A model generated the notes under the pieces. That model did no database searches. It saw nothing but the letters and a program-made list of their open reading frames with translations, and was not told the DNA's origin. Source: Lytechinus variegatus (taxonomy: Eukaryota; Echinodermata; Echinoidea; Temnopleuroida; Toxopneustidae). From it: a stretch of DNA of 64,000 nucleotides. Shown piece after piece: positions 1-64,000 of this stretch. The translations under genes and the position numbers were made by a program. Positions within the stretch are counted from its first letter, which is position 1. Every line of letters starts with the position of its first letter. Location of the stretch: contig NC_054747.1 of NCBI RefSeq assembly GCF_018143015.1, positions 763,407 through 827,406 on the forward strand, in the 5' to 3' direction.

Positions 1-690
1 TACATTACCTGACAATCTAATTTTTTATAATACCGTTCTTGAAAATATATCAGAGACCAGATTCTTGGGTGTTATTATACTGACAATAAATTATATGGAA
101 ACCACACATTGATAATATATGCAAAACAATTTCAAGAAACATCGGCTCATTAACAAGCTTAAATAATTTCTTCCACCTCACACTTTACTTACATTATACC
201 ATACATTAATTTCGGCATTTTGGCATGGGGTTGTGCAATCCAAACACAATTACAAAGGATAATGTTGTTGAAGAAGAAGGCCCTTAGAATAATTTTTAAA
301 ACTCATTTCAGATCACACACAGATGTATTTTTTTTCCAAAATAATATTCTTAAAGTGAATTATTTATATCTTTGCCAACTCGCCCAATCTATGTATAAAC
401 TAGGTAAATATGATCTCCACATACTTTTTTTCAAATATGTTCTGTAAAAACACCTCCATGCATGATTTCCCAACGAGACAACGTAATTGTTTTCACCTAT
501 CCCCAACCCGTACTCTATTAGCAAAAAAATCTTTCGTCTTTTTTGGACCAGTGTATTGGAATAGACTGCCCAATGACTTAAAGAATCACCAAGTATTAAG
601 ATGCTAATTTGTGAATACTCCACACTAACAAGTCAAGCTAACATATAACATTATTATTTAAATCTAATTTTAACACTCTATAAATTTGTC
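1..690 (+). mobile_element. 3' remnant of a non-LTR retrotransposon (LINE)
   Basis: Broken frames encode pieces typical of the C-terminal end of LINE reverse transcriptases: a FLG-like motif near 65, a stretch reading AWGCAIQTQLQRI near 221-260, and a terminal segment with FPTRQ and FGPVYWNRLPNDLK near 463-590. It enters from beyond the left edge and has several stops and frame changes, so it is dead. The same terminal block occurs in the other LINE remnants of this window (34.2 kb and 59.8 kb). Confidence 0.75.
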
Positions 691-798
691 TAATATCATA
701 TATTCTAAATAATGTCACTACAGTACCTAAAGACACGCGTACTACCTACCATGTTTCTCTTTTCATTTTCAGTTTTATTTGCACCACCCTTTTCTGAT

Positions 799-1300
799 TT
801 AAAGGGGAAGTTCACCCTGACAGTTTATTGTAAAAATAACAGAAAAATTAATGAAATATATTGCCGAAGGTTTGAGAAAAATTCATCAAATAATTAAAAA
901 GTTATTAGAATTTCAATTATTTGATTTGTGACGTCATATGCGAGCAGCATTCCTACATAGCGAATGGTAAAAAATCAATGAAATGTCATTTTCTCAAAAA
1001 ATTGAAAATGGTTTTTCACTGTAACTTTTGTATATCAATAGACAAATCGTTTCACACCCGATCATGAAAAGAAAACAAAATTGAGTCATCAGGAACCATA
1101 CAAAATTTGAAATTTATGCATTTTATATTACATAACACATGGGACATCTGCTCGTTTATGACGTCACAAATCCATAACTTTGAACTCTAATAACTTTCTT
1201 ACTCTTTAACGGATTTTCCTAAAACCTTCACCAAAATTTTTTACCATTTTTTCTGCTATTTTTACAAGAAAGTTTTCTTCAGGGTGAACTTCCCCTTTAA
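799..1300. mobile_element. Foldback/MITE with 8-bp target-site duplication
   Basis: The ends are inverted copies beginning TTAAAGGGGAAGTTCACC, and the inner sequence is also roughly palindromic. The identical octamer TTTCTGAT flanks both ends (791-798 and 1301-1308). An 8-bp duplication is typical of hAT-type DNA transposons. No transposase is encoded, so this is a non-autonomous copy. Confidence 0.85.
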
Positions 1301-1319
1301 TTTCTGATATACAACAAGT

Positions 1320-1510
1320 CCAGTTAAAAAGAAACATTTTTAATTTTCTAAGAAAACTGCATTTCACTGATTTGTTTTAACACACGATATTTAGAAAAGC
1401 TGATAGCTTGTGACGTCACATATCAAATTATCAAAATTCCAATAACTCTTCTATTCTTTGATGGATTTTCTATCATTATTATTTTTCTTATTTTTACAAT
1501 AAACCTTTTG
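1320..1510. repeat. Partial copy related to the 799-1300 foldback family
   Basis: This stretch carries a similar order of motifs (GTGACGTCA, then AATAACTCTTCTATTCTTTGATGGATTTT-like sequence, then a TTTTTACAATAAA run) to the right half of the neighbouring element. Related fragments appear near 10.25-10.56, 26.0-26.1 and 30.55-30.84 kb. No clear ends are visible. Confidence 0.4.
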
Positions 1511-1969
1511 GTCAGCTCGGTCTATTACCGTCGGCTTCAAGCTCTCGGCGGTCTTCAGGCAGACTGATGATTTGACAACTTGGTTGTGTCTGCGTGCTGC
1601 GATGTGTCGTCACAACTGATTGGTTTTCTGAGGGGCATTTTGATATTATTTCTGACTTTTATATTTGAGATACAGGAACTACAACTGATCTGTGAAACAT
1701 GAACAATGCAAAAATGAAACTCAGCTTTCCAAGTATAATAGGAAACTGATGGAAGCAACCACCCAATTCTATTTAACATAGTGAATAAAAAAAGGTGTCC
1801 AATACTAACCTAAGAAAGAGTGGGCTTGCTATCTCTGCCTGGAAGAGAAATATACCACTATCACCAATAGCCAAAAGTCTCTCAACAAAGTCAGAAATAA
1901 TTAGTATAGTCCATGCAAAACTCTCTTAAGGTTGCACTTTGATATTAATGTGACACAGGATGTGACACG

Positions 1970-2330
1970 TATTTCCGAAGGTTTGAAAGTCCGACGGTTC
2001 ATTAGTCCGAAAACGAAATGAGGTTCGTAATTCTGAAGGTTCGTTAACCCGAAAGTGAAATGAGGTTCGTGGTTCCGAAGGTTCGTTAGCCCGAAAACGA
2101 AATTATTAACGAACCTTATTTCGTTGTCGGACTAACGAAACTTCGGAACATCGAATCTTATTTCGTTTTCGGATTATCGAACCGTCGGAATAACGAACCT
2201 TCGGAATAACGCAACAAATGTTCGGATTAACGAACCCTTTTACGTTTTCGGATTAACAAACATCGAGGCAAAGGCAATTTACGTGTTTCGGAATTACGAA
2301 CCTTCGGAATTACGAAGTGTAACCACAATG
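1970..2330. repeat. Imperfect tandem repeat of TTCGGAATAACGAACC type
   Basis: Short units built from TTCGGA, CGAACCTT and CGAAAACGAAAT alternate on both strands for about 350 bases, making the block partly palindromic. It lies immediately downstream of the minus-strand Death-domain gene and nothing in it looks coding. Confidence 0.75.
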
Positions 2331-2347
2331 TCGACCGAGAACTGTTA

Positions 2348-2636
2348 TCAATTTGGTTTGTAAAGTATGCTGCCTATCAGATCTGCTGCTCCCGATGACT
2401 CCAATGCACCCTCTAGCTCCTCACATGGACCGCAAGTTCTATTCTTCCACATCATTAGAATCTCCATCATTGCTTTGTGATAATCCTTGCAATGTTTTGT
2501 TAGGATGTTGCTGGACTGGTTTAAACCGACGCCCAACCTCAAGCAGAAGGAGTCGAATATTTCATTTGGGAATTCGCGAGAGATCTGAAGAAGCTGCCCC
2601 TCGGATACGTTCTCGTTGATTCTTTCCCCCAAGTTC
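2348..2636 (-). CDS. Gene A exon 4: second Death domain and stop
   Basis: Encodes the whole second Death domain and ends with a TGA shortly after ...SILYKPN. The acceptor is TAATAG; one base completes an arginine codon carried over from exon 3. It aligns by eye with the last exon of the divergent gene (VSEGQLL versus VTEGQIM, and LEGAL in both). Confidence 0.87.
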
Positions 2637-5600
2637 CTATTACCAGAGATGAAATTAATTGTTTTAAATTAGAAGTTAACGCATTGTTTACCAAAAAAAA
2701 TCGAGCAAATATTGAAATGCCGGTCAACTGTCAAAAAAACAGCTGGGAGGTCTTTGCCGAAAAAATGGTGATCCGGTACATCAATTTTGTCCTAAGTTTC
2801 GGAGATGACAATTGCAAACATAATGTCGTTTTTCCAGAGTCCACGATTGCAGAGAAAAGGCATATTTTTTGCCAATTTATCCAGTTCATAACACATGAAT
2901 TAATAAATTAATAATAATAATAATGTAGGGTATTTATATTGCGCACATATCCACCTTGTTAGGTGCTCAAGGTGCACCTATATTAACCGGGTAAGCTAGG
3001 CGTTCACACCGCACACAGCTTCTTGAGGAATTACTTCCTACCGATACCCATTTACCTCACCTGGGCTGGGTGCAGCACATTGTGGATCAGTTTCTTGCTG
3101 AAAATCTCATATTTAATGCTCAGTAGAAGTAAACCGCTTTATATTTGAGTAAATTGTTTCAAACAATGGTGTCCAGGAATGTTTCACCATCTTCTGTTCA
3201 GAGTATCTTGTCAATGATTTTAAGTCATAATTTCAGGTGATGTAACTCTTGTGATTATGATCCTGACAGACCCCTAACAAAATTTCCTGAAATTTTTGGG
3301 ATATTTTTTTTACGGTGTACATGTAAGGTGTATAAACGAGAATAAGTATGTAAATAATGGAGCATCTGCATATACCTTTTAACATGTATCGCACGGTCGA
3401 TGGCATCGTTGGGTGCCAGTTGCTGCGCTTCAGCTGCAAGATAGAAACATTGAATAGATGTCGCTGTTGAAAACCATCCATTGTACGAAAAAAGCAATAA
3501 TTAATTGGATTTGTTTTACTATATTCAAACTCCATATTTAAACTGCAAACCAACATTGCTAAAGTCCCAAGGTAATGTATACCGATATGAATGTAGTAAA
3601 TACTTGATAGCTAAGGGAAAATTTTCATTATCTTGTGTCATTGTTCACTCAAATTTGCCAAAATGGGCATTTCAAATGTACACAAACTTTAATTGTGATC
3701 CCACGTGTTGAAAACCACCTACCGCTTTTTTTTCCTGGTCAGATTTATTTTCATGCTTTAACCATTCGCTTTTTTGCCTGATTTTTCTCCTCTCGAACAC
3801 ACCATTTGGATTGCACCCCTTCCTGGAACTTATGAAGAACCGGCTACTGACTTCCCTAATTACAAGACAGGATCATGTTGGCGCTTAAGCAGGTCTAACT
3901 TTGTACATTCAATTTATAAGTTATCCCCACCTTTTTCCTTCATTTATTTTTCTTTTCGCGCCCCTTCACAGTTGAAGCCGAAGCTTATTCGCTTTGCCCT
4001 CAGATATCTTACTTTCTACATGTTTTCATCAAGTGTTTCGGCTTCATCACCTAAAAAGTAGGGTGTTAAAACTGACAGCAGTTACTATCCCGTGAAGACA
4101 AAACCCTTGTGTGTTAGAATTGCACCCTATTCTGAAGTCGGGTTTAACTTAGATCACGGTTAATCTATGTTCTAAAATTATGAGGTGCCCCCCCCCAAAA
4201 AAAAAAAAAAAAAAAAAATCTGCCTATATATGTTTACTATTTTGCTTCCTTTTGCTTTCATAATGAAGGAAAATGCCTTAGATGTGATTCACAGACAACT
4301 ATAGAAAATTTGAGTGTCAGATGAGTTAATAAATTGGATGTGTACTGTTAGGGCTTTGTGCCTATAAATTGGCTCTCCATAGTTAAACCAAAACTTTAAA
4401 TCCGGGTTTGATTTAAACTGTGCGTGTGAATACGGGCCTTTGAGTGTGAATATAACACCCAAATTGGTGAACTGGCAGCGAAAAAAATTAACACCGGATG
4501 ATTGACTTGTGTAGTCTTCTATGTACACCTATCGACACTACGAGTAGGTGCTTAACAATGCTCTCCATATTTTACGAGCGACTTAACGAACGACTGCTGA
4601 CCGTTTCATAGCAGCCAAGTCAACATCATTGAAAATTTGGTGTATCATTTAACACAGGAAATGATCACCGGTCGTTTGTTAAATGAAACCAAAACTCAAG
4701 AAGAGAAGCAATCTTATTGGAAAGCGTAAAATTAGAGGAACAATTTAAAAAAAGTTTCATCAAAATCGGTTATGAAGCAAGCAAGTTATGGACGATTAAA
4801 AAGTCTTGTTGTACTCCTCAAATTGGCGAATGTGTTTCAAAATGGCTGATTTTGTGGACAACTCTCCATTCGTTTTGTACACATATTTTCAGATTTTCCC
4901 CTTTATTTTACATATTTCACATTATCTCCTCTTGACCTTGACATATATGGTGTGGATTATATTTTCCCATGAGTTTTCAAACTCCCATAACTTGTTTATT
5001 TCATAACCGATTTTGATGAAAGTTTTTTTAAATTTGTTCCTCTCATTTTACTCCTTCCGATAAGATTGCTTCTCTACTTGGGTTTTGGTTTTCTTTAAGT
5101 CGCTCGTAACTTACGGACAGCTTCACCTGGGGAGTCTGTGTTTCACAAAAAGTTAAGTATGATTTAAAGTCATGCTTAGTGCTGGCGCGCAAATGATGCT
5201 TTAACGCGCAATCTTATTGATTAATAGGGAGCCGCGCGCGTCCTTGTAGCTTCATTTGACCAATGCAGCGAAGCCTTACATTCAGCACATAACTGGACAG
5301 TTCACAGCGACTCTAAGTCATGCTTAACTCTTTGTGAAATACCCACTGATGTAAGTCGCATACCTCTCTCCTTTAGATGTTCTTCCGCTACCTCCACCAA
5401 GCCAACTTTCTCTAGTGCGCATGACAGGACCCTCACTTGCTCCTCCCTCTTCATCTTCTCCCGCCAGCAAAACAGCATCGAGATCGTGCCCGCCGAGGTG
5501 ACGTCACCCGCTCCCTGATTGGTCGCTTAAAACACATGGAAATTAAATAACGTTAAAGGTCCAGACCACCCCAGACAAATGTGGATTTTTAATAAATAGA

Positions 5601-7061
5601 GAACAATCTAACTGGCATAACCCTAAAAATTTCATCAAAATCGGATGTAAAATAAGAAAGTTATGGTACTTTAAAGTTTCGCTCTTTTTTACTCAGTGAC
5701 ATGCAAATGACAGAGTCGATGATGTCCATCATTTACTATTTCTTTTGTTTGTTATTGTTTGAATCATACAATATTTCATTTTTTTACATATTTGACTATG
5801 AGGGCAAACTTAACTTAAATATATAATATTAAACAATGCTTATTCCACATGTTCAGGGAGGAATTAATCATTTTTTCACTTGACAATGAGGAGAAAATTC
5901 GAATATTTCATATATCATAATTATAATAAAATACAAAATAAATAAATGGTGAGTGGATGACGTCATCAGTATCCTCATTTGCATACCGACAAGGATGTTC
6001 ATATAACTGTTTTGTGAAATTATGCGAAACTTTAAAATGTCCACCCCCAACGTTTGGTTGGGGTGGACTTGTCCTTTAAGTTTTACATTTCGACCATCCA
6101 GCCATTATGAAAATAACATCGTCAATGATGGTAATGATAAGGATGATGATGATGACGGTACTAGTAGTCTTGATTATACGTGCATCGCAAAGTTAAGCTA
6201 ACGGCGTTTCTGTGCGGCCGATACAGAAGTATCAGTGGTAAGGGCCAATATTGCACTCATCGATCTTAATGGACTCGTGCAGCATTTCCGTTCAATATTG
6301 ATTCGTGAAATAATTGTTCAGGCTGGCCAGCCTGACACTTGCACGATTTTTTCGTGCCAGTGCGCAAACTAGTCGTGAACTGGCGTGAAGTGTGCGTAAA
6401 CACGTCGTGACACGTCGTGACTGCGTGCCATGTCGGGACGAGAATTTTGAAATGTTCACAATTTTGGTCACGACAAAATTTAGCGACCGGGTCGTGAACT
6501 ATGCGCAAACTGTTCGTGAACTCGTCGGGACGATGCGGGAGGATGCGTGGCAGTGCGTGCCATGCCACGACTGTCACGAATAGTTCACGAACAGCTCACG
6601 TCGTGTTCACGAATAGTTCAGCACGACACCGTCCGAATTGCGCAAACTCGTCGTGCCATTGCGGGAAGTACGTAAACTATGCGCAAACTATGCGTGAACT
6701 CGTCGTGCCAGTTCGTGTCAATGCAGACACTGACGGTCACGCATTCGTGAACTCGTCGTGAACTTGCCGTGAACTATGCGTGAACAAGTCGTAAACAGTG
6801 CGGGAGCCTCCCAGTTCGTGCCCCAAAATGGCACGACTTGCCACGACAAAATCGTAGCTAAAAGTCGTGCAAGTGTCAGCCTGGCATAGAATAGTTCTTG
6901 TTTCCCATTCTGTTGTACTGAGTGTAATAAAGTACACTACCTTTATAATTCTTATATTCTGCATGTGTGAAGTCAAGTTCAAGTGCCAGAGCCAAGAGCT
7001 TGTCGTTATTCCCGATCGAATTACCAATGTTCAGGAGTTTCTTGTCTGAAATCCCGTCCAT
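2348..7061 (-). CDS. Tandem double Death-domain protein, gene A (four exons)
   Basis: Joining 7061-6941, 5510-5364, 3433-3376 and 2636-2348 on the minus strand gives an open frame of 204 residues with every junction in phase and GT-AG borders. The first Death domain covers about residues 8-87 and is split by intron 1. A linker of about 30 residues follows, and the second domain covers about 119-200 with the family's amphipathic helix pattern (SEGQLLQ, then AMMEILMMWK, then LEGALESSGAADL). There is no kinase, ankyrin or membrane segment, so the protein is built like a pure adaptor. Death domains form homotypic signalling complexes in apoptosis and Toll/NF-kB pathways; the partner here is unknown. 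It is a paralogue of the divergent gene at 9743-11864. Introns hold foldback elements and a SINE. The start is the ATG at 7061, directly followed by the domain; a possible 5'UTR acceptor lies about 30 bases upstream. Confidence 0.85.
2905..3105 (-). mobile_element. tRNA-derived SINE, 3' portion, in gene A intron 3
   Basis: Read on the minus strand it has the block CAATGTGCTGCACCCAGCCC, then GGTGAGGTAAATGGGTA, and ends in (ATT)n-type repeats. The same block occurs at 22.19-22.42 kb behind a tRNA-like head and at 35.27-35.50 kb. Confidence 0.7.
3376..3433 (-). CDS. Gene A exon 3: 58-base linker exon
   Basis: A strong pyrimidine-rich acceptor (TCTATCTTGCAG) and donor GTATAT bound a 58-base exon encoding EAQQLAPNDAIDRAIHVK. 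Its phases (1 in, 2 out) match exons 2 and 4 exactly. The divergent paralogue has a 52-base linker exon with the same phases. Confidence 0.78.
4686..5095. mobile_element. Foldback element with about 100-base inverted ends
   Basis: The left arm (AACCAAAACTCAAGAAGAGA onwards) is repeated in reverse at the right end, with AAAATCGG/CCGATTTT near the arm bases. It sits within a further inverted pair (TACGAGCGACTTA near 4564 and TAAGTCGCTCGTA near 5098), so one foldback element has probably inserted in another. It lies in gene A intron 2. Confidence 0.75.
5139..5347. mobile_element. Small foldback element beside gene A exon 2
   Basis: GTTTCACAAAAAGTTAAG at the left is matched by CTTAACTCTTTGTGAAA at the right end, and the adjoining AAGTCATGCTTA blocks also pair. 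The right end is about 17 bases from the donor site of gene A exon 2. Confidence 0.65.
5364..5510 (-). CDS. Gene A exon 2: second half of Death domain 1
   Basis: Encodes 49 residues with the expected SAGTISMLFCWREK helix followed by LSCALEKVGLVEVAEEHL, which is the usual order for the C-terminal half of a Death domain. The acceptor AG is at 5512-5511 and the donor is GTATGC, both phase 1. The exon is richer in G+C than the flanking intron. Confidence 0.82.
5553..6079. mobile_element. MITE, GGACAAGTCCACCCC family, copy 1
   Basis: The ends read TTAAAGGTCCAGACCACCCC and GGGGTGGACTTGTCCTTTAA. Inside is the motif TTCATCAAAATCGGATGTAA. It is the same family as the copy at 30903-31513 but more diverged. 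It lies in gene A intron 1. Confidence 0.8.
6326..6885. mobile_element. CACGA/TCGTG-rich foldback element
   Basis: The first 21 and last 21 bases are perfect inverted copies (GCCAGCCTGACACTTGCACG... and its reverse). The 560-base interior is packed with TCGTGAACT, GCGCAAACT and CACGACA words on both strands. No protein is encoded. It lies in gene A intron 1 close to exon 1. Confidence 0.85.
6941..7061 (-). CDS. Gene A exon 1: start and first half of Death domain 1
   Basis: Encodes 40 residues from the ATG, with KKLLNIGNSI and KLLALALELDF forming the first helices and ending EYKNYK. The donor is GTAGTG and leaves phase 1. A foldback element (6326-6885) begins only about 55 bases into the intron. 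Confidence 0.82.
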
Positions 7062-7751
7062 TATGTTTTCTCAAGCAGATTCCTACGCTGCAACATTAAT
7101 GAAAGTAGACGAAACAATTACATCTTTGCATACTGTATGTCGTTAACAGTGTAATGTGTATCAATTGACAAAATTGAACAATATACAAATAATGGATGTT
7201 TATGAGTGCAATGGACAGAATACTTCATGAGGTGAAATATGAAATGATCCATTCAACGAGGCGTTCATTATTTGGTTTATATGACACCGAAAAAATATGT
7301 GTTTTTTCCATACGAAATTCATGAATTTCGATGCAAACCGTGCTCATGCAGTGCGAGTTCGTTCTGTTGATTGTTGCGTCACTGCAACATGCGCACTGCT
7401 GGTGCTTGAGCTGCAGGCTCGGTGAGCGAGTTGAATGGACAAAATCGTATGGATCAAAAATTGCACGATGAATAAATCCAAAATTGCACGGTTGATGACT
7501 TCATTACAAAATGGGCTGAATGAACGATATCAAATAACCAATCAAATCACAAGGATCTATCTAGGTGTCATATAATAGCAAGTGAGGGCATATAGGGGGA
7601 GAACGGTCAATGAAGGGAGAGAGAATAGAGAGGAAGGGGACGATGGGTAAAATTTCTACGGAAATAATGCTGATCGAGATATTTAACAAGTGCAATAAAA
7701 ATGTGGCCCAAAATAAAACCATTTCAACTTCACCCTGGCTTGCGACTAATA
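7062..7751. other. Upstream region of gene A
   Basis: This is the 5' side of the minus-strand Death-domain gene. On the minus strand a pyrimidine-containing TTTCATTAATGTTGCAG lies about 30 bases before the ATG and could be the acceptor of a 5'UTR intron. I see no clear TATA box or other confident site. Confidence 0.3.
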
Positions 7752-8665
7752 AAGGCGCTGTCACACCTTGGCGTTTTAGACAGCCGCTGCACGTATCAAA
7801 ATTTCTCTAAAACGTCGGCATACGCTGAACTTTGTTTTTTTTTCAACTCTCGGTGTATACTTAGCGTATTCATAACGAGTTAGACGTATACATAACGTAT
7901 TAGTAACTTACATCGAACGCTTCGTTAACTTATAAGTAACGTATTCCAACGAATGCTTAGCGTATTGCTGGCGTACACAACTTATGCCCTACGATAGCCT
8001 AACTTACGCATAGCGCGCGGCAGCGTATCGCTGACGAACACGTGTCGTAGCATTTAAAAAGGCTGCCGCTCGACTATTCAAATCATAACCGCACGATACA
8101 TCACCGTATCAACACCACCGCCATGTCGAAGAAAACTCCTGTGAACCCCACCTTTATATACCAATTCCTATAAACGTTGTCAATACGCCATTATACGGTA
8201 GCTGTAAGTTATAAACACGTTCAGTAAGTTTTGTGGTCGTCCGAGCACGTCTTCATACGTCAATATACGTTGGAGTTAAGTTACACATACGTTCAAAGCA
8301 CGTTACTCATAGGTTAGAAGTAAGTTTTAGGGTACGCTGGACATTATCTCGACGTACATCGACTTATGAGTAACTTACGAGTAACGTGTGTCAACGTGTA
8401 TCAACGATCGCGTAACTTGCCTACAACTTATGACCCGCGTATGCGGGACGTATGAGCCATACGCTGGCATACGTCGAAAAATTGTGTGCTTGCACAAAAT
8501 TTTTCGACGACCTCGCCGTATGACGACGTATACCAGCGTGTTTCAGCGTACTCTTAACGTATGCAAAACTTACCCGTAACGTATTCGACGTACGCCAGCG
8601 TATTCGCCAAATTCCTCATACGTCGGGCATACGCTGTCTAAAACGCCAAGGTGTGACAGCGCCTT
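7752..8665. mobile_element. Foldback MITE with perfect inverted ends and TA flanks
   Basis: The ends starting AAGGCGCTGTCACACCTTGG are perfect inverted copies over about 33 bases. TA dinucleotides flank both sides (7750-7751, 8666-8667), as in Tc1/mariner-type insertions. The interior is rich in CGTA-containing words (TAACGTAT, ACGTATAC) on both strands. It sits between the two divergent Death-domain genes. Confidence 0.88.
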
Positions 8666-8667
8666 TA

Positions 8668-9742
8668 GGCTGACATCTATTTCAATGGCTACATGATTCA
8701 CGGATTGCCGACACCAGTCCTATTGTTACGTCCTCGTTGTCTTTTTTTCGATATAAGAAAGGCATAACGCCTAATAAAACGCAATGTAATTACCCAAACC
8801 CCAATTATTATTGATAACAGAAGCAGTTACGTACCTGCCAAAGAAATTCACTCACTAGTGGTTACTCAACGCAGACTATACAACTTCACCGTTCAGAGCC
8901 CGATATGATATCGGCATTTCAAAAATACAAATTAGGGTATCGAGCGATCATGTCATTATGATATCCGGGTCATACTCTCATTACAAAAATATAATGCAGC
9001 ATGTACTATTTCGTTGCAGGTTAGGACGAAGTTAGGTGAGTACCTTTGCCACTTAGTTATGTATTAACAATTATTCCGTAGGCATATTATACACTCGTGA
9101 CGTGTGAATCGTGTGTATTATTTCAACAACCTTCTACCCTACATCTGTACAGTTGTATCATGCATTTTGCATGGAGGCGTTTAAAGTTGTCTTTGTACAT
9201 GTTGTACACGATACTGTCGTATTAATATCATTGAACTGGTTAAGTGATTGTAGAAATCATTGAGTATCATGGGTTTGGCGGAAGAGATGTATTTGTTCAA
9301 ACACACCAGAGCGTCAGTTTGACGAAAGCATACCTCTCCACAATAGGTGATAATACAAAAACATGGCTATATTTTCGATTACGGAATTGGACTTTGATCT
9401 CTGCTTCTTCACTATTGCGAGTCCACGGTTGCCGGAATATACATACAAATTTATCAAATCATTGGTATCATGCGTTTGATTATGTAGAAGTTTGATTTGT
9501 CCTGATTATATGAGGCGAATTGACTTCTGTAAACCCCCTAGTTGATAAATCATGACGAAATATTTATCAGAGAATGACATCAGCCCTCTTTATGTTAATT
9601 GACTTTTTTAATGATCAAGATATTGATTTTTTTATAAAAAATATTTGTGAGGCGTTGAAAGTTGTTTACATGTTCTAGTTTATCTGTTTTAATCAAACTC
9701 GTTGAATTAAAATTCTGTTGTTTTCTTTTCATATACCGCAGA
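8668..9742. other. Upstream region of gene B
   Basis: About 1.1 kb without a supported gene. The bases before the gene B ATG read TTTTCTTTTCATATACCGCAG, a good splice acceptor ending at 9741, so the ATG exon probably follows a 5'UTR intron and the true promoter lies further upstream. No binding site is called with confidence. Confidence 0.4.
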
Positions 9743-10034
9743 ATGGCGTCACACTCACAACCAGACTTTGACGAGGTCCTCAAACTGATCGCAGAAGACA
9801 TAACCAACGAAGACCATATTGAAATGTTAGGAAAAGCACTTGGTTTCCGAAAAGGCCCCATTGAAAACTACATCAAAACCAACTTCCGGTTTGGTAACGT
9901 TACGAGCAGGGGTACACTTCAAATGCTCCGGGATTGGAATCTTAAAGTCAGCAGAACGCATCAGTTTGGAGAGCTGAGGGCGGCTCTTATAAAGGCAAAC
10001 TTGCAGGCGACGGCGGATGATCATTTACCCCAAG
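9743..10034 (+). CDS. Gene B exon 1: Death domain 1
   Basis: Encodes 97 residues from the ATG that directly follows a splice acceptor. It ends ...DDHLPQ at a consensus donor GTAAGT, phase 1. The upstream open frame has an intron-like composition, so the ATG at 9743 is preferred. Confidence 0.88.
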
Positions 10035-11864
10035 GTAAGTCAATCATATTTTCAACTTTTCATCGAATGTTACTCAGGGAGATTCAGATTTGCTTTGCGA
10101 TGCATTGTGAATTAAAAAAAAAGGAAATATATGGAAATGACAGCCAAATGTCAATAAAGAGCTGCGAGGTCTTTGTTGAAAATATTTAGTGAAATATAAG
10201 AAAATGAAAAAAAAATATTGGTAACGTTTTTTTTTTGAAAAAAGATCCATCAAAGAATGGTATAAAAGTTATTACAATTTGAAGTTTATGATGTGTGACG
10301 TCAAGAACTAGCAGCTGCCCCATTATGGTATGTAATATAAAACGTAAAAACAATACATTTTTTGTTTAATGGTTCATGATTACTAAACATTTTATTCTTT
10401 TAGGAGAGGGTGTGAAGTATATTGTCTGTAGATAGATTAAATATACTATTAAACGCTTTCTGTTTTATTAAGTATTTAATAGATCTATACCATTTTACTA
10501 CATGCAGATATGCTGTTCGCACATGACGTCACAATTCAATTGTTTGTTACGTCCGCAATAAAAGGTACAGAGTGCTAATGGTCCTGCCATTAATATATGT
10601 AGCCTATTTAAGCCAAATCTGTGAAGAATTGACAACCCAATACCTCTTATACTTTTGACTAGTTATTTCCTCACAATATCATTCTAATTTTAGCTTGCCT
10701 CTCTACACCGCGGAATTCCCAGTCTGCCCATCCGGTACAAACACAGTAAGTTGCATTTCAGAACAGTAAGAAGTCATTAATATTTCTGAAGCTCTTGAAG
10801 TACTTCTTATATTTTTCCTGAAAGAATGCTTCCTTATGAATGGCATCGATAAAAACAAAAATTAGAAGACGGTAAATGCACTGGGAAAAGAAGGGTGCAA
10901 GAAAAACGAGAATGTCAGAAGAAAAGCTAAAAAAGGGAGACGAGGGACAATGATAACAGTTAAACAAAGTTCCAATGACGGAGATGTTGATAATGAGGAC
11001 GACTTCGTGAATGATAATGGAGATGATATGATACCTTATGATCATTACTTTTATTTCTCGACCCATTAGAAGCGCTTCTCCGATCAACAGTAATACCCAA
11101 TACCATTTTCGTCTGCAAAATGAAAGTCTGCGCACTTTCAAACATGTTTTAAACAACCTTTAGCATGTTTAGGGTTAACGAAATTTTATCTCTAACCCTG
11201 CCATGTTATCCTTAAAGCATTGCTATCTTTAAACCATGCTATTTTTAAAACAACCTCCTATAGGTTCACGTTAATTTTAAGCGGATTTTTCCCTCAATAT
11301 TAGTCTTCTATGATGTACTTTATTATTATACACTCTACATGCAGAAGAGCTAATGTTGTCCGTAATCATTGGTAAATCAAGTCATTTCAGAGTAAGAAAA
11401 TGTCTAAGAAATACTCACTATTCACTCCAGAAGAAGCTATAATCTACTCTCAAAAGATTAAAATCGGTCACTTCGAAATGACTGGTCCCTCGTCTCACTT
11501 TGAGAGGAGTGAACCTAGGGACCAGATTATGTTTTGTCGTATTTAAAGTGTTTAGTTTTATGTTCTCGTTTTTTTTATTTGTTGAATCAGGGAAGACCCT
11601 AACCTATATGTGACCGAAGGTCAGATCATGTACCTCGCAAGGAATCTGCTAGGTGACTTTTATTCTCCGTTCGCCAGTGCACTAGGCTTCTCGTATGCCG
11701 AGTATGAAAACATCAAACGGAAACATCTGAACGACATAAAGGAAGCGACCTTAGACATCTTGAACCAATGGAAAAGGAACACAGGTGGTTTGCGGACAGC
11801 TTTAGAGGGCGCTCTTAACGAGGCAGAATGTACACGCTTAGCATATACATATAAAGATGCATAA
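9743..11864 (+). CDS. Tandem double Death-domain protein, gene B (three exons)
   Basis: Joining 9743-10034, 10694-10745 and 11591-11864 gives 205 residues in one frame. Death domain 1 is at about residues 9-92 (EVLKLIAEDI, SRGTLQMLRDWN, ELRAALIKANL). A serine/proline-rich linker follows at about 98-114. Death domain 2 is at about 122-202 (VTEGQIMYLAR, ATLDILNQWKRN, LRTALEGALNEAE). The layout and length match gene A, which is transcribed away from it. Unlike gene A, the first domain is in one uninterrupted exon. With no other domain it should act as an oligomerising adaptor or decoy in the cytosol; that is family-based inference. A polyadenylation signal follows 107 bases after the stop. Confidence 0.88.
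10250..10570. repeat. Diverged dispersed repeat in gene B intron 1
   Basis: Contains the GTGACGTCA and ATGACGTCACA words and AT-rich arms similar to the 799-1300 foldback family, in roughly inverted order. The ends are not clear. Confidence 0.4.
10694..10745 (+). CDS. Gene B exon 2: 52-base linker exon
   Basis: Bounded by TCTAATTTTAG and GTAAGT, it encodes CLSTPRNSQSAHPVQT, and its phases (1 in, 2 out) join exons 1 and 3 without a shift. It is too short to be seen as an open frame and is supported by the splice sites and by its counterpart in gene A. Confidence 0.78.
11591..11864 (+). CDS. Gene B exon 3: Death domain 2 and stop
   Basis: The acceptor is TTGTTGAATCAG; the exon starts EDPNLYVTEG, carries the complete second Death domain and ends ...YTYKDA at TAA. 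Confidence 0.88.
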
Positions 11865-11970
11865 ACCCGCTCGGTTCCATGGAACCTGCTCCGTTTATTG
11901 ATGTAATAAGCCACACCCACTTTTTCACTTAGGTCCTATCTCTTAAATATGACTCCCACATTTTTTACGG

Positions 11971-11976
11971 AATAAA
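11971..11976 (+). promoter_or_regulatory. Probable polyadenylation signal of gene B
   Basis: AATAAA lies 107 bases after the gene B stop codon, a normal 3'UTR distance. Confidence 0.6.
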
Positions 11977-12950
11977 CATATCATGTTTAGTGTCCAATAA
12001 AAGCTTAAGAAAAATTCAATGCAAATGAATGGATCACTGGGTATTTAAATTAAAAGTCATTTAAGGTCATATGGGGCAAATTGCATTACAAATGTAAATG
12101 CAACCTGTTTATTTGCATTTTATTTTTCCATCAGCTACAATTTGATACAAAACATGATATGTTTATACCGTAAAATATGAAAGTCATATTTAATATTCAT
12201 GTAAAAAAGGGGGGTTTGGCCTAAGACGTCAAATAAAAACAATGCACAAGCATGACAAGGGTGACCAGGAGGCACCCGCCGGATTTTTGAAGGAGACACC
12301 CCATCCTGACGGTCATACAAGAATTTTGATCATCTACCCTACTGTATATCATACACATATTCCAACACAAACATGACGCTACAGCATGCAGGCGTACAGA
12401 ATCAAGCAAAGAGTAAATAGTTGTCGGAGGAGCAAATAGCGTCTGACTTGTCACCAACTAGATAAGCTCTTCAGGGACCAACTTGATAACAACGCTCACG
12501 ATACTGCTGTCCCAGTTTGATGAAAAAAAGGTGTAACTAGTTGTCTTTGAAACTTAGTTGTCTTTGAAACTGCATGGTTACTGAAAAACAACTACATTAA
12601 CGAAATGCTAGATTATTGACAGGATTCAGAGAAGTCAGCCGCGCCAGAATTGCTACCTTGTTTAATATAATGGGATTTTCACTTAGTACTCTTTTTACAG
12701 ATCTGTTTGAATTTCATAGAAATTGTCAGCAATCATGGTAAAAAAAGAGGAGGAGGGAATGATTCTTGAATACAGTGTGAATCAGACAAAATGTAACACT
12801 TTTTTAAAAAATTGTATTAAAGAAAATGTTGGAATCAGAGATAATTTCTAGCATGTATGGATTAATTAGATATTCCTTTGTCACTTGGTAAAATTTGTTT
12901 CAGTGTTTTTTTTATGGTTGAGTACACAGCAGCCATCGTTTGAATGGCGA
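11977..12950. other. Gene-free stretch
   Basis: AT-rich sequence with no supported exon, no clear terminal inverted repeats and no tandem structure. Confidence 0.5.
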
Positions 12951-13100
12951 ATATATGTTCCAACTAGGGGAACGCCGAATTGTTGATCGAACTAGGGAAG
13001 CACCTAATCAATGTTCGAACTAGCGGGCGCAAAATTCATGATTCGAACTGGGGACACCAAAATGATGTTCCCACGTGACCCCCTGAGATTTGGTGTGCCC
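12950..13100 (+). repeat. Diverged minisatellite, GATGTTCGAACTAGGGGAG type, block 1
   Basis: Units of about 30 bases built on (T)GATGTTCGAACTAGGG and GCGCCAAATT recur here, at 14420-14580 and at 15380-15610. The three blocks share the unit but are separated by other repeat sequence. Confidence 0.65.
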
Positions 13101-13107
13101 CCCCCCC

Positions 13108-13235
13108 CCAGGTGCCCCCCAGAAAAACATGGCAGAGAGAAAAAAAAGCTAGAAAGGAGAAAAGAAAAAAAAGAAAAGAAGAAGAAAGACAGAAGAAAAA
13201 AAGAAGAGGAAAATAAGGAGGAAGACGAGTGAATG
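13108..13235. repeat. Poly-C and purine-rich low-complexity tract
   Basis: A C run is followed by about 90 bases of almost pure A and G. Open frames across it are compositional artefacts. Confidence 0.7.
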
Positions 13236-13259
13236 AAATAATTTGAAGGGAGGACTTGA

Positions 13260-14215
13260 AAACAAAATCTTTCATGTTACTGTATAAAACTTTTGCTTGC
13301 GCTTCGCGTCAGAAGTGGCTGTTCGATGAGATTCATATCTTTCTCAATAGGCTGATATGGAGCAAGTTTTGAAGATAATATACAAAACATATTTTAGCTC
13401 GGACATCGAGCTTTCATTATTTTTTTCATTTACAAATTTAAGTGCTCCCTAAAATGTCCGTTTTATGGTCTACTTGTCAGCCTTTTAAGCTCACGCTGCG
13501 TGGTCACATTGTTTGATATGCCAAGTTCATATTGTCTACGTGTGTTCCATAATGTTCCGTTAAAATATATTCGGAATGCCCGGATTTTAGGTCTAAATTA
13601 AAACATGCGCGATAGCTTGCATGTTCTTTATTCAAAATGTACTTAAACTATCCAGTTTCACATCAGATTATCAAAAATTGTCTACTCACGCTTCACAATC
13701 GCATTATTAATGATACCCAATTAACTATATCCTATTTATGATTTACAAAACATGAATAGAGTGTCCTTTTGGGTCTAAAATCTAAATTTTCTAATTCCTC
13801 ATTCTTCTCGCGCTTCGCGCTTGCATCAATTGTTTAGTTACATACCTATCCCATTTATTAATGCAAAAAGTGCTTAGAATGACAATTTTTTAAGTCAGAA
13901 TGTCAAAAAATTCTCCTCCGCTTGGCGCTCGCATTATTGAAATATATACAATCTTCGTTGGTAACTGAAAGCAGTACTTAACAGTTTCCTTTTCGATCAT
14001 GCTAGAACAGTTAATACAAATTTCTGTTCGTGCTTGGCGTTCGCAGTACACTAGTTACATTAGAATCTTGTTCAGGATCACACATAACATTGCCAAGAAT
14101 ATCAAGATTTCAGGACAAAATGATGAAAGCAAAAAAAAAAAAAAAAAAAAACGCTCGCGCTTCGCGCTCGCACTTTATACAAGGCTTATGAGATAATTTC
14201 ATGTTGTTTTATACG
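13260..14215. repeat. Dispersed repeat with TTCGCGCTCGC words, copy 1
   Basis: Blocks reading GGCTGATATGGAGC, then GTTTTGAAG, then ATTT(A)GCTCGGACATC, then TTTACAAATT..AAGTGCT..AAAATGTCCG recur in the same order at 26.16-28.35 and 63.40-63.75 kb. Between them are CGCTTCGCGCTCGCA words. No open frame or clear ends, so the family is unclassified. Confidence 0.65.
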
Positions 14216-14419
14216 AATAAAACTAAGAAGTGACGGATCGAGGAAAATATAGGCGAAGATAATTTCGGGCCCGTCCCCTATTGGCGAAAGTCGGCTCCGC
14301 CCTAGTGACACATACACACACACCGGAAAAAATGGCCGGTTCCCCCCGAAAAAGCAAGCACCCCCCAGTGCCCCCCCCCCCACGGAAAAAAAATCCCAGC
14401 TACGCCAATTGGGGGAGGG

Positions 14420-14580
14420 GGCGCTGAAATCATGTTCGCACTACCGGAGCGCCAAATTGATGTTTGAACTAGGGGGCGCCAAAGTTATGATCGAACAAGG
14501 GAACCGCCGAACCAAGAAGGCGGCGAATAAATGTTTGATCTAGGGTAGCACCGATAATGATGTTGAACGGGGGGGGGGGC
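14420..14580 (+). repeat. GATGTTCGAACTAGGGGAG-type minisatellite, block 2
   Basis: Several diverged copies of the same unit as at 12.95-13.10 kb, ending in a G run. Confidence 0.65.
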
Positions 14581-14879
14581 AAAATTGTTCGTATTGTCTG
14601 GACTTAGCGACATACAGGTCCCGTATAGGAAAAATTAATGAATAAATAAATAAGTAAATAGATATATAAAGGATTAAATATATGAATTTCCAAATAAATA
14701 AACAAATAAAAAATAAGTAAATAAAAAGTGAATTAAAAATATATGTGGTCGAATTTAAAACATCCCCTTATCACACACAAAAAAGGGAATTTGCTTTTGA
14801 CTCATGTCTTTTTAGCAAGATAGGTATCCTGTGTAGGATTACAAGAAATGCCTGAATTAAAACTCAGCTCGCCCTTCAC

Positions 14880-15180
14880 CATGTTCACGCTTTCATAAAA
14901 AGATAAAGAAAGAAAGAGGCAAAAGAACGAAGGAAGAAAATAAAAAAGAGAGAGGGGAAGAGGGGGTAAAGAAAACAAGAAAAAAAAAGTAGAAGAGGGG
15001 GAAAGAAGTGGGGATAGAGAGGTGAGATGAAGAAAGGGAGAAAAAATGAAAAGGCGAAAGAATGACCAAAAAAGAGAAAGCAAGAAGGGGAAAAGAACAA
15101 AATAGAAATAGAAAGAAAAAAGGGGGAGATATGGAAAAGGAATGGAAAGCAAAAGAGAGACAGAGAGTGTGAGAGATGGA
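14880..15180. repeat. Purine-rich (A/G) low-complexity tract
   Basis: Nearly 300 bases of A and G on the plus strand. The hydrophobic frames on the other strand are artefacts of T/C-only sequence. Confidence 0.8.
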
Positions 15181-15284
15181 GTGATGAAAATAACTAACTA
15201 ATACATGAGCGGAATCACATATTTGATGTCGACTGAGGTGCCGTTTTGATGTTTGAGTTAGGGGCGCTAAATTGATGTTCGAAC

Positions 15285-15400
15285 TTTCTTGTTGAAGGAA
15301 AATACGCCATGTCTGGGATTAGAACCCATGACCCTCAGTTTCAAAGTCCAAAGAATAATTCGTCGGGTCACGACGCTCCACATAACTGGAGGATGCCAAA
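15285..15400 (-). mobile_element. tRNA-like SINE head, minus strand
   Basis: Read on the minus strand it contains GAGGGTCATGGGTTCTAATC, close to a tRNA B-box arm, preceded by a pyrimidine/purine anticodon-arm-like stretch and an A-box-like region near GTCGTGACCCG. It resembles the tRNA head at 34.68 kb. Confidence 0.5.
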
Positions 15401-15610
15401 TTCATGATCAAACTAGGGGGGGGGGCGCAAAATTGATGTTTAAACTAGAGATCGTCGAATCGTTGTTCAGACTACATGGACTAGGGGAGCGCCAAATTGA
15501 TGTTCAATCCAGGGAAGCGCCGGATAGCAGTTCGAACTGGGGGAGCGCAGAAATCGATGTTAGAACGATGGGTGGGGTCAAATTGATGTTCCAACCCAGC
15601 GCGCAATATT
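15380..15610 (+). repeat. GATGTTCGAACTAGGGGAG-type minisatellite, block 3
   Basis: Seven or so diverged units of AAATTGATGTTCNAACTAGGG spaced 25-35 bases apart, including a G run. Confidence 0.7.
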
Positions 15611-15699
15611 GATTGTATTACCTTGATATACAAGATGCATTTACTGCACAAATAAATACATGCGACTGAAATGAAATATCCATTTTCACTATGAAAACG

Positions 15700-16780
15700 A
15701 TGCGATTGTGATTAAAGTCTGCTTAGCGAGCTAGGTCATGTAGGTAGATTGTTTAAGATCACAAGAAAGGGCTTAATATAAAACTCAGCTCGCGCTACGC
15801 GCTCTCAATATTTTATTATTGAGTTCATGTCATTTTCATATATCCACGTAAAGGTTATTTTCTCAGATGAGTACACATAGGCAGGTCCAGGGGGGAAGCT
15901 TTCGCCCCGTCCCCCATATCGGTGCAAAAGAAGGGGAAACAAAATTTAAAAAAAAGAGAAAAAATGAAGAGGAAACAAAGCTTCAGAAACTCCTTCTGAA
16001 GACAGTGCATAAACAAATTTCTGCTCGCGCATCGCGCTCAAATTTATTATTATGATATTTTTATATAACCACTAGATTTTATAATTTATATTTGTTGGGA
16101 GGGGGTTACAAAGTCCGATTCTTTATTATGAAATTGATTAAAGGTGGAATGAAGAGGATGAGGGCATTCATCCACGCTGGTCCCTCCGAAGAGAAATATT
16201 GGATAGCAATCTTGTCCAAGTAGTAAATATTTTCAACAACAAAAACTCATTAAGAATGGTCCGCTTTTCCGCCCGCCTTATTATAGAAGATACTCATTCT
16301 TTTTTATTATTAGAGAAAAGTGAATAGAGTGACCCACTTTTGGAGTAAAATTCTAAAAATATAGATAAATATAAAATAAGCATAGATTGTGAATAAGGTG
16401 TTAATCATATCAAAAGTGTTAATGTGTTAATCATATCAAAAAAGGTTGTAAAACTGAAAAGAGATGAATAATTTCACGCTTCATTCAATTGTTTGATGAG
16501 ATACACAGTGTCTTCACAGATAAAAAAAATGGATTGTCTCATCGAACATCAATTTTTATAGTCTGAAAATTTTGAGCTCACACTTTTTCCTCGCATCAGT
16601 TGTTTAGCCAGATCCTTTTTCCGCAATGTATTCTAAAAGCTTCAATGCTCAAGCTTCATTGATTTCGTGAGGAAGCTTCAATGACGTTCAAAACGTGATA
16701 GAAAGTTATATAATGAACAACCTTATAAGATTGTCGCTCCGAGAGGTATACCAATCATTGATTGAAGGCTCGGTTGACAT
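15700..16780. repeat. Dispersed TTCGCGCTCGC-word repeat, diverged
   Basis: CTCAGCTCGCGCTACGCGCTC and CTGCTCGCGCATCGCGCTC words lie in otherwise AT-rich DNA, as in the copies at 13.3 and 26.2 kb. No gene is supported. Confidence 0.45.
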
Positions 16781-16816
16781 ATACCATCAACACCAACATG
16801 ACCAACCAAACCAATA

Positions 16817-16880
16817 ATGGCGCGAAGTGGATTTGGGCAGATTTTGGTTGTACTGTACTTAGTTCACGCCTTTCACTTAA
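16817..16880 (+). CDS. LDLR-B protein exon 1: signal peptide
   Basis: 64 bases from ATG to a consensus donor (GTAAGTAAAA). The hydrophobic core at residues 9-21 predicts entry to the secretory pathway. Confidence 0.68.
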
Positions 16881-17369
16881 GTAAGTAAAATGCTCGTAAT
16901 AAATTTGTTGAAATCAAAATGATTTTCTTAACCAGCTACAAGTTGTGTAATATTTAAATGGTAAGTGTGAAAAAAAATAAGTCCTTGTCTTAAGTATACA
17001 TCTTTCTACAAGGGATGAATATATCATCAGCGTCACCTCATGATAATTAGTGCTTATTTCTTTATTAAGGATGTTTCAAATACTTTGTGTTTTAATGTAC
17101 AGATGTTGCTCAGATAATTTTTGGTGACGAGGAAAACCAAATGTTCCTGTTTGGTCGCCTCCCGTTTCGTGTGAATGAAAGCACCATTTTCGACCAGCGC
17201 GAATTCCGGCAAATACCTCTTGGGTCGGAAGGATCTACCATAACATCTCTCGATTACAATCCCGTCGACCAGATGGTGTACTGGGGTTCGCAGACGAGAA
17301 TCATGCGTATATCTACTATCGAAATGGAAATGCCGCCGAAACCAGTTACTGTTCAACAGCTGCCTAGCA
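16817..17369 (+). CDS. Secreted or membrane LDLR class B (YWTD-type) protein, first two exons only
   Basis: Exon 16817-16880 starts at ATG and encodes a classic signal peptide (MARSGF, then the hydrophobic run ILVVLYLVHAFHL). Exon 17103-17369 joins in phase 1 and encodes about 89 residues. These include LDYNPVDQMVYWGS followed by RIMRIS, the consensus order of an LDL-receptor class B repeat, in which six YWTD blades form a beta-propeller. Only about one blade and a half is present. The exon ends at GTAAGA in phase 1. I found no following blade exon in the next 8 kb, so the gene is partial, broken, or continues in exons too short or distant to see. Similarity is to the LRP/EGF-precursor propeller class; the exact family is unknown. 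Confidence 0.7.
17103..17369 (+). CDS. LDLR-B protein exon 2: propeller blade
   Basis: A phase 1-1 exon of 267 bases, acceptor TTTTAATGTACAG, donor GTAAGA. The YWGS at residues 81-84 stands where YWTD is usual. Confidence 0.75.
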
Positions 17370-17499
17370 GTAAGAGAAAGTGTATTGATCATTATACCTT
17401 AAAATTGTACTATTTTGCTGTGGTCCTATACACCAAGGCCAAGATGCAAAACCATTATTATATCTCTGATCATCTGAATCAGGTGAAAATGTGTGAATA

Positions 17500-18170
17500 A
17501 ATAAGTGAAATCAATTACAGGAAATAAAATAAAAAAAACAAGGAAACATCCATGAAGGTTTGCCCCCCCCCCCCGAAAAACAAAATAGATAAATAAATGA
17601 ATAGATAAATGAATGAATTAATTAATAAATGAAATTGTAAAAAGTAAATAATAATAAATGAATAAATTAAAATAAGGGTACAGATATTTGTATTAGAAAG
17701 TTGAATCTATTAATAATCAGATGAATTCGATGATTTCTTTGGTAAATTATTACGTCAAATTATTGCGAGCAGCTCACGTTTTATCATGTAAGCCAGAATA
17801 ATTCTGGAAATTTTATTTTTTGATTGAAAATGATGTATACAATTATAACTGATGTGTCTTGCCATATTGTTACCAAGCACACTAATTTTCATCCCAGCCC
17901 GAAAATGCAATTTTGGCTGGCATTTGGAAGTGCAGCTCGTCTGCGACATCACGATATTGTCTGATTTTATGACATCCAACTTATCGTCGGGGCCGGGCAT
18001 GCTTCCTACATGAAGTTGATGGTGTTATCCACCATGATTTCCTTGGTTGCAAAGCGATTTAGATCATTTGATTTGACATCCATTTTATTGGAGTAACACT
18101 AAACATGCTAAAGGAAGACTGAAATCATAAAGCGCATAAACCTATCCCATATGTATATATATTTTTGAAT
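17500..18170. other. Gene-free stretch after the LDLR-B exons
   Basis: Starts with a C run and an AATA/AATGA simple-repeat tract (17560-17680), then unremarkable AT-rich DNA. No further propeller exon is visible. Confidence 0.5.
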
Positions 18171-18180
18171 GAGTCCTGGG

Positions 18181-18353
18181 GTGTGTTTCATAAAGCTGTT
18201 CGCAAGATAAGAGCGACTTTAAGAACGACTGGTGACCCTTTCTTATGGTATATGGTATATTCATTGGCGATGGTTTAGCGCCTAAGAAAGGATCATCAGT
18301 CGTTCTTAAAGTCGCTCTTAACTTACGAACAGCTTTATGAAACGGCCCCCTGG
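18181..18353. mobile_element. Short palindromic MITE
   Basis: GTTTCATAAAGCTGTTCGCA at the left is matched by the reverse of TACGAACAGCTTTATGAAAC at the right, and GAGCGACTTTAAGAACGACT also pairs. The structure spans about 170 bases. Confidence 0.85.
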
Positions 18354-19480
18354 TTTTGACATATTCCGGTTTGTGCCATTTTGATTACGGCGGAATTTTA
18401 GGTAAAGTTTGCAATCGTTCTTTATGTACATCTTAGGAGAAATCATTTGCCACCTGAAAACTTGGCCAATGAGTCAAGGCTGCATGGGCCTAATCACAAT
18501 TGGCAGGCCATAGATATTCATTCGAGCCAACCCATTGCTCAATTTTTAAATTTGATATTGCTGATTGACAAAAATGAATGAATATGACTGATAATCTAAC
18601 ACTGATTCTATGGAGGGTACCTACTGAACTTACTTTTTTTCCGAATCGGAAAGATATATCACCACTATTGAACTATATTTTTACTGGCGGAAGAATTAGG
18701 GTCATTTTACTCTCTCAAGTGATGAATTTGGTCCCGTTAGGTGTAGTCTTCATAAATACTGATTTATTTTTTAAAAATGAGCCGGTCGTGGTATACCCTT
18801 TTCTGGTCAGATATGGAATGTCAGATATTTATCCTCTCTACTGGTAGTAAAGATTGAACCCTCGAATTTCCTCCTTATTTTTTATGAATTCTTTTAAAGT
18901 GCCACTTTAACACACGAGTCTATGGGAAAGGTGACCATCAGGCAAGGTAGCATCCTGATAAAAAAAAGTTTTAAAGGTATTGCTTAACTTTGTGAGCAGC
19001 CGATTTAAAAAATTCTCAAACCAAGATGAAACATGTGTACAAGTGCATGTATTAGAACTAATAAACCCTGAAAACAACCATTATTGGGAATGAAAAGCTA
19101 AAACTACAAGGCAAACCCCGATTTTGTAAATAGGCGTCTTATAGACACCTGAATAGTACACATAAGTGTATGGGATGAAATTAAGATGGTGTTTCCGTTC
19201 ACTTAAAATTTCAATTTTTGAAGCACTTAATAATTATTTTCGAATGCAATTTTTTCTGGGCATCATTTTTGTAACATATCACAGACACAGGTGACAAGTG
19301 TGACCTTCTAGCTCAGATTTTTTAAAAGTCAAACCAATGTTAACCAATCACTTTAAGTAATTGGTTCAACTTCGAACCTTGAAAAGTGCATACAATTTGG
19401 CACATTTAACATTAAGGTACAATACAAAAAAGTGACATTTCGGAAAGATCGAACCTTACCCGGGCCCCCAGCTTTGAACA
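18354..19480. other. Gene-free stretch
   Basis: AT-rich DNA. A frame at 18578-18847 has no recognisable domain, no flanking splice sites of note and no coding-like composition, so it is not called. Confidence 0.45.
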
Positions 19481-19803
19481 TTGGTGCCTTAACCGCTAGA
19501 CCACAGAGACAGGTTAGTGGTTAGGGCAACCCCCAACCGATTGAACGTCAGATTTTCGTCAGACAGTTTTTCGACACTATTATATACCAATTATAATTTC
19601 CTTTGTCGGGTGAAGGTGGGCATAGAAAGATGACAAGCCGCTATGGGTCAGCTGGATCAAAGGTATCGCTTTGATACAGAACACGTATGGGAGAAAGTAT
19701 GCAAATGTGTGAAGTTATACATGTACAACAGCTTTGGTAACTGTTTTATCTATATATTTCTTTTGCACAATATTTAAATGAAACAGTTGCCAAAGCTGAT
19801 GTA

Positions 19804-21098
19804 CAGTGCGTATAAAAAACCGGGACAGTTATGGAAGGTCTATAAAAAATTGTTTCAAATTATTATATCTATATTTTGATGTTCATAGATGCTCTGAGAT
19901 CTTATCCTTGAAATGCCGTTAAAAATGATTTTTATTCATCCTTGGGCGAACACGGGACGTTTTTGACGGGGGTTCAAAAAGAGGCTTGCGCCAAAATGGC
20001 AGAAATGAGAAATTTGATGATTAGACTTTTGGCTAATCAGCAAATTTCCTTTTAATCTTTTCATTATCTTTGCCATAGTTTTTTAATTATGCTGTCAAAT
20101 TTTATTTACAAATTTATTTATTTACCTGAATTATTTTGTTTTCATTTAAATTTCTTTTACCTTTGAATTGTTTGTCAACGAAAATAAAAAGATTTGCATT
20201 ATTAAATGGGAGAATTAGTAATTATTCAAATCCTTTTATTATGTTATGGTACCTATAAAAGACATTAATCCTGTTTTCAAGGGTTTTTGAATCCTTCACC
20301 AAGTTTAATTATGTGCTTGACAGGACAAACAGGAAAGGATTCATGTCTTTCAATGGCAATGGTGTTTTTAATCAATTTTGAAGGAGCAAGATATGGCAGA
20401 TCTGGTAAAATGTATTAAAAAGTTGTAAAGCGAGAAAGCAAAAATTTCCACTCTTTAATTAAAATATCATTTTTTTTTATTTTGACATAATATTCAGAAA
20501 ATGATGAAATATTTTACTTTCTATGTTTTCTGTTATTGTCCTTTTCCCTTTTTCTCTTGGTCATGATTTTTTTTTATTTGGGAGGGGGGAGGGGGGGGGC
20601 AGCACCTTGAGCCCCACCCATCAGTATGCCACTGTTCAAAGGCACCATAACCTTAGCACACAAAGATAGGATTTTGAAAAAACACGCTCTCCCATGCTTC
20701 GGTTTTAAAAAATGTTCTTGCCTAAAGAAGGAATATTCAAAGCTAAAAGTGAACCTATTAAAAAGGATAAACATAAATAAGTCGATTTGGAAATGAACTT
20801 TGACCGCATAATTCGAACATTATGGCAAAGATTATCAGAAGGTTAAGAGGAAGTCTGCTGATTAGCAAGAAATCCGATCCTCATATTAACCACTTTATGC
20901 CATTTTGGCGCAAGTCTCCTTTTAAACCCCAGACAAAAACATTCCGTGTTCGCTCAAGCATGAACAAAACTAAATTATTTTAATGGCATTTGGAGGATAA
21001 GACCTCAGAGCACATATTGACACCAAAATATAGAGATCATAATTTTAAACGAAAATTTTAAAAACTGTTCAAATCTGTCCCGTTTTTTTAATACGCAC

Positions 21099-21100
<2 letters not shown>
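19804..21100. mobile_element. Tc1/mariner-like non-autonomous element
   Basis: The ends read CAGTGCGTATAAAAAACCGG and its near-reverse CCGTTTTTTTAATACGCACTG, the terminal form typical of mariner-type elements, with TA at the left border. Interior arms also pair (CTTGCGCCAAAATGGC against GCCATTTTGGCGCAAG). No transposase frame is present. Confidence 0.82.
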
Positions 21101-21141
<41 letters not shown>

Positions 21142-21162
21142 ATATCTATATATATATAGAAT
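21101..21162. repeat. (TG)n(TA)n microsatellite
   Basis: A short TG run leads into about 40 bases of TA, directly at the right end of the mariner-like element. Confidence 0.9.
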
Positions 21163-21681
21163 GTGTCCCACAAAAAACAAAACCGAGATTTATCGATGAT
21201 TTTTCATACCTTAATCACAAGTACAATAGACAAACGACCTGCCATTTTAAAGCTTAGAATCTCCTCTTTCATCTGAAATTACTAAGATTATTTTTTGTTC
21301 ACGCATGAGTGAAGAAAAACAATTTGAAAAGGAGACACCAAACAGTCGAATCTGGGTTTTAAAAAGAAAACCACATCTCTAAAAAAAATCAATATCTGCT
21401 CTTTAATTTGATACCTCAATTACAGAAAATGGACAAGAAATAACAAAGTTCTGGTTATTTGAAATAAGGCTTGATTTTCAATAATTTCATAAAATGAAGA
21501 GGTTTTACAGGCTAGCGTTCAAACTCACTCGAAACTCAATGTATCAAAGCAATAGCTTTGATCCAGCTGAGGCATGGCGGCTTGTCATTGTTCAAAACTC
21601 ACCTTCACCCGACAAAGGAAAATATAATTGGTATAGTGTCGAAAATCTGTCTATCTGACAGTCAATCGGATCGGGCTCAGT

Positions 21682-22855
21682 CTAGCCACTAACCCGTCTC
21701 TGTGGTTTATCGTCTGCCAAAAGTTCTTCCTCGTTTTTAACATTTCCATCTTGACTGATGTTCTTGATCTTGTGCATCACTTTATGTCGAAGACGTTTGG
21801 GCATCGCCAGGCGCGAGTGTGAGATCCACATGTGAAGGTAATGGTCATACGCGTCCGTGGCAGAATTCCCACAGTCCTCGCACACGTAAATCTTCTTTCG
21901 TCGCTTCTTGAACCCAAATGTCATAGCATTCCATGGACCTTGCTGATGTGGGTCTCTAGGCATGCTAGGGAGACGCGTTGGGTGAATGAGCGTTGACAGA
22001 TGTTGCATTTGTAAGGCTTTACACCTTTTGGAACATAAAATAAATAATAGGATACAGAGAAGCATCATTCAACTTGATTGAGAAAACACCAAATTGAATG
22101 TTACACCAAAAGCAGTTCTGACATGTACTTCATGGTATTGACGTTTGTGAAGGTTTAAATATTATGCCGTTCTTCATTTGAAGGCGTCGTGGTCTAGTGG
22201 TTAATACAATTCTTGTCTTTCACCAAGAGGATCGAGGGTTATAATACCATCCATAGTGTATTCCCGTTCAGCAGGAAGTTTAACCACATGTTGCTGCACT
22301 CAACACGGTGGGCTTAATGGGTAGCAGGCAGGTTTAATTGATTGACTGCAAATGACTTCAGTAAATGGAGCTAGAGCCTGCATGCACAGTGAGCCATATC
22401 GCCGTCTCCTTAATTTTATACTGCATATTCCATATCATTACGACTTCCACCGGTTATTCTTGCAGTATGTCTACTGACATACAATTTATCTTAACATAAC
22501 CTTCACTTTAGAAAAATTAATAACCAACTGTACCTGTATGAGTGCGGCAGTGCCTTTTTAGATCGAACTTGTCTTGGAATCCCTTCTCACAGGGTCTTTT
22601 AATGGTTGTGTTCCGTGGCTTTATATGTCTTGTGTATGCTCTCTCCGTACTAAAGGTGCTGCCGCAGGTACTGCAACTGTGTTTCTGCTTTGACCCATGT
22701 AATGTTCTTCGACGAAACTGTACTACATCTTTCCCAGAAGATGGAGAGTCGCGGATGAAGAGTGCTAAGGTAGAAACCCAATCTGCATTGGTCCGTTTCG
22801 TTCTCAGAACGAAACGACTATATAAAGCATGAATAAGGAGGAAGAAAGGAGACAT
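21682..22855 (-). pseudogene. Decayed ovo-like C2H2 zinc-finger gene
   Basis: Two exon-like blocks (22855-22534 and 22024-21682) on the minus strand join at a retained intron with GT-AG borders in phase 1. They give ...DLKRHCRTHTG then VKPYKCNICQRSFTQR, then KVHG, then KKRRKKIYVCEDCG with DHYLHMWISH. That order is the diagnostic four-finger layout of Ovo/OVOL transcription factors. In the first finger the last zinc histidine is asparagine (RHIKPRN). The second finger has lost its first cysteine and spacing (KRPCEKGF). A one-base shift after KVHG puts the fourth finger in another frame. The retained intron rules out a processed copy, so this is a duplicated gene in decay. The nucleotide similarity needed for an age is not measurable here. 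Confidence 0.78.
22185..22430 (+). mobile_element. tRNA-Glu-derived SINE in the intron of the ovo-like remnant
   Basis: The head GTGGTCTAGTGGTTAATAC matches the D-arm/A-box of tRNA-Glu, CTTGTCTTTCACCAAG forms its anticodon arm (loop TTTCACC, anticodon TTC), and GAGGGTTATAATACC is a decayed B-box. The body contains TGTTGCTGCACTCAACACGG, shared with the SINE pieces at 2.9 and 35.3 kb. Confidence 0.8.
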
Positions 22856-23159
22856 TGCTCCTCCTTTATTACCTTTGGCTAATTATCCGAGTTTCTTTAA
22901 ATTGGTGATTTGTCAGGGGGGACAGAAAGGAGATAAGATGAACAGAGAATTTTCGTTGCTTATTTGTAGGTTTGTTTAGTTCTATTTTCAATTTTTGGTT
23001 TTGTTTTTGTTTGTTTTTTGCACTTTCCTCCCATACTTTAGTTTCAGTTTCCCGAAACCTGAAGTTTTATCAGGCCACAAACCCAGTTTACTTTTGCTTT
23101 CTCTGTTGGAGCTTACTGTAGCAGAAGAAAATCAATCGTGCTGCAAGAATCAGAACGCA

Positions 23160-23420
23160 TGCATACAAAAGAAAATAAATAAATAAAAAAAAGGAAGGGA
23201 AAGAAAAAGGAATAAAAAGTAAAAAAAAAAGAGAAAAGAAGGAAACTGAAGAAAATAAAAAGGAAAAAAAGAAAAGAGAACACAAACAAGAAAAAAAAAT
23301 AACATGAAAGGAAAAAAAAGAAAGAAAATAACAGAGAAGAAAAGGAAGGCAAAACAAAAAAATAAAAGAGAGAGAAGGAAAAAAGGAGTTGATAAGGAAA
23401 AAAATATATGATAAGCTACT
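23160..23420. repeat. Purine-rich (A/G) low-complexity tract
   Basis: About 250 bases of A with scattered G. Frames on the opposite strand are phenylalanine/serine-rich artefacts. Confidence 0.8.
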
Positions 23421-23559
23421 GAAAATGATCAAAAGCTGTGGCAAAAATAGCCAATCCTGACTGGTTGCCAACCAAGGAAAGAAGAAGAAGAAGCTAATTA
23501 ATGTTGAAAGGGTTGCGGGGTTTCTTTTGGTTGTTGTGGTTTTGTTTTTGACTGATTTT

Positions 23560-24600
23560 TTTTATAAATGTGTCTGGAGGAAAGACTATGCTATATTTAC
23601 ATTTTCTTTAACATTAATAAAATTGTTGGGTCTTTGTTTTTTTCATTATTATTTTCTAGTATTTGTCATTTGCTATTTGATATATTTGGGTCTGGAGTAA
23701 AAACTACGCTAAACTTCTATGTTATTCAACATTAAGAAGAATTAATTTAGGGATCTTTATTTGGAAGATTGTTTAAATGTTTTATATAACCTGGACTGGA
23801 GAAAAAAGATTGTGACTTTGGACGATATGAACGCATTACTATAGGGTTTTAGTTTAGAACAGATTCGCCGAAAATGAATTCAAATTTATAACATTTGTGG
23901 GTAAAGTCATTATTACATTTGTGGGCTATCAAAAATTATTACATTTATGGTTAAAGGGTTTTAGTTTTTAGTTTCAAGAAACCGTGTCTGGAGAAAAGAC
24001 TATGTTTGATTCTCAATTTACTCTTGGCAGATATATTCACAATACGCGCCGTATAAGTAAAAACGACAACAAAGATATTAATTCCACCAGTTTTAATAAA
24101 CTGGGTCTTGAGAAAAGACTAAGCTCGATTCTCATTTGTATTACACTGGAATATCATTTTCGTATCCTAATTTGGATTTATGTTATAATTTTGGAAATAA
24201 CCGGGTCTGGAAAAAGACTTTGGACTTATATTATATTTTTTTAAACAACCGGGTCTGGAAAAAAGGCTTTGGACATATTGTATAATTTTTTTAAACAAGC
24301 GGGTCTGGAAAAATGACTTTGGACTTATATTATAATTTTTGAATTAACCGGGTCTGGAAAAGAAGACTTTGCACTTTTATGCTATATGAACGTATTACTA
24401 TAGGGATTTATTTTAGAATGGAGTCGCCAAAAATCTCTTCAAATTTATTAAATTTGTGGGTAAAGTCATTATTACATTTGTGGACGATCAAAAGTTATTA
24501 AATTTGTGGATAAAGTGTTATTACATTTTTGGGCGTTATTACATTTGTGGGTAAAGTGTTCTTACTTTTGTGGACGTTATTACATTTGTGAGTGTAACAG
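23560..24600 (+). repeat. Tandem array of GGGTCTGGAAAAAGACTTTG units
   Basis: Units of about 55-65 bases start with (A)CCGGGTCTGGAAAA, continue AGACTTTGGACTTATATTATA and end in a T run. At least seven are visible, best preserved at 24190-24380. The tail of the array is a second short repeat, TTATTACATTTGTGGGTAAAG (24440-24590). Confidence 0.8.
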
Positions 24601-25099
24601 GGGGACCTGTATCAAGGAGGCTAAATGTTCTGTTGACAGGGTGACCCTTATGTCATCAACCTACTTCACCCACTCGATTCCTAACTCACCCATCATGCCC
24701 ATATTCTCCTGAGTTCCATGAACACATTGCTTAGACCCACACGATAAAGTTAAACGTTGCACTAAAGATTGCATTCATGTTCATTCATGCATTGAATTTC
24801 AATTTGATAAGTCATGATTGATCATTAATTTAAGACAACTCCCTCAACTTTTCACATTCCAAGGGACTCGCTTCTCAAACATTGAAAAAAAATGGAAGTG
24901 TAATTCCTACCCAGCCTAATTATCATACCCTTTGTTTAAGTGGGCAGTGCTCACTCAATCATAAATAGTTTTCCAACATTTTGGTGTCATATGAAAGTTG
25001 ACTTTATTAGCTTTCCATGTATATGTGTCTCTTTCCCCATTGTTACATTTTTTTTGTTTATATTTGGCGGCCATTTCAAAAGTGTATAGTTTTTTTTTG

Positions 25100-25583
25100 A
25101 GACGCACTATATATGACTGCCGATATTTCCTTCCTCGTTCGCAGCAGAACATTCGGGGAATCCTGCGACAACATGAATTATGGGCTGGAAAATGTTCTCC
25201 CAGTGCATTATGGGTATCCAGTTTCATTTGCAGACAATATAGTCAAATCGCTTTATTTTACTTAAATGGTCAAAGTATTAAAATGCATCCATTTGTTAGC
25301 ATTGTTTATATCGAACTTGCATAGATTTCTGAAAGACGTCGAAGGTCTAACACAATTTATACAGACCAACTTCCGGAAGTGAGTCTGACAGCAAGGTCAT
25401 GAGTCAAAAAGCTCGGAGATTCCCCATCGCCAAAAGGCTGTACTGAACCAAGCACAATTACCATAACAAATCACACTTCTCTGCACATGAGTGCGCAACA
25501 TCTATTCTTTCTGCTGATCTCAAGTTCACACCTTTTTAAGTAATTTTCAGCGCAAGTGATATATATCAACCATAAAAGGAGAT
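25100..25583 (+). promoter_or_regulatory. Duplicated promoter block, copy a (ETS, AP-1, NF-kB-like sites)
   Basis: This block is closely similar to 29242-29715. It contains CTTCCGGAAGT (25370-25380, ETS palindrome), TGAGTCA (25400-25406, AP-1 consensus) and GGAGATTCCCC (25415-25425, NF-kB-like) in the same order and spacing as copy b. The ATG of exon 1a follows 158 bases after the last site. Site names are from consensus only. Confidence 0.7.
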
Positions 25584-25656
25584 ATGGATGATCAACTTGT
25601 GAAGAAATGTTTGATTGGATTGATCTCCGTTTCTTTGTTAGGCTGCGTTATAACGG
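25584..25656 (+). CDS. Alternative or duplicate first exon 1a of the IFI44-like GTPase
   Basis: Encodes MDDQLVKKCLIGLISVSLLG plus four residues and ends at the donor GTAAGT in phase 1, exactly as exon 1b at 29716-29788. Differences from 1b include Cys for Tyr at residue 9 and Cys for Ser at 21. It could be an alternative first exon spliced to exon 2 at 31569, or the stump of a second gene whose later exons are gone; no second exon follows it before copy b. Confidence 0.7.
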
Positions 25657-26159
25657 GTAAGTAAAACCCACACATCATACTCTGGTGTACCTGAAGCTAG
25701 CTCTCTCTAAACTGGTGAAAGTTCATTGACGTTGTGTGACCTTTGAACCTAATCATGCGACCAAACCTTTACTTTTATGTTCTGTGTAGGTCCATATACT
25801 GTACGTTCAAAGCTATGGTGACATCTCAAAAACTTGATCTTTGTTAAGATTTTAATATTGACGACGCAGCCTTCCCCATTGTCGTAATCACGTCGTAATA
25901 ACGGCGCCTATATTTAGTTCCTCCTCTGCTATGCAGTCTAGACAAAGTAAGTTAACCCTGATGTTAAATTGATTCTAAAAGCAGAAAAAAATATTGGGGA
26001 AGGTATGATGAAAAATAACATAAATTTTAGAAAACAAGTTATCGTTATTTTCTTTTACTTTATGACGTCACAGACGACCATGTCATCTATTATTTTATGG
26101 GACATAAATTCCCCGAATTGTTTTCTTTTTGGGGGTAAACATATTCAATTCGTGTAGTG

Positions 26160-26505
26160 CACTTCGCACTCGCACTTCGCGCCTGCATAGCCTATTGGTT
26201 GATATACATTTCTTGATATTAGGCTGATATGTATATAGCTTTAAATAACAAGTTTTGAAGTCAATATACGAAACATATTTCATCTCGGACATCAAGCTTT
26301 TATTTTGTTTGATTTACAAATTGATTTTTTAAGTGCTCTGTAAAATGTCCGTTTATTGGTGTGAATATCATTTGCAGCTTTTTGCGCTGTGCGCTCGCAT
26401 TCTTTGATTTGCTAAGTAGGCCTACATGTTGTCTTTGTTTACTCCATAATATTCTTTATATATTATTTTTGTAACAAACTACTTAAAATCCCCCTTTTAT
26501 GCCAT
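26160..26505. repeat. Dispersed TTCGCGCTCGC-word repeat, copy 2 (left part)
   Basis: Matches the 13.26 and 63.40 kb copies block by block (AGGCTGATATGTATATAGC, ACAAGTTTTGAAGTCAATA, ATCTCGGACATCAAGC, AAATGTCCGTTT). It continues after the insertion at 26505-27465. Confidence 0.65.
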
Positions 26506-27465
26506 TTTTTTTTGTCTCACCTGCGAAGCAGAGTGAGACTATAGGCGCCGCTTTTCCGACGGCGGCGGCGTCAACATCAAATCTTAACCTGAGGTTAAGT
26601 TTTTGAAATGACATCATAACTTAGAAAGTATATGGACCTAGTTCATGAAACTTGGCCATAAGGTTAATCAAGTATTACTGAATATCCTATTACAGTTTCA
26701 TGTCACATGACCAAGGTCAAAGGTCATTTAGGGTCAATGAACTTAGACCATGTTGGAGGAATCAACATCGAAATCTTAACCTGAGGTTAAGTTTTTGAAA
26801 TGTCATCATAACTTAGAAAATGTATGGACCTAGTTCATGAAACTTGGACATAAGGTTAATCAAGTATCACTAAACATCCTGCATGAGTTTCACGTCACAT
26901 GACCAAGGTCAAAGGTCATTTAGGGTCAATGAACTTTGGCCGAATTGGGGATATCTGTTGAATTCCCATCATAACTTTGAAAGTTTATGGATCTGATTCA
27001 TGAAACTTGGACATAATAGTAATCAAGCATCACTGAATATTTTGCGCAAGTTTCAGGTCTCATGAGTAAGGTCAAAGGTCATTTAGGGTCAATGAACTTT
27101 GGCCGAATCGGGGGTATCTGTTGAATTACCATCATAACTTTAAAAGTTTATTAGTCTAGTTCATTAAACTTGGACATATGAGTAATCAAATATCACTGAA
27201 CATCATGTGCTAGTTTCAGGTCACATGATCAAGGTAAAAGGTAATGTAAGGTCAATGAACTTTGGCCATGTTGGGGTTTTTGTTGAATAACCATCATATC
27301 TCTGTAAGTTTATTGGTCTCGTTCATAAAAAGTGGACATAAGAGTAACCATGTATCACTGAACATCTTGTGCGAGTTAGAGTAGTATTCAAAGTCAGCAC
27401 TGCTGCTATATTGAACCGCGTGATGCAGGTGAGACGGCCAGAGGCATTCCACTTGTTTTTTTTTT
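26505..27465. repeat. GTCTCACCTGCGAAGCAGAG repeat with internal about 180-base tandem units
   Basis: Starts TTTGTCTCACCTGCGAAGCA and ends GTGAGACGGCCAGAGGCATT, and splits the surrounding dispersed repeat. Inside are about five diverged units containing ACTTAGAAAGTATATGGACC, AAACTTGGACATAAG, TCAAGTATCACTGAA, CATGACCAAGGTCAAAGGTC and AGGGTCAATGAACTTTGGCC. A related piece is at 41.80-42.55 kb. No coding frame is seen. Confidence 0.8.
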
Positions 27466-28350
27466 AAATCGTCTCGCGATTTGCGCTCGCATTAATAGTT
27501 AAAAATATATTAACTCATAAGTCCTATTAAAGATTATAAACGTGCTTAAAGTGTCCAGTTTTCAGGCTTCAAATGTCAACAACTATCACTCACTCATTAG
27601 GCTTATTCCATTTACATTAATAAATATGACGACAAATTTTAATGAATTCCTGGTAACTAAATTGTCCCCTTTTCAGAAAGGAATATCGACAAGTTTCATA
27701 TCGCGCTTAGAAAGAGGAATAGAAAGATAGTCATGATTTTCATATGACAAAATATTCTTATGCCTAGACTGTCCAGATCCTTGGTCAAAATAATAATAAA
27801 AATATCAGCTCTCGCTTCGCACTCGCATCATTTATTAAGTGCTATCCACATACACTTCACAATTTCCCTACACAGTGCGTTAGATAGTGCATAAATTCAC
27901 CCTTTTCATACCGATGCTTAAATTCACCCTTTCCATGCCGGAATATCAAATATTTTCCGCTCGCGGTCACCATATTGATTTTCATGAAAAAGAAATGAAA
28001 TGTATTCAGAATTCCCAGATGCTGTCTAACCCTAAAACGCGCGCACACATGTTTATGAGATACGCAGCTTGATCTTTATTCAAAACGTGCTGAAAAAGCT
28101 AAAATCATTCAGTTTGTGCTCGCATTATTAATGTTGGAAAATGCCGAATTACCCATCTTTTTTCATGATTTACAAAAAATGAATAGAGTGTCCCATTTTT
28201 AGGCCTGAAATCTCAAATGTTTCCGCTCGCGCTCGCACTCGAATGAATTGTTTAGTTTTATACCTAATATACTGGGTTTTTTTTCAAAAAGTGCTTAGAA
28301 TGTCAATTTTTAGGTCAGAATGTCAAAAAATATATATAAAAGTTGATATT
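27465..28350. repeat. Dispersed TTCGCGCTCGC-word repeat, copy 2 (right part)
   Basis: Continues the family after the inserted 26.5-27.5 kb repeat, with AAAGTGTCCAGTTTTCAGG, GAATAGAGTGTCCCATTTTT and CGCTCGCACTCG words. No gene is supported. Confidence 0.55.
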
Positions 28351-28454
28351 TGTATTGTCTTATGGCTAACCACAAATCGTCCTTAACAGGTCGCTCTTCG
28401 ATCATACGCATCTTGTTCAGGTTCATAAATATTGCCCAGAATATTCAATTTTCA

Positions 28455-28640
28455 GAACAACATAATAATAATAATAATAAACAGTTCTTGTATAGCGCAT
28501 ATCACAATTATGAATAATGTCTCTATGCGCTTCCAAAGGACTTGGATATTATTACCCCAGCTGTAGCTTGGCTGCCGTAATTAATATGATTACAGCGCAC
28601 ACGCATTTCAACATACATGAAATTCCAAAAAAAAATCAGA
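28455..28640 (-). mobile_element. SINE 3' portion, minus strand
   Basis: It starts with an (ATA)n run, followed by AGTTCTTGTATAGCGCATATCACA and GTCTCTATGCGCTTCCAAAG. This is the reverse of the tail at 35.40-35.50 kb, so both are the same SINE tail in opposite orientation. Confidence 0.75.
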
Positions 28641-29241
28641 TCGCACTTTATAAATAGGGCTATGGGATTATTACATCTTTTGCATGTTGTTTTACAAGAA
28701 TACAGCTAAGAAGTGACTGTTATGACATCGGCGTTTTGCCCCCCCCCCAAAAAAAAAAGTAAATAAATAAAATAAATAAATAAAAATAAAAAAATCACAA
28801 CCAAGAAAATGGGGAGAAAAGGAAAGGGATAAGTTTGAAATATAGGCCGATAATTTGTCAAGTATTATGTCAAAACAAACTTTGATTTAGTGATTAAAAT
28901 GTCCAAAATTTTGCTCGCTCGCTCGCAACTTCTTATCAATTTTACGCGATATGCCGGATCGACCCCCTTCAACATATTTGGCTCATTACGGTACTGAGAC
29001 AACCCCTTCAAAGAAACAAACAAAATCAACTTTTAGTGGCCGATCGGGGAAAATATGGGTAAAAAAATACAGCCTCCCCCCCCCCCCTATTGGCCGGAGC
29101 TGGATCAGCCTCTGGTAATGGAATAAAGATGAATTGAGTGTGATTTGCCTCTACGTCCTATGCCATTTCGTCAGATAACCGTGTCGTCTAATGCCGTTTG
29201 GTTCATACCATTTCGTTCCGATCAATAGTGCGCAACTATTA

Positions 29242-29715
29242 TATTATGACAGCCGATGTTGACTTAATGATTCGTACGTAGAACATCGGGGAATCCCATG
29301 ACAACATTAATTATGAGCTGGATAACGTACTCCCCAGTGCATTATGGGTATTCAGGTTCATTTGCAGACAATAATAAAATCGCTTTATTTTACTTAAATT
29401 GTCAAAGTATTAAAATGCATCCATTTGTTAGCATTGTTTGTATTGAACTTGCATAGAGTTCTGAAAGACGTCGAAGGTCTAACACAATAAATTCAGAACA
29501 ACTTCCGGAAGTGAGTCTGACAGCAAGGTCATGAGTCAAAAAGCTCGGGGATTCCCCATCGCCAACAGGCTGTACTGAACCAAGCACAATTACCATAACA
29601 AATCACACTTCTCTGCACATGAGTGCGCAACATCTATTCTTTCTGCTGATTTCAAGGTCACACCTTTTTAAGTAATTTTCTGCGCAAGTGATATATATCA
29701 ACCACAAAAGGGGAT
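29242..29715 (+). promoter_or_regulatory. Promoter block of the GTPase gene, copy b (ETS, AP-1, perfect NF-kB palindrome)
   Basis: CTTCCGGAAGT (29502-29512), TGAGTCA (29532-29538) and GGGGATTCCCC (29547-29557) lie within 56 bases. The last is a full palindromic kB site. ATATATATCAACCACAAAAGG, just before the ATG at 29716, may supply a TATA-like element. The order and spacing match copy a. ETS, AP-1 and NF-kB sites together are typical of inducible immune promoters; activity is inferred. Confidence 0.75.
29502..29557 (+). promoter_or_regulatory. ETS / AP-1 / NF-kB site cluster
   Basis: Three consensus sites in 56 bases, 159 bases upstream of the ATG. They are conserved in copy a with one difference that weakens the kB half-site (GGAGA for GGGGA). 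Confidence 0.7.
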
Positions 29716-29788
29716 ATGGATGAACAACTTGTGAAGAAATATTTGATTGGAATGATCGCCGTTTCTTTGTTAGGCTCCGTTATAACGG
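29716..29788 (+). CDS. GTPase exon 1b: start and first hydrophobic helix
   Basis: Encodes MDEQLVKKYLIGMIAVSLLG plus SVIT; donor GTAAGT, phase 1. It is duplicated as exon 1a at 25584-25656. Confidence 0.82.
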
Positions 29789-32700
29789 GTAAGTAAAACC
29801 CACACATCATACTCTGGTGTACCTGAAGCTAGCTCCCCGGGGGGGGGGGGGGCTGCACGCGACCAAATATGTGGTGGGGGTGTGCCGCGGGCGAGACGAA
29901 AAACGGGGGCCTTGGAGCGGGCTTATTGTAAAAAGGAGGGTTCTCGGAACGGGCTTCGGAACGACAAATGTTTGTGAAAACGGGGGTCCTTGGAACGGAT
30001 CGCCAACGTGTGAGTGCGTATGCATCCCTATGGAACGGTCATACGTGCATGATGCAACTAGCGCGGCCTCCGCCGGGGGAGCTCTGCGGCCGCTTTTCAC
30101 CAAAATACGACTCATTGAATGCGATCGGAGCGGCGTAACGAAAAATATGCGAAGCTTTGGAGCGGATTTCCCTCTTCTTTTTTCTCGATAAGAAGAAAAT
30201 GCTATGCCTTGGAGCGGCTTTCTTTGTTCTTTTTCTCAACAAGGCAAAAATGCTATGCCTTGGAACGGAAATTTGAGTGTGAAAATGGGGGTCCCCTCCG
30301 CGGCACATACCCACTATGCATTATATACTGAGTGCCCCCCCCCCGGGCTAGCTCTCTCTCAACTGGTGAAAGTTCATTGACGTTGTGTGACCTTCGAACT
30401 TAATCATGCGACCAAACCTTAGGCAAGACGATCGGTGATACTTGATAACTTGTATGTTCAAGGTTCATTAACTAGGTCCATATACTTCAGAGATATGGTG
30501 ACATCTCAAAAAATTAACCTCTGTTAAAATTTCAGTATTGAAATTAAAACAAATAAGTTATCGTAATTTTCTTTTATTTTATGACGTCACAGACGAAAAT
30601 TTCATCTTGTATATTCTGGGACATATATTCCCCAAATTTTCTTTTTTGTTTAAAGGTAAAAGTGCTTAATAGATTCTTGCAGTGGATACATGTATATCGC
30701 TAGTAACATCATTTCACGCTGTCTTTTAAAAGAAAAATTCTTTATCATGTTCCTTATTTCGTGCTACGGGAGAGCTGCTCGCATATGACGTCACAGAGAC
30801 TATTCAGTACGATTTCAATCGTTGATGGATTTCCATGAGGTTCTCACAAATAAAATAATATGGTTTCATTAAAACAGCTTATCGTCATAATGAACTTCTT
30901 CTTTAAAGGACAAGTCCACCCCAACAAAAACTTGATTTGAATAAAAAGAGAAAAATTCAACAAGCATAACACTGAAAATTTCATCAAAATCGGATGTAAA
31001 ATAAGAAAGTTTTGGCATTTTAAAGTTTCACTTATTTTTAACAAAATACTTATATGACCGAGCCAGTTACATCCAAATGAGAGAGTTGATGACATCACTC
31101 AATCACTATTTCTTTTGTATTTTATTATATGAAATATGAAATATTGTTGTTTTCTCGTCATTGTCATGTGAAATGAAGTTTCATTCCTCCCTGAACAAGT
31201 GGAATTCCATTATTTTAACATTTTGTGCTTCAGGCAAGGAGGTCCCAATCGTCAAATTCGTAAAAATTGAAATATTGTATAATTCAAACAATAAAAAACA
31301 AAAGAAATAGTGAGTTAGTGACATCATCGACTCTCTCATTTGAATGTTACTGGCTCGTTCATATAACTATTTTGTTGAAAATAAGCGAAAGTTTGAAATG
31401 TCATAATTTTCTTATTTTACATCCGATTCTGATGAAATTTTCAGCATTGTGCTTGTTTGATTTTTCTCCATTGATTCAAATCAACATTTTTCTGAGGTGG
31501 ACTTGACCTTTAAGTTACGCTTTCAACTCGGGGTCATTTGCACATAATTATGATTTGATTTCTTTCAGGAAGTGAAACGGTTTTCAAAGTAGTATTGTCG
31601 GTTCTCGTTGTGTTCGCTCCATTTGCAGTCGCTTGGTATATGAACAACACAGGTTTGTAGTATATTCTTCTCATTTTCCAATCCACTAGACCTATCAATA
31701 TATAACGCAGTTGCATTTGTAAAATACATGATTATAAGACGTATTAATAATGACATTGATAGTAATTAGGTTAATAGTAATAAAAAAAATGCTAATAATG
31801 ATGATAATAATGATGGTGATAATAACCATAATAATCGTCATGCGTACAGTTTTATATCACTTGCTTAATACCAGGGCCCCGTCTTACAAAGAGATACGAT
31901 TGATCCTATCAGTCAAAACTATATGGAAATCCAACAGTGTCATAACTTTCTACAGGAAATTTGAAAAAAAAAGTCCATTGTAAAGAAAGGAGAACACACC
32001 GAATTGTCAAGAGATTGATGAATTTATAAGTATACATCATTTCTAGACATTCTTTTTGAACAAACACGCATTTTATATGTTGATGTTGCTGGCCGTCCAT
32101 AGTTGCGATTGATAGGATCAATCGCAACTCTTTGTAAGACGGGCCCCTGATGATACAAATCGCAACGACTATTATATTAACAGGATCTGCCGCCTCATCA
32201 GCAGCGCTTAGTGCATTTAATTAATCAAACCTGGTAAGTACCTATTCAAAGATCCTGGGTCGATTGCAGCATAATTTGGATAATTTTTTGTTGATAGAAA
32301 ACACGACATTTTCATTTGATGGACTTGATAGCATTTATTCCATTCATCATAAAAAACAAGGCACATACAAAGTTAGACGGTCCCTCCATTTCCATGTTAA
32401 TTTAATTTCTATTAAAAAATAGTATACATATTTAAAACCTACAATGTGTTGCCCAAATTGTTTTTTTTTTACAACATATGTACTATTATTTTTTTTGCTA
32501 CGGATACAAATATTTATGTTTATATATGGTATACACTTTGATTTTGTTTGATGGAAGTGAAATAAACATGGAAAGTTATAAATGGTTTATTAAACAAACA
32601 GAAACCTGAAACCTCTGATAATAACTTTAACTTTTTAGAAATAATGAAATAGAAATCAGAAATGAAAATGACATTGCACTTGCATTTAATGAATATTTTA

Positions 32701-35700
32701 CCAATGTTGGACATACTTAGTCTATCACAAACAACATTGCAAGAGGTAATATTGATTATAGTTTTTACCTGAAAAACACCCTGCCTTGTTCTTTATTTCT
32801 CAAACCAATTACTGAAAAGGAAATTATTAACATTGCCAATTGTTTACAGAATGGAAAAGCCCCAGGAATTGATGGTGTTGACAATGCTGTTGTAAAAAGG
32901 ACAATTCATATTTTATGTAAACCATTATGCTTTATTTTCAATTTATGTATTCAAGAAGGAATATTTCCTGATAGTTGTAAAATATCACAAGTTATTCCTG
33001 TATATAAATCTGGTCCAAAAAATGTTTTCTCAAATTATAGACCAATTTCTTTATTATCATGTTTCTCCAAAATGCTGGAGAAATGTATTTATACTAGGCT
33101 AATTACATATTTTAACAATAATCATATACTTTATCAAAAACAATTTGGATTTAGAGAAAAACATTGTACATCTCATGCTCTGATAGATTCTTTAAATGAC
33201 ATTATAAATGCTTATGAGAATAACAAAATAACGTTTGGAGTGTTCATTGATCAAAAAAAGGCATTTGATTGTATTAACCATGACATATTGCTTAGTAAAT
33301 TATCTTTTTTATGGAATACGAGGTATTGCCCTTAAATTAATACATAATTATTTAAGTAATAGAAAGCAATGTGTTCTTTATAATTCATGTCATTCTGAGT
33401 TCAAGAAAGTATCAATAGGCGTACCGCAGGGTTCAATCCTCGGTCCTCTTCTTTTCCTTATATATGTTAATGATCTTCATCTCTGTTCTAATTTATTAAA
33501 ATTTGTTCTTTTTGCTGACGATACAAATATATTTTTTAGCCACAGTGACATAGGTTATTTACAACAAAATATGAATATTGAACTTAATAAAGTACAGGAA
33601 TGGTTCTCTGTTAATAACTTAGTTTTGAATATTCAGAAAACAAATTTTATGATCATCAGTAGAAATAATGTAGATAAAAAAATCCGTTAAATTATATATT
33701 AATGATACTGAAGTAGAAAGGGTGGAGAGTGTAAAATTTCTTGGAATCCACATTGATGATAATTTGAAATGGAAAAGTCATGTTAACAAGTTAAACTCCC
33801 TCATTTCTAGAAATATAGGTGTTTTAAATAGATTACGCGATTTTGTCCCACAAAATATTCTCTTAATGCTTTATAACACTTTAATTTTATCATATCTCAA
33901 TTATGGAATTATTGTTTGGGGGTCTTCAAATAAATATTTATTAGAAAGAACATTAGTTTTACAAAAAAGAGTAATCAGAATGATATCTTATTCTGGTTTC
34001 AGAGCTCACACTGCTCCACTCTTTCTTAAGTTTAAAATATTGCCTGTGTATGAATTATATAGTTACAATCTTGGTATCTTTATGTATTTATACTTTAAGA
34101 AATTACTTCCAATAAATTTTGATTCTTTATTTTGTAAAAATTCTGATATTCACAATTATGATACTAGAAGAAAATCTGATTACCGTGTATCATGTGGGAA
34201 ATTATCCTTATCCCGAAAGTCAATAATTCATAATGGTCCTTTATTCTGGAACAGTCTCCCTGAAGATGTCAAAAGTTCTCTATCCCTTCATGTATTTAAA
34301 TATAAACTAAAAACATTTCTTCTGCAAAAACTTTAATTTCGGTTTTTCCTAGACTAAGATACCTCAATTCATTTTTTTTTTCTTTTTTTTTCTAGTCTTT
34401 CTCTGCAAAATTCAAACTATTATTTACAAAATTGGGATTATGTTATAAGTTTTTAACTTTTTAAATGGTCCCCCACATTTACATATACTGTTTCTCTTCT
34501 TGTCTGATTTAAGTATTGTTCAGATTTTGGTTTATTGTTTTGTGTAGTGTATGTTTTCTTTATGCACTGGAATATATTGTACTGTATTTTGTAATACTAT
34601 CTTTACTCTGTATTGTTTTTTTTTTTATGAAGTGTGGAAATAAATGAATCAATGAATCAATCAATGAATAATGACGACACTGTGATTCGAATCCATGACC
34701 CTCGGAGAGTCAGAACCATTAGACTACTCCGCGCTCTATGAACGGCACTGGGAATTTCCGTGCTTTGTAAAACTATCAAGATGTCATATCAGGGCAGTGG
34801 CGTAATCAGTAATTTCGAGCGGGCTAGATATGGCACAAAAATCGATTATAAAAAGTTGCGAATGAAGCCAGCAAGCAAAAATGTCGACCTTTTATTACAA
34901 AATCCAATTTTGTGATAGATTTTTACATAAATTTCAGAAAATGATATCATATTTCACCCTTCTCTTTTCCTTTGTCTTCCTTTTTTTCCCTTTTTTTTCT
35001 TGGTCGTGAATTTTTGTTTTTCCCCTATCTGTACGCCATTGTGTTAAAAAAATAGCATAGAGGCCCAATATTGGCCACCGTGTTACATTTTGATCGGTTG
35101 AAAAAAAAACATTATGAAACTCCCTCTTGAAATTTAGCCTCCATTTTGCTGAATACCACAGGTTTATTCAGCTGGAAAATTAATAATTGTCAGTCCTTTT
35201 TCGCCTAATTACCTGACTTTGACTGATTAAAAAACTCATCTTGCACCAAACGTCCTCGTTATGCCTTCGGCAAGAAATGTATCCACATTGTGCTGCACTC
35301 AACCCAGGTGAGGTAAATCGGTACCTGGCAGGAATTTATTCCTAGAAATGCGTGTGTGATGTAATTTTAGTAATTACGACTGCCAAGCTACACCTGGGGT
35401 AATAATATCCAGATACTTTGGAAGCGCATAGAGACATTATTCATAAGTGTGATATGCACTATACAAGAACTGTATATCATTATATTATTAGTAGCATTAT
35501 TATTACTATTTTGCCACGCCGTATAGTAGTGAGAGCAGAGCGAGCAATGGGAATAAGCGCAACTGTGTAAATTGCATACAACCTTGTATACACTGAATAA
35601 TCTGGTTTTTGCTGGGTCCTAAGGGCTCGAATAGAGTACAATCAAATGTTTATTAAAAATCTAATAATTATGTTCCATAAGCAATACAATGCATAATATC

Positions 35701-38700
35701 AGTGACAACTGTTCGATTTTTTTGACATTTTTTTTTTAATTCATGTTTTACGCTTGCCAGCTGAAATTCGACGACTCCGTAAAAAGATCCAAGATTACCG
35801 ACCTGGTAATTGGACTATCAGAGATGCAGGGACTAGCTGCATAAGACCATCCAAGGTTAGACTAGGTGTCTTCGGGGTGCAAGACTCGGGCAAGAGTACT
35901 TTTCTCAACTCTCTGCACTTTGCCTACAAAGGTTTGAAGACTTCCATAAAAGCATATTGCGTTTCCTCACATTAGCTTAAGATCCACAAACCTTCATGGC
36001 ATCATCCGTCCCCCCCCCCCCAAAAAAAAAAAAAACATTTAAATAAAAAAAACAGGTTGATTCGCAAAATCCCGCCTTACGTTGTGAAATCGACTTTTAT
36101 ATTCTAGCAGAAATGTCTTTTTAATCTTCATTTTATCAATATATTGTGACATTAACCTGATGAAAAGAACACAGTGCCAGACAGTTTGATCACAGTGTCT
36201 TCACACAGTAAGAATATTATGCAAACTGTTAAAATGCACAAATTAAACAGTGCGAAGATATTTTCACACTGTGGACACCTCGACAGTGTGACTGTTCACG
36301 TGGTCGATTATATGTGAATATGACATTCGCACAGTAGAAATGCTCTAATTGAACAGTGTGAAAGTATTCTTGCATGTTTTTCCACAATGAACACTTTGCC
36401 ATAAACCGTGGGACACTGTGTTTTCATTAATGTATGCTTGCTCATTTTTTTTTTTACATATATTTGAATATTTGAATGTGCACATTCTTCTTTTATTTTT
36501 TAATGTGAAGCAACATGAATTAAGGACGTGCCACAATTAAAATTAAATTCATGTCGTTGTCACAAACTTTTGCACAAAAGTACCTCAGCGCCTAAATATT
36601 CCAAAAATATGCAAAATATAACATGGGCTCTCTGCTTGACTTTTTGCTTTCGAACTTCTTCGGATATTCTCATTCACAAGGTTGGACAATTTAAAACCTC
36701 ACAGGATCACTATGCTGGGTGTAAACATAATTATATTACTCATTCAAAATCTATGTACATTTCATCAAATTTCACAGTATAATTCGAAATTGCATGTATG
36801 TATAAGATAGATAATCCATTCATATTGCTATCCGATTGCCCCTTTAAGGCTGGCAACACCTTCAGATCTTTAAATTGTTGCAAAAAGAACAACTTTTCCC
36901 AAAAATTCGAAATTTCTGTTACAAATTTGCGAAGTAAAACAAATGCTGCACTTTTCTCAAAACCCATGTAATTTTCACCAAAATTTGCAAAGATGTATAG
37001 GAAACTATACTAAAGAGGTATAGACATCATATGGGTTTATGTGCTTGTTTCTAAATTATCAACACTTTTGTTGGAGAAAATTAGCTTTTTAAAACGTCAA
37101 ACTCGTCCAAAAGGTCTTGTATCCATGTGAGGAAGTATCTCAATCTGCTATTCCGTTTATTCAAACTCGGCGTCATATTCGTCATAATCGTAGAGGTATT
37201 AAAAAACGGTTCCATGGATAATTCAGCTAGCTAGCTTCAAATAACACCTCTAATATTTCATTAGAAGAAAGATCAAGGGGAAAAAATCCACTTATACCTA
37301 TTTCATGTAATTGTCACATGATCTACATTCTAACTGCAGATTCGATGTGTTATTTTATAACAAATAATGATAGAGTGCTTTGGAACTTTTCCTCACATAG
37401 TTACAAAGCCTTTGGCCCTCTCTTTTTTGGTGTCTTAAATACCACACTTTCCCCAACAAAAGTGTCATTCCAAAAAGCAAGCACATATTTTAATGTTTAC
37501 CCCGCTTAAGAACACAAGCTTGCAAATTTTGCTGAAAATGATGTGGATTTAAAAAATTGCGACATTTATTGTACTTCTCAGAATTTTAATAGAAATGTAA
37601 TTTTTTTTAGATTATGATTTTGTCATCTCCCACCACATGTGAAGAAAAATACAGGTGCTGCTAGCCTTAACCCTATCTAGGCCGGGGGGGGGGCCTCCGA
37701 GGCCCCCCCCCCCTCAACGTATCGCGATATTTTCGCCGTGCGATTTTTTTTTACCACGCCGCTCGCTGACTTTTTACTTTCAAGTCTTGCGCAACTTTTG
37801 AGACCAATTTTGCGTCACCTGGGTACGTGGTTCTGAAATTACGCAACATTATGTAAGTGCATGTCAGACCGAAAACTGCTCAAAAACGTGATTTTGTGTA
37901 CAAAGTCAATGCAAATTGTGTTTTCAACCAAAATTCATAAATGTATGATTATTTTTAGTTTTGCTAGTCTAAATGTATTCATTTTATGCTTTTTATGATC
38001 ACAGAAGAGTCCCCAACAAATTTCATTGAAAAAACAATGAAAAACAAAAGGTCAAAAAAACAAAGAAATACATAAGAAATTGCAAAAAACAATATAATAC
38101 ATATGAAAATGATTTGATATCACAATTCTTTTCATGTACACTTGCTAAGGACACCACAAAGAGTTTCTATACCAAAAATTAGTACATTTGGAGCTCTATT
38201 TAGGGAGTTAGAGGAAAAAGTATGATTTCGCATACTAATTACGCATAAATTAGCATAATCACTTAATAGCGATTCGCATGAAATAAATTACTATACAATC
38301 TTGTAGATTATGTCCCAGGCAACCCGCGTGCCAAATTTCGGTGCGATCGTGCGGTCGACGGCCGAGATCTTAGGGGGGGGGCCTGGGAGGCCCCCCCCCC
38401 CCCCCGGCCGCGCGTTTCCGTTTTACACCCTGGCGAAGGCATTTTCCGGAAAAGAAGCCAAAAAGCGACTAGTGAAGAGTCTACACACGTCGCTGGGTTG
38501 CATGCAGCGTGCGACACAGGCGAGTCCACCATACCACCGCATGCAATTTGCACAGTTACTGATCAGAGCACAGAGTTCCTCGGCACTTCATGTACAGAGA
38601 GAGCGGCAGTCAGGAGTGAAATCCGAACATGCTTTTGCAGTCGCGTTGTTTATGATAGTTTTTTTTTCTAAAAATAAATTATTAACTAAATGAATAGAAT

Positions 38701-41700
38701 GACAGACAAAATCAAAATAAACAGATACTTATAATGGAAAGACAAATTTAAGTTTGATGGATTGATACACTTAGAAGCTGCCGAAAGATAGATATAGAAG
38801 ACTGATAAATAGATAGAGACAAGATAGACCCCGGAGATAGATAAATAGATAAATAGATCGATAGATAGATAGATAGAAATAGAGAAAGAGAGAGAGAGAT
38901 GTGGATAGATAGAAAGAGAGAGAAAGAGATGGATGGATAGATAGAGAGAGGGGGAGACACAGCTAGAGAGGTCGATATATAGAGGGAGAGGGGGAGAGAG
39001 AGAAAGAGAGAGAGAAGGAGAGATGTTGTAGATAGAAATATGGACGGAGAAAGAGAGAAAGAAGACAGACAGATGCTAGAGAAGGAGAGAGATAGAGAAT
39101 TTGAGAGACAGATAGATAGATGTTAGATAGATAGAAAGATAAAGAATGAGAGAGACAGAGAATATAGACAAATTAACAGATAGATAGATACATAGATAGA
39201 TATATAGATAGAGAGAAATAGAGAAAGACAGACAGATGGATGGATAGATAGAGAGAGATAGATAATTTGAGATAGATAGATGTTAGATAAAGAATGAGAG
39301 AGACAGAGAAGATTATTAGATAGATAGATACTGCAGTATTGAACCTGGAAAGTATAAGCTCAGCTGCGGATAACTTCGGTGCGGACTTTGGATCGCGCGC
39401 CCAGCTGATAATGTAAACAAACGTAGACGTAGACTCTTCACTAGTCGCTTTTTGGCTACTTTTCCGGAAAATGCCTTCGCCAGGGTGTAAAACGGAAACG
39501 CGCCCCCCGGCCATAGGAACTCCCAAAATACCCCGGCCTAGATAGGGTTAAAAAACAAATAGCTATACGAAAGACTTTTTCATCTACCGCATACAATTCT
39601 GTACTATACTGTAAAATCTAATAAAATTTAAGTTGATTTACTTAAACAGGTTCAACGTACTCAGATGTGCCAAGGTCTCGACCCAAAGAACTTCTAATTG
39701 GTTAATTTCAAAGCTCAAAGACACTTTTACTCGAGGGCGTAGGACACTGCGTTTATGCGACCTCAAGCCAGAATTATGATTTGAATCATGAGTCAAAACA
39801 CAAACATGAATCACAATACCACAAAATCAGCGTTTAGACGACCTTCGTTCTAATTGATGTTTCTCCTAGGATTCTGGCCCATCAAGTGAGCACCACAGTG
39901 CGCAGTTTGCACGTGTTTTGGATCTCGAGAAATCAATATTTTGCTTCCAGAGTTCAGTCATACCTCATTTTGTTTATACTTCTATTCGTCCTATCGGTTT
40001 TTCGAAAATGGTGTTCGGAAGTAAATTTCAGCGTAGATCCAATTTATTACTAGATTGACAATGTCACTCAACAACAACTGAGATCATTGTCTGTCCAGTT
40101 AGTTCATTTACTAGAACTTGAAGTTGAAGATATGATAACAAATGAAAAGCAGTGGACGATGCGATGACCAAAACAGAACTCGAACATGTACATGTATTGC
40201 TCCTATGTACATACACTGAGCATAGTGGGGGCCTTGAGCTTGGCAAGAGTCAAACCGAAAATGGCTCAACACAGTGACGTCATATAATCGTGATTCAAGT
40301 GACGATTGACCTGTTTCGTTCGTGATTCTACAGAAACGTCTCTCCCTTTTTCCGTGTTTCAATTTAATGATTTGAGAGAAGTTTATTTTCACTTTTTGAC
40401 TAAACGCAATCGTGATTTTTCAGAATCATGATTTGAATCAGGATTCTATGGTAAAAATAAGTGGCCCATGAACGCACCTTTAGTCCCTCCGTAACAAAAT
40501 ATTCAGCAACGCAAGCTGTATGATGTACTTTCGCAACCGCAACGGGAGATATTAGATCCGCTGTTAGTATGCAAAATTCTAGTTGCTACTGGGGGTACAA
40601 AGATATCTCCGATTTGGGAGGAGTTTTTAGAGCTATGTTGGAGTCGTCGTAGAGCTTTAAAACGCCTTCGTTATATTGAAGCAACAGTCAAGCAACGCGC
40701 ATCTAGACAGATTATTACATTACTGCACTCCGTAAGGGAACCTATGCCCAATAATAAATTCTTGATTTCCATCAAAATAATGGTCTATATGGATTCAATT
40801 TTCAAAAATACATCCAGGTATCAATTTCTTACTATGTATCCTACAAGAACGAATTCATGGTGAAAGTACGATTTTTTTTTCCAAACTTACGAAATGGTGT
40901 CGCCTGCACCTTGTGGTGATCGAAACATCTGCTACACTACCATAAATGTCATGAATGTAGTATTCACAAGAATTTTGCACGCGATCTAATATTGTGTTGC
41001 TATTGATGCGAGAACTTGCAAATAGCAAAAAAATCAAGCACAGGGATGAACCCTTGTGAATGTTTGCATATTTAGAGTAAAGTAATAGTACTAAATTAAC
41101 AAGGTGCAAATTTGTTCGCTTCATTATAAAGGTGCATGGGAGCAAGTCTACATCGAGAGCAATACGGTATGGCCAGGAGGCGAGACTATGTTTCGAGATC
41201 CGGCTATACTAACCGATCAAGTAATAACTTTCGATACACGTGGGCTATCTGATCTGAGTACTTTCAGAGTTTCTGATGTCATGGATGAAATCAGTTGAGT
41301 ATTATGCATCTTTTACATGTCTTCTGCTTATATTGATAGTGTTTACCCCACCGGCGGATTTAATCCATCCCCCTTCGATTTGGGGGAGACTCGAATTGAA
41401 AATTGTCATTTTTGGGGAAGGTTGTGGTATAAAGAATCAGTATTACAATGTTTGCATTTGCAATGTGACCTATATGTAGCTGCCATCTTTTAAGTTACAA
41501 AATGGCCGACGAGAATCAGAGTTTTTCGATCATATATCTGTGTCTAAGTAACCTTGAATAATACTTTTCGCAATAAGCCAATATTTCTGACATTTATTGA
41601 CATAAAATAATAAACTTTTTTTCAGAAATAAAATCCTTGTGATGATTTTTTTTTTTTTTTTTTTGGGGGGGGGGCTTTTTTGTCTCGAGTAAACGAAGTT

Positions 41701-44700
41701 CGGTTGAGACCTATAAGTAATCACGCTTCCTGTTGATCAGTTAGTCCGTTAGACTGTTCGAAAATTTTAAAGTTTTTGTTTAACTTTCTCTCATACTTGG
41801 CGCATTTGATCCGTGGGTAATACTACATGAACATCTGCGAGGATGATTAGGTCAAAGGTCATACATGTATCTGGGTCAAAAGGTAAAATGATAATGTTAA
41901 AGTTTTTGTGCAACTTGCTCTAATTTTTTTCTGCATAAACTATGCCCACACTTGATTTATATGATCCTAAGGTAATACCACATGTGTGTCTATGAGGATG
42001 ATACGGTCATCTAGGAGTCAAAAGGCCAAGTGTTTGTTCAAATTACTCTCATTTATTTCTGCATCAATAATTGTGTTGACACTTGGTACATGATCATCCT
42101 TGGCTTATGTCACTTGCAGGCTGATGAGGGTGATGGGGTCAAAAGGTCAAATGGTGTTAAAGTTAATGTTCAACTTGCTCTTATTCTTACTCTTACTCTT
42201 AATTCATTTCCGCATGAAATATGTTGACACTGGGTTCATATGATGCTTGGGTAACTCCACGTCGTGTATGTCGTGTATGCCGTTTCTTATCATTTGGCAT
42301 GTGTTTCAAGTACAATGATCAAGGTCCGAGGTCATCATGGGTCAATGAACTTTGACCATATTGGGGTATCGATTAGATTATGGTTTTTACAAAATCATCG
42401 TAACTAAAAAGTGTATAGCAGTTATCACGTTTCACTGAGTATCTTGCATGAGTTTCATGTCATATGTTCAAGGTCAAAGATCATATGGGGTCAATGAACT
42501 TTCATCATGATGTGGTTTCAATACTTTACCAAGGGTAATATTTGGATTTTCAAGATAATTTTGCAATTTCAAGTCCCTATTATCTTAATTTTTTATTGAA
42601 TAATGGTCATGAAGTGGTTTAGAATCCAGTATTTTGTCGAAAACCATGTACTTGGCTGCCATTTTGTAATATGCAAGAGGGTGGCCGTATAGTTCTCGGT
42701 GCAAATGGAAACATTGTTATCCTGATCATTCATTATATAATTACCTTTCCAAAATATATTGTTTCTAATTTCTTCAAAATATGAACAAAGTCAACCCGAC
42801 TATAAGTTATTGTTAGTTTGTTTCATAGTTTGTGAAGCAACAAAACAACTGTAATAACCGGTAATAACAATTTTATTTTGTTTAATCGAACACTTCCCAT
42901 TAGGTGGAAAGCGAGGAATCAACCCTCATTGTCGGACTACTGGAGAGAGGATCGACTGTCCTATCTTTATCCTGAAATACAAGTACGTAATTATGGACAT
43001 GAGTGTGTGGGATGTCTTTTCATTATGTTTTTATTTGTTATATGCGTGTGGGTGCACGTGTGCAGATGCGTACTTTCGTTTATGATTGTGGGTGTATTCG
43101 TGTGAGTGAGTGATGTGGATGGGTGAAGACCTACATTAATGGTAGGGAGTGTGTGGCTGGGTGTGTGTGGAAAGCACATGTATATAAGAAAGAAATGAAA
43201 TGACATTAATGGCACTCCAGTCGCTCATTCCGAAATACATTGACAGCGTTTCCACAGGAGTTTTGGAATCTGTTTTCAGAAAGTTAATGTGTTGCTCTGT
43301 TTATTTGTTTACACGTGATCGGCTATTGGTTCAAAATCAAAAGCCGTTGCAAAATCGGCTTTTGGATTATCTTGCATCTTGCGTTTACACGCTGTCACAG
43401 CTCGCGGTGCAGAAAAATCGGCTCGCGTGGCAAAAAAAAATTGATGATCTGCGCACCAATAATATACGTCAAAATAAAGACAACGCTGGATCCTTGTACG
43501 TCATAATAGTACAGTGAATAAAATACGCCCCAATTGCCGATGCAGAATCGGCTTTCTGTTTACACGTAGAAAAAATGCTGATTCTGCATCGGCTCGCAGT
43601 TCTGAACCTACTACTTTGGTGGTGCAAAATTGCAGATTCTGCACCGACAGCCGATGCCAGTTGAATCGGCTTTTTTGTTGCAGCGTGTAAACACGGTAGT
43701 TTTTCCAGCCTAACGCACCCCATTTAATTTAGTTTTGTAAAGACTTGCAATTTTTGCGGACTCGGTTTTTTTCTATTTGAAATGACGGGCCTGAAAAAAT
43801 CTCCCCTTTTTATGTCGCAACCAGGCTAAACAACGTGGAGTGATTTGAACAAACTATATCATCATCAAATGCACTCTACCGACCAGTTTCATAAATGAAT
43901 TTTATGAGATGGGTTGTATGAGAGAAGGTTTCAGATTGGTTAATTGCACTCTTTTGCAATTACGTAATCCGGTGTATGGCCACGATCGTGGCATATAACA
44001 GCAATTTCTGCACGGTAGCTTGACTGTGTACAAGTTTTAATAGAATGATGTATTTTTTCATTACATTAACTAAACGAATATTGCTTTTTGTGTTGTATTA
44101 CAACTTCGTTTTTTTTTACTGAGCGTAATGAATCGAATCGAATTGTAATGCCTTGTGACAGTACATTTTTTAGTTCAGTAAGTTAAGATATATTTTTAAT
44201 ATATATACAATTTCAAGACAGAAGTGTTCCCCTCTTTTGAAAAGCTGCAAAACGAGCAGAAATAGTCATGAAGGGTCAATACAGAAATCGATTCTTTTGT
44301 CTGAGATGTCAATACAGATGAAAATCCATTCAAATCAAGCCCCTGCTTCTGTAGAGATAGTTTTGTGAGATAACATGGTTTGAGTCGTGGTTTGAAATAC
44401 CCATGCATGCTTGTTTGGTTATTTTTGTGTTTGCTTGTGCAGAGGTGTGATTGATTCATGTTAATGTTGATGTTAAGATGCATGAGAATAATAAGAAAAA
44501 ACGCTGAGAAACTCACTCATCACCACTGAAAAAAGAACGGTGACATTCAATATTGTGTCATTTTGTAAATTTTGGATTTTGACCTCGCCCAACATTTCAA
44601 GGCACCGCACCTCCATGTAAACGATAATCACATCATGTAGGGTATCGTTTTAAAGGAAATCAAATGATCTGTTCATTGATATTAGTTACACATTGATATT

Positions 44701-47700
44701 TACTCAAACTGATGTGAAACTCACTCATCACCACGGAAAAAACAGTGATTTTCAAAAATGTGTCATTCTGCAAATTTAAAATTAAAATTAATTACACATT
44801 AGTATTTACTATAGTCTAGGAGAGATTATCGATCAAAGTCAGATTTTCAAACTTGTTTTTAGGAGTTTACAATACCATTCGTATACATGAATTTCAAATT
44901 TCTCTTGTGCGTTTATTTCAACTATGCCTGCGGCCTCGATGAAATATAGAAACACGCAAGAAATTTTAAATCTATGCACTCATGGTATTTTGAACTACTT
45001 AGCATGCATTACATGTATATATTTTTTGTGATAATGAACAGTTTTTAATTCTAAGATTTAGGCGCGATGTAGGGACTTAGGTTACTCACCTTATTAGGAA
45101 GCTTTCGCAACCACTAGGCATTCCACTTCCGTGAACACAGAGAATGTATTGTCAAGTGCCTTTCATAACATTGAAATCTTTGTCGATGGTTGATGAATTG
45201 AAACAGCAATTTCTTCCTGGACTGGAGGCAAACAACATATTTGCAATTTTTCAGCTCCGAAACGCCAAACAAAGCTTTTGTTCCTATTCATCAATTTTCG
45301 CCAAAGACATTCCAGTTGTTCATTGTGATTTGACTTGCATTTTCAATACATTTGCTGTGTCCTTAGATTCGTCCTGCGTCGTGTGCAAATACTTTCTATA
45401 TGCACATGCGCTTGGGGCAGGTTCCTTGTTTTACCGAATAGTAAATCGCATCGAGTGCGCTGTGTCACCACAAAAATTATCACCATCATTTTATTTGTAT
45501 TTTGTTTCCTAGCTCTGCTACTGGAATACAACATTGTGGAAACTTCCTATCGTCACTTGTACCAAGAATCAGGCAAGAGTTCGGTAAGTTCTCTTATCTA
45601 AAAAAAGTATTATCATTACTTTGTTTTCTATTTTTAACACGTAAAATAAAGTGCAGTAGGTTTCACGACGCACCTTGTCTTTTTCTTGGGCAAATATTAG
45701 TCCTGAAAAGAACCAACCAAACTCGACGTTTCGACACGTGTGTTCTTGTCGTCTTCAGGTTAATCAGTAAAGTTTGTAAAAGGAGGTATTGTATACTCTG
45801 TCAAGTTGCCGTGCATGTCAAAACGTGAAGATTGAGTCGTCCTTTTCAGGGCCAACATTTGCCCAATAGATATACTCTTTTTACACAGGATTTTCTAAGC
45901 CTTGGACTGTCGCGAACCCCGAACTATCCTTAACCCCGTTCTTTTTTAGGTGATCTGTCAATCGACAGATTAACTATTAATTTCGTAAGAATTTTCTTTT
46001 TTATTTATTATTTCTTAACTTTTATTTTTCCACCCATTTCTTGTTACCATAAAATCTCCAAATCTACTCCATCAATTATCTTCTAAATATCATCAGTTAT
46101 GGGGACTTATCATGTCATCTGGATGAAACCAGTTCAAGGTCAAAAGGTCATCATGACGTCATCTAGACGCCATTTTGTAAAATCACATAATCATATCTTC
46201 ATTATCAATTGTCAAAAATTAACAATATTCACATCACATTAACTTCAGGTCAAGGGTCAACTGTCCATGTCATTAAAGGTCATGTAAAGGTCACGACGTG
46301 CGCGTACGCGCGCGTCAAAATTTTAAAATGCTCAAAATCACTTTTTGACCAAAGTAGAGTATGAATCAGGTCATTTTAAGCATTTCAAATATTTGCGCGC
46401 GCGCACAGTTCCGCGCGCGTTTCTGCGCGTAACGGCACTATACAACATAGGATCACCATTTTTTTATATCAATGCATCCGTAATAAAATTCAGAGTAATT
46501 TGATACCTTGATCAACTTTCTACAAGTAATAAAGGAATTAGCCTCCATCAAAGTTTACAGCACGCGCGCACGCGCGCACTAAACATAGACAATATATGTG
46601 CAAAAATATGCCTATACAAAATTCATAATAGCTTTTAAAGTAGTCCGTTGACCCCCATTTTTTTCACATTTGAATGGAGTATAGATGGGAGATATAATTT
46701 CATGTCACATTTGACCTGAAATTATATCATGACGTCATGAAAATGACGTCTGAACTAAAAAATTCCATTTTGCTACTTATGACGTCATCATAATTATGCT
46801 AATTTGACTCTAACTCTGTAAATATTGGTCAATTTTCGCTCAGTTTTCAGTATGTTGTAGCTGAGGACATACTCTTTCTATTTTGATGGCTATATTAACA
46901 TTTAAAGGAATGGATCATCCTTAAAAAATCCAAGTTAAAGAGTTATGTCATTTTCGCTCATTTTGTGTGCAATCTCTATGGGAAATGACTTTTTCTCAAA
47001 ACTGGATTTTACATTCCTCTATTTCGCGAGCCATATCTCCATTTTTTCTGGTCGGTTTTCTTTGAGCTTTGAGTATGTTGTAGCTGAGATTCTTAGCTAT
47101 CGGAAATGTTCATTTATTTTCCGATCAGATGCCTGGATAATCCATTTATTTCACTTGCAAAATTGGATTAGAGATCCTCTTCATTTGCTTATGTGTAGAG
47201 TCCTTGGCAATGTAAATGTCAGTTGTAGTGGTCACTAATGATTGTAAACAGCAAACTCACCTTTGACCTGTGACTCACAGACTGTGAAGTCTCTGAGATA
47301 TGGTACCTAGCTAGCTCTCTCCGCCTCTCTCTCTCTCTCTGCCTTATCTTTCCTTTTTTTACATCATCACAAGACGGATTAAACTGCAACTTTCCTTTCT
47401 GACACACTTATCAAAGTTTTCTTCTCGAGTAAACATGAGTTTTGTGAACGTCGTCAACTTAATACTTTTGTGGGTTTCTATCTCACTTGGAGCAAACGTC
47501 ACAGCCTACATTGTATCTTCCACCTCATCTCATATACAAGTTTTGTACTACCGTTTTTTCTGTTATTCACCAAGAGAAAAATCCAAAAGAACGTGTGTGC
47601 TAGCCAAGTCAGTTTTCTTATAACATCTGTGTGGTTTTGTGTCAGATATTAGGATTGTACAATAATTGGAACATTATATTGGAGGATTTCTACTTGGATT

Positions 47701-49866
47701 TGTCTACATGCCTTAAGTTGGTAAGGTGCTTGGATATTGTCATTCAATCATATAACCAACCCCCGTTTCAGTATAAAAGTTAAAATATTGCATATTAAAA
47801 TATAAAATACATGTATATCATGATACTGTATATATCTGTCACATAACTTTCCCTTTTCCCGATTTTCAAGTTATCAACACATTCTTTTCAGAATGACAGA
47901 GTTAGTTTTCATCATGATGATCATATTAATCTAAATTAACATGTAGATTGTATTATTCAACATATTCTTTTTTAAGAAAAGTTCAGTTTTCATCATGATG
48001 ATCATATTTATTCAATAAACATGCTGATTGTCTTCGTGTTCATAAAATCAGAGACAGATCACCTAATTCGTCCTCGTGACGAATTAGAATTCTAGTTTCT
48101 TTTTTTTTTTTTGCTTTTTACACATGCCAAATTGTTTTTGCTAACCCCGGATAAGGATGCTTGCTTTTCACACACGAAACTCGCTAGCCCCGGACTAGTG
48201 GTAGTTCATGAATATTCACGAGCGTCGATGAGGAAAGTATTAAAACACGAATTCCAACTCGCTGACTTATAGCGCACTTTTTCTCATCGCCGTGTTTGCT
48301 GTTCATGAATATTCATTATGCTTACCTCTGATTAGACAACAGAGCCGGCTCTGTTGCGGGGCATGATTGGGAGCGCTTGGTCCACTTCCGTTTTACACTA
48401 GCGATCTTAACCCCGTACCATTGCTCTTAGCACCGCAATTGCTGGGATAACCCTGCCCTTTTGCAGGGCCAAATAATCCCGTACTAAAGGTGGGGTTAGC
48501 CCAATTTGCACAAATGCTGTGGAAAAAGAATGTGGGCTAAGCTTAACCCCGTATAGGTGGGGATAAGTGGCAATTTAGCCCCACCTATAGTACGGGGTTA
48601 AGGAAATTTAAGCATGTATAAAAAGGGTAAAAGATACATGTGTCATAAAACCTACACTAGTCTTTTTCGCCATGAAAACCTTCAGAAGTTGCGTAAAATA
48701 TAATACTACACCGACACCGACTGTTTCTGCTACAGTCATGCCTGTACGTCTCATAGACCATATAGACTACTCGAACTACTACAGTAAACACTGATTTCAT
48801 TAGAAAGTCTGTAAAACTAGGGTTAATTGTCAGTATATCATTGAGGTTCTAGATTTGGTACAGTTACATAAACCGAATTTTTTGTTAAATTTTGAAATCA
48901 GCGCTGAAAAATGTTCACACTGAAGATCACCAACATACATGTAGATAAGCACACGTGGGATAATGTATTACTATTGCTTTGAATGTCGGCCCGCGCTTGA
49001 CCGGAATCCTGTGCTTATTTGCTAATTTCTCAGAAATTACACAATTTCTTACAGAATACTTTGGCACATATTTTTACAAACAGACACTTTGGTGGACATT
49101 TCATTGGATTCTTAATATCGTTACCACAACTGGCATTTACCTTTCAAATAAATCCAGATCGGCTGTGAATACTGACCAGCCGAATATTAGATTTAGCTTC
49201 AAAGTTGTAGATTTGAATATAAATCTAAAACATTTGAATTTAAATCTTTTGAGATTTGAAAGTTAATCCTAAAGATTTAGAATGAATCCGAAATTCTGCT
49301 GGTCACTAAACACAGTCGATCTGAAATTATTTAAATCATGATTGGAATTAAGAGTGTACTAAATGCTATTTATATATCACCATTATCTTTTTTTTACAAT
49401 CCTCCCCACCCTCACCACTTTCGTTATCATCATCACCGAATTCAATAACACTTTCATTATCATCATCACGATCATCATCGTTATCATCATCACCACTACT
49501 ATTATCTTCGTCATCAAAACTGTCATCAACACCACTTATTACCGTCATCTTCATCACCACCATTGTCATCATCATCATCATCCTGCAGGCTCGTATCCGA
49601 TAATGGTTGTGACCTTCGCTAACAGCATTTTGAACCAGTATGAGATCGTTGACGACATCACCAGAGCTGGTATGGAGAAGAACAGTCTATTCTTCATTGA
49701 GAACTACACAGCTTTGAACCATGAGATGAATTCTAAGAAACACATTGCTCTTCTCAAGATCCTGGAAGCCTGCATCAAGCGAGCCGATGATACCATCACC
49801 TTCCGCTGGCGAAAAGAGAAGGAACCCGTAGTCAAGCCTGAGGGCCACAAATGTAAGATAATGTAA
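29716..49866 (+). CDS. IFI44-like GTPase with N-terminal membrane hairpin and C-terminal CaaX box (seven exons)
   Basis: Exons 29716-29788, 31569-31652, 35761-35931, 41132-41293, 42904-42982, 45513-45583 and 49589-49866 join in one frame to 305 residues, all with GT-AG borders. Residues 9-25 and 32-49 are hydrophobic and separated by a short loop, with KK before and RRLRKK after. That pattern fits a hairpin with both ends in the cytosol. The P-loop GVQDSGKS is at 91-98 and the DTRG switch-2 motif at 144-147. GERIDCPIFIL near 149-190 matches the region after switch 2 in IFI44/IFI44L. A TKxD base-recognition motif is missing; VVTFAN stands there. The protein ends CKIM, a CaaX prenylation signal. 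The family is interferon-induced in vertebrates, with a poorly understood antiviral or regulatory role. The function here is inferred only from that and from the promoter sites. Confidence 0.88.
29836..30346. mobile_element. 511-base insertion with 8-bp target-site duplication in GTPase intron 1
   Basis: GCTAGCTC flanks both ends (29828-29835 and 30347-30354), while the corresponding place in copy a (25696-25703) has GCTAGCTC once and no insertion. The ends are C/G homopolymers (CCCCGGGGGG and CCCCCCGGG). The inside carries repeated CTTGGAGCGG/CTTGGAACGG words. A second, reversed copy lies at 58017-58517. The 8-base duplication suggests a hAT-type mobiliser. Confidence 0.88.
30355..30890. repeat. 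Remainder of the duplicated intron block plus GACGTCA-type repeat remnants
   Basis: 30355-30540 matches copy a at 25703-25860 (AACTGGTGAAAGTTCATTGA, then GACATCTCAAAAA). It is followed by TTTATGACGTCACAGACGA and GCATATGACGTCACAGA blocks, also present near 26.06 and 10.52 kb. Confidence 0.6.
30903..31513. mobile_element. MITE, GGACAAGTCCACCCC family, copy 2 (complete)
   Basis: Starts TTTAAAGGACAAGTCCACCC and ends in its reverse, AGGTGGACTTGACCTTTAA. The inner arms also pair, with TTCATCAAAATCGGATGTAA on one side and TTACATCCGATTCTGATGAA on the other. The family is one I associate with sea urchin DNA. It lies 55 bases upstream of GTPase exon 2. Confidence 0.88.
31569..31652 (+). CDS. GTPase exon 2: second hydrophobic helix
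   Basis: Encodes GSETVFKVVLSVLVVFAPF and then AVAWYMNNT; acceptor ATTTCTTTCAG, phase 1 at both ends. With exon 1 it makes the membrane hairpin. Confidence 0.8.
31746..31850 (+). repeat. (AAT/ATG)n microsatellite-like tract
   Basis: Imperfect GATAATAATGATGG runs in GTPase intron 2. Confidence 0.7.
31872..32149. mobile_element. MITE with GGGCCCGTCTTACAAAGAG ends
   Basis: CAGGGCCCCGTCTTACAAAG at the left pairs with CTTTGTAAGACGGGCCCCTG at the right, and the GATTGATCCTATCA blocks pair inside. It lies in GTPase intron 2. Confidence 0.88.
32550..34670 (+). mobile_element. 5'-truncated LINE with reverse transcriptase (CR1/L2-like)
   Basis: Broken frames give reverse transcriptase motifs in order: NGKAPGIDGVDN (about 32850), YRPISLLSCFSKMLEK (33040), FGFREKHCTSHAL (33145), IDQKKAFDCINHDIL (33245), GVPQGSILGPLLF (33418), FADDTN (33510), then KFLGIHIDDNLKWKSH (33735) and LFWNSLPEDVK (34240). 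The 5' endonuclease part is missing. There are a few stops in the first 300 bases and frame shifts near 33.3 and 33.69 kb. The 3' end runs into AATGAATCA repeats. It lies in GTPase intron 2. Confidence 0.92.
34670..34760 (-). mobile_element. tRNA-like SINE head, minus strand
   Basis: On the minus strand GCGCGGAGTAGTCTAATGGT resembles an A-box arm and GGTCATGGATTCGAATCACA a B-box arm about 40 bases later. It directly abuts the LINE tail. Confidence 0.6.
35265..35500 (+). mobile_element. SINE body and tail in GTPase intron 2
   Basis: Contains CTTCGGCAAGAAATGTATCC, then GTGCTGCACTCAACCCAGGT, then GGTAATAATATCCAGATACT, and an AT-rich end. These shared SINE blocks are also at 2.9, 22.2 and 28.5 kb. 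Confidence 0.78.
35761..35931 (+). CDS. GTPase exon 3: basic linker and P-loop
   Basis: 171 bases encoding residues 53-109, from AEIRRLRKKIQDY to LHFAYK. GVQDSGKST is the Walker A (G1) motif. The lysine/arginine-rich start fits the cytosolic side of the membrane hairpin. Confidence 0.88.
36170..36440. repeat. Palindromic cluster of CACAGTGTGA words
   Basis: CACAGTGTC, TTCACACAGT, AACAGTGTGAAAG and TTCACACTGTGGACA recur in both orientations over about 270 bases, as in a decayed foldback element. Confidence 0.65.
37677..39551. mobile_element. piggyBac-like foldback element with TTAA ends
   Basis: The left end is TTAACCCTATCTAGGCCGGG and the right end its reverse, CCGGCCTAGATAGGGTTAA, with TTAA at both borders as in piggyBac-type insertions. 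An inner inverted pair of about 80 bases (38405-38485 against 39425-39505; TTTCCGTTTTACACCCTGGC and reverse) brackets a GATA microsatellite. It carries C and G runs and no transposase. It lies in GTPase intron 3. Confidence 0.82.
38775..39330 (+). repeat. (GATA)n/(GA)n microsatellite block
   Basis: More than 500 bases of AGATAGATA and GAGAGAGA words, inside the piggyBac-like element. Confidence 0.92.
39560..41100. other. GTPase intron 3, remaining part
   Basis: No supported exon. Contains an ATGATTTGAATCATGA/AATCATGATTTGAATCAGGA inverted pair (39775-40440), suggesting another decayed foldback element. Confidence 0.45.
41132..41293 (+). CDS. GTPase exon 4: switch region with DTRG motif
   Basis: 162 bases encoding residues 110-163, from GAWEQVYIESN to SDVMDEI. 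ITFDTRGLSD matches the VLCDTMGL-like G3 motif of IFI44 proteins. The acceptor is CGCTTCATTATAAAG and the donor is the weaker GTTGAG. Confidence 0.85.
41800..42560 (+). repeat. Diverged copy of the CAAGGTCAAAGGTCA-type tandem repeat
   Basis: Several units with GGTCAAAAGGTCAAA, CTTGGTACATGATC, AAAGTTTTTGTGCAACTTGC and GTCAATGAACTTTGACCAT recall the 26.5-27.4 kb repeat. Confidence 0.65.
42904..42982 (+). CDS. GTPase exon 5
   Basis: 79 bases encoding SGKRGINPHC, RTTGERIDCP and IFILKY, with the DRIHC-like segment of the IFI44 family. Acceptor CACTTCCCATTAG; consensus-like donor GTACGT; phases 1 in, 2 out. Confidence 0.83.
43240..43735. mobile_element. Foldback element rich in GCAGAATCGGC words
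   Basis: GTTTACACG, GCCGATGCAGAATCGGC and TGCACCGACAGCCGATGCC words occur in opposite orientations, with GTTTACACGTGATCGGC near the left end and GAATCGGC...GCGTGTAAACAC near the right. It lies in GTPase intron 5. Confidence 0.7.
43745..45500. other. GTPase intron 5, remaining part
   Basis: No exon could be supported. A CTCACTCATCACCAC direct repeat (44511 and 44721) marks a small local duplication. Confidence 0.45.
45513..45583 (+). CDS. GTPase exon 6
   Basis: 71 bases encoding NSATGIQHCGNFLSSLVPRI then RQEF. Strong acceptor TTTTGTTTCCTAG and donor GTAAGT; phase 2 in and phase 1 out fit exons 5 and 7 exactly. It is an amphipathic segment preceding the next beta-strand. Confidence 0.83.
45928..48604. 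mobile_element. Foldback element (CTTAACCCCGTA ends) split by a 2.1-kb element
   Basis: CCTTAACCCCGT at 45928 and ACGGGGTTAAGG at 48593 are inverted. The right part, 48110-48604, is itself foldback-like with repeated TAACCCCG words. The element at 45946-48066 interrupts it. Confidence 0.6.
45946..48066. mobile_element. 2.1-kb DNA element with TTAGGTGATCTGTC inverted ends
   Basis: The 14-base ends TTAGGTGATCTGTC and GACAGATCACCTAA are perfect inverted copies. The interior has the TCAAGGTCAAAAGGTCAT, CATGACGTCAT and GCGCGCGC words of a deuterostome-type intergenic repeat. No transposase was recognised. It lies in GTPase intron 6. Confidence 0.75.
48620..49400. other. GTPase intron 6, unassigned part
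   Basis: AT-rich. An inverted GATTTAAATT/AGATTTGAAT-type cluster lies at 49150-49330, flanked by GACCAGCCGAATATT and AAATTCTGCTGGTCA, which suggests a small foldback element. Confidence 0.5.
49415..49583 (+). repeat. (ATC)n microsatellite abutting the exon 7 acceptor
   Basis: Imperfect TCATCACCA/ATCATCATC repeats run straight into the splice acceptor TCATCCTGCAG. Confidence 0.92.
49589..49866 (+). CDS. GTPase exon 7: C-terminal domain and CaaX box
   Basis: 278 bases encoding residues 214-305: GSYPIMVVTFANSIL, then FIENYTALNHEMN, then LLKILEACIKRADDTI, ending KCKIM and TAA. NYTALNHEM and the ILEACIKRADD helix match the NYASDLELD and LRQMLRAADD segments of IFI44L. This confirms the family and the end of the gene. 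Confidence 0.88.
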
Positions 49867-50148
49867 ATAGTTCCTACACATGCCACATCACGTCGGGGTG
49901 GATGAATTTGTATACTAGTCAGTACATTGTGTACTTATTAAGGTTACGTACAAGCACGTAGGTTACGCTTAGTTTTGTCTTGATATACTTTGATGTTATT
50001 TGCAAATTCTGGCAGTTTGTACAATCCATTCATTTACCATGGCATTTCATATTTCGATATTATGGAAGCTCAAACGTGCCACCCAAGATGTTCAGATAAT
50101 CACCTTGTCGTGTTTACAAATTTTTGGAAAGATAAGATAATAAGATCT

Positions 50149-50306
50149 TGGGCCTGTTGCATAAATCTTTTTACCCGAGAAAACTTTGGTAAAAACTGAC
50201 AACTAAGGTTAGTCTGATTTCTGACATTAACTTTAACACTGGGCAAAAACTCCGGTAAAAACAACCTGAGTTTTCTCAGGTAATTTGTTTGTATGCAACG
50301 GGCCCA
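50149..50306. mobile_element. Short MITE with GGGCCTGTTGCATA ends
   Basis: TGGGCCTGTTGCATAAA and TTTGTATGCAACGGGCCCA are inverted, with ACCCGAGAAAACTTTGG against CTGAGTTTTCTCAGGT inside. Confidence 0.8.
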
Positions 50307-50383
50307 TCGTGTGTACATCGCGTTCGAGAGATGATGAGGTGAAAAGATCTTGTATCTCATCATATCTATACCCGTAGGAGAAA

Positions 50384-52048
50384 CAGGGTTGGCGATTTTT
50401 TTTATTTAAAAAAAAAAATTAAAAAAAATCGGATTTTTTTATTTTTTTTTAAAGTTCCTTCGAAAAAAAGGGTAATTATCCCCCCTTACTCTTACAATGA
50501 CATCAATATTGATGTTATACATTTCACCCATAACATTGTTCTTAACCACATATTTTGTAATTAAAATCCAGTAAAAAATGACAATTAGAAATAAATTTGA
50601 GGAATCATGTATCTGAACTTAATTCTATCATACATAGGCCAATGAAGGAATATTCCATAGGAAATTCCCAGTGAGTAGAGAAAATTCCCCTCTGGGATTT
50701 TTCATTCAAACGTTTAAAAAATCCAAGAGAAAAAATCCCTTATCAAAACTGCCAACAAACCCTTTGCCAATTACTCGTATTCATGTATATTGTAAGAAAA
50801 ATAATTCAAATCAATGATTTTTTTTTCAATTAGTCAGAGCTTTACAATAGTCAAAGAGACACTACAACTGTATATGTTTAGGATCTTTTTAGTTTGATAA
50901 AACGCTCTTCTCTTGCTACAGATATAGATGCAAAACTCTCAGTTTTGGAGAACAATATAGGAGATAGCTTAGTCAAAGGGTGACTATACTACATTATGTT
51001 ACTGTGATATTTTACACTAATCTACAATTTTTATTCCCATATTCTCTACAAAAAAAATCATCCATGTTTCATCCATGAAGTATGAAAACAAATCTACTTA
51101 CTTTTAACTTAAAGGATAAAAACTGCAAAACTGCTTAAATTACAATATATGTATTACAAAAAGAAGTATTTTCTTTTAAATGAGACACAGCTTACAACTG
51201 CCAACGATTGTAACTGAAGTACCTGCATCTTAACATTTTAATGCAGTGTTAAATGTTTATTCTGAGTTTTGCAAATTGTTGTTATAGAACTCTTTCCATT
51301 GTTACATGCAGATACAAAACTTCCATTATTTGTAGCACTGAACATAAAATGGGCTGCAGTGACTTAAAAGGTTTAAAAGAGAAAGCTTTTCTCAACAGTC
51401 AAATTATGACTGTACTACATTATGTTAATGTGATTTTTAGAATTATGTTATTTAAAACATCAAATGTATGATAAATGTAACAATACGAAATAAGAGGCAT
51501 GTTAAATATGTTGATTACATGCATGTATCATTTTTTTTACATGACAGAAGTAGTTATGTGTAGGCGAAGGATCAAAACTGGAAAACTGCCAACAAACCTT
51601 TTCTCATTGACTTTTATATATTATATATTTTTTTTTACAAACTGCTCTCTGAAAAGTGTTTTGGATTATGTGAAAACTTTATGTTAAGAAAGAAATTGAC
51701 TTATAATAACTGACAAAGAATGTAAAATTTCAGAAGAAAAACTCGACATAATTTACAAAAAAGAGTACCTATTGACAACATACATCTGTAGTTTTTACGG
51801 AATTACCTGATTTTATTAATTTGATTTTAATTTGTTTTAAGTAGATATGAAGACTTTGTTGATCTTTTGTTGATATAAAGTTAATTCAAAGTTTTTCAGT
51901 TGACTTGAAGAATTAAAACTGCATTGAACAAATACTTTGTCCATGATTTGTACATTTTTCAATGGAAGTGATTTAAATCAATGATTTAAAAAAAATCATG
52001 GTGATTTAAATCGCGATTTAAATCGTTGATTTTAATCCGCCAACCCTT
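50384..52048. mobile_element. hAT-like element with CAGGGTTGGCG ends
   Basis: Left CAGGGTTGGCGATTT and right AAATCGTTGATTTTAATCCG plus CCAACCC are inverted, and GGAGAAA is directly repeated outside both ends (50377-50383, 52049-52055). CAGGG termini and 7-8-base duplications fit the hAT superfamily. The 1.67-kb interior is AT-rich without a transposase. Confidence 0.82.
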
Positions 52049-52059
52049 GGAGAAATGAT

Positions 52060-53755
52060 TAGATGGCAAGATCTTGGATATCGTAATTGAGAGGTGACGA
52101 AATCCAAAATCGCCCGGTCATCTGACCATCTCTCCAACAGGACAAGAATAAATCTAAGATCCTGTCATCTGACCAGCTCTTCAAAAGGATGGAGACATAG
52201 CTCGTCATCTGCTCAGTTTTTCTGAGGGATGTGGACACAAGATGATTATCGTGGTACCTTTAAACTTCCATGCAATAAACAGTATGGGTCAACAATAAGA
52301 TAAATACACATGGCATTTTAATATTGCAAAAAGAGCTGTACGGATTTCTTTTCGGTCTTGTTATTTTGAGTATTTCTTTAATACTAGTTTGTATACCTAA
52401 AGTTACATTGTCATGATCGGTTAAATAAAAAAAAGAAGCTATATTTGTCCTTTTGTGATGATTTGACTTTGAAGAGAGACATCCATACCTATCCAACTAG
52501 ACATTTATTCTTTCCACTTGTTCACTCCGAGGAGTGCTTTAGTCCATAGATCAATTTGCTACTTTGATATAATTACATGAATTTGCTATCATTCAACAAG
52601 AATATAAATGATTTATTCTCTCAAAATAGTTTAAATTATTTTTCTTCAAGTACTTTTCATAATAGAAATGCATAATGCTGCTTTGTTTTATTCAAGATGC
52701 AAATGATGTGTATCTTAATATGATACAGGTGAATTATTTTAGTTTTTGTATTGACCTATTTTTGTTTTACGAATATTTATTTCGATCCTTGTTTTAGTCA
52801 AAAATAACCACTACGATTTTATGATAAGGGACTCTGCGCTTCGAGCATATTATATGATTGTTCCTATTATGTATTATCTCTATCAATTCATTTTTGGTTA
52901 AAGGGGGAGTGAGCTGTGGAACTTTGTGTGGTATCTCATTGACTGTGTGTTATAGATACGTAGTCTTAAAATATACGTTTTGAAATATCTAGCAATACTA
53001 CAGAGAAGAGATTGAGCTATAATCGTATTTGTATTGAGAAGCTAAAATGTTCTCAAAGGAAAGTAATTGTTTTGCTACATATTAACATAAGTATTACGGA
53101 ATATACATTGAGTAGTTAATAAGATATTATCATTTAAGTGGTTCCATATTATTATACTACATTAGCATTATGGCTATAAAGGAGTCTGGCCATGTATGAG
53201 TAAGGAAACTGGCTATGTATGAGTAGTTGAGGACTCGAGATGGCGCTATTGGTTCGTATCTGCTTTAAATACGCGCATTTTATATTTTTTTCACTAACAT
53301 GCTTGTTTGTTCTTCATCACTGCCTTTCTTTTGTTTGTTTGTTTCTTATGTTAACTTCGTCTTGGTATGGTCAAACGTTGTCAATGTAAGAAATCATTAC
53401 ATACCTCACCTCTTCTGTTCAGTTAACATGTTTTATCCACGGCAGTTCAAAGGGTGCACGTTATATTGTCTGTTATGCGCATTATTGTACTGTTTTATAA
53501 TTTGCCAAAGTGCATTGTTTTCGATTTATATAGGCCCTTACATAAATGCTTGATAGCCGCAGTTAATTTGGCGTAATGATGATGATAATAAAGTTTAATA
53601 ATAATGGCGATAGTAATGTTTGAATAAATACGCAACTACCTCCTTGATTTATTTTGATGTTCATATAATCTGAGAATACCAGAGCAATTTCTCCGATGTA
53701 TATTAGCATGATTACCAATGATGATAAAGATGATCATAATGACACTAATTGTTTG
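52060..53755. other. Gene-free stretch
   Basis: AT-rich DNA. CGTCATCTGACCA-like words at 52.1-52.2 kb form a small local repeat. No exon with splice support. Confidence 0.5.
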
Positions 53756-53759
53756 ATGA

Positions 53760-54310
53760 GGTAAATTGCCAATTTGTCTACTGCCCACTCGTCCACTTAC
53801 CATATGGTCTGCATTCGTTTATGCTAATGCGATTAAGTCCATCACCATTTCGTCTAACAACCATTTGGTCCAATAATCACTTCGTTTAATCACAATTTTG
53901 TCTATGACGATTTCGTCTAATAACCAGTTGGTCTAATATCCATCTTCTCTTCATTCGTTTTGCCCAATGTTCAAATAGACCAAATGGTTTAAGGAGCTGC
54001 ACTGGGTTCGATTCCGGGCCGCGGCACCTATGCCCGTGAGCAAGGCATTTAATGTGCAAAGCTCTTTTATCCTGCTTTCAAATAAATGAAAATGTTATAT
54101 GCATTATTGGTAACTATACATGTGCGCTTTTAAAAAAAATGGTTTATGAACTAAATGGCGATTGGACCAACCGATTATTAGACGAAATTGTGAGTTAATG
54201 CAATGTCGATTGAATCATGGGATTTTGGACGAACTGATGGTAGACCAAATCATATTAGACCAGTTGTTGGCAATTGGACAAATTGGCATTGGACCAAATG
54301 AAAATAAACC
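53760..54310. repeat. Foldback-like block of ATTTGGTC/GACCAAAT words
   Basis: CCATTTGGTC, CATTTCGTCTAATAACCA and GACGAAATTG, TTGGACCAAATG words occur first in one and then in the other orientation, with a SINE-like piece (GGGTTCGATTCCGGGCC) in the centre near 54005. Short relatives lie at 29.16 and 63.85 kb. Confidence 0.7.
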
Positions 54311-54795
54311 GTTTTATTTATAACTGCCTACGTTTTTTTATTTTGTTGCTTAGGTTATCAACTCATTTGGCCTATTAATGTGCGATGAGTATGGTCTATT
54401 GAATGTCAGTCAGACTGCATGTCCCAAGAAAATGGCTTCTTTCATCCAAGTGATATTCATGACTTGAGATGTTTTGCATGTTTAATGAGCGTGATGCGGA
54501 CCAAAACACCTCTTTTCATTCGGTCATTGCTGCACTTATTGTGCGTTGAATTTCATGAATTTGGTACCATTGTAAAGAAGAATCATTCTTTCAGGTCATG
54601 TGTTTGAATTTATTAAAAGATTTTGTAATAAAGATTAAAATTTTGATCTAAAATACGCTACAAAATAAATGTTTTCACCTGACAAAATCTGCTATTTTCA
54701 CACTTTATTTTTGTTAGAGTGTAAATGATTTTTATATCATGATAAAGCTGAATATGTGTGCTTTAAAATGACATAGGTTTCAAAATAAGAATTCA

Positions 54796-55091
54796 TTTAA
54801 TCGGGTCAAGATCACATTTTTCATTTGTCAAGTACATAAAGCAGCTTCAAAACAAGAATACTGCACTCTGATTGGTCAAAGAGACCACACAATGGCAAAT
54901 TCCAATGATTCCAGTGCCTGGGTTCGTGGGAAGGTCACACTTTCCATGTGGTAACCTCCTCAAATACCCCGCGTCTATTGTTCTGTGAAACTTATCCAGC
55001 CAATCAGAACTCTGGATTTCATGCAATTACAAAATTTCAGAAATCTCGTCTTGTACCTTGGTGGGAAAAGTGTGATCTTGACCCGATTAAA
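54796..55091. mobile_element. 296-base MITE with TTTAATCGGGTCAAGATCAC ends
   Basis: The two 27-base ends are inverted copies with a single difference. The interior is partly palindromic (ACTCTGATTGG against CCAATCAGAACT). Confidence 0.88.
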
Positions 55092-55094
55092 AGG

Positions 55095-57360
55095 TGCCGC
55101 TTAATAAGAGTGGCATTGTGAGAAAGTACAGAAGTTCAGCCTTATGTTGATGTAGATATCATTGAGGCTCAAAATAAAAAGTTTTGCACAATTTGCAAAG
55201 GAAAACAGGGGAAGAAAATTCAGGTTTGAGGCACATTTTCAGGCCATAAATTTACTTATTTAACAAAATAATGTAAACAAAATGAATAACCCATATGAAA
55301 AAGTAACTTTTACTCTATCTGATGATGCAATAATATTTTACTTAACTCGAGATTAAAACAGGTATAGTCTTAGAGAAAGAATATCTCACGAATCACGATA
55401 TTTTGCGAGGATGATTCAGCCACGAGATGATTTGGATGAATCTGGCCTTATTGCTCATTAGCATAGGGACCTGCGGTCTGACTGATGTATAATTTGGTTT
55501 GTTAAATAATAATACAGCTACTCAGCTGAATGATGTTCAATTATTGATATTGTAGTAATATGATATTTGGTGCCATTTTTTTAATTTCCTTGATATTATT
55601 TTTCATGAAAATGGAATACTGCCCTCTCTTGCTCGTTGATTTGATTAAGTGCTGTATGTAATATCTAATCGGGCAGGTACAACAGAAATTATTATTTATA
55701 TCTAGATAAATATTGATTTGCTGTGGGTTTTTTTCGCTGGTCGTGAAACATACCTACAAGTTGTAAAATCAAATTAGATTATCTCTTCATGTAATAAAAT
55801 CAAGACAAATCTACTTCTCATTTGGAGCAAAAACAACTATATGGTAATAAGCAAAGTTAAAGTATACTTTCTGCACGTCGTGCTATGTTGTGCAATTTTC
55901 AGTGATTCAATAATAAAATTGGTTACACGGTGTTGTCGTATCTGTTTCTTTAGTTAGTTTTCATGTTTTCACAGACAGAAGAGGGATTTAAGGACAGAGT
56001 AGTACTTTGTTGGATAAGGTTTTAAAGGAACATAATTAATAATTCAAAATGATATGCTCTGATTCGATTGTTCCTTCCTTTCACTTTTAAAGCGGGCTCG
56101 GGGGCCAGGCCCCCCCCCTTCCCTCAAAACAGTTTCATAATGAAGAAGAAAGGAGGAAAAATTGATGTCTTGTTACATTGTACTTGATATTGCTCCACAA
56201 TCTATCCAAAATTCATATTTGTGAGTCAAACTGAATCAAATATTTTGCTTAAACGCTTCGCTCAATCGCATTATTTTTTGGCTCCATTGCAATATGTTGC
56301 CACCTCGAATTACCAGCTCATATACGTCTCTGGTTCTGTGATTCAATACGCCAAAGTTGATTAATAATTGCTACTATCCATAAAAATTCAATTCAATTTC
56401 GGTTTATTAGATATAAAACATAATACAATGCTGTAGTCCAAAGACTAATTGAGCAATGTTTACATTAAATATTATTTACATTCGAAGGTAGTTATACACT
56501 TAAAATCATTCACATTTAAATTCAAGATACAGTCTGGGATATAGATAATTGTGAATTAGGGGGGGGGGGACTGTTTTAAACTTAAAAGTATATTGAATAG
56601 AATTGAATTTATTACCAAATATCACTGTCAGGTACAATTAAAAGTAATAGTACATTACACATAAACAAAACATTTGGTAATTGGAGCTAACATAATAGCA
56701 AGATGCTAATCGAGGTTAGCCCCAAATAATGTCATTATCATAGTTTTAAACAATAAATTTAGCTAAATCTCAATATTGTAAATCAAATCCAATACTAATT
56801 CTACCTATCACTGCTGCAGAAAATTTCGATCATTTTCAGTGAGCATATTTACACTCTTTACAAGAAAAAAAATATCTTAATTATTCACAAAATCTTTATA
56901 TAGAATTATTTTTTTTCAGGCAGTATTTTACCATACCAAATTAATTATAATCTTCCAGTAGCATTAATTTTAACGATTTGCTAAATAGTTTACGACTGGG
57001 GGTGTTTATGATATAACAAGGTAAGAAATATAATTCAGATTTGATTTGCATTATAAAGTTATGAAATAGATTTTTGGAATCAAATGTAACGAAACAGAAT
57101 TAATAATATTCATAGAACTTTCTAATAAAAAACACAACGTTTGGGATATGAAATCCATTCAGGATAGAACAGAGATTACTTTGAGATATGAAATCGAGGG
57201 TGGTGAATTAAATCACAATTATTCTAAACAAAATCAAGAATTAAGCAATAAATTGACATAAATATAGCAACTCCCTAACGATTAAAGAAAACAAAAACAT
57301 GCATATAAGTTTTTTAATCTTTACTGAGCATTGACTAGTCTGACAAGTGACAGCACGCTC
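55095..57360. other. Gene-free stretch
   Basis: AT-rich DNA with poly-C (56107) and poly-G (56560) runs. No open frame with splice support and no clear element ends. Confidence 0.5.
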
Positions 57361-57420
57361 GTTCAGTTCTAGTAAAAGGAAGGTCCAAATGATGGGAATT
57401 ACTCGGTGTACCTCGTGAGA

Positions 57421-57525
57421 CATGTTGCCGTTCAGCTCGTACCCGGAGCTGGTAGCAAATGACGATGTCGCGATGAGACAAGGATTGACTTGGCAAAGTT
57501 GATCAGGTCTTTTTCTTCTCTTGGC
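57421..57525 (-). CDS. Possible isolated coding exon, function unknown
   Basis: A relatively G+C-rich 105-base island on the minus strand reads RPDQLCQVNPCLIATSSFA then TSSGYELNGNMSHE, bounded by an AG on one side and GTACAC on the other. It has a coding-like look amid AT-rich DNA but no partner exon and no recognised domain. It may be a gene relic. Confidence 0.2.
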
Positions 57526-57649
57526 TGGGAAATGAATGAAAAAAACCGTTCAGGAGTTCCTCCCAGTGATGCTGGTCTGGGTACAATATCATCCTAAGAC
57601 ATGGGCGAAAATCCCAGGGGGGACATGTCCCCCCTACTCAAAATAGTAA

Positions 57650-57690
57650 GGGGACACAATATCAAATGCCCCCCCCCCCCTACTATTTGT
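57650..57690. repeat. Poly-C tract
   Basis: A run of C in a TGTCCCCCCTACT-type repeated context (also at 57630 and 57820). Confidence 0.7.
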
Positions 57691-57839
57691 GGTCTTTTAT
57701 GATGGTAAGAAATACAGCATTCAAAATCGAAATAAAAAATGTATTTTAGAACGAGATGACCTTACTTTCGGGATCATAACCTTTGTTTTTTTTTGCTTGT
57801 CAAATTTTCCAGCCTATTGTCCCCCCTAGCTTTTGGGAC

Positions 57840-59035
57840 GGATTTCCGCCCCTGGTTTAGGAAATTACTTGACCGACCCACAACTGCCAAACTAACACAT
57901 GCATTTGTTTCCTGTCACCTGGATTACTGTAACTCAATATTTTCCAACCTTCCTCATACATACATTGTTCCACTTCCATGGGTTGACATAACTCCCATTC
58001 TGCGTTCTCTTCATTGCCCCCCCCCCCCGGAGGGGGGCACTAAGTGTATAATGCATAGTGGGTATGTGCCGCGGAGGGGACCCCCATTTTTACACTCAAA
58101 TTTCCGTTCCAATGCATAGCATTTTTGTCTTATTGATAAAGAAGAACAAAGAAAGCCGCTCCAAGGCATAGCATTTTCTTCTTATCGAGAAAAAAAAAAG
58201 AAGAAATCCGCTCCAAAGCTTCGCATATTTCTTGTTACGCCGTTCCGAGATGCAAGTTTGGTGAAGAGCGCCGTCAGCTCTCCGCGAGTGCACCCGGCGG
58301 GGCCGCGCAAGCTATATCATGCACAAATGATCGTTCCATAGGGATGCATACGCACTCACACTCTGGGATCCGTTCCAAGGACCTCCGTTTTCACAAACAT
58401 TTGTAGTTCCGAGGACCCTCCTTTTTACAATAAGCCCGCTCCGAGGCCCCCTTTTTTTGTCTCGACCGCGGCACACCTCCACCATTTTTTGGTCGAGTGC
58501 CCCCCCCCCCCTCGGGGCTCCCCATACATCACCGTATCTTTTAAAGTTCTCCTCACCTACAAAATTCTCAATGGCCAAGCCCCAAAATATCTTACAGATC
58601 TCATTTCCTTACGCTCTAGTATCTCTTCAAGACCTCCTCGTTCATCATGTTCATCGTCTACAATGTAGTTAACTCCTGGACCTCGAACCTCTACAAAATA
58701 TGGTGACCACACTTTTTTCTTCAATTGCCCCTTCCCTTTGGAATAAGCTACCATCTTGCATTCATAATGCCAAGTCTGTGAATCAGTTCAAAACCCTACT
58801 CAAAACCTACCTGTTTAATAGATAATTCACAGTTGTGGGTCGGTCAATTGGAGGTGCACACAAGTTTTGAGTTTTGATTATTAGTATAGCTGTATTAGCT
58901 GTGCCATTTTCCCCTGCCACTTTTATTACTATTTTTTAAATATTTTTTTTAACCCAAGTACAAACCATGAACAAAACACAGTGCGCTTAGAAACGCCAGT
59001 AGTAAGCGCCTTATAAATGTTATGTATTATCATGT
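57840..59035 (+). mobile_element. LINE 3' remnant, split by an insertion
   Basis: Before the insertion the frame reads TAKLTHAFVSCHLDYCNSIF and ITPILRSLH. After it the frame continues LPIHHRIF, then LTYKILNGQAPKYLTDLISL, both conserved C-terminal LINE segments of CR1/L2-type reverse transcriptases. The 3' end has AAGCGCCTTATAAATGTTAT followed by short A/T repeats, as expected. Stops are present; the copy is dead. Confidence 0.85.
58017..58517. mobile_element. Second copy of the CTTGGAGCGG-word element, inserted in a LINE
   Basis: Reverse orientation of the 29836-30346 element: GCATAGTGGGTATGTGCCGC, CGCTCCAAGGCATAGCATTT and CACAAACATTTG blocks with C/G-run ends. It interrupts the LINE frame between ILRSLH and LPIHHR. 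A duplication is not evident because the ends are homopolymeric. Confidence 0.85.
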
Positions 59036-59226
59036 AAAGGGCTCCTCACTGAACGCGAGTGTAAGACAGTATTGACGGAAATGCATTAAGGAAAGTCTCT
59101 GGGGAATGATAGGCATTTCAAGAAATTTTATGCATATTTTTTTAGGGTCAGTGTGGATAACTTACTCGTTTGTAATATTTCTTTTCAAGAAAACGAATCG
59201 TCAGCAAATCAAAAGCAAAGTGTCAT

Positions 59227-59935
59227 ATCTTTAATTCGTAACTAAAGACAAACGTCTATTGGAGAGTTATAAATCTAAATCATTAATAACTGTGGACGCA
59301 AATATATGTTCAAAGGCATTAGCGAATAGAACAATCAATCTTTTAGATGAAATAATAGACAAAAATCAATTTTGCATTCCTACGAGGAAGAGTAATCTGA
59401 AACTGACATATAGCAAAATCATTCATTGCTTCAGTAGGTTTTAAGAAAGCGTTTGATTTCGCTGCACTCAGGTGTGTCAAAAAAAAAAAAAATACTGGGT
59501 AAAAATGTTACATGAGGGTAATTAAGTGTCCAACCAACATTTGGCATATCCTTTAGGCATTTTACAGAGCAGTTAGTAATGCTGACTTTCTAGTTCCCAC
59601 TTCTCCTTTATTTTATATGAACATCATGTTTTGTAGTTGGAAGATGTTTATCTTCTGCAATTGCGGTCGCTCTTGTATAATTTTCAGAGGTGATTTGCCA
59701 TTGACGTTAGCATATTTATTTCATAGGAACAACCAATTTCATAATTACCCAACAAGAAATGCTACAGCACTGCGTATTCCTCATGCAAGGACAATATTTG
59801 CTCAGAAAACACTGATCTGTACAGGGCCAAAGTTATGGAATTCTTTGAACTCCAACATTACCGGGTCTGTTAGTATTTCTGTTTTTAAAAGGAAATTGAA
59901 TTTCTTATTTTTTTTAATACATTTATGATGTATAA
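59227..59935 (+). mobile_element. LINE remnant with reverse transcriptase fragments
   Basis: Pieces include KKAFDF near 59446 (reverse transcriptase region around the KAFD motif) and, at 59735-59900, NYPTRNATALRIPHART with TGPKLWNSLNSNI, the LINE C-terminal block. Large parts between are missing. Confidence 0.75.
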
Positions 59936-60544
59936 TTGTTTTTCTTTTAAATACATGCAGAACTTTGTGATTAGCAATATAATTTCTGTAAAATGTCTCG
60001 ACCAACTGGTACATGTACATGTACTCCTATCATTAAGTACTAGTAGTCATTTCAATTGCATTTTTGTTACAAATCTCTCATCTCTTGCCATTTTCTAGCT
60101 TGTAACTTCGTGCTCCCCCGTTTTTCCATCTATCTATTTGTCTATCTATATTTTATACCTACTTTTTTTTCAACATATCCATTATTTTTCTGTAAATAGA
60201 TTTTAACTACATATGTATCCTTGTATAACCTTAGTACAACTTTTTTTTCTTTTTTTTTTAGTATTATGAACCAGTTAAGCTAGAATCATTTTTTTTTTCA
60301 ATTATGTGTAGAATCAAGTTTTGCTTTAAACAAACTATAACGTATTGTTTCAATACTGAGGACCATATAACAAGCCTGGCTTCCAAAGGTCTCCTCGTCT
60401 TCCTTGTCTTTATATTACTTTCCTTTAATTATCGATGTTTGTTGCTTTTTAACGTCTTTGATATATGCGTTAGCGTATAACTGTACCTTGTGTCTATGTA
60501 TTTTGTTATATGTTACTTTTTCAAGGAGGATCAATAAAGTTTGA

Positions 60545-61262
60545 AAAATGTTGCCCACTCTAAAGAAATTGCTGGTTATTTATTTTTTATCCTTATTGGA
60601 CAATTCAGAATTGATTTCTGTTAACGATTGGATCATTGCTAACAGGCTTTCCTTGATTCTTGTTGAAACAAGCTACATGTTATTCAGCAACACCCTAGCA
60701 ACATTGCCAGATAATATTACAATCAGTGATGTTCAGATTACTGAAGTCCTGAGTACAAAATTCCTTGGGGTACACATTGATAGTAAGCTGAATTGGAAAG
60801 TTCACACATCTTATTTATGTAAACTTCTTCCCAGAAATTCAGGAGTCATTAATTCATTTAAGAGAATATTCCCAAAAATATGTTATACATGTTGTACTCA
60901 ACCTTCATTGTGTCTTGTATGACTGCATCCTTGCATGGGGTGGTGACGCTACTAAAGTTCCTTTAGATGGGTATTAAAGTCCAGAAAAGGTCATTAGACT
61001 AGTATGTGGAGTAAATATACTATTTCATTCTAATATTTTGTTTTATGAAAACAAGTTCCTTAATTTACATGGCATAGGCCTATTTGATCTCAACCTCGGT
61101 TTCATTATGTATCAATTAAATAAAAGAGAACCTCCACTTGCTCTTGCTTCATTGTCTGTTAGAAATGACCAAATCCATGTTTACTATACAAGACAAGTAT
61201 ATTTTCTCCACTTGCCATTGGTCAAAACTAGTTTTCGGCTAAATACACTTGTTTATACGGCT
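60545..61262 (+). mobile_element. LINE remnant, reverse transcriptase C-terminal part
   Basis: VNDWIIANRLSLI, then TKFLGVHIDSKLNWKVH, then SFKRIFPK and LNLHGIGLFDLNLGFIMYQ follow the usual LINE order, with stops and frame changes. It directly follows another LINE 3' region, so two remnants lie head to tail. Confidence 0.8.
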
Positions 61263-62786
61263 CGGTGTAAAAAAATGGAAGAGGTAAAAATGGCAGGGGT
61301 AAAATGGCAGAGGTAAAAATGGCAGGGGTTATAATGGGAGAGGTAAAAATGACAGCTATGGGTAAAATATGGCCAGTCTTAAACCCCCATGCAATGAATT
61401 GTCAAAACAGCCCCCGCATGTACATATATTAAATTATAACTGCATGTCACGATTAGGCATTATAATCATGTCTCAATCGGCCAAACAATGCTATTTACGA
61501 ATTCGTTGGAGGTGTACCGCCAACGATTTTTAAAAAGAATTTATTAGGAGCAAATGGAACTGCACTATTCTCATTCATTGTTTTGTAACATTCATTTTTG
61601 TCTGGCTGTTTTTTTTATATATCTAATATTTTGCCAGGTATACCGATACATAAATAAAGGAAGAGTAGACATAAGAGAGGTGGAGAGACAGAGAGGGTTA
61701 GGGGTCGGGGAAATCATAGAGAACATAACGGGAAAAGCTTAGGCGTTGAAATTGTCACGAATGATTGTGGTTAAATATTATTTCCTTATTTGTAATGTCG
61801 TCTGTACTATTCTTTTTGAATATTTGAATGACAATAATGAGCATGCGTTCCCAGGCTTGGCATTGAATATGTAACTAATTGTAAAATTTGGGCTCAATCG
61901 AGGGGAAACGTCTGGTTCAGATTCTTTGCACAAAAGAAGACCCTGAACCTTTACCACTGCATCCAATATGATATAAATGCCTTGATGGTCATAACCCTTG
62001 GAAGCGGAAGTGCCGTTGGGTATTTTGTACGCCATAAGTATCACCCTCTTGGTAATTAGCTTGGTATGCTAAAATGTAGATATTTGATATAAATCTTTGT
62101 TGTTTTTCAAACAGAAGAAAAACATTTTTTATTATCTAATTGTTATATTTTTGCTGTGATTCTCTACTGGACCTGACCTACAAGAATTTCATTTAGTTGA
62201 AATAATATTTCTCTTATTTTCCCCCTTAACCAAATCCCCTTTCATTTTGGAGTGGAAACTTTTTTTCTCCCCATATTTCTTACATGTTTGCCTCTGTCAT
62301 TTTTACCTTTGCCGTTTTCAACTCGGCCGTTTTTTAACTGTTAGAAATGTTATACTTTTTTATTAAAAAATCCTGCAACAGAGTCTGGAGAACACCTGTA
62401 ATCTTACTGCACTGTGTAATCTTACTTGCATTTGTGTAAAATTACAGAAATTTTTTTTGTGCGTGTACCCTTACAAGTTTATTGTAGTAAAACTATTTTC
62501 CCCTTTTTAAAACATCTATTCTGTAAAATTGTAGAAAAATTGTGGAAATCCTCCTGTTATTATAATTTACGAAAATTATCATTTTTGTTTTTTAAACCTG
62601 TTTTTTTTCTTCTGTAGAATCTACTGTTTTTTCCAATAGTGTACCTCGGCCACTCGAACCCCTGCCATTATCATATCTTCCATTTTTACCTTTTGTCATT
62701 TATGCCTCTGCTCTTTTTACCTCTGCCGTTTTTACCTCTGCCATTTTTACCTCTGCCATTATTACCTCTGCCATTTTTACCTGGCA
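61262..62786. mobile_element. Element bounded by inverted AATGGCAGAGGTAAAA tandem repeats
   Basis: At the left, about six units of (A)TGGCAGAGGTAAAA run rightwards (61272-61370). At the right, the reverse units TTTTACCTCTGCCA run to 62782. A further partial pair is at 62285-62330. The 1.5-kb unit therefore has tandem repeats as its inverted ends. No transposase frame was recognised in the middle. Confidence 0.7.
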
Positions 62787-63796
62787 CCTAAAAAACGAAC
62801 AGGATAGCATTTTAAAGAGCGAGCTGAAAGTTTGTATTTCCAAAATAAAAAACTTGACAATCGTAACACTTTTTCAAATCATGAACAGGATAGAAATTTT
62901 ACTAAACTATATTACATGTAGATTCGAACGCAAAGTGTGTGCTGAAGATATGTCATTTCCGGCCTAAAATTTGTACTATTAACATATTTTAAAATCAAGG
63001 ACAGGATAGTTAACTCACTAAATTTTGATTAATGTGAGCGCAAAGTGTATCCTGATTCTTTTTATTTTCCTACCAAAAAAGTCATTTTCTTTTCACATTA
63101 TATCAATAAACAAGATAGTATCTGACTCAACCATAATTACTGATGCGAGCGTGAAGCGCGAAATGAATATTTTTTAATATTCAAATCTGAAAAAATGACT
63201 TTGCAAAATTATCATTGGGGTTATCTATGTGTACATTAAAATCCCCTAGGTTTGGCTGATGATTCACAAGGGCGTAGCTACAGGCGGAGCAAAAAAAGGG
63301 AGAAAGAAAGAAAAAAGAAAAAGGAGGGGGAAAATAAAAGGAAAAAAGAAGAGGAAAACTAGAGGAAAAAAGACGAGTGAATAAAATAAGGTAAGGGGGG
63401 AATTTGCGAAGAAAACTTTCAAGTCACTATATAAAATTTTCGCATATCTTGCTCCATAGGCCGATATGGAGCTTAAAATATCAAGTTTTGAAGTCAATAC
63501 AAAAACCGTATGTCAGGTCGGACATCAATCTATCGTTATTTCTCTTTATCTATAAATTAATTTGTAAGTGTTCTGTAAAATGTTGGTTTAAAGGTCTAAA
63601 TATCAGCATTTTCAGATGTCCAAGCTTACTATTCTGAATGTATATTCCATAAAATATTCAAAATATCCCTTTTTCAGGTGTGATTGCCAAAACATAGGCC
63701 TATCAGCTAGAACTGCGCGCTCGTATTTTGATTGGCAAGTATGTAAACCTTTGTATTAATTCTATAACAACCTACTTAAAGTCCCCTGCCCCTGGC
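62787..63796. repeat. Dispersed TTCGCGCTCGC-word repeat, copy 3
   Basis: GGCCGATATGGAGC, ATCAAGTTTTGAAGTCAATA, CAGGTCGGACATCAATC and AAGTGTTCTGTAAAATGT repeat the block order of the 13.26 and 26.16 kb copies. A purine-rich tract lies at 63280-63400. Confidence 0.65.
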
Positions 63797-64000
63797 TGTA
63801 ATGGAATAAAGATTAATTATTTGAGGGTGATTTGCCTCTATACGTCCTATGCCATTTCGTCAGATAACCTTGTCGTCTAATGCCGTTTGATCCAACACCA
63901 TTTCGTTCCATTCAATAGTGCGCAACTATTGTATTATGACAGCCGATGTTTAATCAATGATTCGAACGCAGAACATTTGGGGAATCCCATGACAACATGA
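63797..64000 (+). promoter_or_regulatory. Third copy of the GTPase upstream block, cut by the window edge
   Basis: 63797-64000 matches 29110-29312 closely (TGCCATTTCGTCAGATAACC, TCAATAGTGCGCAACTATT, GACAGCCGATGTT, GGGGAATCCCATGACAACAT). In copy b this sequence precedes the site cluster by about 190 bases and the ATG by about 405 bases, so both should lie just beyond the right edge. Confidence 0.75.

What the first reader, a model, noticed from the sequence alone, without database searches (positions are those of the whole stretch)
29716..49866. IFI44-like GTPase anchored at both ends: N-terminal hairpin plus C-terminal CaaX
Seven hand-joined exons give an unbroken 305-residue frame. Two hydrophobic segments with flanking basic residues (KK and RRLRKK) predict a hairpin with both ends in the cytosol, and the protein ends CKIM. 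Vertebrate IFI44 proteins as I know them have neither feature. A membrane-embedded, possibly farnesylated family member would put this GTPase on a membrane surface, as GBPs and atlastins are.
Basis: partly seen in the sequence, partly recalled or inferred. Interest (0 to 1): 0.88.

Follow-up and report, generated by a model that had tools for sequence, protein, structure and literature searches.

The report
Predicted membrane-anchored IFI44-like GTPase gene
An animal gene in this window appears to encode a relative of the antiviral IFI44 proteins in which the usual front domain is replaced by a predicted membrane hairpin and the tail looks ready for a lipid anchor, so it probably works on a membrane; no transcript has yet been seen.

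Summary
The hydrophobic exon 2 is not a chance frame: 0 of 200 shuffles gave one. The G domain resembles IFI44L collinearly (E 3e-5), also without the P-loop (z 6.5, 0 of 1000 shuffles), but the reference sequences were recalled. The model protein lacks TLDc, and recalled IFI44 and IFI44L lack both ends. New: promoter and exon 1 are tandemly duplicated 4.1 kb upstream. Weak points: exon 4 donor scores -5.0; a donor-like site (6.2) overlaps the CKIM codons; recalled IFI44 proteins recover only exons 3 and 6 by tblastn at E 10; 4 of 4 homologue scans found nothing. Whether echinoderms share both ends could not be tested. Verdict: a new variant of a known kind, predicted only.

The parts
29716..29788 (+). 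Exon 1 (residues 1-24 plus one base): MDEQLVKK and hydrophobic segment 1; donor GG|GTAAGT
   Evidence: donor 11.3 and in-frame stop at the 9th codon upstream
31569..31652 (+). Exon 2, hydrophobic segment 2 (VFKVVLSVLVVFAPFAVAWYM); multiple of 3, phase 1 on both sides, so skipping it keeps the frame
   Evidence: 0 of 200 shuffles gave a hydrophobic equivalent
35761..35931 (+). Exon 3: RRLRKK, IQDYRP and P-loop GVQDSGKS (G1)
   Evidence: best tblastn hit in the window of recalled IFI44L (E 0.10) and IFI44 (E 1.2)
41132..41293 (+). Exon 4: DTRGLS (G3) and following helix; very weak donor TCA|GTTGAG
   Evidence: alternative in-frame donor at 41240 (5.9) would remove 18 residues
42904..42982 (+). 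Exon 5: ERIDCPIFIL, aligned with DRIHC of recalled IFI44/IFI44L
   Evidence: found with a motif search, so not independent of the family reading
45513..45583 (+). Exon 6: SATGIQHCGNFLSSLVPRIRQEF
   Evidence: second-ranked tblastn hit of recalled IFI44 in the window, E 3.4
49589..49866 (+). Exon 7: PIMVVTFANS (in place of TKxD), FFIENYT, IKRADD helix, basic tail, CKIM and stop
49852..49863 (+). Codons for CKIM; a donor-like site (T|GTAAGA, 6.2) starts at 49853
25584..25656 (+). Duplicate exon 1 (MDDQLVKKCLIGLISVSLLGCVITG), same donor; candidate alternative first exon
25112..25703 (+). Duplicated promoter plus exon 1 block; 547 of 594 columns identical to 29245-29835
32721..34333 (+). Broken non-LTR reverse transcriptase in the intron between exons 2 and 3
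   Evidence: PF00078 in 2 of 3 open pieces scanned, E 7.4e-14 and 2.5e-13

Best explanation
The locus encodes a GTP-binding protein with an IFI44-related G domain but no TLDc domain. Its N-terminus is a hydrophobic hairpin (residues about 9-24 and 29-49, short GSET turn) that would sit in an internal membrane with both ends in the cytosol, holding the G domain on the cytosolic face. After the last helix a basic tail ends in CKIM, a plausible farnesylation site, which would add a second hold on the same or a facing membrane. I infer that nucleotide binding drives self-association on the membrane, making a scaffold or tether in an immune setting, as proposed for membrane-bound GIMAPs. Shown: the reading frame, hydrophobicity, motif order and similarity to recalled IFI44/IFI44L. 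Inferred: splicing, membrane insertion, prenylation, nucleotide use and immune function.
For: Frame and exons. BLASTP with recalled IFI44L, residues 57-281 against 180-431, 58 of 272 identical, E 3e-5 for that one comparison. Residues 53-305 against the C-terminal parts of recalled IFI44L and IFI44: z 9.8 and 9.1; after the P-loop z 6.5 and 5.6; 0 of 1000 shuffles in each of these four; exon 7 alone z 5.8 (1 of 1000) and 3.0 (9 of 1000). The protein ends about as far past ADD (24 residues) as recalled IFI44L and IFI44 (21 and 25, counted on the sequences). CxIM has a chance of about 4e-5 from the protein's own composition, C-x-[VIL]-[MSQAC] about 8e-4. I at a2 and M at X were the two positive patterns in Ras-based yeast FTase data (PMC10320760, passages). 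CSIM and CAIM are human lamin CaaX sequences and CWIM was farnesylated (PMC11152559, passages). GIMAP2 has a C-terminal double hydrophobic domain and localises with a lipid-droplet marker (PMC8201404, passages).
Against: No transcript. Exon 4 donor -5.0, exon 5 acceptor -1.1. Segment 1 is short and moderately hydrophobic; segment 2 has a central proline. K at a1 in combination with X was one of two negative a1 patterns in the Ras-based data. A donor-like site overlaps the CKIM codons. G4 reads TFAN, not TKxD. With recalled IFI44/IFI44L as queries, tblastn at E 10 recovers exons 3 and 6 only; a two-sequence profile ranks exon 3 first (E 0.081) and exon 7 fifth (E 6.2); exons 4 and 5 were not among the 15 rows seen. 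Exons 4-6 alone are weak: 22 and 14 of 1000 shuffles reached the score. Duplicate exon 1 differs at 5 of 73 bases, 5 of 5 changing the residue; the flank differs at 14 of 285 just upstream, 33 of 188 further upstream and 1 of 48 downstream, so exon 1 is not more conserved than its near flank. IFI44's and IFI44L's effect on RSV did not depend on their predicted GTP-binding region (PMC7459546, passages). No Pfam or NCBIfam model passed its cut-off.
Confidence: 0.42

Rival explanations
1. Exon 1 is a cleaved signal peptide and exon 2 a single transmembrane span (type I), with the G domain still in the cytosol; or exon 2 is skipped in frame and exon 1 alone is a signal anchor.
For: Exon 1 alone has a charged start and a short hydrophobic core; exon 2 is a multiple of 3 and skipping it keeps the frame.
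Against: KK before segment 1 and RRLRKK after segment 2 fit a hairpin equally well; no cleavage predictor was available, so this was not tested.
Confidence: 0.25
2. The CaaX end is an accident: exon 7 splices at T|GTAAGA (49853) into a further exon, or CKIM is present but not prenylated.
For: Donor-like score 6.2, equal to the exon 2 donor. Of 14 downstream acceptors scoring 3 or more up to 60000, the one at 53423 opens 43 residues, hydrophobic, and the one at 50922 (5.7) opens 20.
Against: Four other sites scoring 6 or more lie inside the coding exons (35806, 35856, 41167, 49670), so such sites are common; the other 12 acceptors open 0 to 31 residues; an AATAAA lies at 50590. The length past ADD already matches recalled IFI44 and IFI44L.
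Confidence: 0.3
3. The gene is a recent pseudogene or an allele with a damaged exon 4 donor.
For: Donor -5.0; five of five exon 1 differences are nonsynonymous.
Against: The frame is open through seven exons; an alternative in-frame donor scoring 5.9 exists at 41240. Five of five nonsynonymous is not unusual for so few changes (estimate, not computed in a call).
Confidence: 0.15
4. It belongs to another GTPase family (GIMAP, GBP, dynamin or G-alpha) and the IFI44 likeness is only the shared P-loop.
For: Weak Pfam hits include Dynamin_N, G-alpha and MMR_HSR1, starting at the P-loop; a profile of the three proteins reached 59 PDB sequences at E 1, led by mt-EngA (E 0.00018) and G-alpha chains, nearly all at the P-loop end.
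Against: Similarity persists without the P-loop, with IxDYRP, [DE]RI[HD]C, NY and ADD in order.
Confidence: 0.1

Closest known systems
Vertebrate IFI44 and IFI44L
   Same: Collinear G domain: IxDYRP (IFI44L), P-loop, DxxGL, [DE]RI[HD]C, NY, ADD helix, similar length after it. The sequences are recalled; their lengths (452, 444) and 46% identity agree with 452, 444 and 45% in PMC7459546 (passages).
   Different: No TLDc in the model protein; hydrophobic hairpin instead; CaaX end; TFAN at G4; 17-18 residues shorter between G3 and the [DE]RI[HD]C strand (my count). IFI44 is described as cytoplasmic, with low levels seen in the nucleus.
Oyster CgIFI44L-1
   Same: Invertebrate IFI44-like protein.
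   Different: 479 residues with TLDc and MMR_HSR1, mainly cytoplasmic, as reported in PMC11682996 (passages).
GIMAP2 / GIMAP5
   Same: Immune GTPases of similar size (GIMAP5 307 residues) held on membranes by hydrophobic segments; GIMAP2 has a double one (PMC8201404, passages).
   Different: Anchor at the C-terminus; AIG1 did not appear among the 8 Pfam rows for the window protein.
GBP1/2/5
   Same: Interferon-inducible GTPases with a prenylated CaaX (PMC12571816, passages).
   Different: Large proteins without an N-terminal hairpin (recalled); no GBP model among the 8 Pfam rows.
Atlastin
   Same: Membrane hairpin with both ends in the cytosol (recalled).
   Different: Hairpin follows the G domain; no CaaX (recalled).

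Membership tests
IFI44 family, G domain | Collinear sequence similarity to IFI44/IFI44L across the G domain | tested here: met
   E 3e-5, z 9.8, z 6.5 without the P-loop. Caveat: the reference sequences are recalled, checked only by length and mutual identity against PMC7459546; exon 5 was found with family knowledge
IFI44 family | N-terminal TLDc domain | tested here: not met
   PF07534 is not among the 8 Pfam rows for the model protein. In the window, a profile of full-length recalled IFI44/IFI44L gave no N-terminal match better than E 0.81, and that one lies in the reverse transcriptase (2153 ORFs; 50 listed at E 50, 15 rows seen). Limited power: recalled IFI44L itself scores TLD below cut-off. 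So it is not filed as a full IFI44 member
IFI44 family | P-loop and DxxG motif | tested here: met
   GVQDSGKS, DTRGLS
IFI44 family | [TN]KxD-like G4 | tested here: not met
   TFAN at the expected strand end; recalled IFI44 has THVD and IFI44L TKVD
IFI44 family | Interferon or immune induction | not testable with these tools
   No expression data; two kappa-B-like loci lie upstream
CaaX proteins | C-terminal Cys-x-aliphatic-x | tested here: met
   CKIM by translation, if exon 7 ends at 49866; prenylation itself not testable
Membrane hairpin proteins | Two closely spaced hydrophobic segments with cytosolic flanks | tested here: inconclusive
   KD 1.76 and 2.31 with basic flanks; no topology predictor
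GIMAP / GBP / dynamin | Match to AIG1, GBP or Dynamin_N models | tested here: not met
   No model above cut-off; Dynamin_N E 0.016 on 17 residues only

The most novel reading that the evidence does not exclude
A branch of the IFI44 family has swapped its TLDc domain for an N-terminal membrane hairpin and gained a prenylated tail, giving a doubly anchored immune GTPase that tethers or scaffolds membranes, expressed from two tandem promoters with slightly different membrane-embedded first exons.
Probability: 0.25. Interest if true: 0.7.

Novelty: new variant of a known kind. Interest (0 to 1): 0.5.

Why it matters
How IFI44 and IFI44L act is poorly understood; one study found their effect on RSV independent of the predicted GTP-binding region (PMC7459546, passages). 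A relative built into membranes would point to a membrane site of action for this G domain and could be tested directly. Nine library searches showed, in the rows listed, no title on a membrane-anchored or prenylated IFI44 relative. Those lists were capped, the library lacks most subscription journals, and I read passages of seven papers only, none as a whole.

Tried and rejected
Rejected: direct joining of exon 1 to exon 3 as the main form (exon 2 is too well supported); phase-1/1 exons for 5 and 6 (0 candidates, 8 unconvincing; the chosen pair runs 1-2-1); the alternative exon 4 end at 41240, which removes GLS and the helix shared with IFI44. Paralogues in the window: beyond the gene's own exons only exon 1 is repeated with a good score (E 1.4e-6); the remaining tblastn hits have E 0.63 or more.

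Led nowhere: Pfam and NCBIfam, PDB by sequence, viral and genome contigs (1, 21, 123 and 595 pattern matches, 0 confirmed), Rfam (0 matches).

Full report
What is there. I scanned the region for stop-free frames and splice sites and built the chain outwards from the P-loop exon (35761-35931), the DTRGLS exon (41132-41293) and the last open exon (49589-49866). Exon 2 came out of a phase and splice scan. Exon 5 was found with a motif search for the strand that precedes G4.

How firm the exons are. Exon 2 is the key to the hairpin claim. At acceptor 4.0 and donor 6.0 there are two phase-1/1 exons on the + strand and one on the - strand of the whole window; only exon 2 is hydrophobic. Of 200 dinucleotide shuffles of the intron region, 3 gave any candidate and 0 a hydrophobic one. 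Exon 6 is unique at acceptor 1.8 and donor 9 (1 on +, 0 on -); at donor 6 there are 6 and 3. Recalled human IFI44 picks exon 6 as its second best tblastn hit in the window, though at E 3.4, and exon 3 is the best hit of both recalled proteins (E 0.10 and 1.2); exons 4, 5 and 7 are not among the tblastn hits at E 10. The exon 4 donor (-5.0) and exon 5 acceptor (-1.1) are weak. My splice matrices are approximate and recalled.

What family. No curated family passes its cut-off, but neither does the G domain of recalled IFI44L, so this says little. Direct comparison with recalled IFI44L aligns residues 57-281 with 180-431, 58 of 272 columns identical, E 3e-5 for that single comparison. Against 1000 shuffles the scores stand at z 9.8 (IFI44L) and 9.1 (IFI44), and 6.5 and 5.6 after the P-loop, with no shuffle reaching them; exon 7 alone reaches z 5.8 and 3.0 (1 and 9 of 1000), exons 4-6 alone z 2.6 and 3.2 (22 and 14 of 1000). 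My recalled sequences are 452 and 444 residues with 46% identity, against 452, 444 and 45% in PMC7459546 (passages). I take an IFI44-related G domain as likely. The model protein has no TLDc and no TKxD, so I do not file it as a full IFI44 member; it works like, and probably descends with, that family.

The two ends. Segment 1 (KD 1.76) and segment 2 (KD 2.31) stand out against at most 0.88 in residues 62-305; recalled IFI44L and IFI44 peak at 1.30 and 1.17 and end QPCI and QGKK. Flanking charge puts both ends in the cytosol by the positive-inside rule (established knowledge). CKIM fits the farnesylation pattern at a2 and X; K at a1 is less favourable in one data set (PMC10320760, passages). 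The string CKIM does not occur in the main text of that paper or of PMC11152559. The codons for CKIM contain a donor-like GTAAGA scoring 6.2; four other sites of 6 or more lie inside the coding exons.

The duplicated first exon. A block at 25112-25703 repeats 29245-29835 (547 of 594 columns identical), and three further blocks in the first intron match at 80-84%. Both copies keep an in-frame upstream stop, the ATG, KK and the GTAAGT donor. Differences are 5 of 73 in the exon, all five changing residues, 14 of 285 just upstream, 33 of 188 further upstream and 1 of 48 downstream. No second copy of exons 2-7 was found in the window, so the upstream copy may act as an alternative first exon or be a remnant. 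The second block has an insertion of about 0.5 kb right behind exon 1 (29836-30346).

How it may work. Shown: intact P-loop and DxxG, altered G4. Inferred: the hairpin holds the G domain on a cytosolic membrane face, and the tail may add a lipid anchor; nucleotide-dependent self-association then builds a scaffold or tether. [quoted passage not shown] An IFI44 homologue is upregulated in RLRb-expressing immune cells of a sea anemone (PMC13319465, passages), which makes an immune role plausible but says nothing on this gene.

What could not be done. No eukaryote sequence collection, no genome for the window, no topology or prenylation predictor, no expression data.

Noticed in passing
25112-25703 and 29245-29835: Tandem duplication of promoter plus exon 1, 92% identical; five of five coding differences change the residue.
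   Followed up: yes
29288, 29547-29548: Two kappa-B-like loci (GGGRNNYYCC, three of 11 matches in the window) within 430 bases upstream of exon 1; in the upstream copy the scan found only a looser form at 25415.
   Followed up: partly
11586-11861 (+), 9659-10186 (+), 2351-2668 (-): Death-domain-like open frames; 11586-11861 passes the Pfam cut-off (PF00531, E 3.3e-6), the other two do not.
   Followed up: partly
32721-34333: Broken non-LTR reverse transcriptase in the intron between exons 2 and 3.
   Followed up: partly
29836-30346 and about 58104-58600: Insertion behind exon 1 whose open frames and 51-52 base repeat resemble an oppositely oriented copy near 58 kb (seen by eye).
   Followed up: no
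22520-22882 (-): C2H2 zinc-finger fragment just below the Pfam cut-offs.
   Followed up: no
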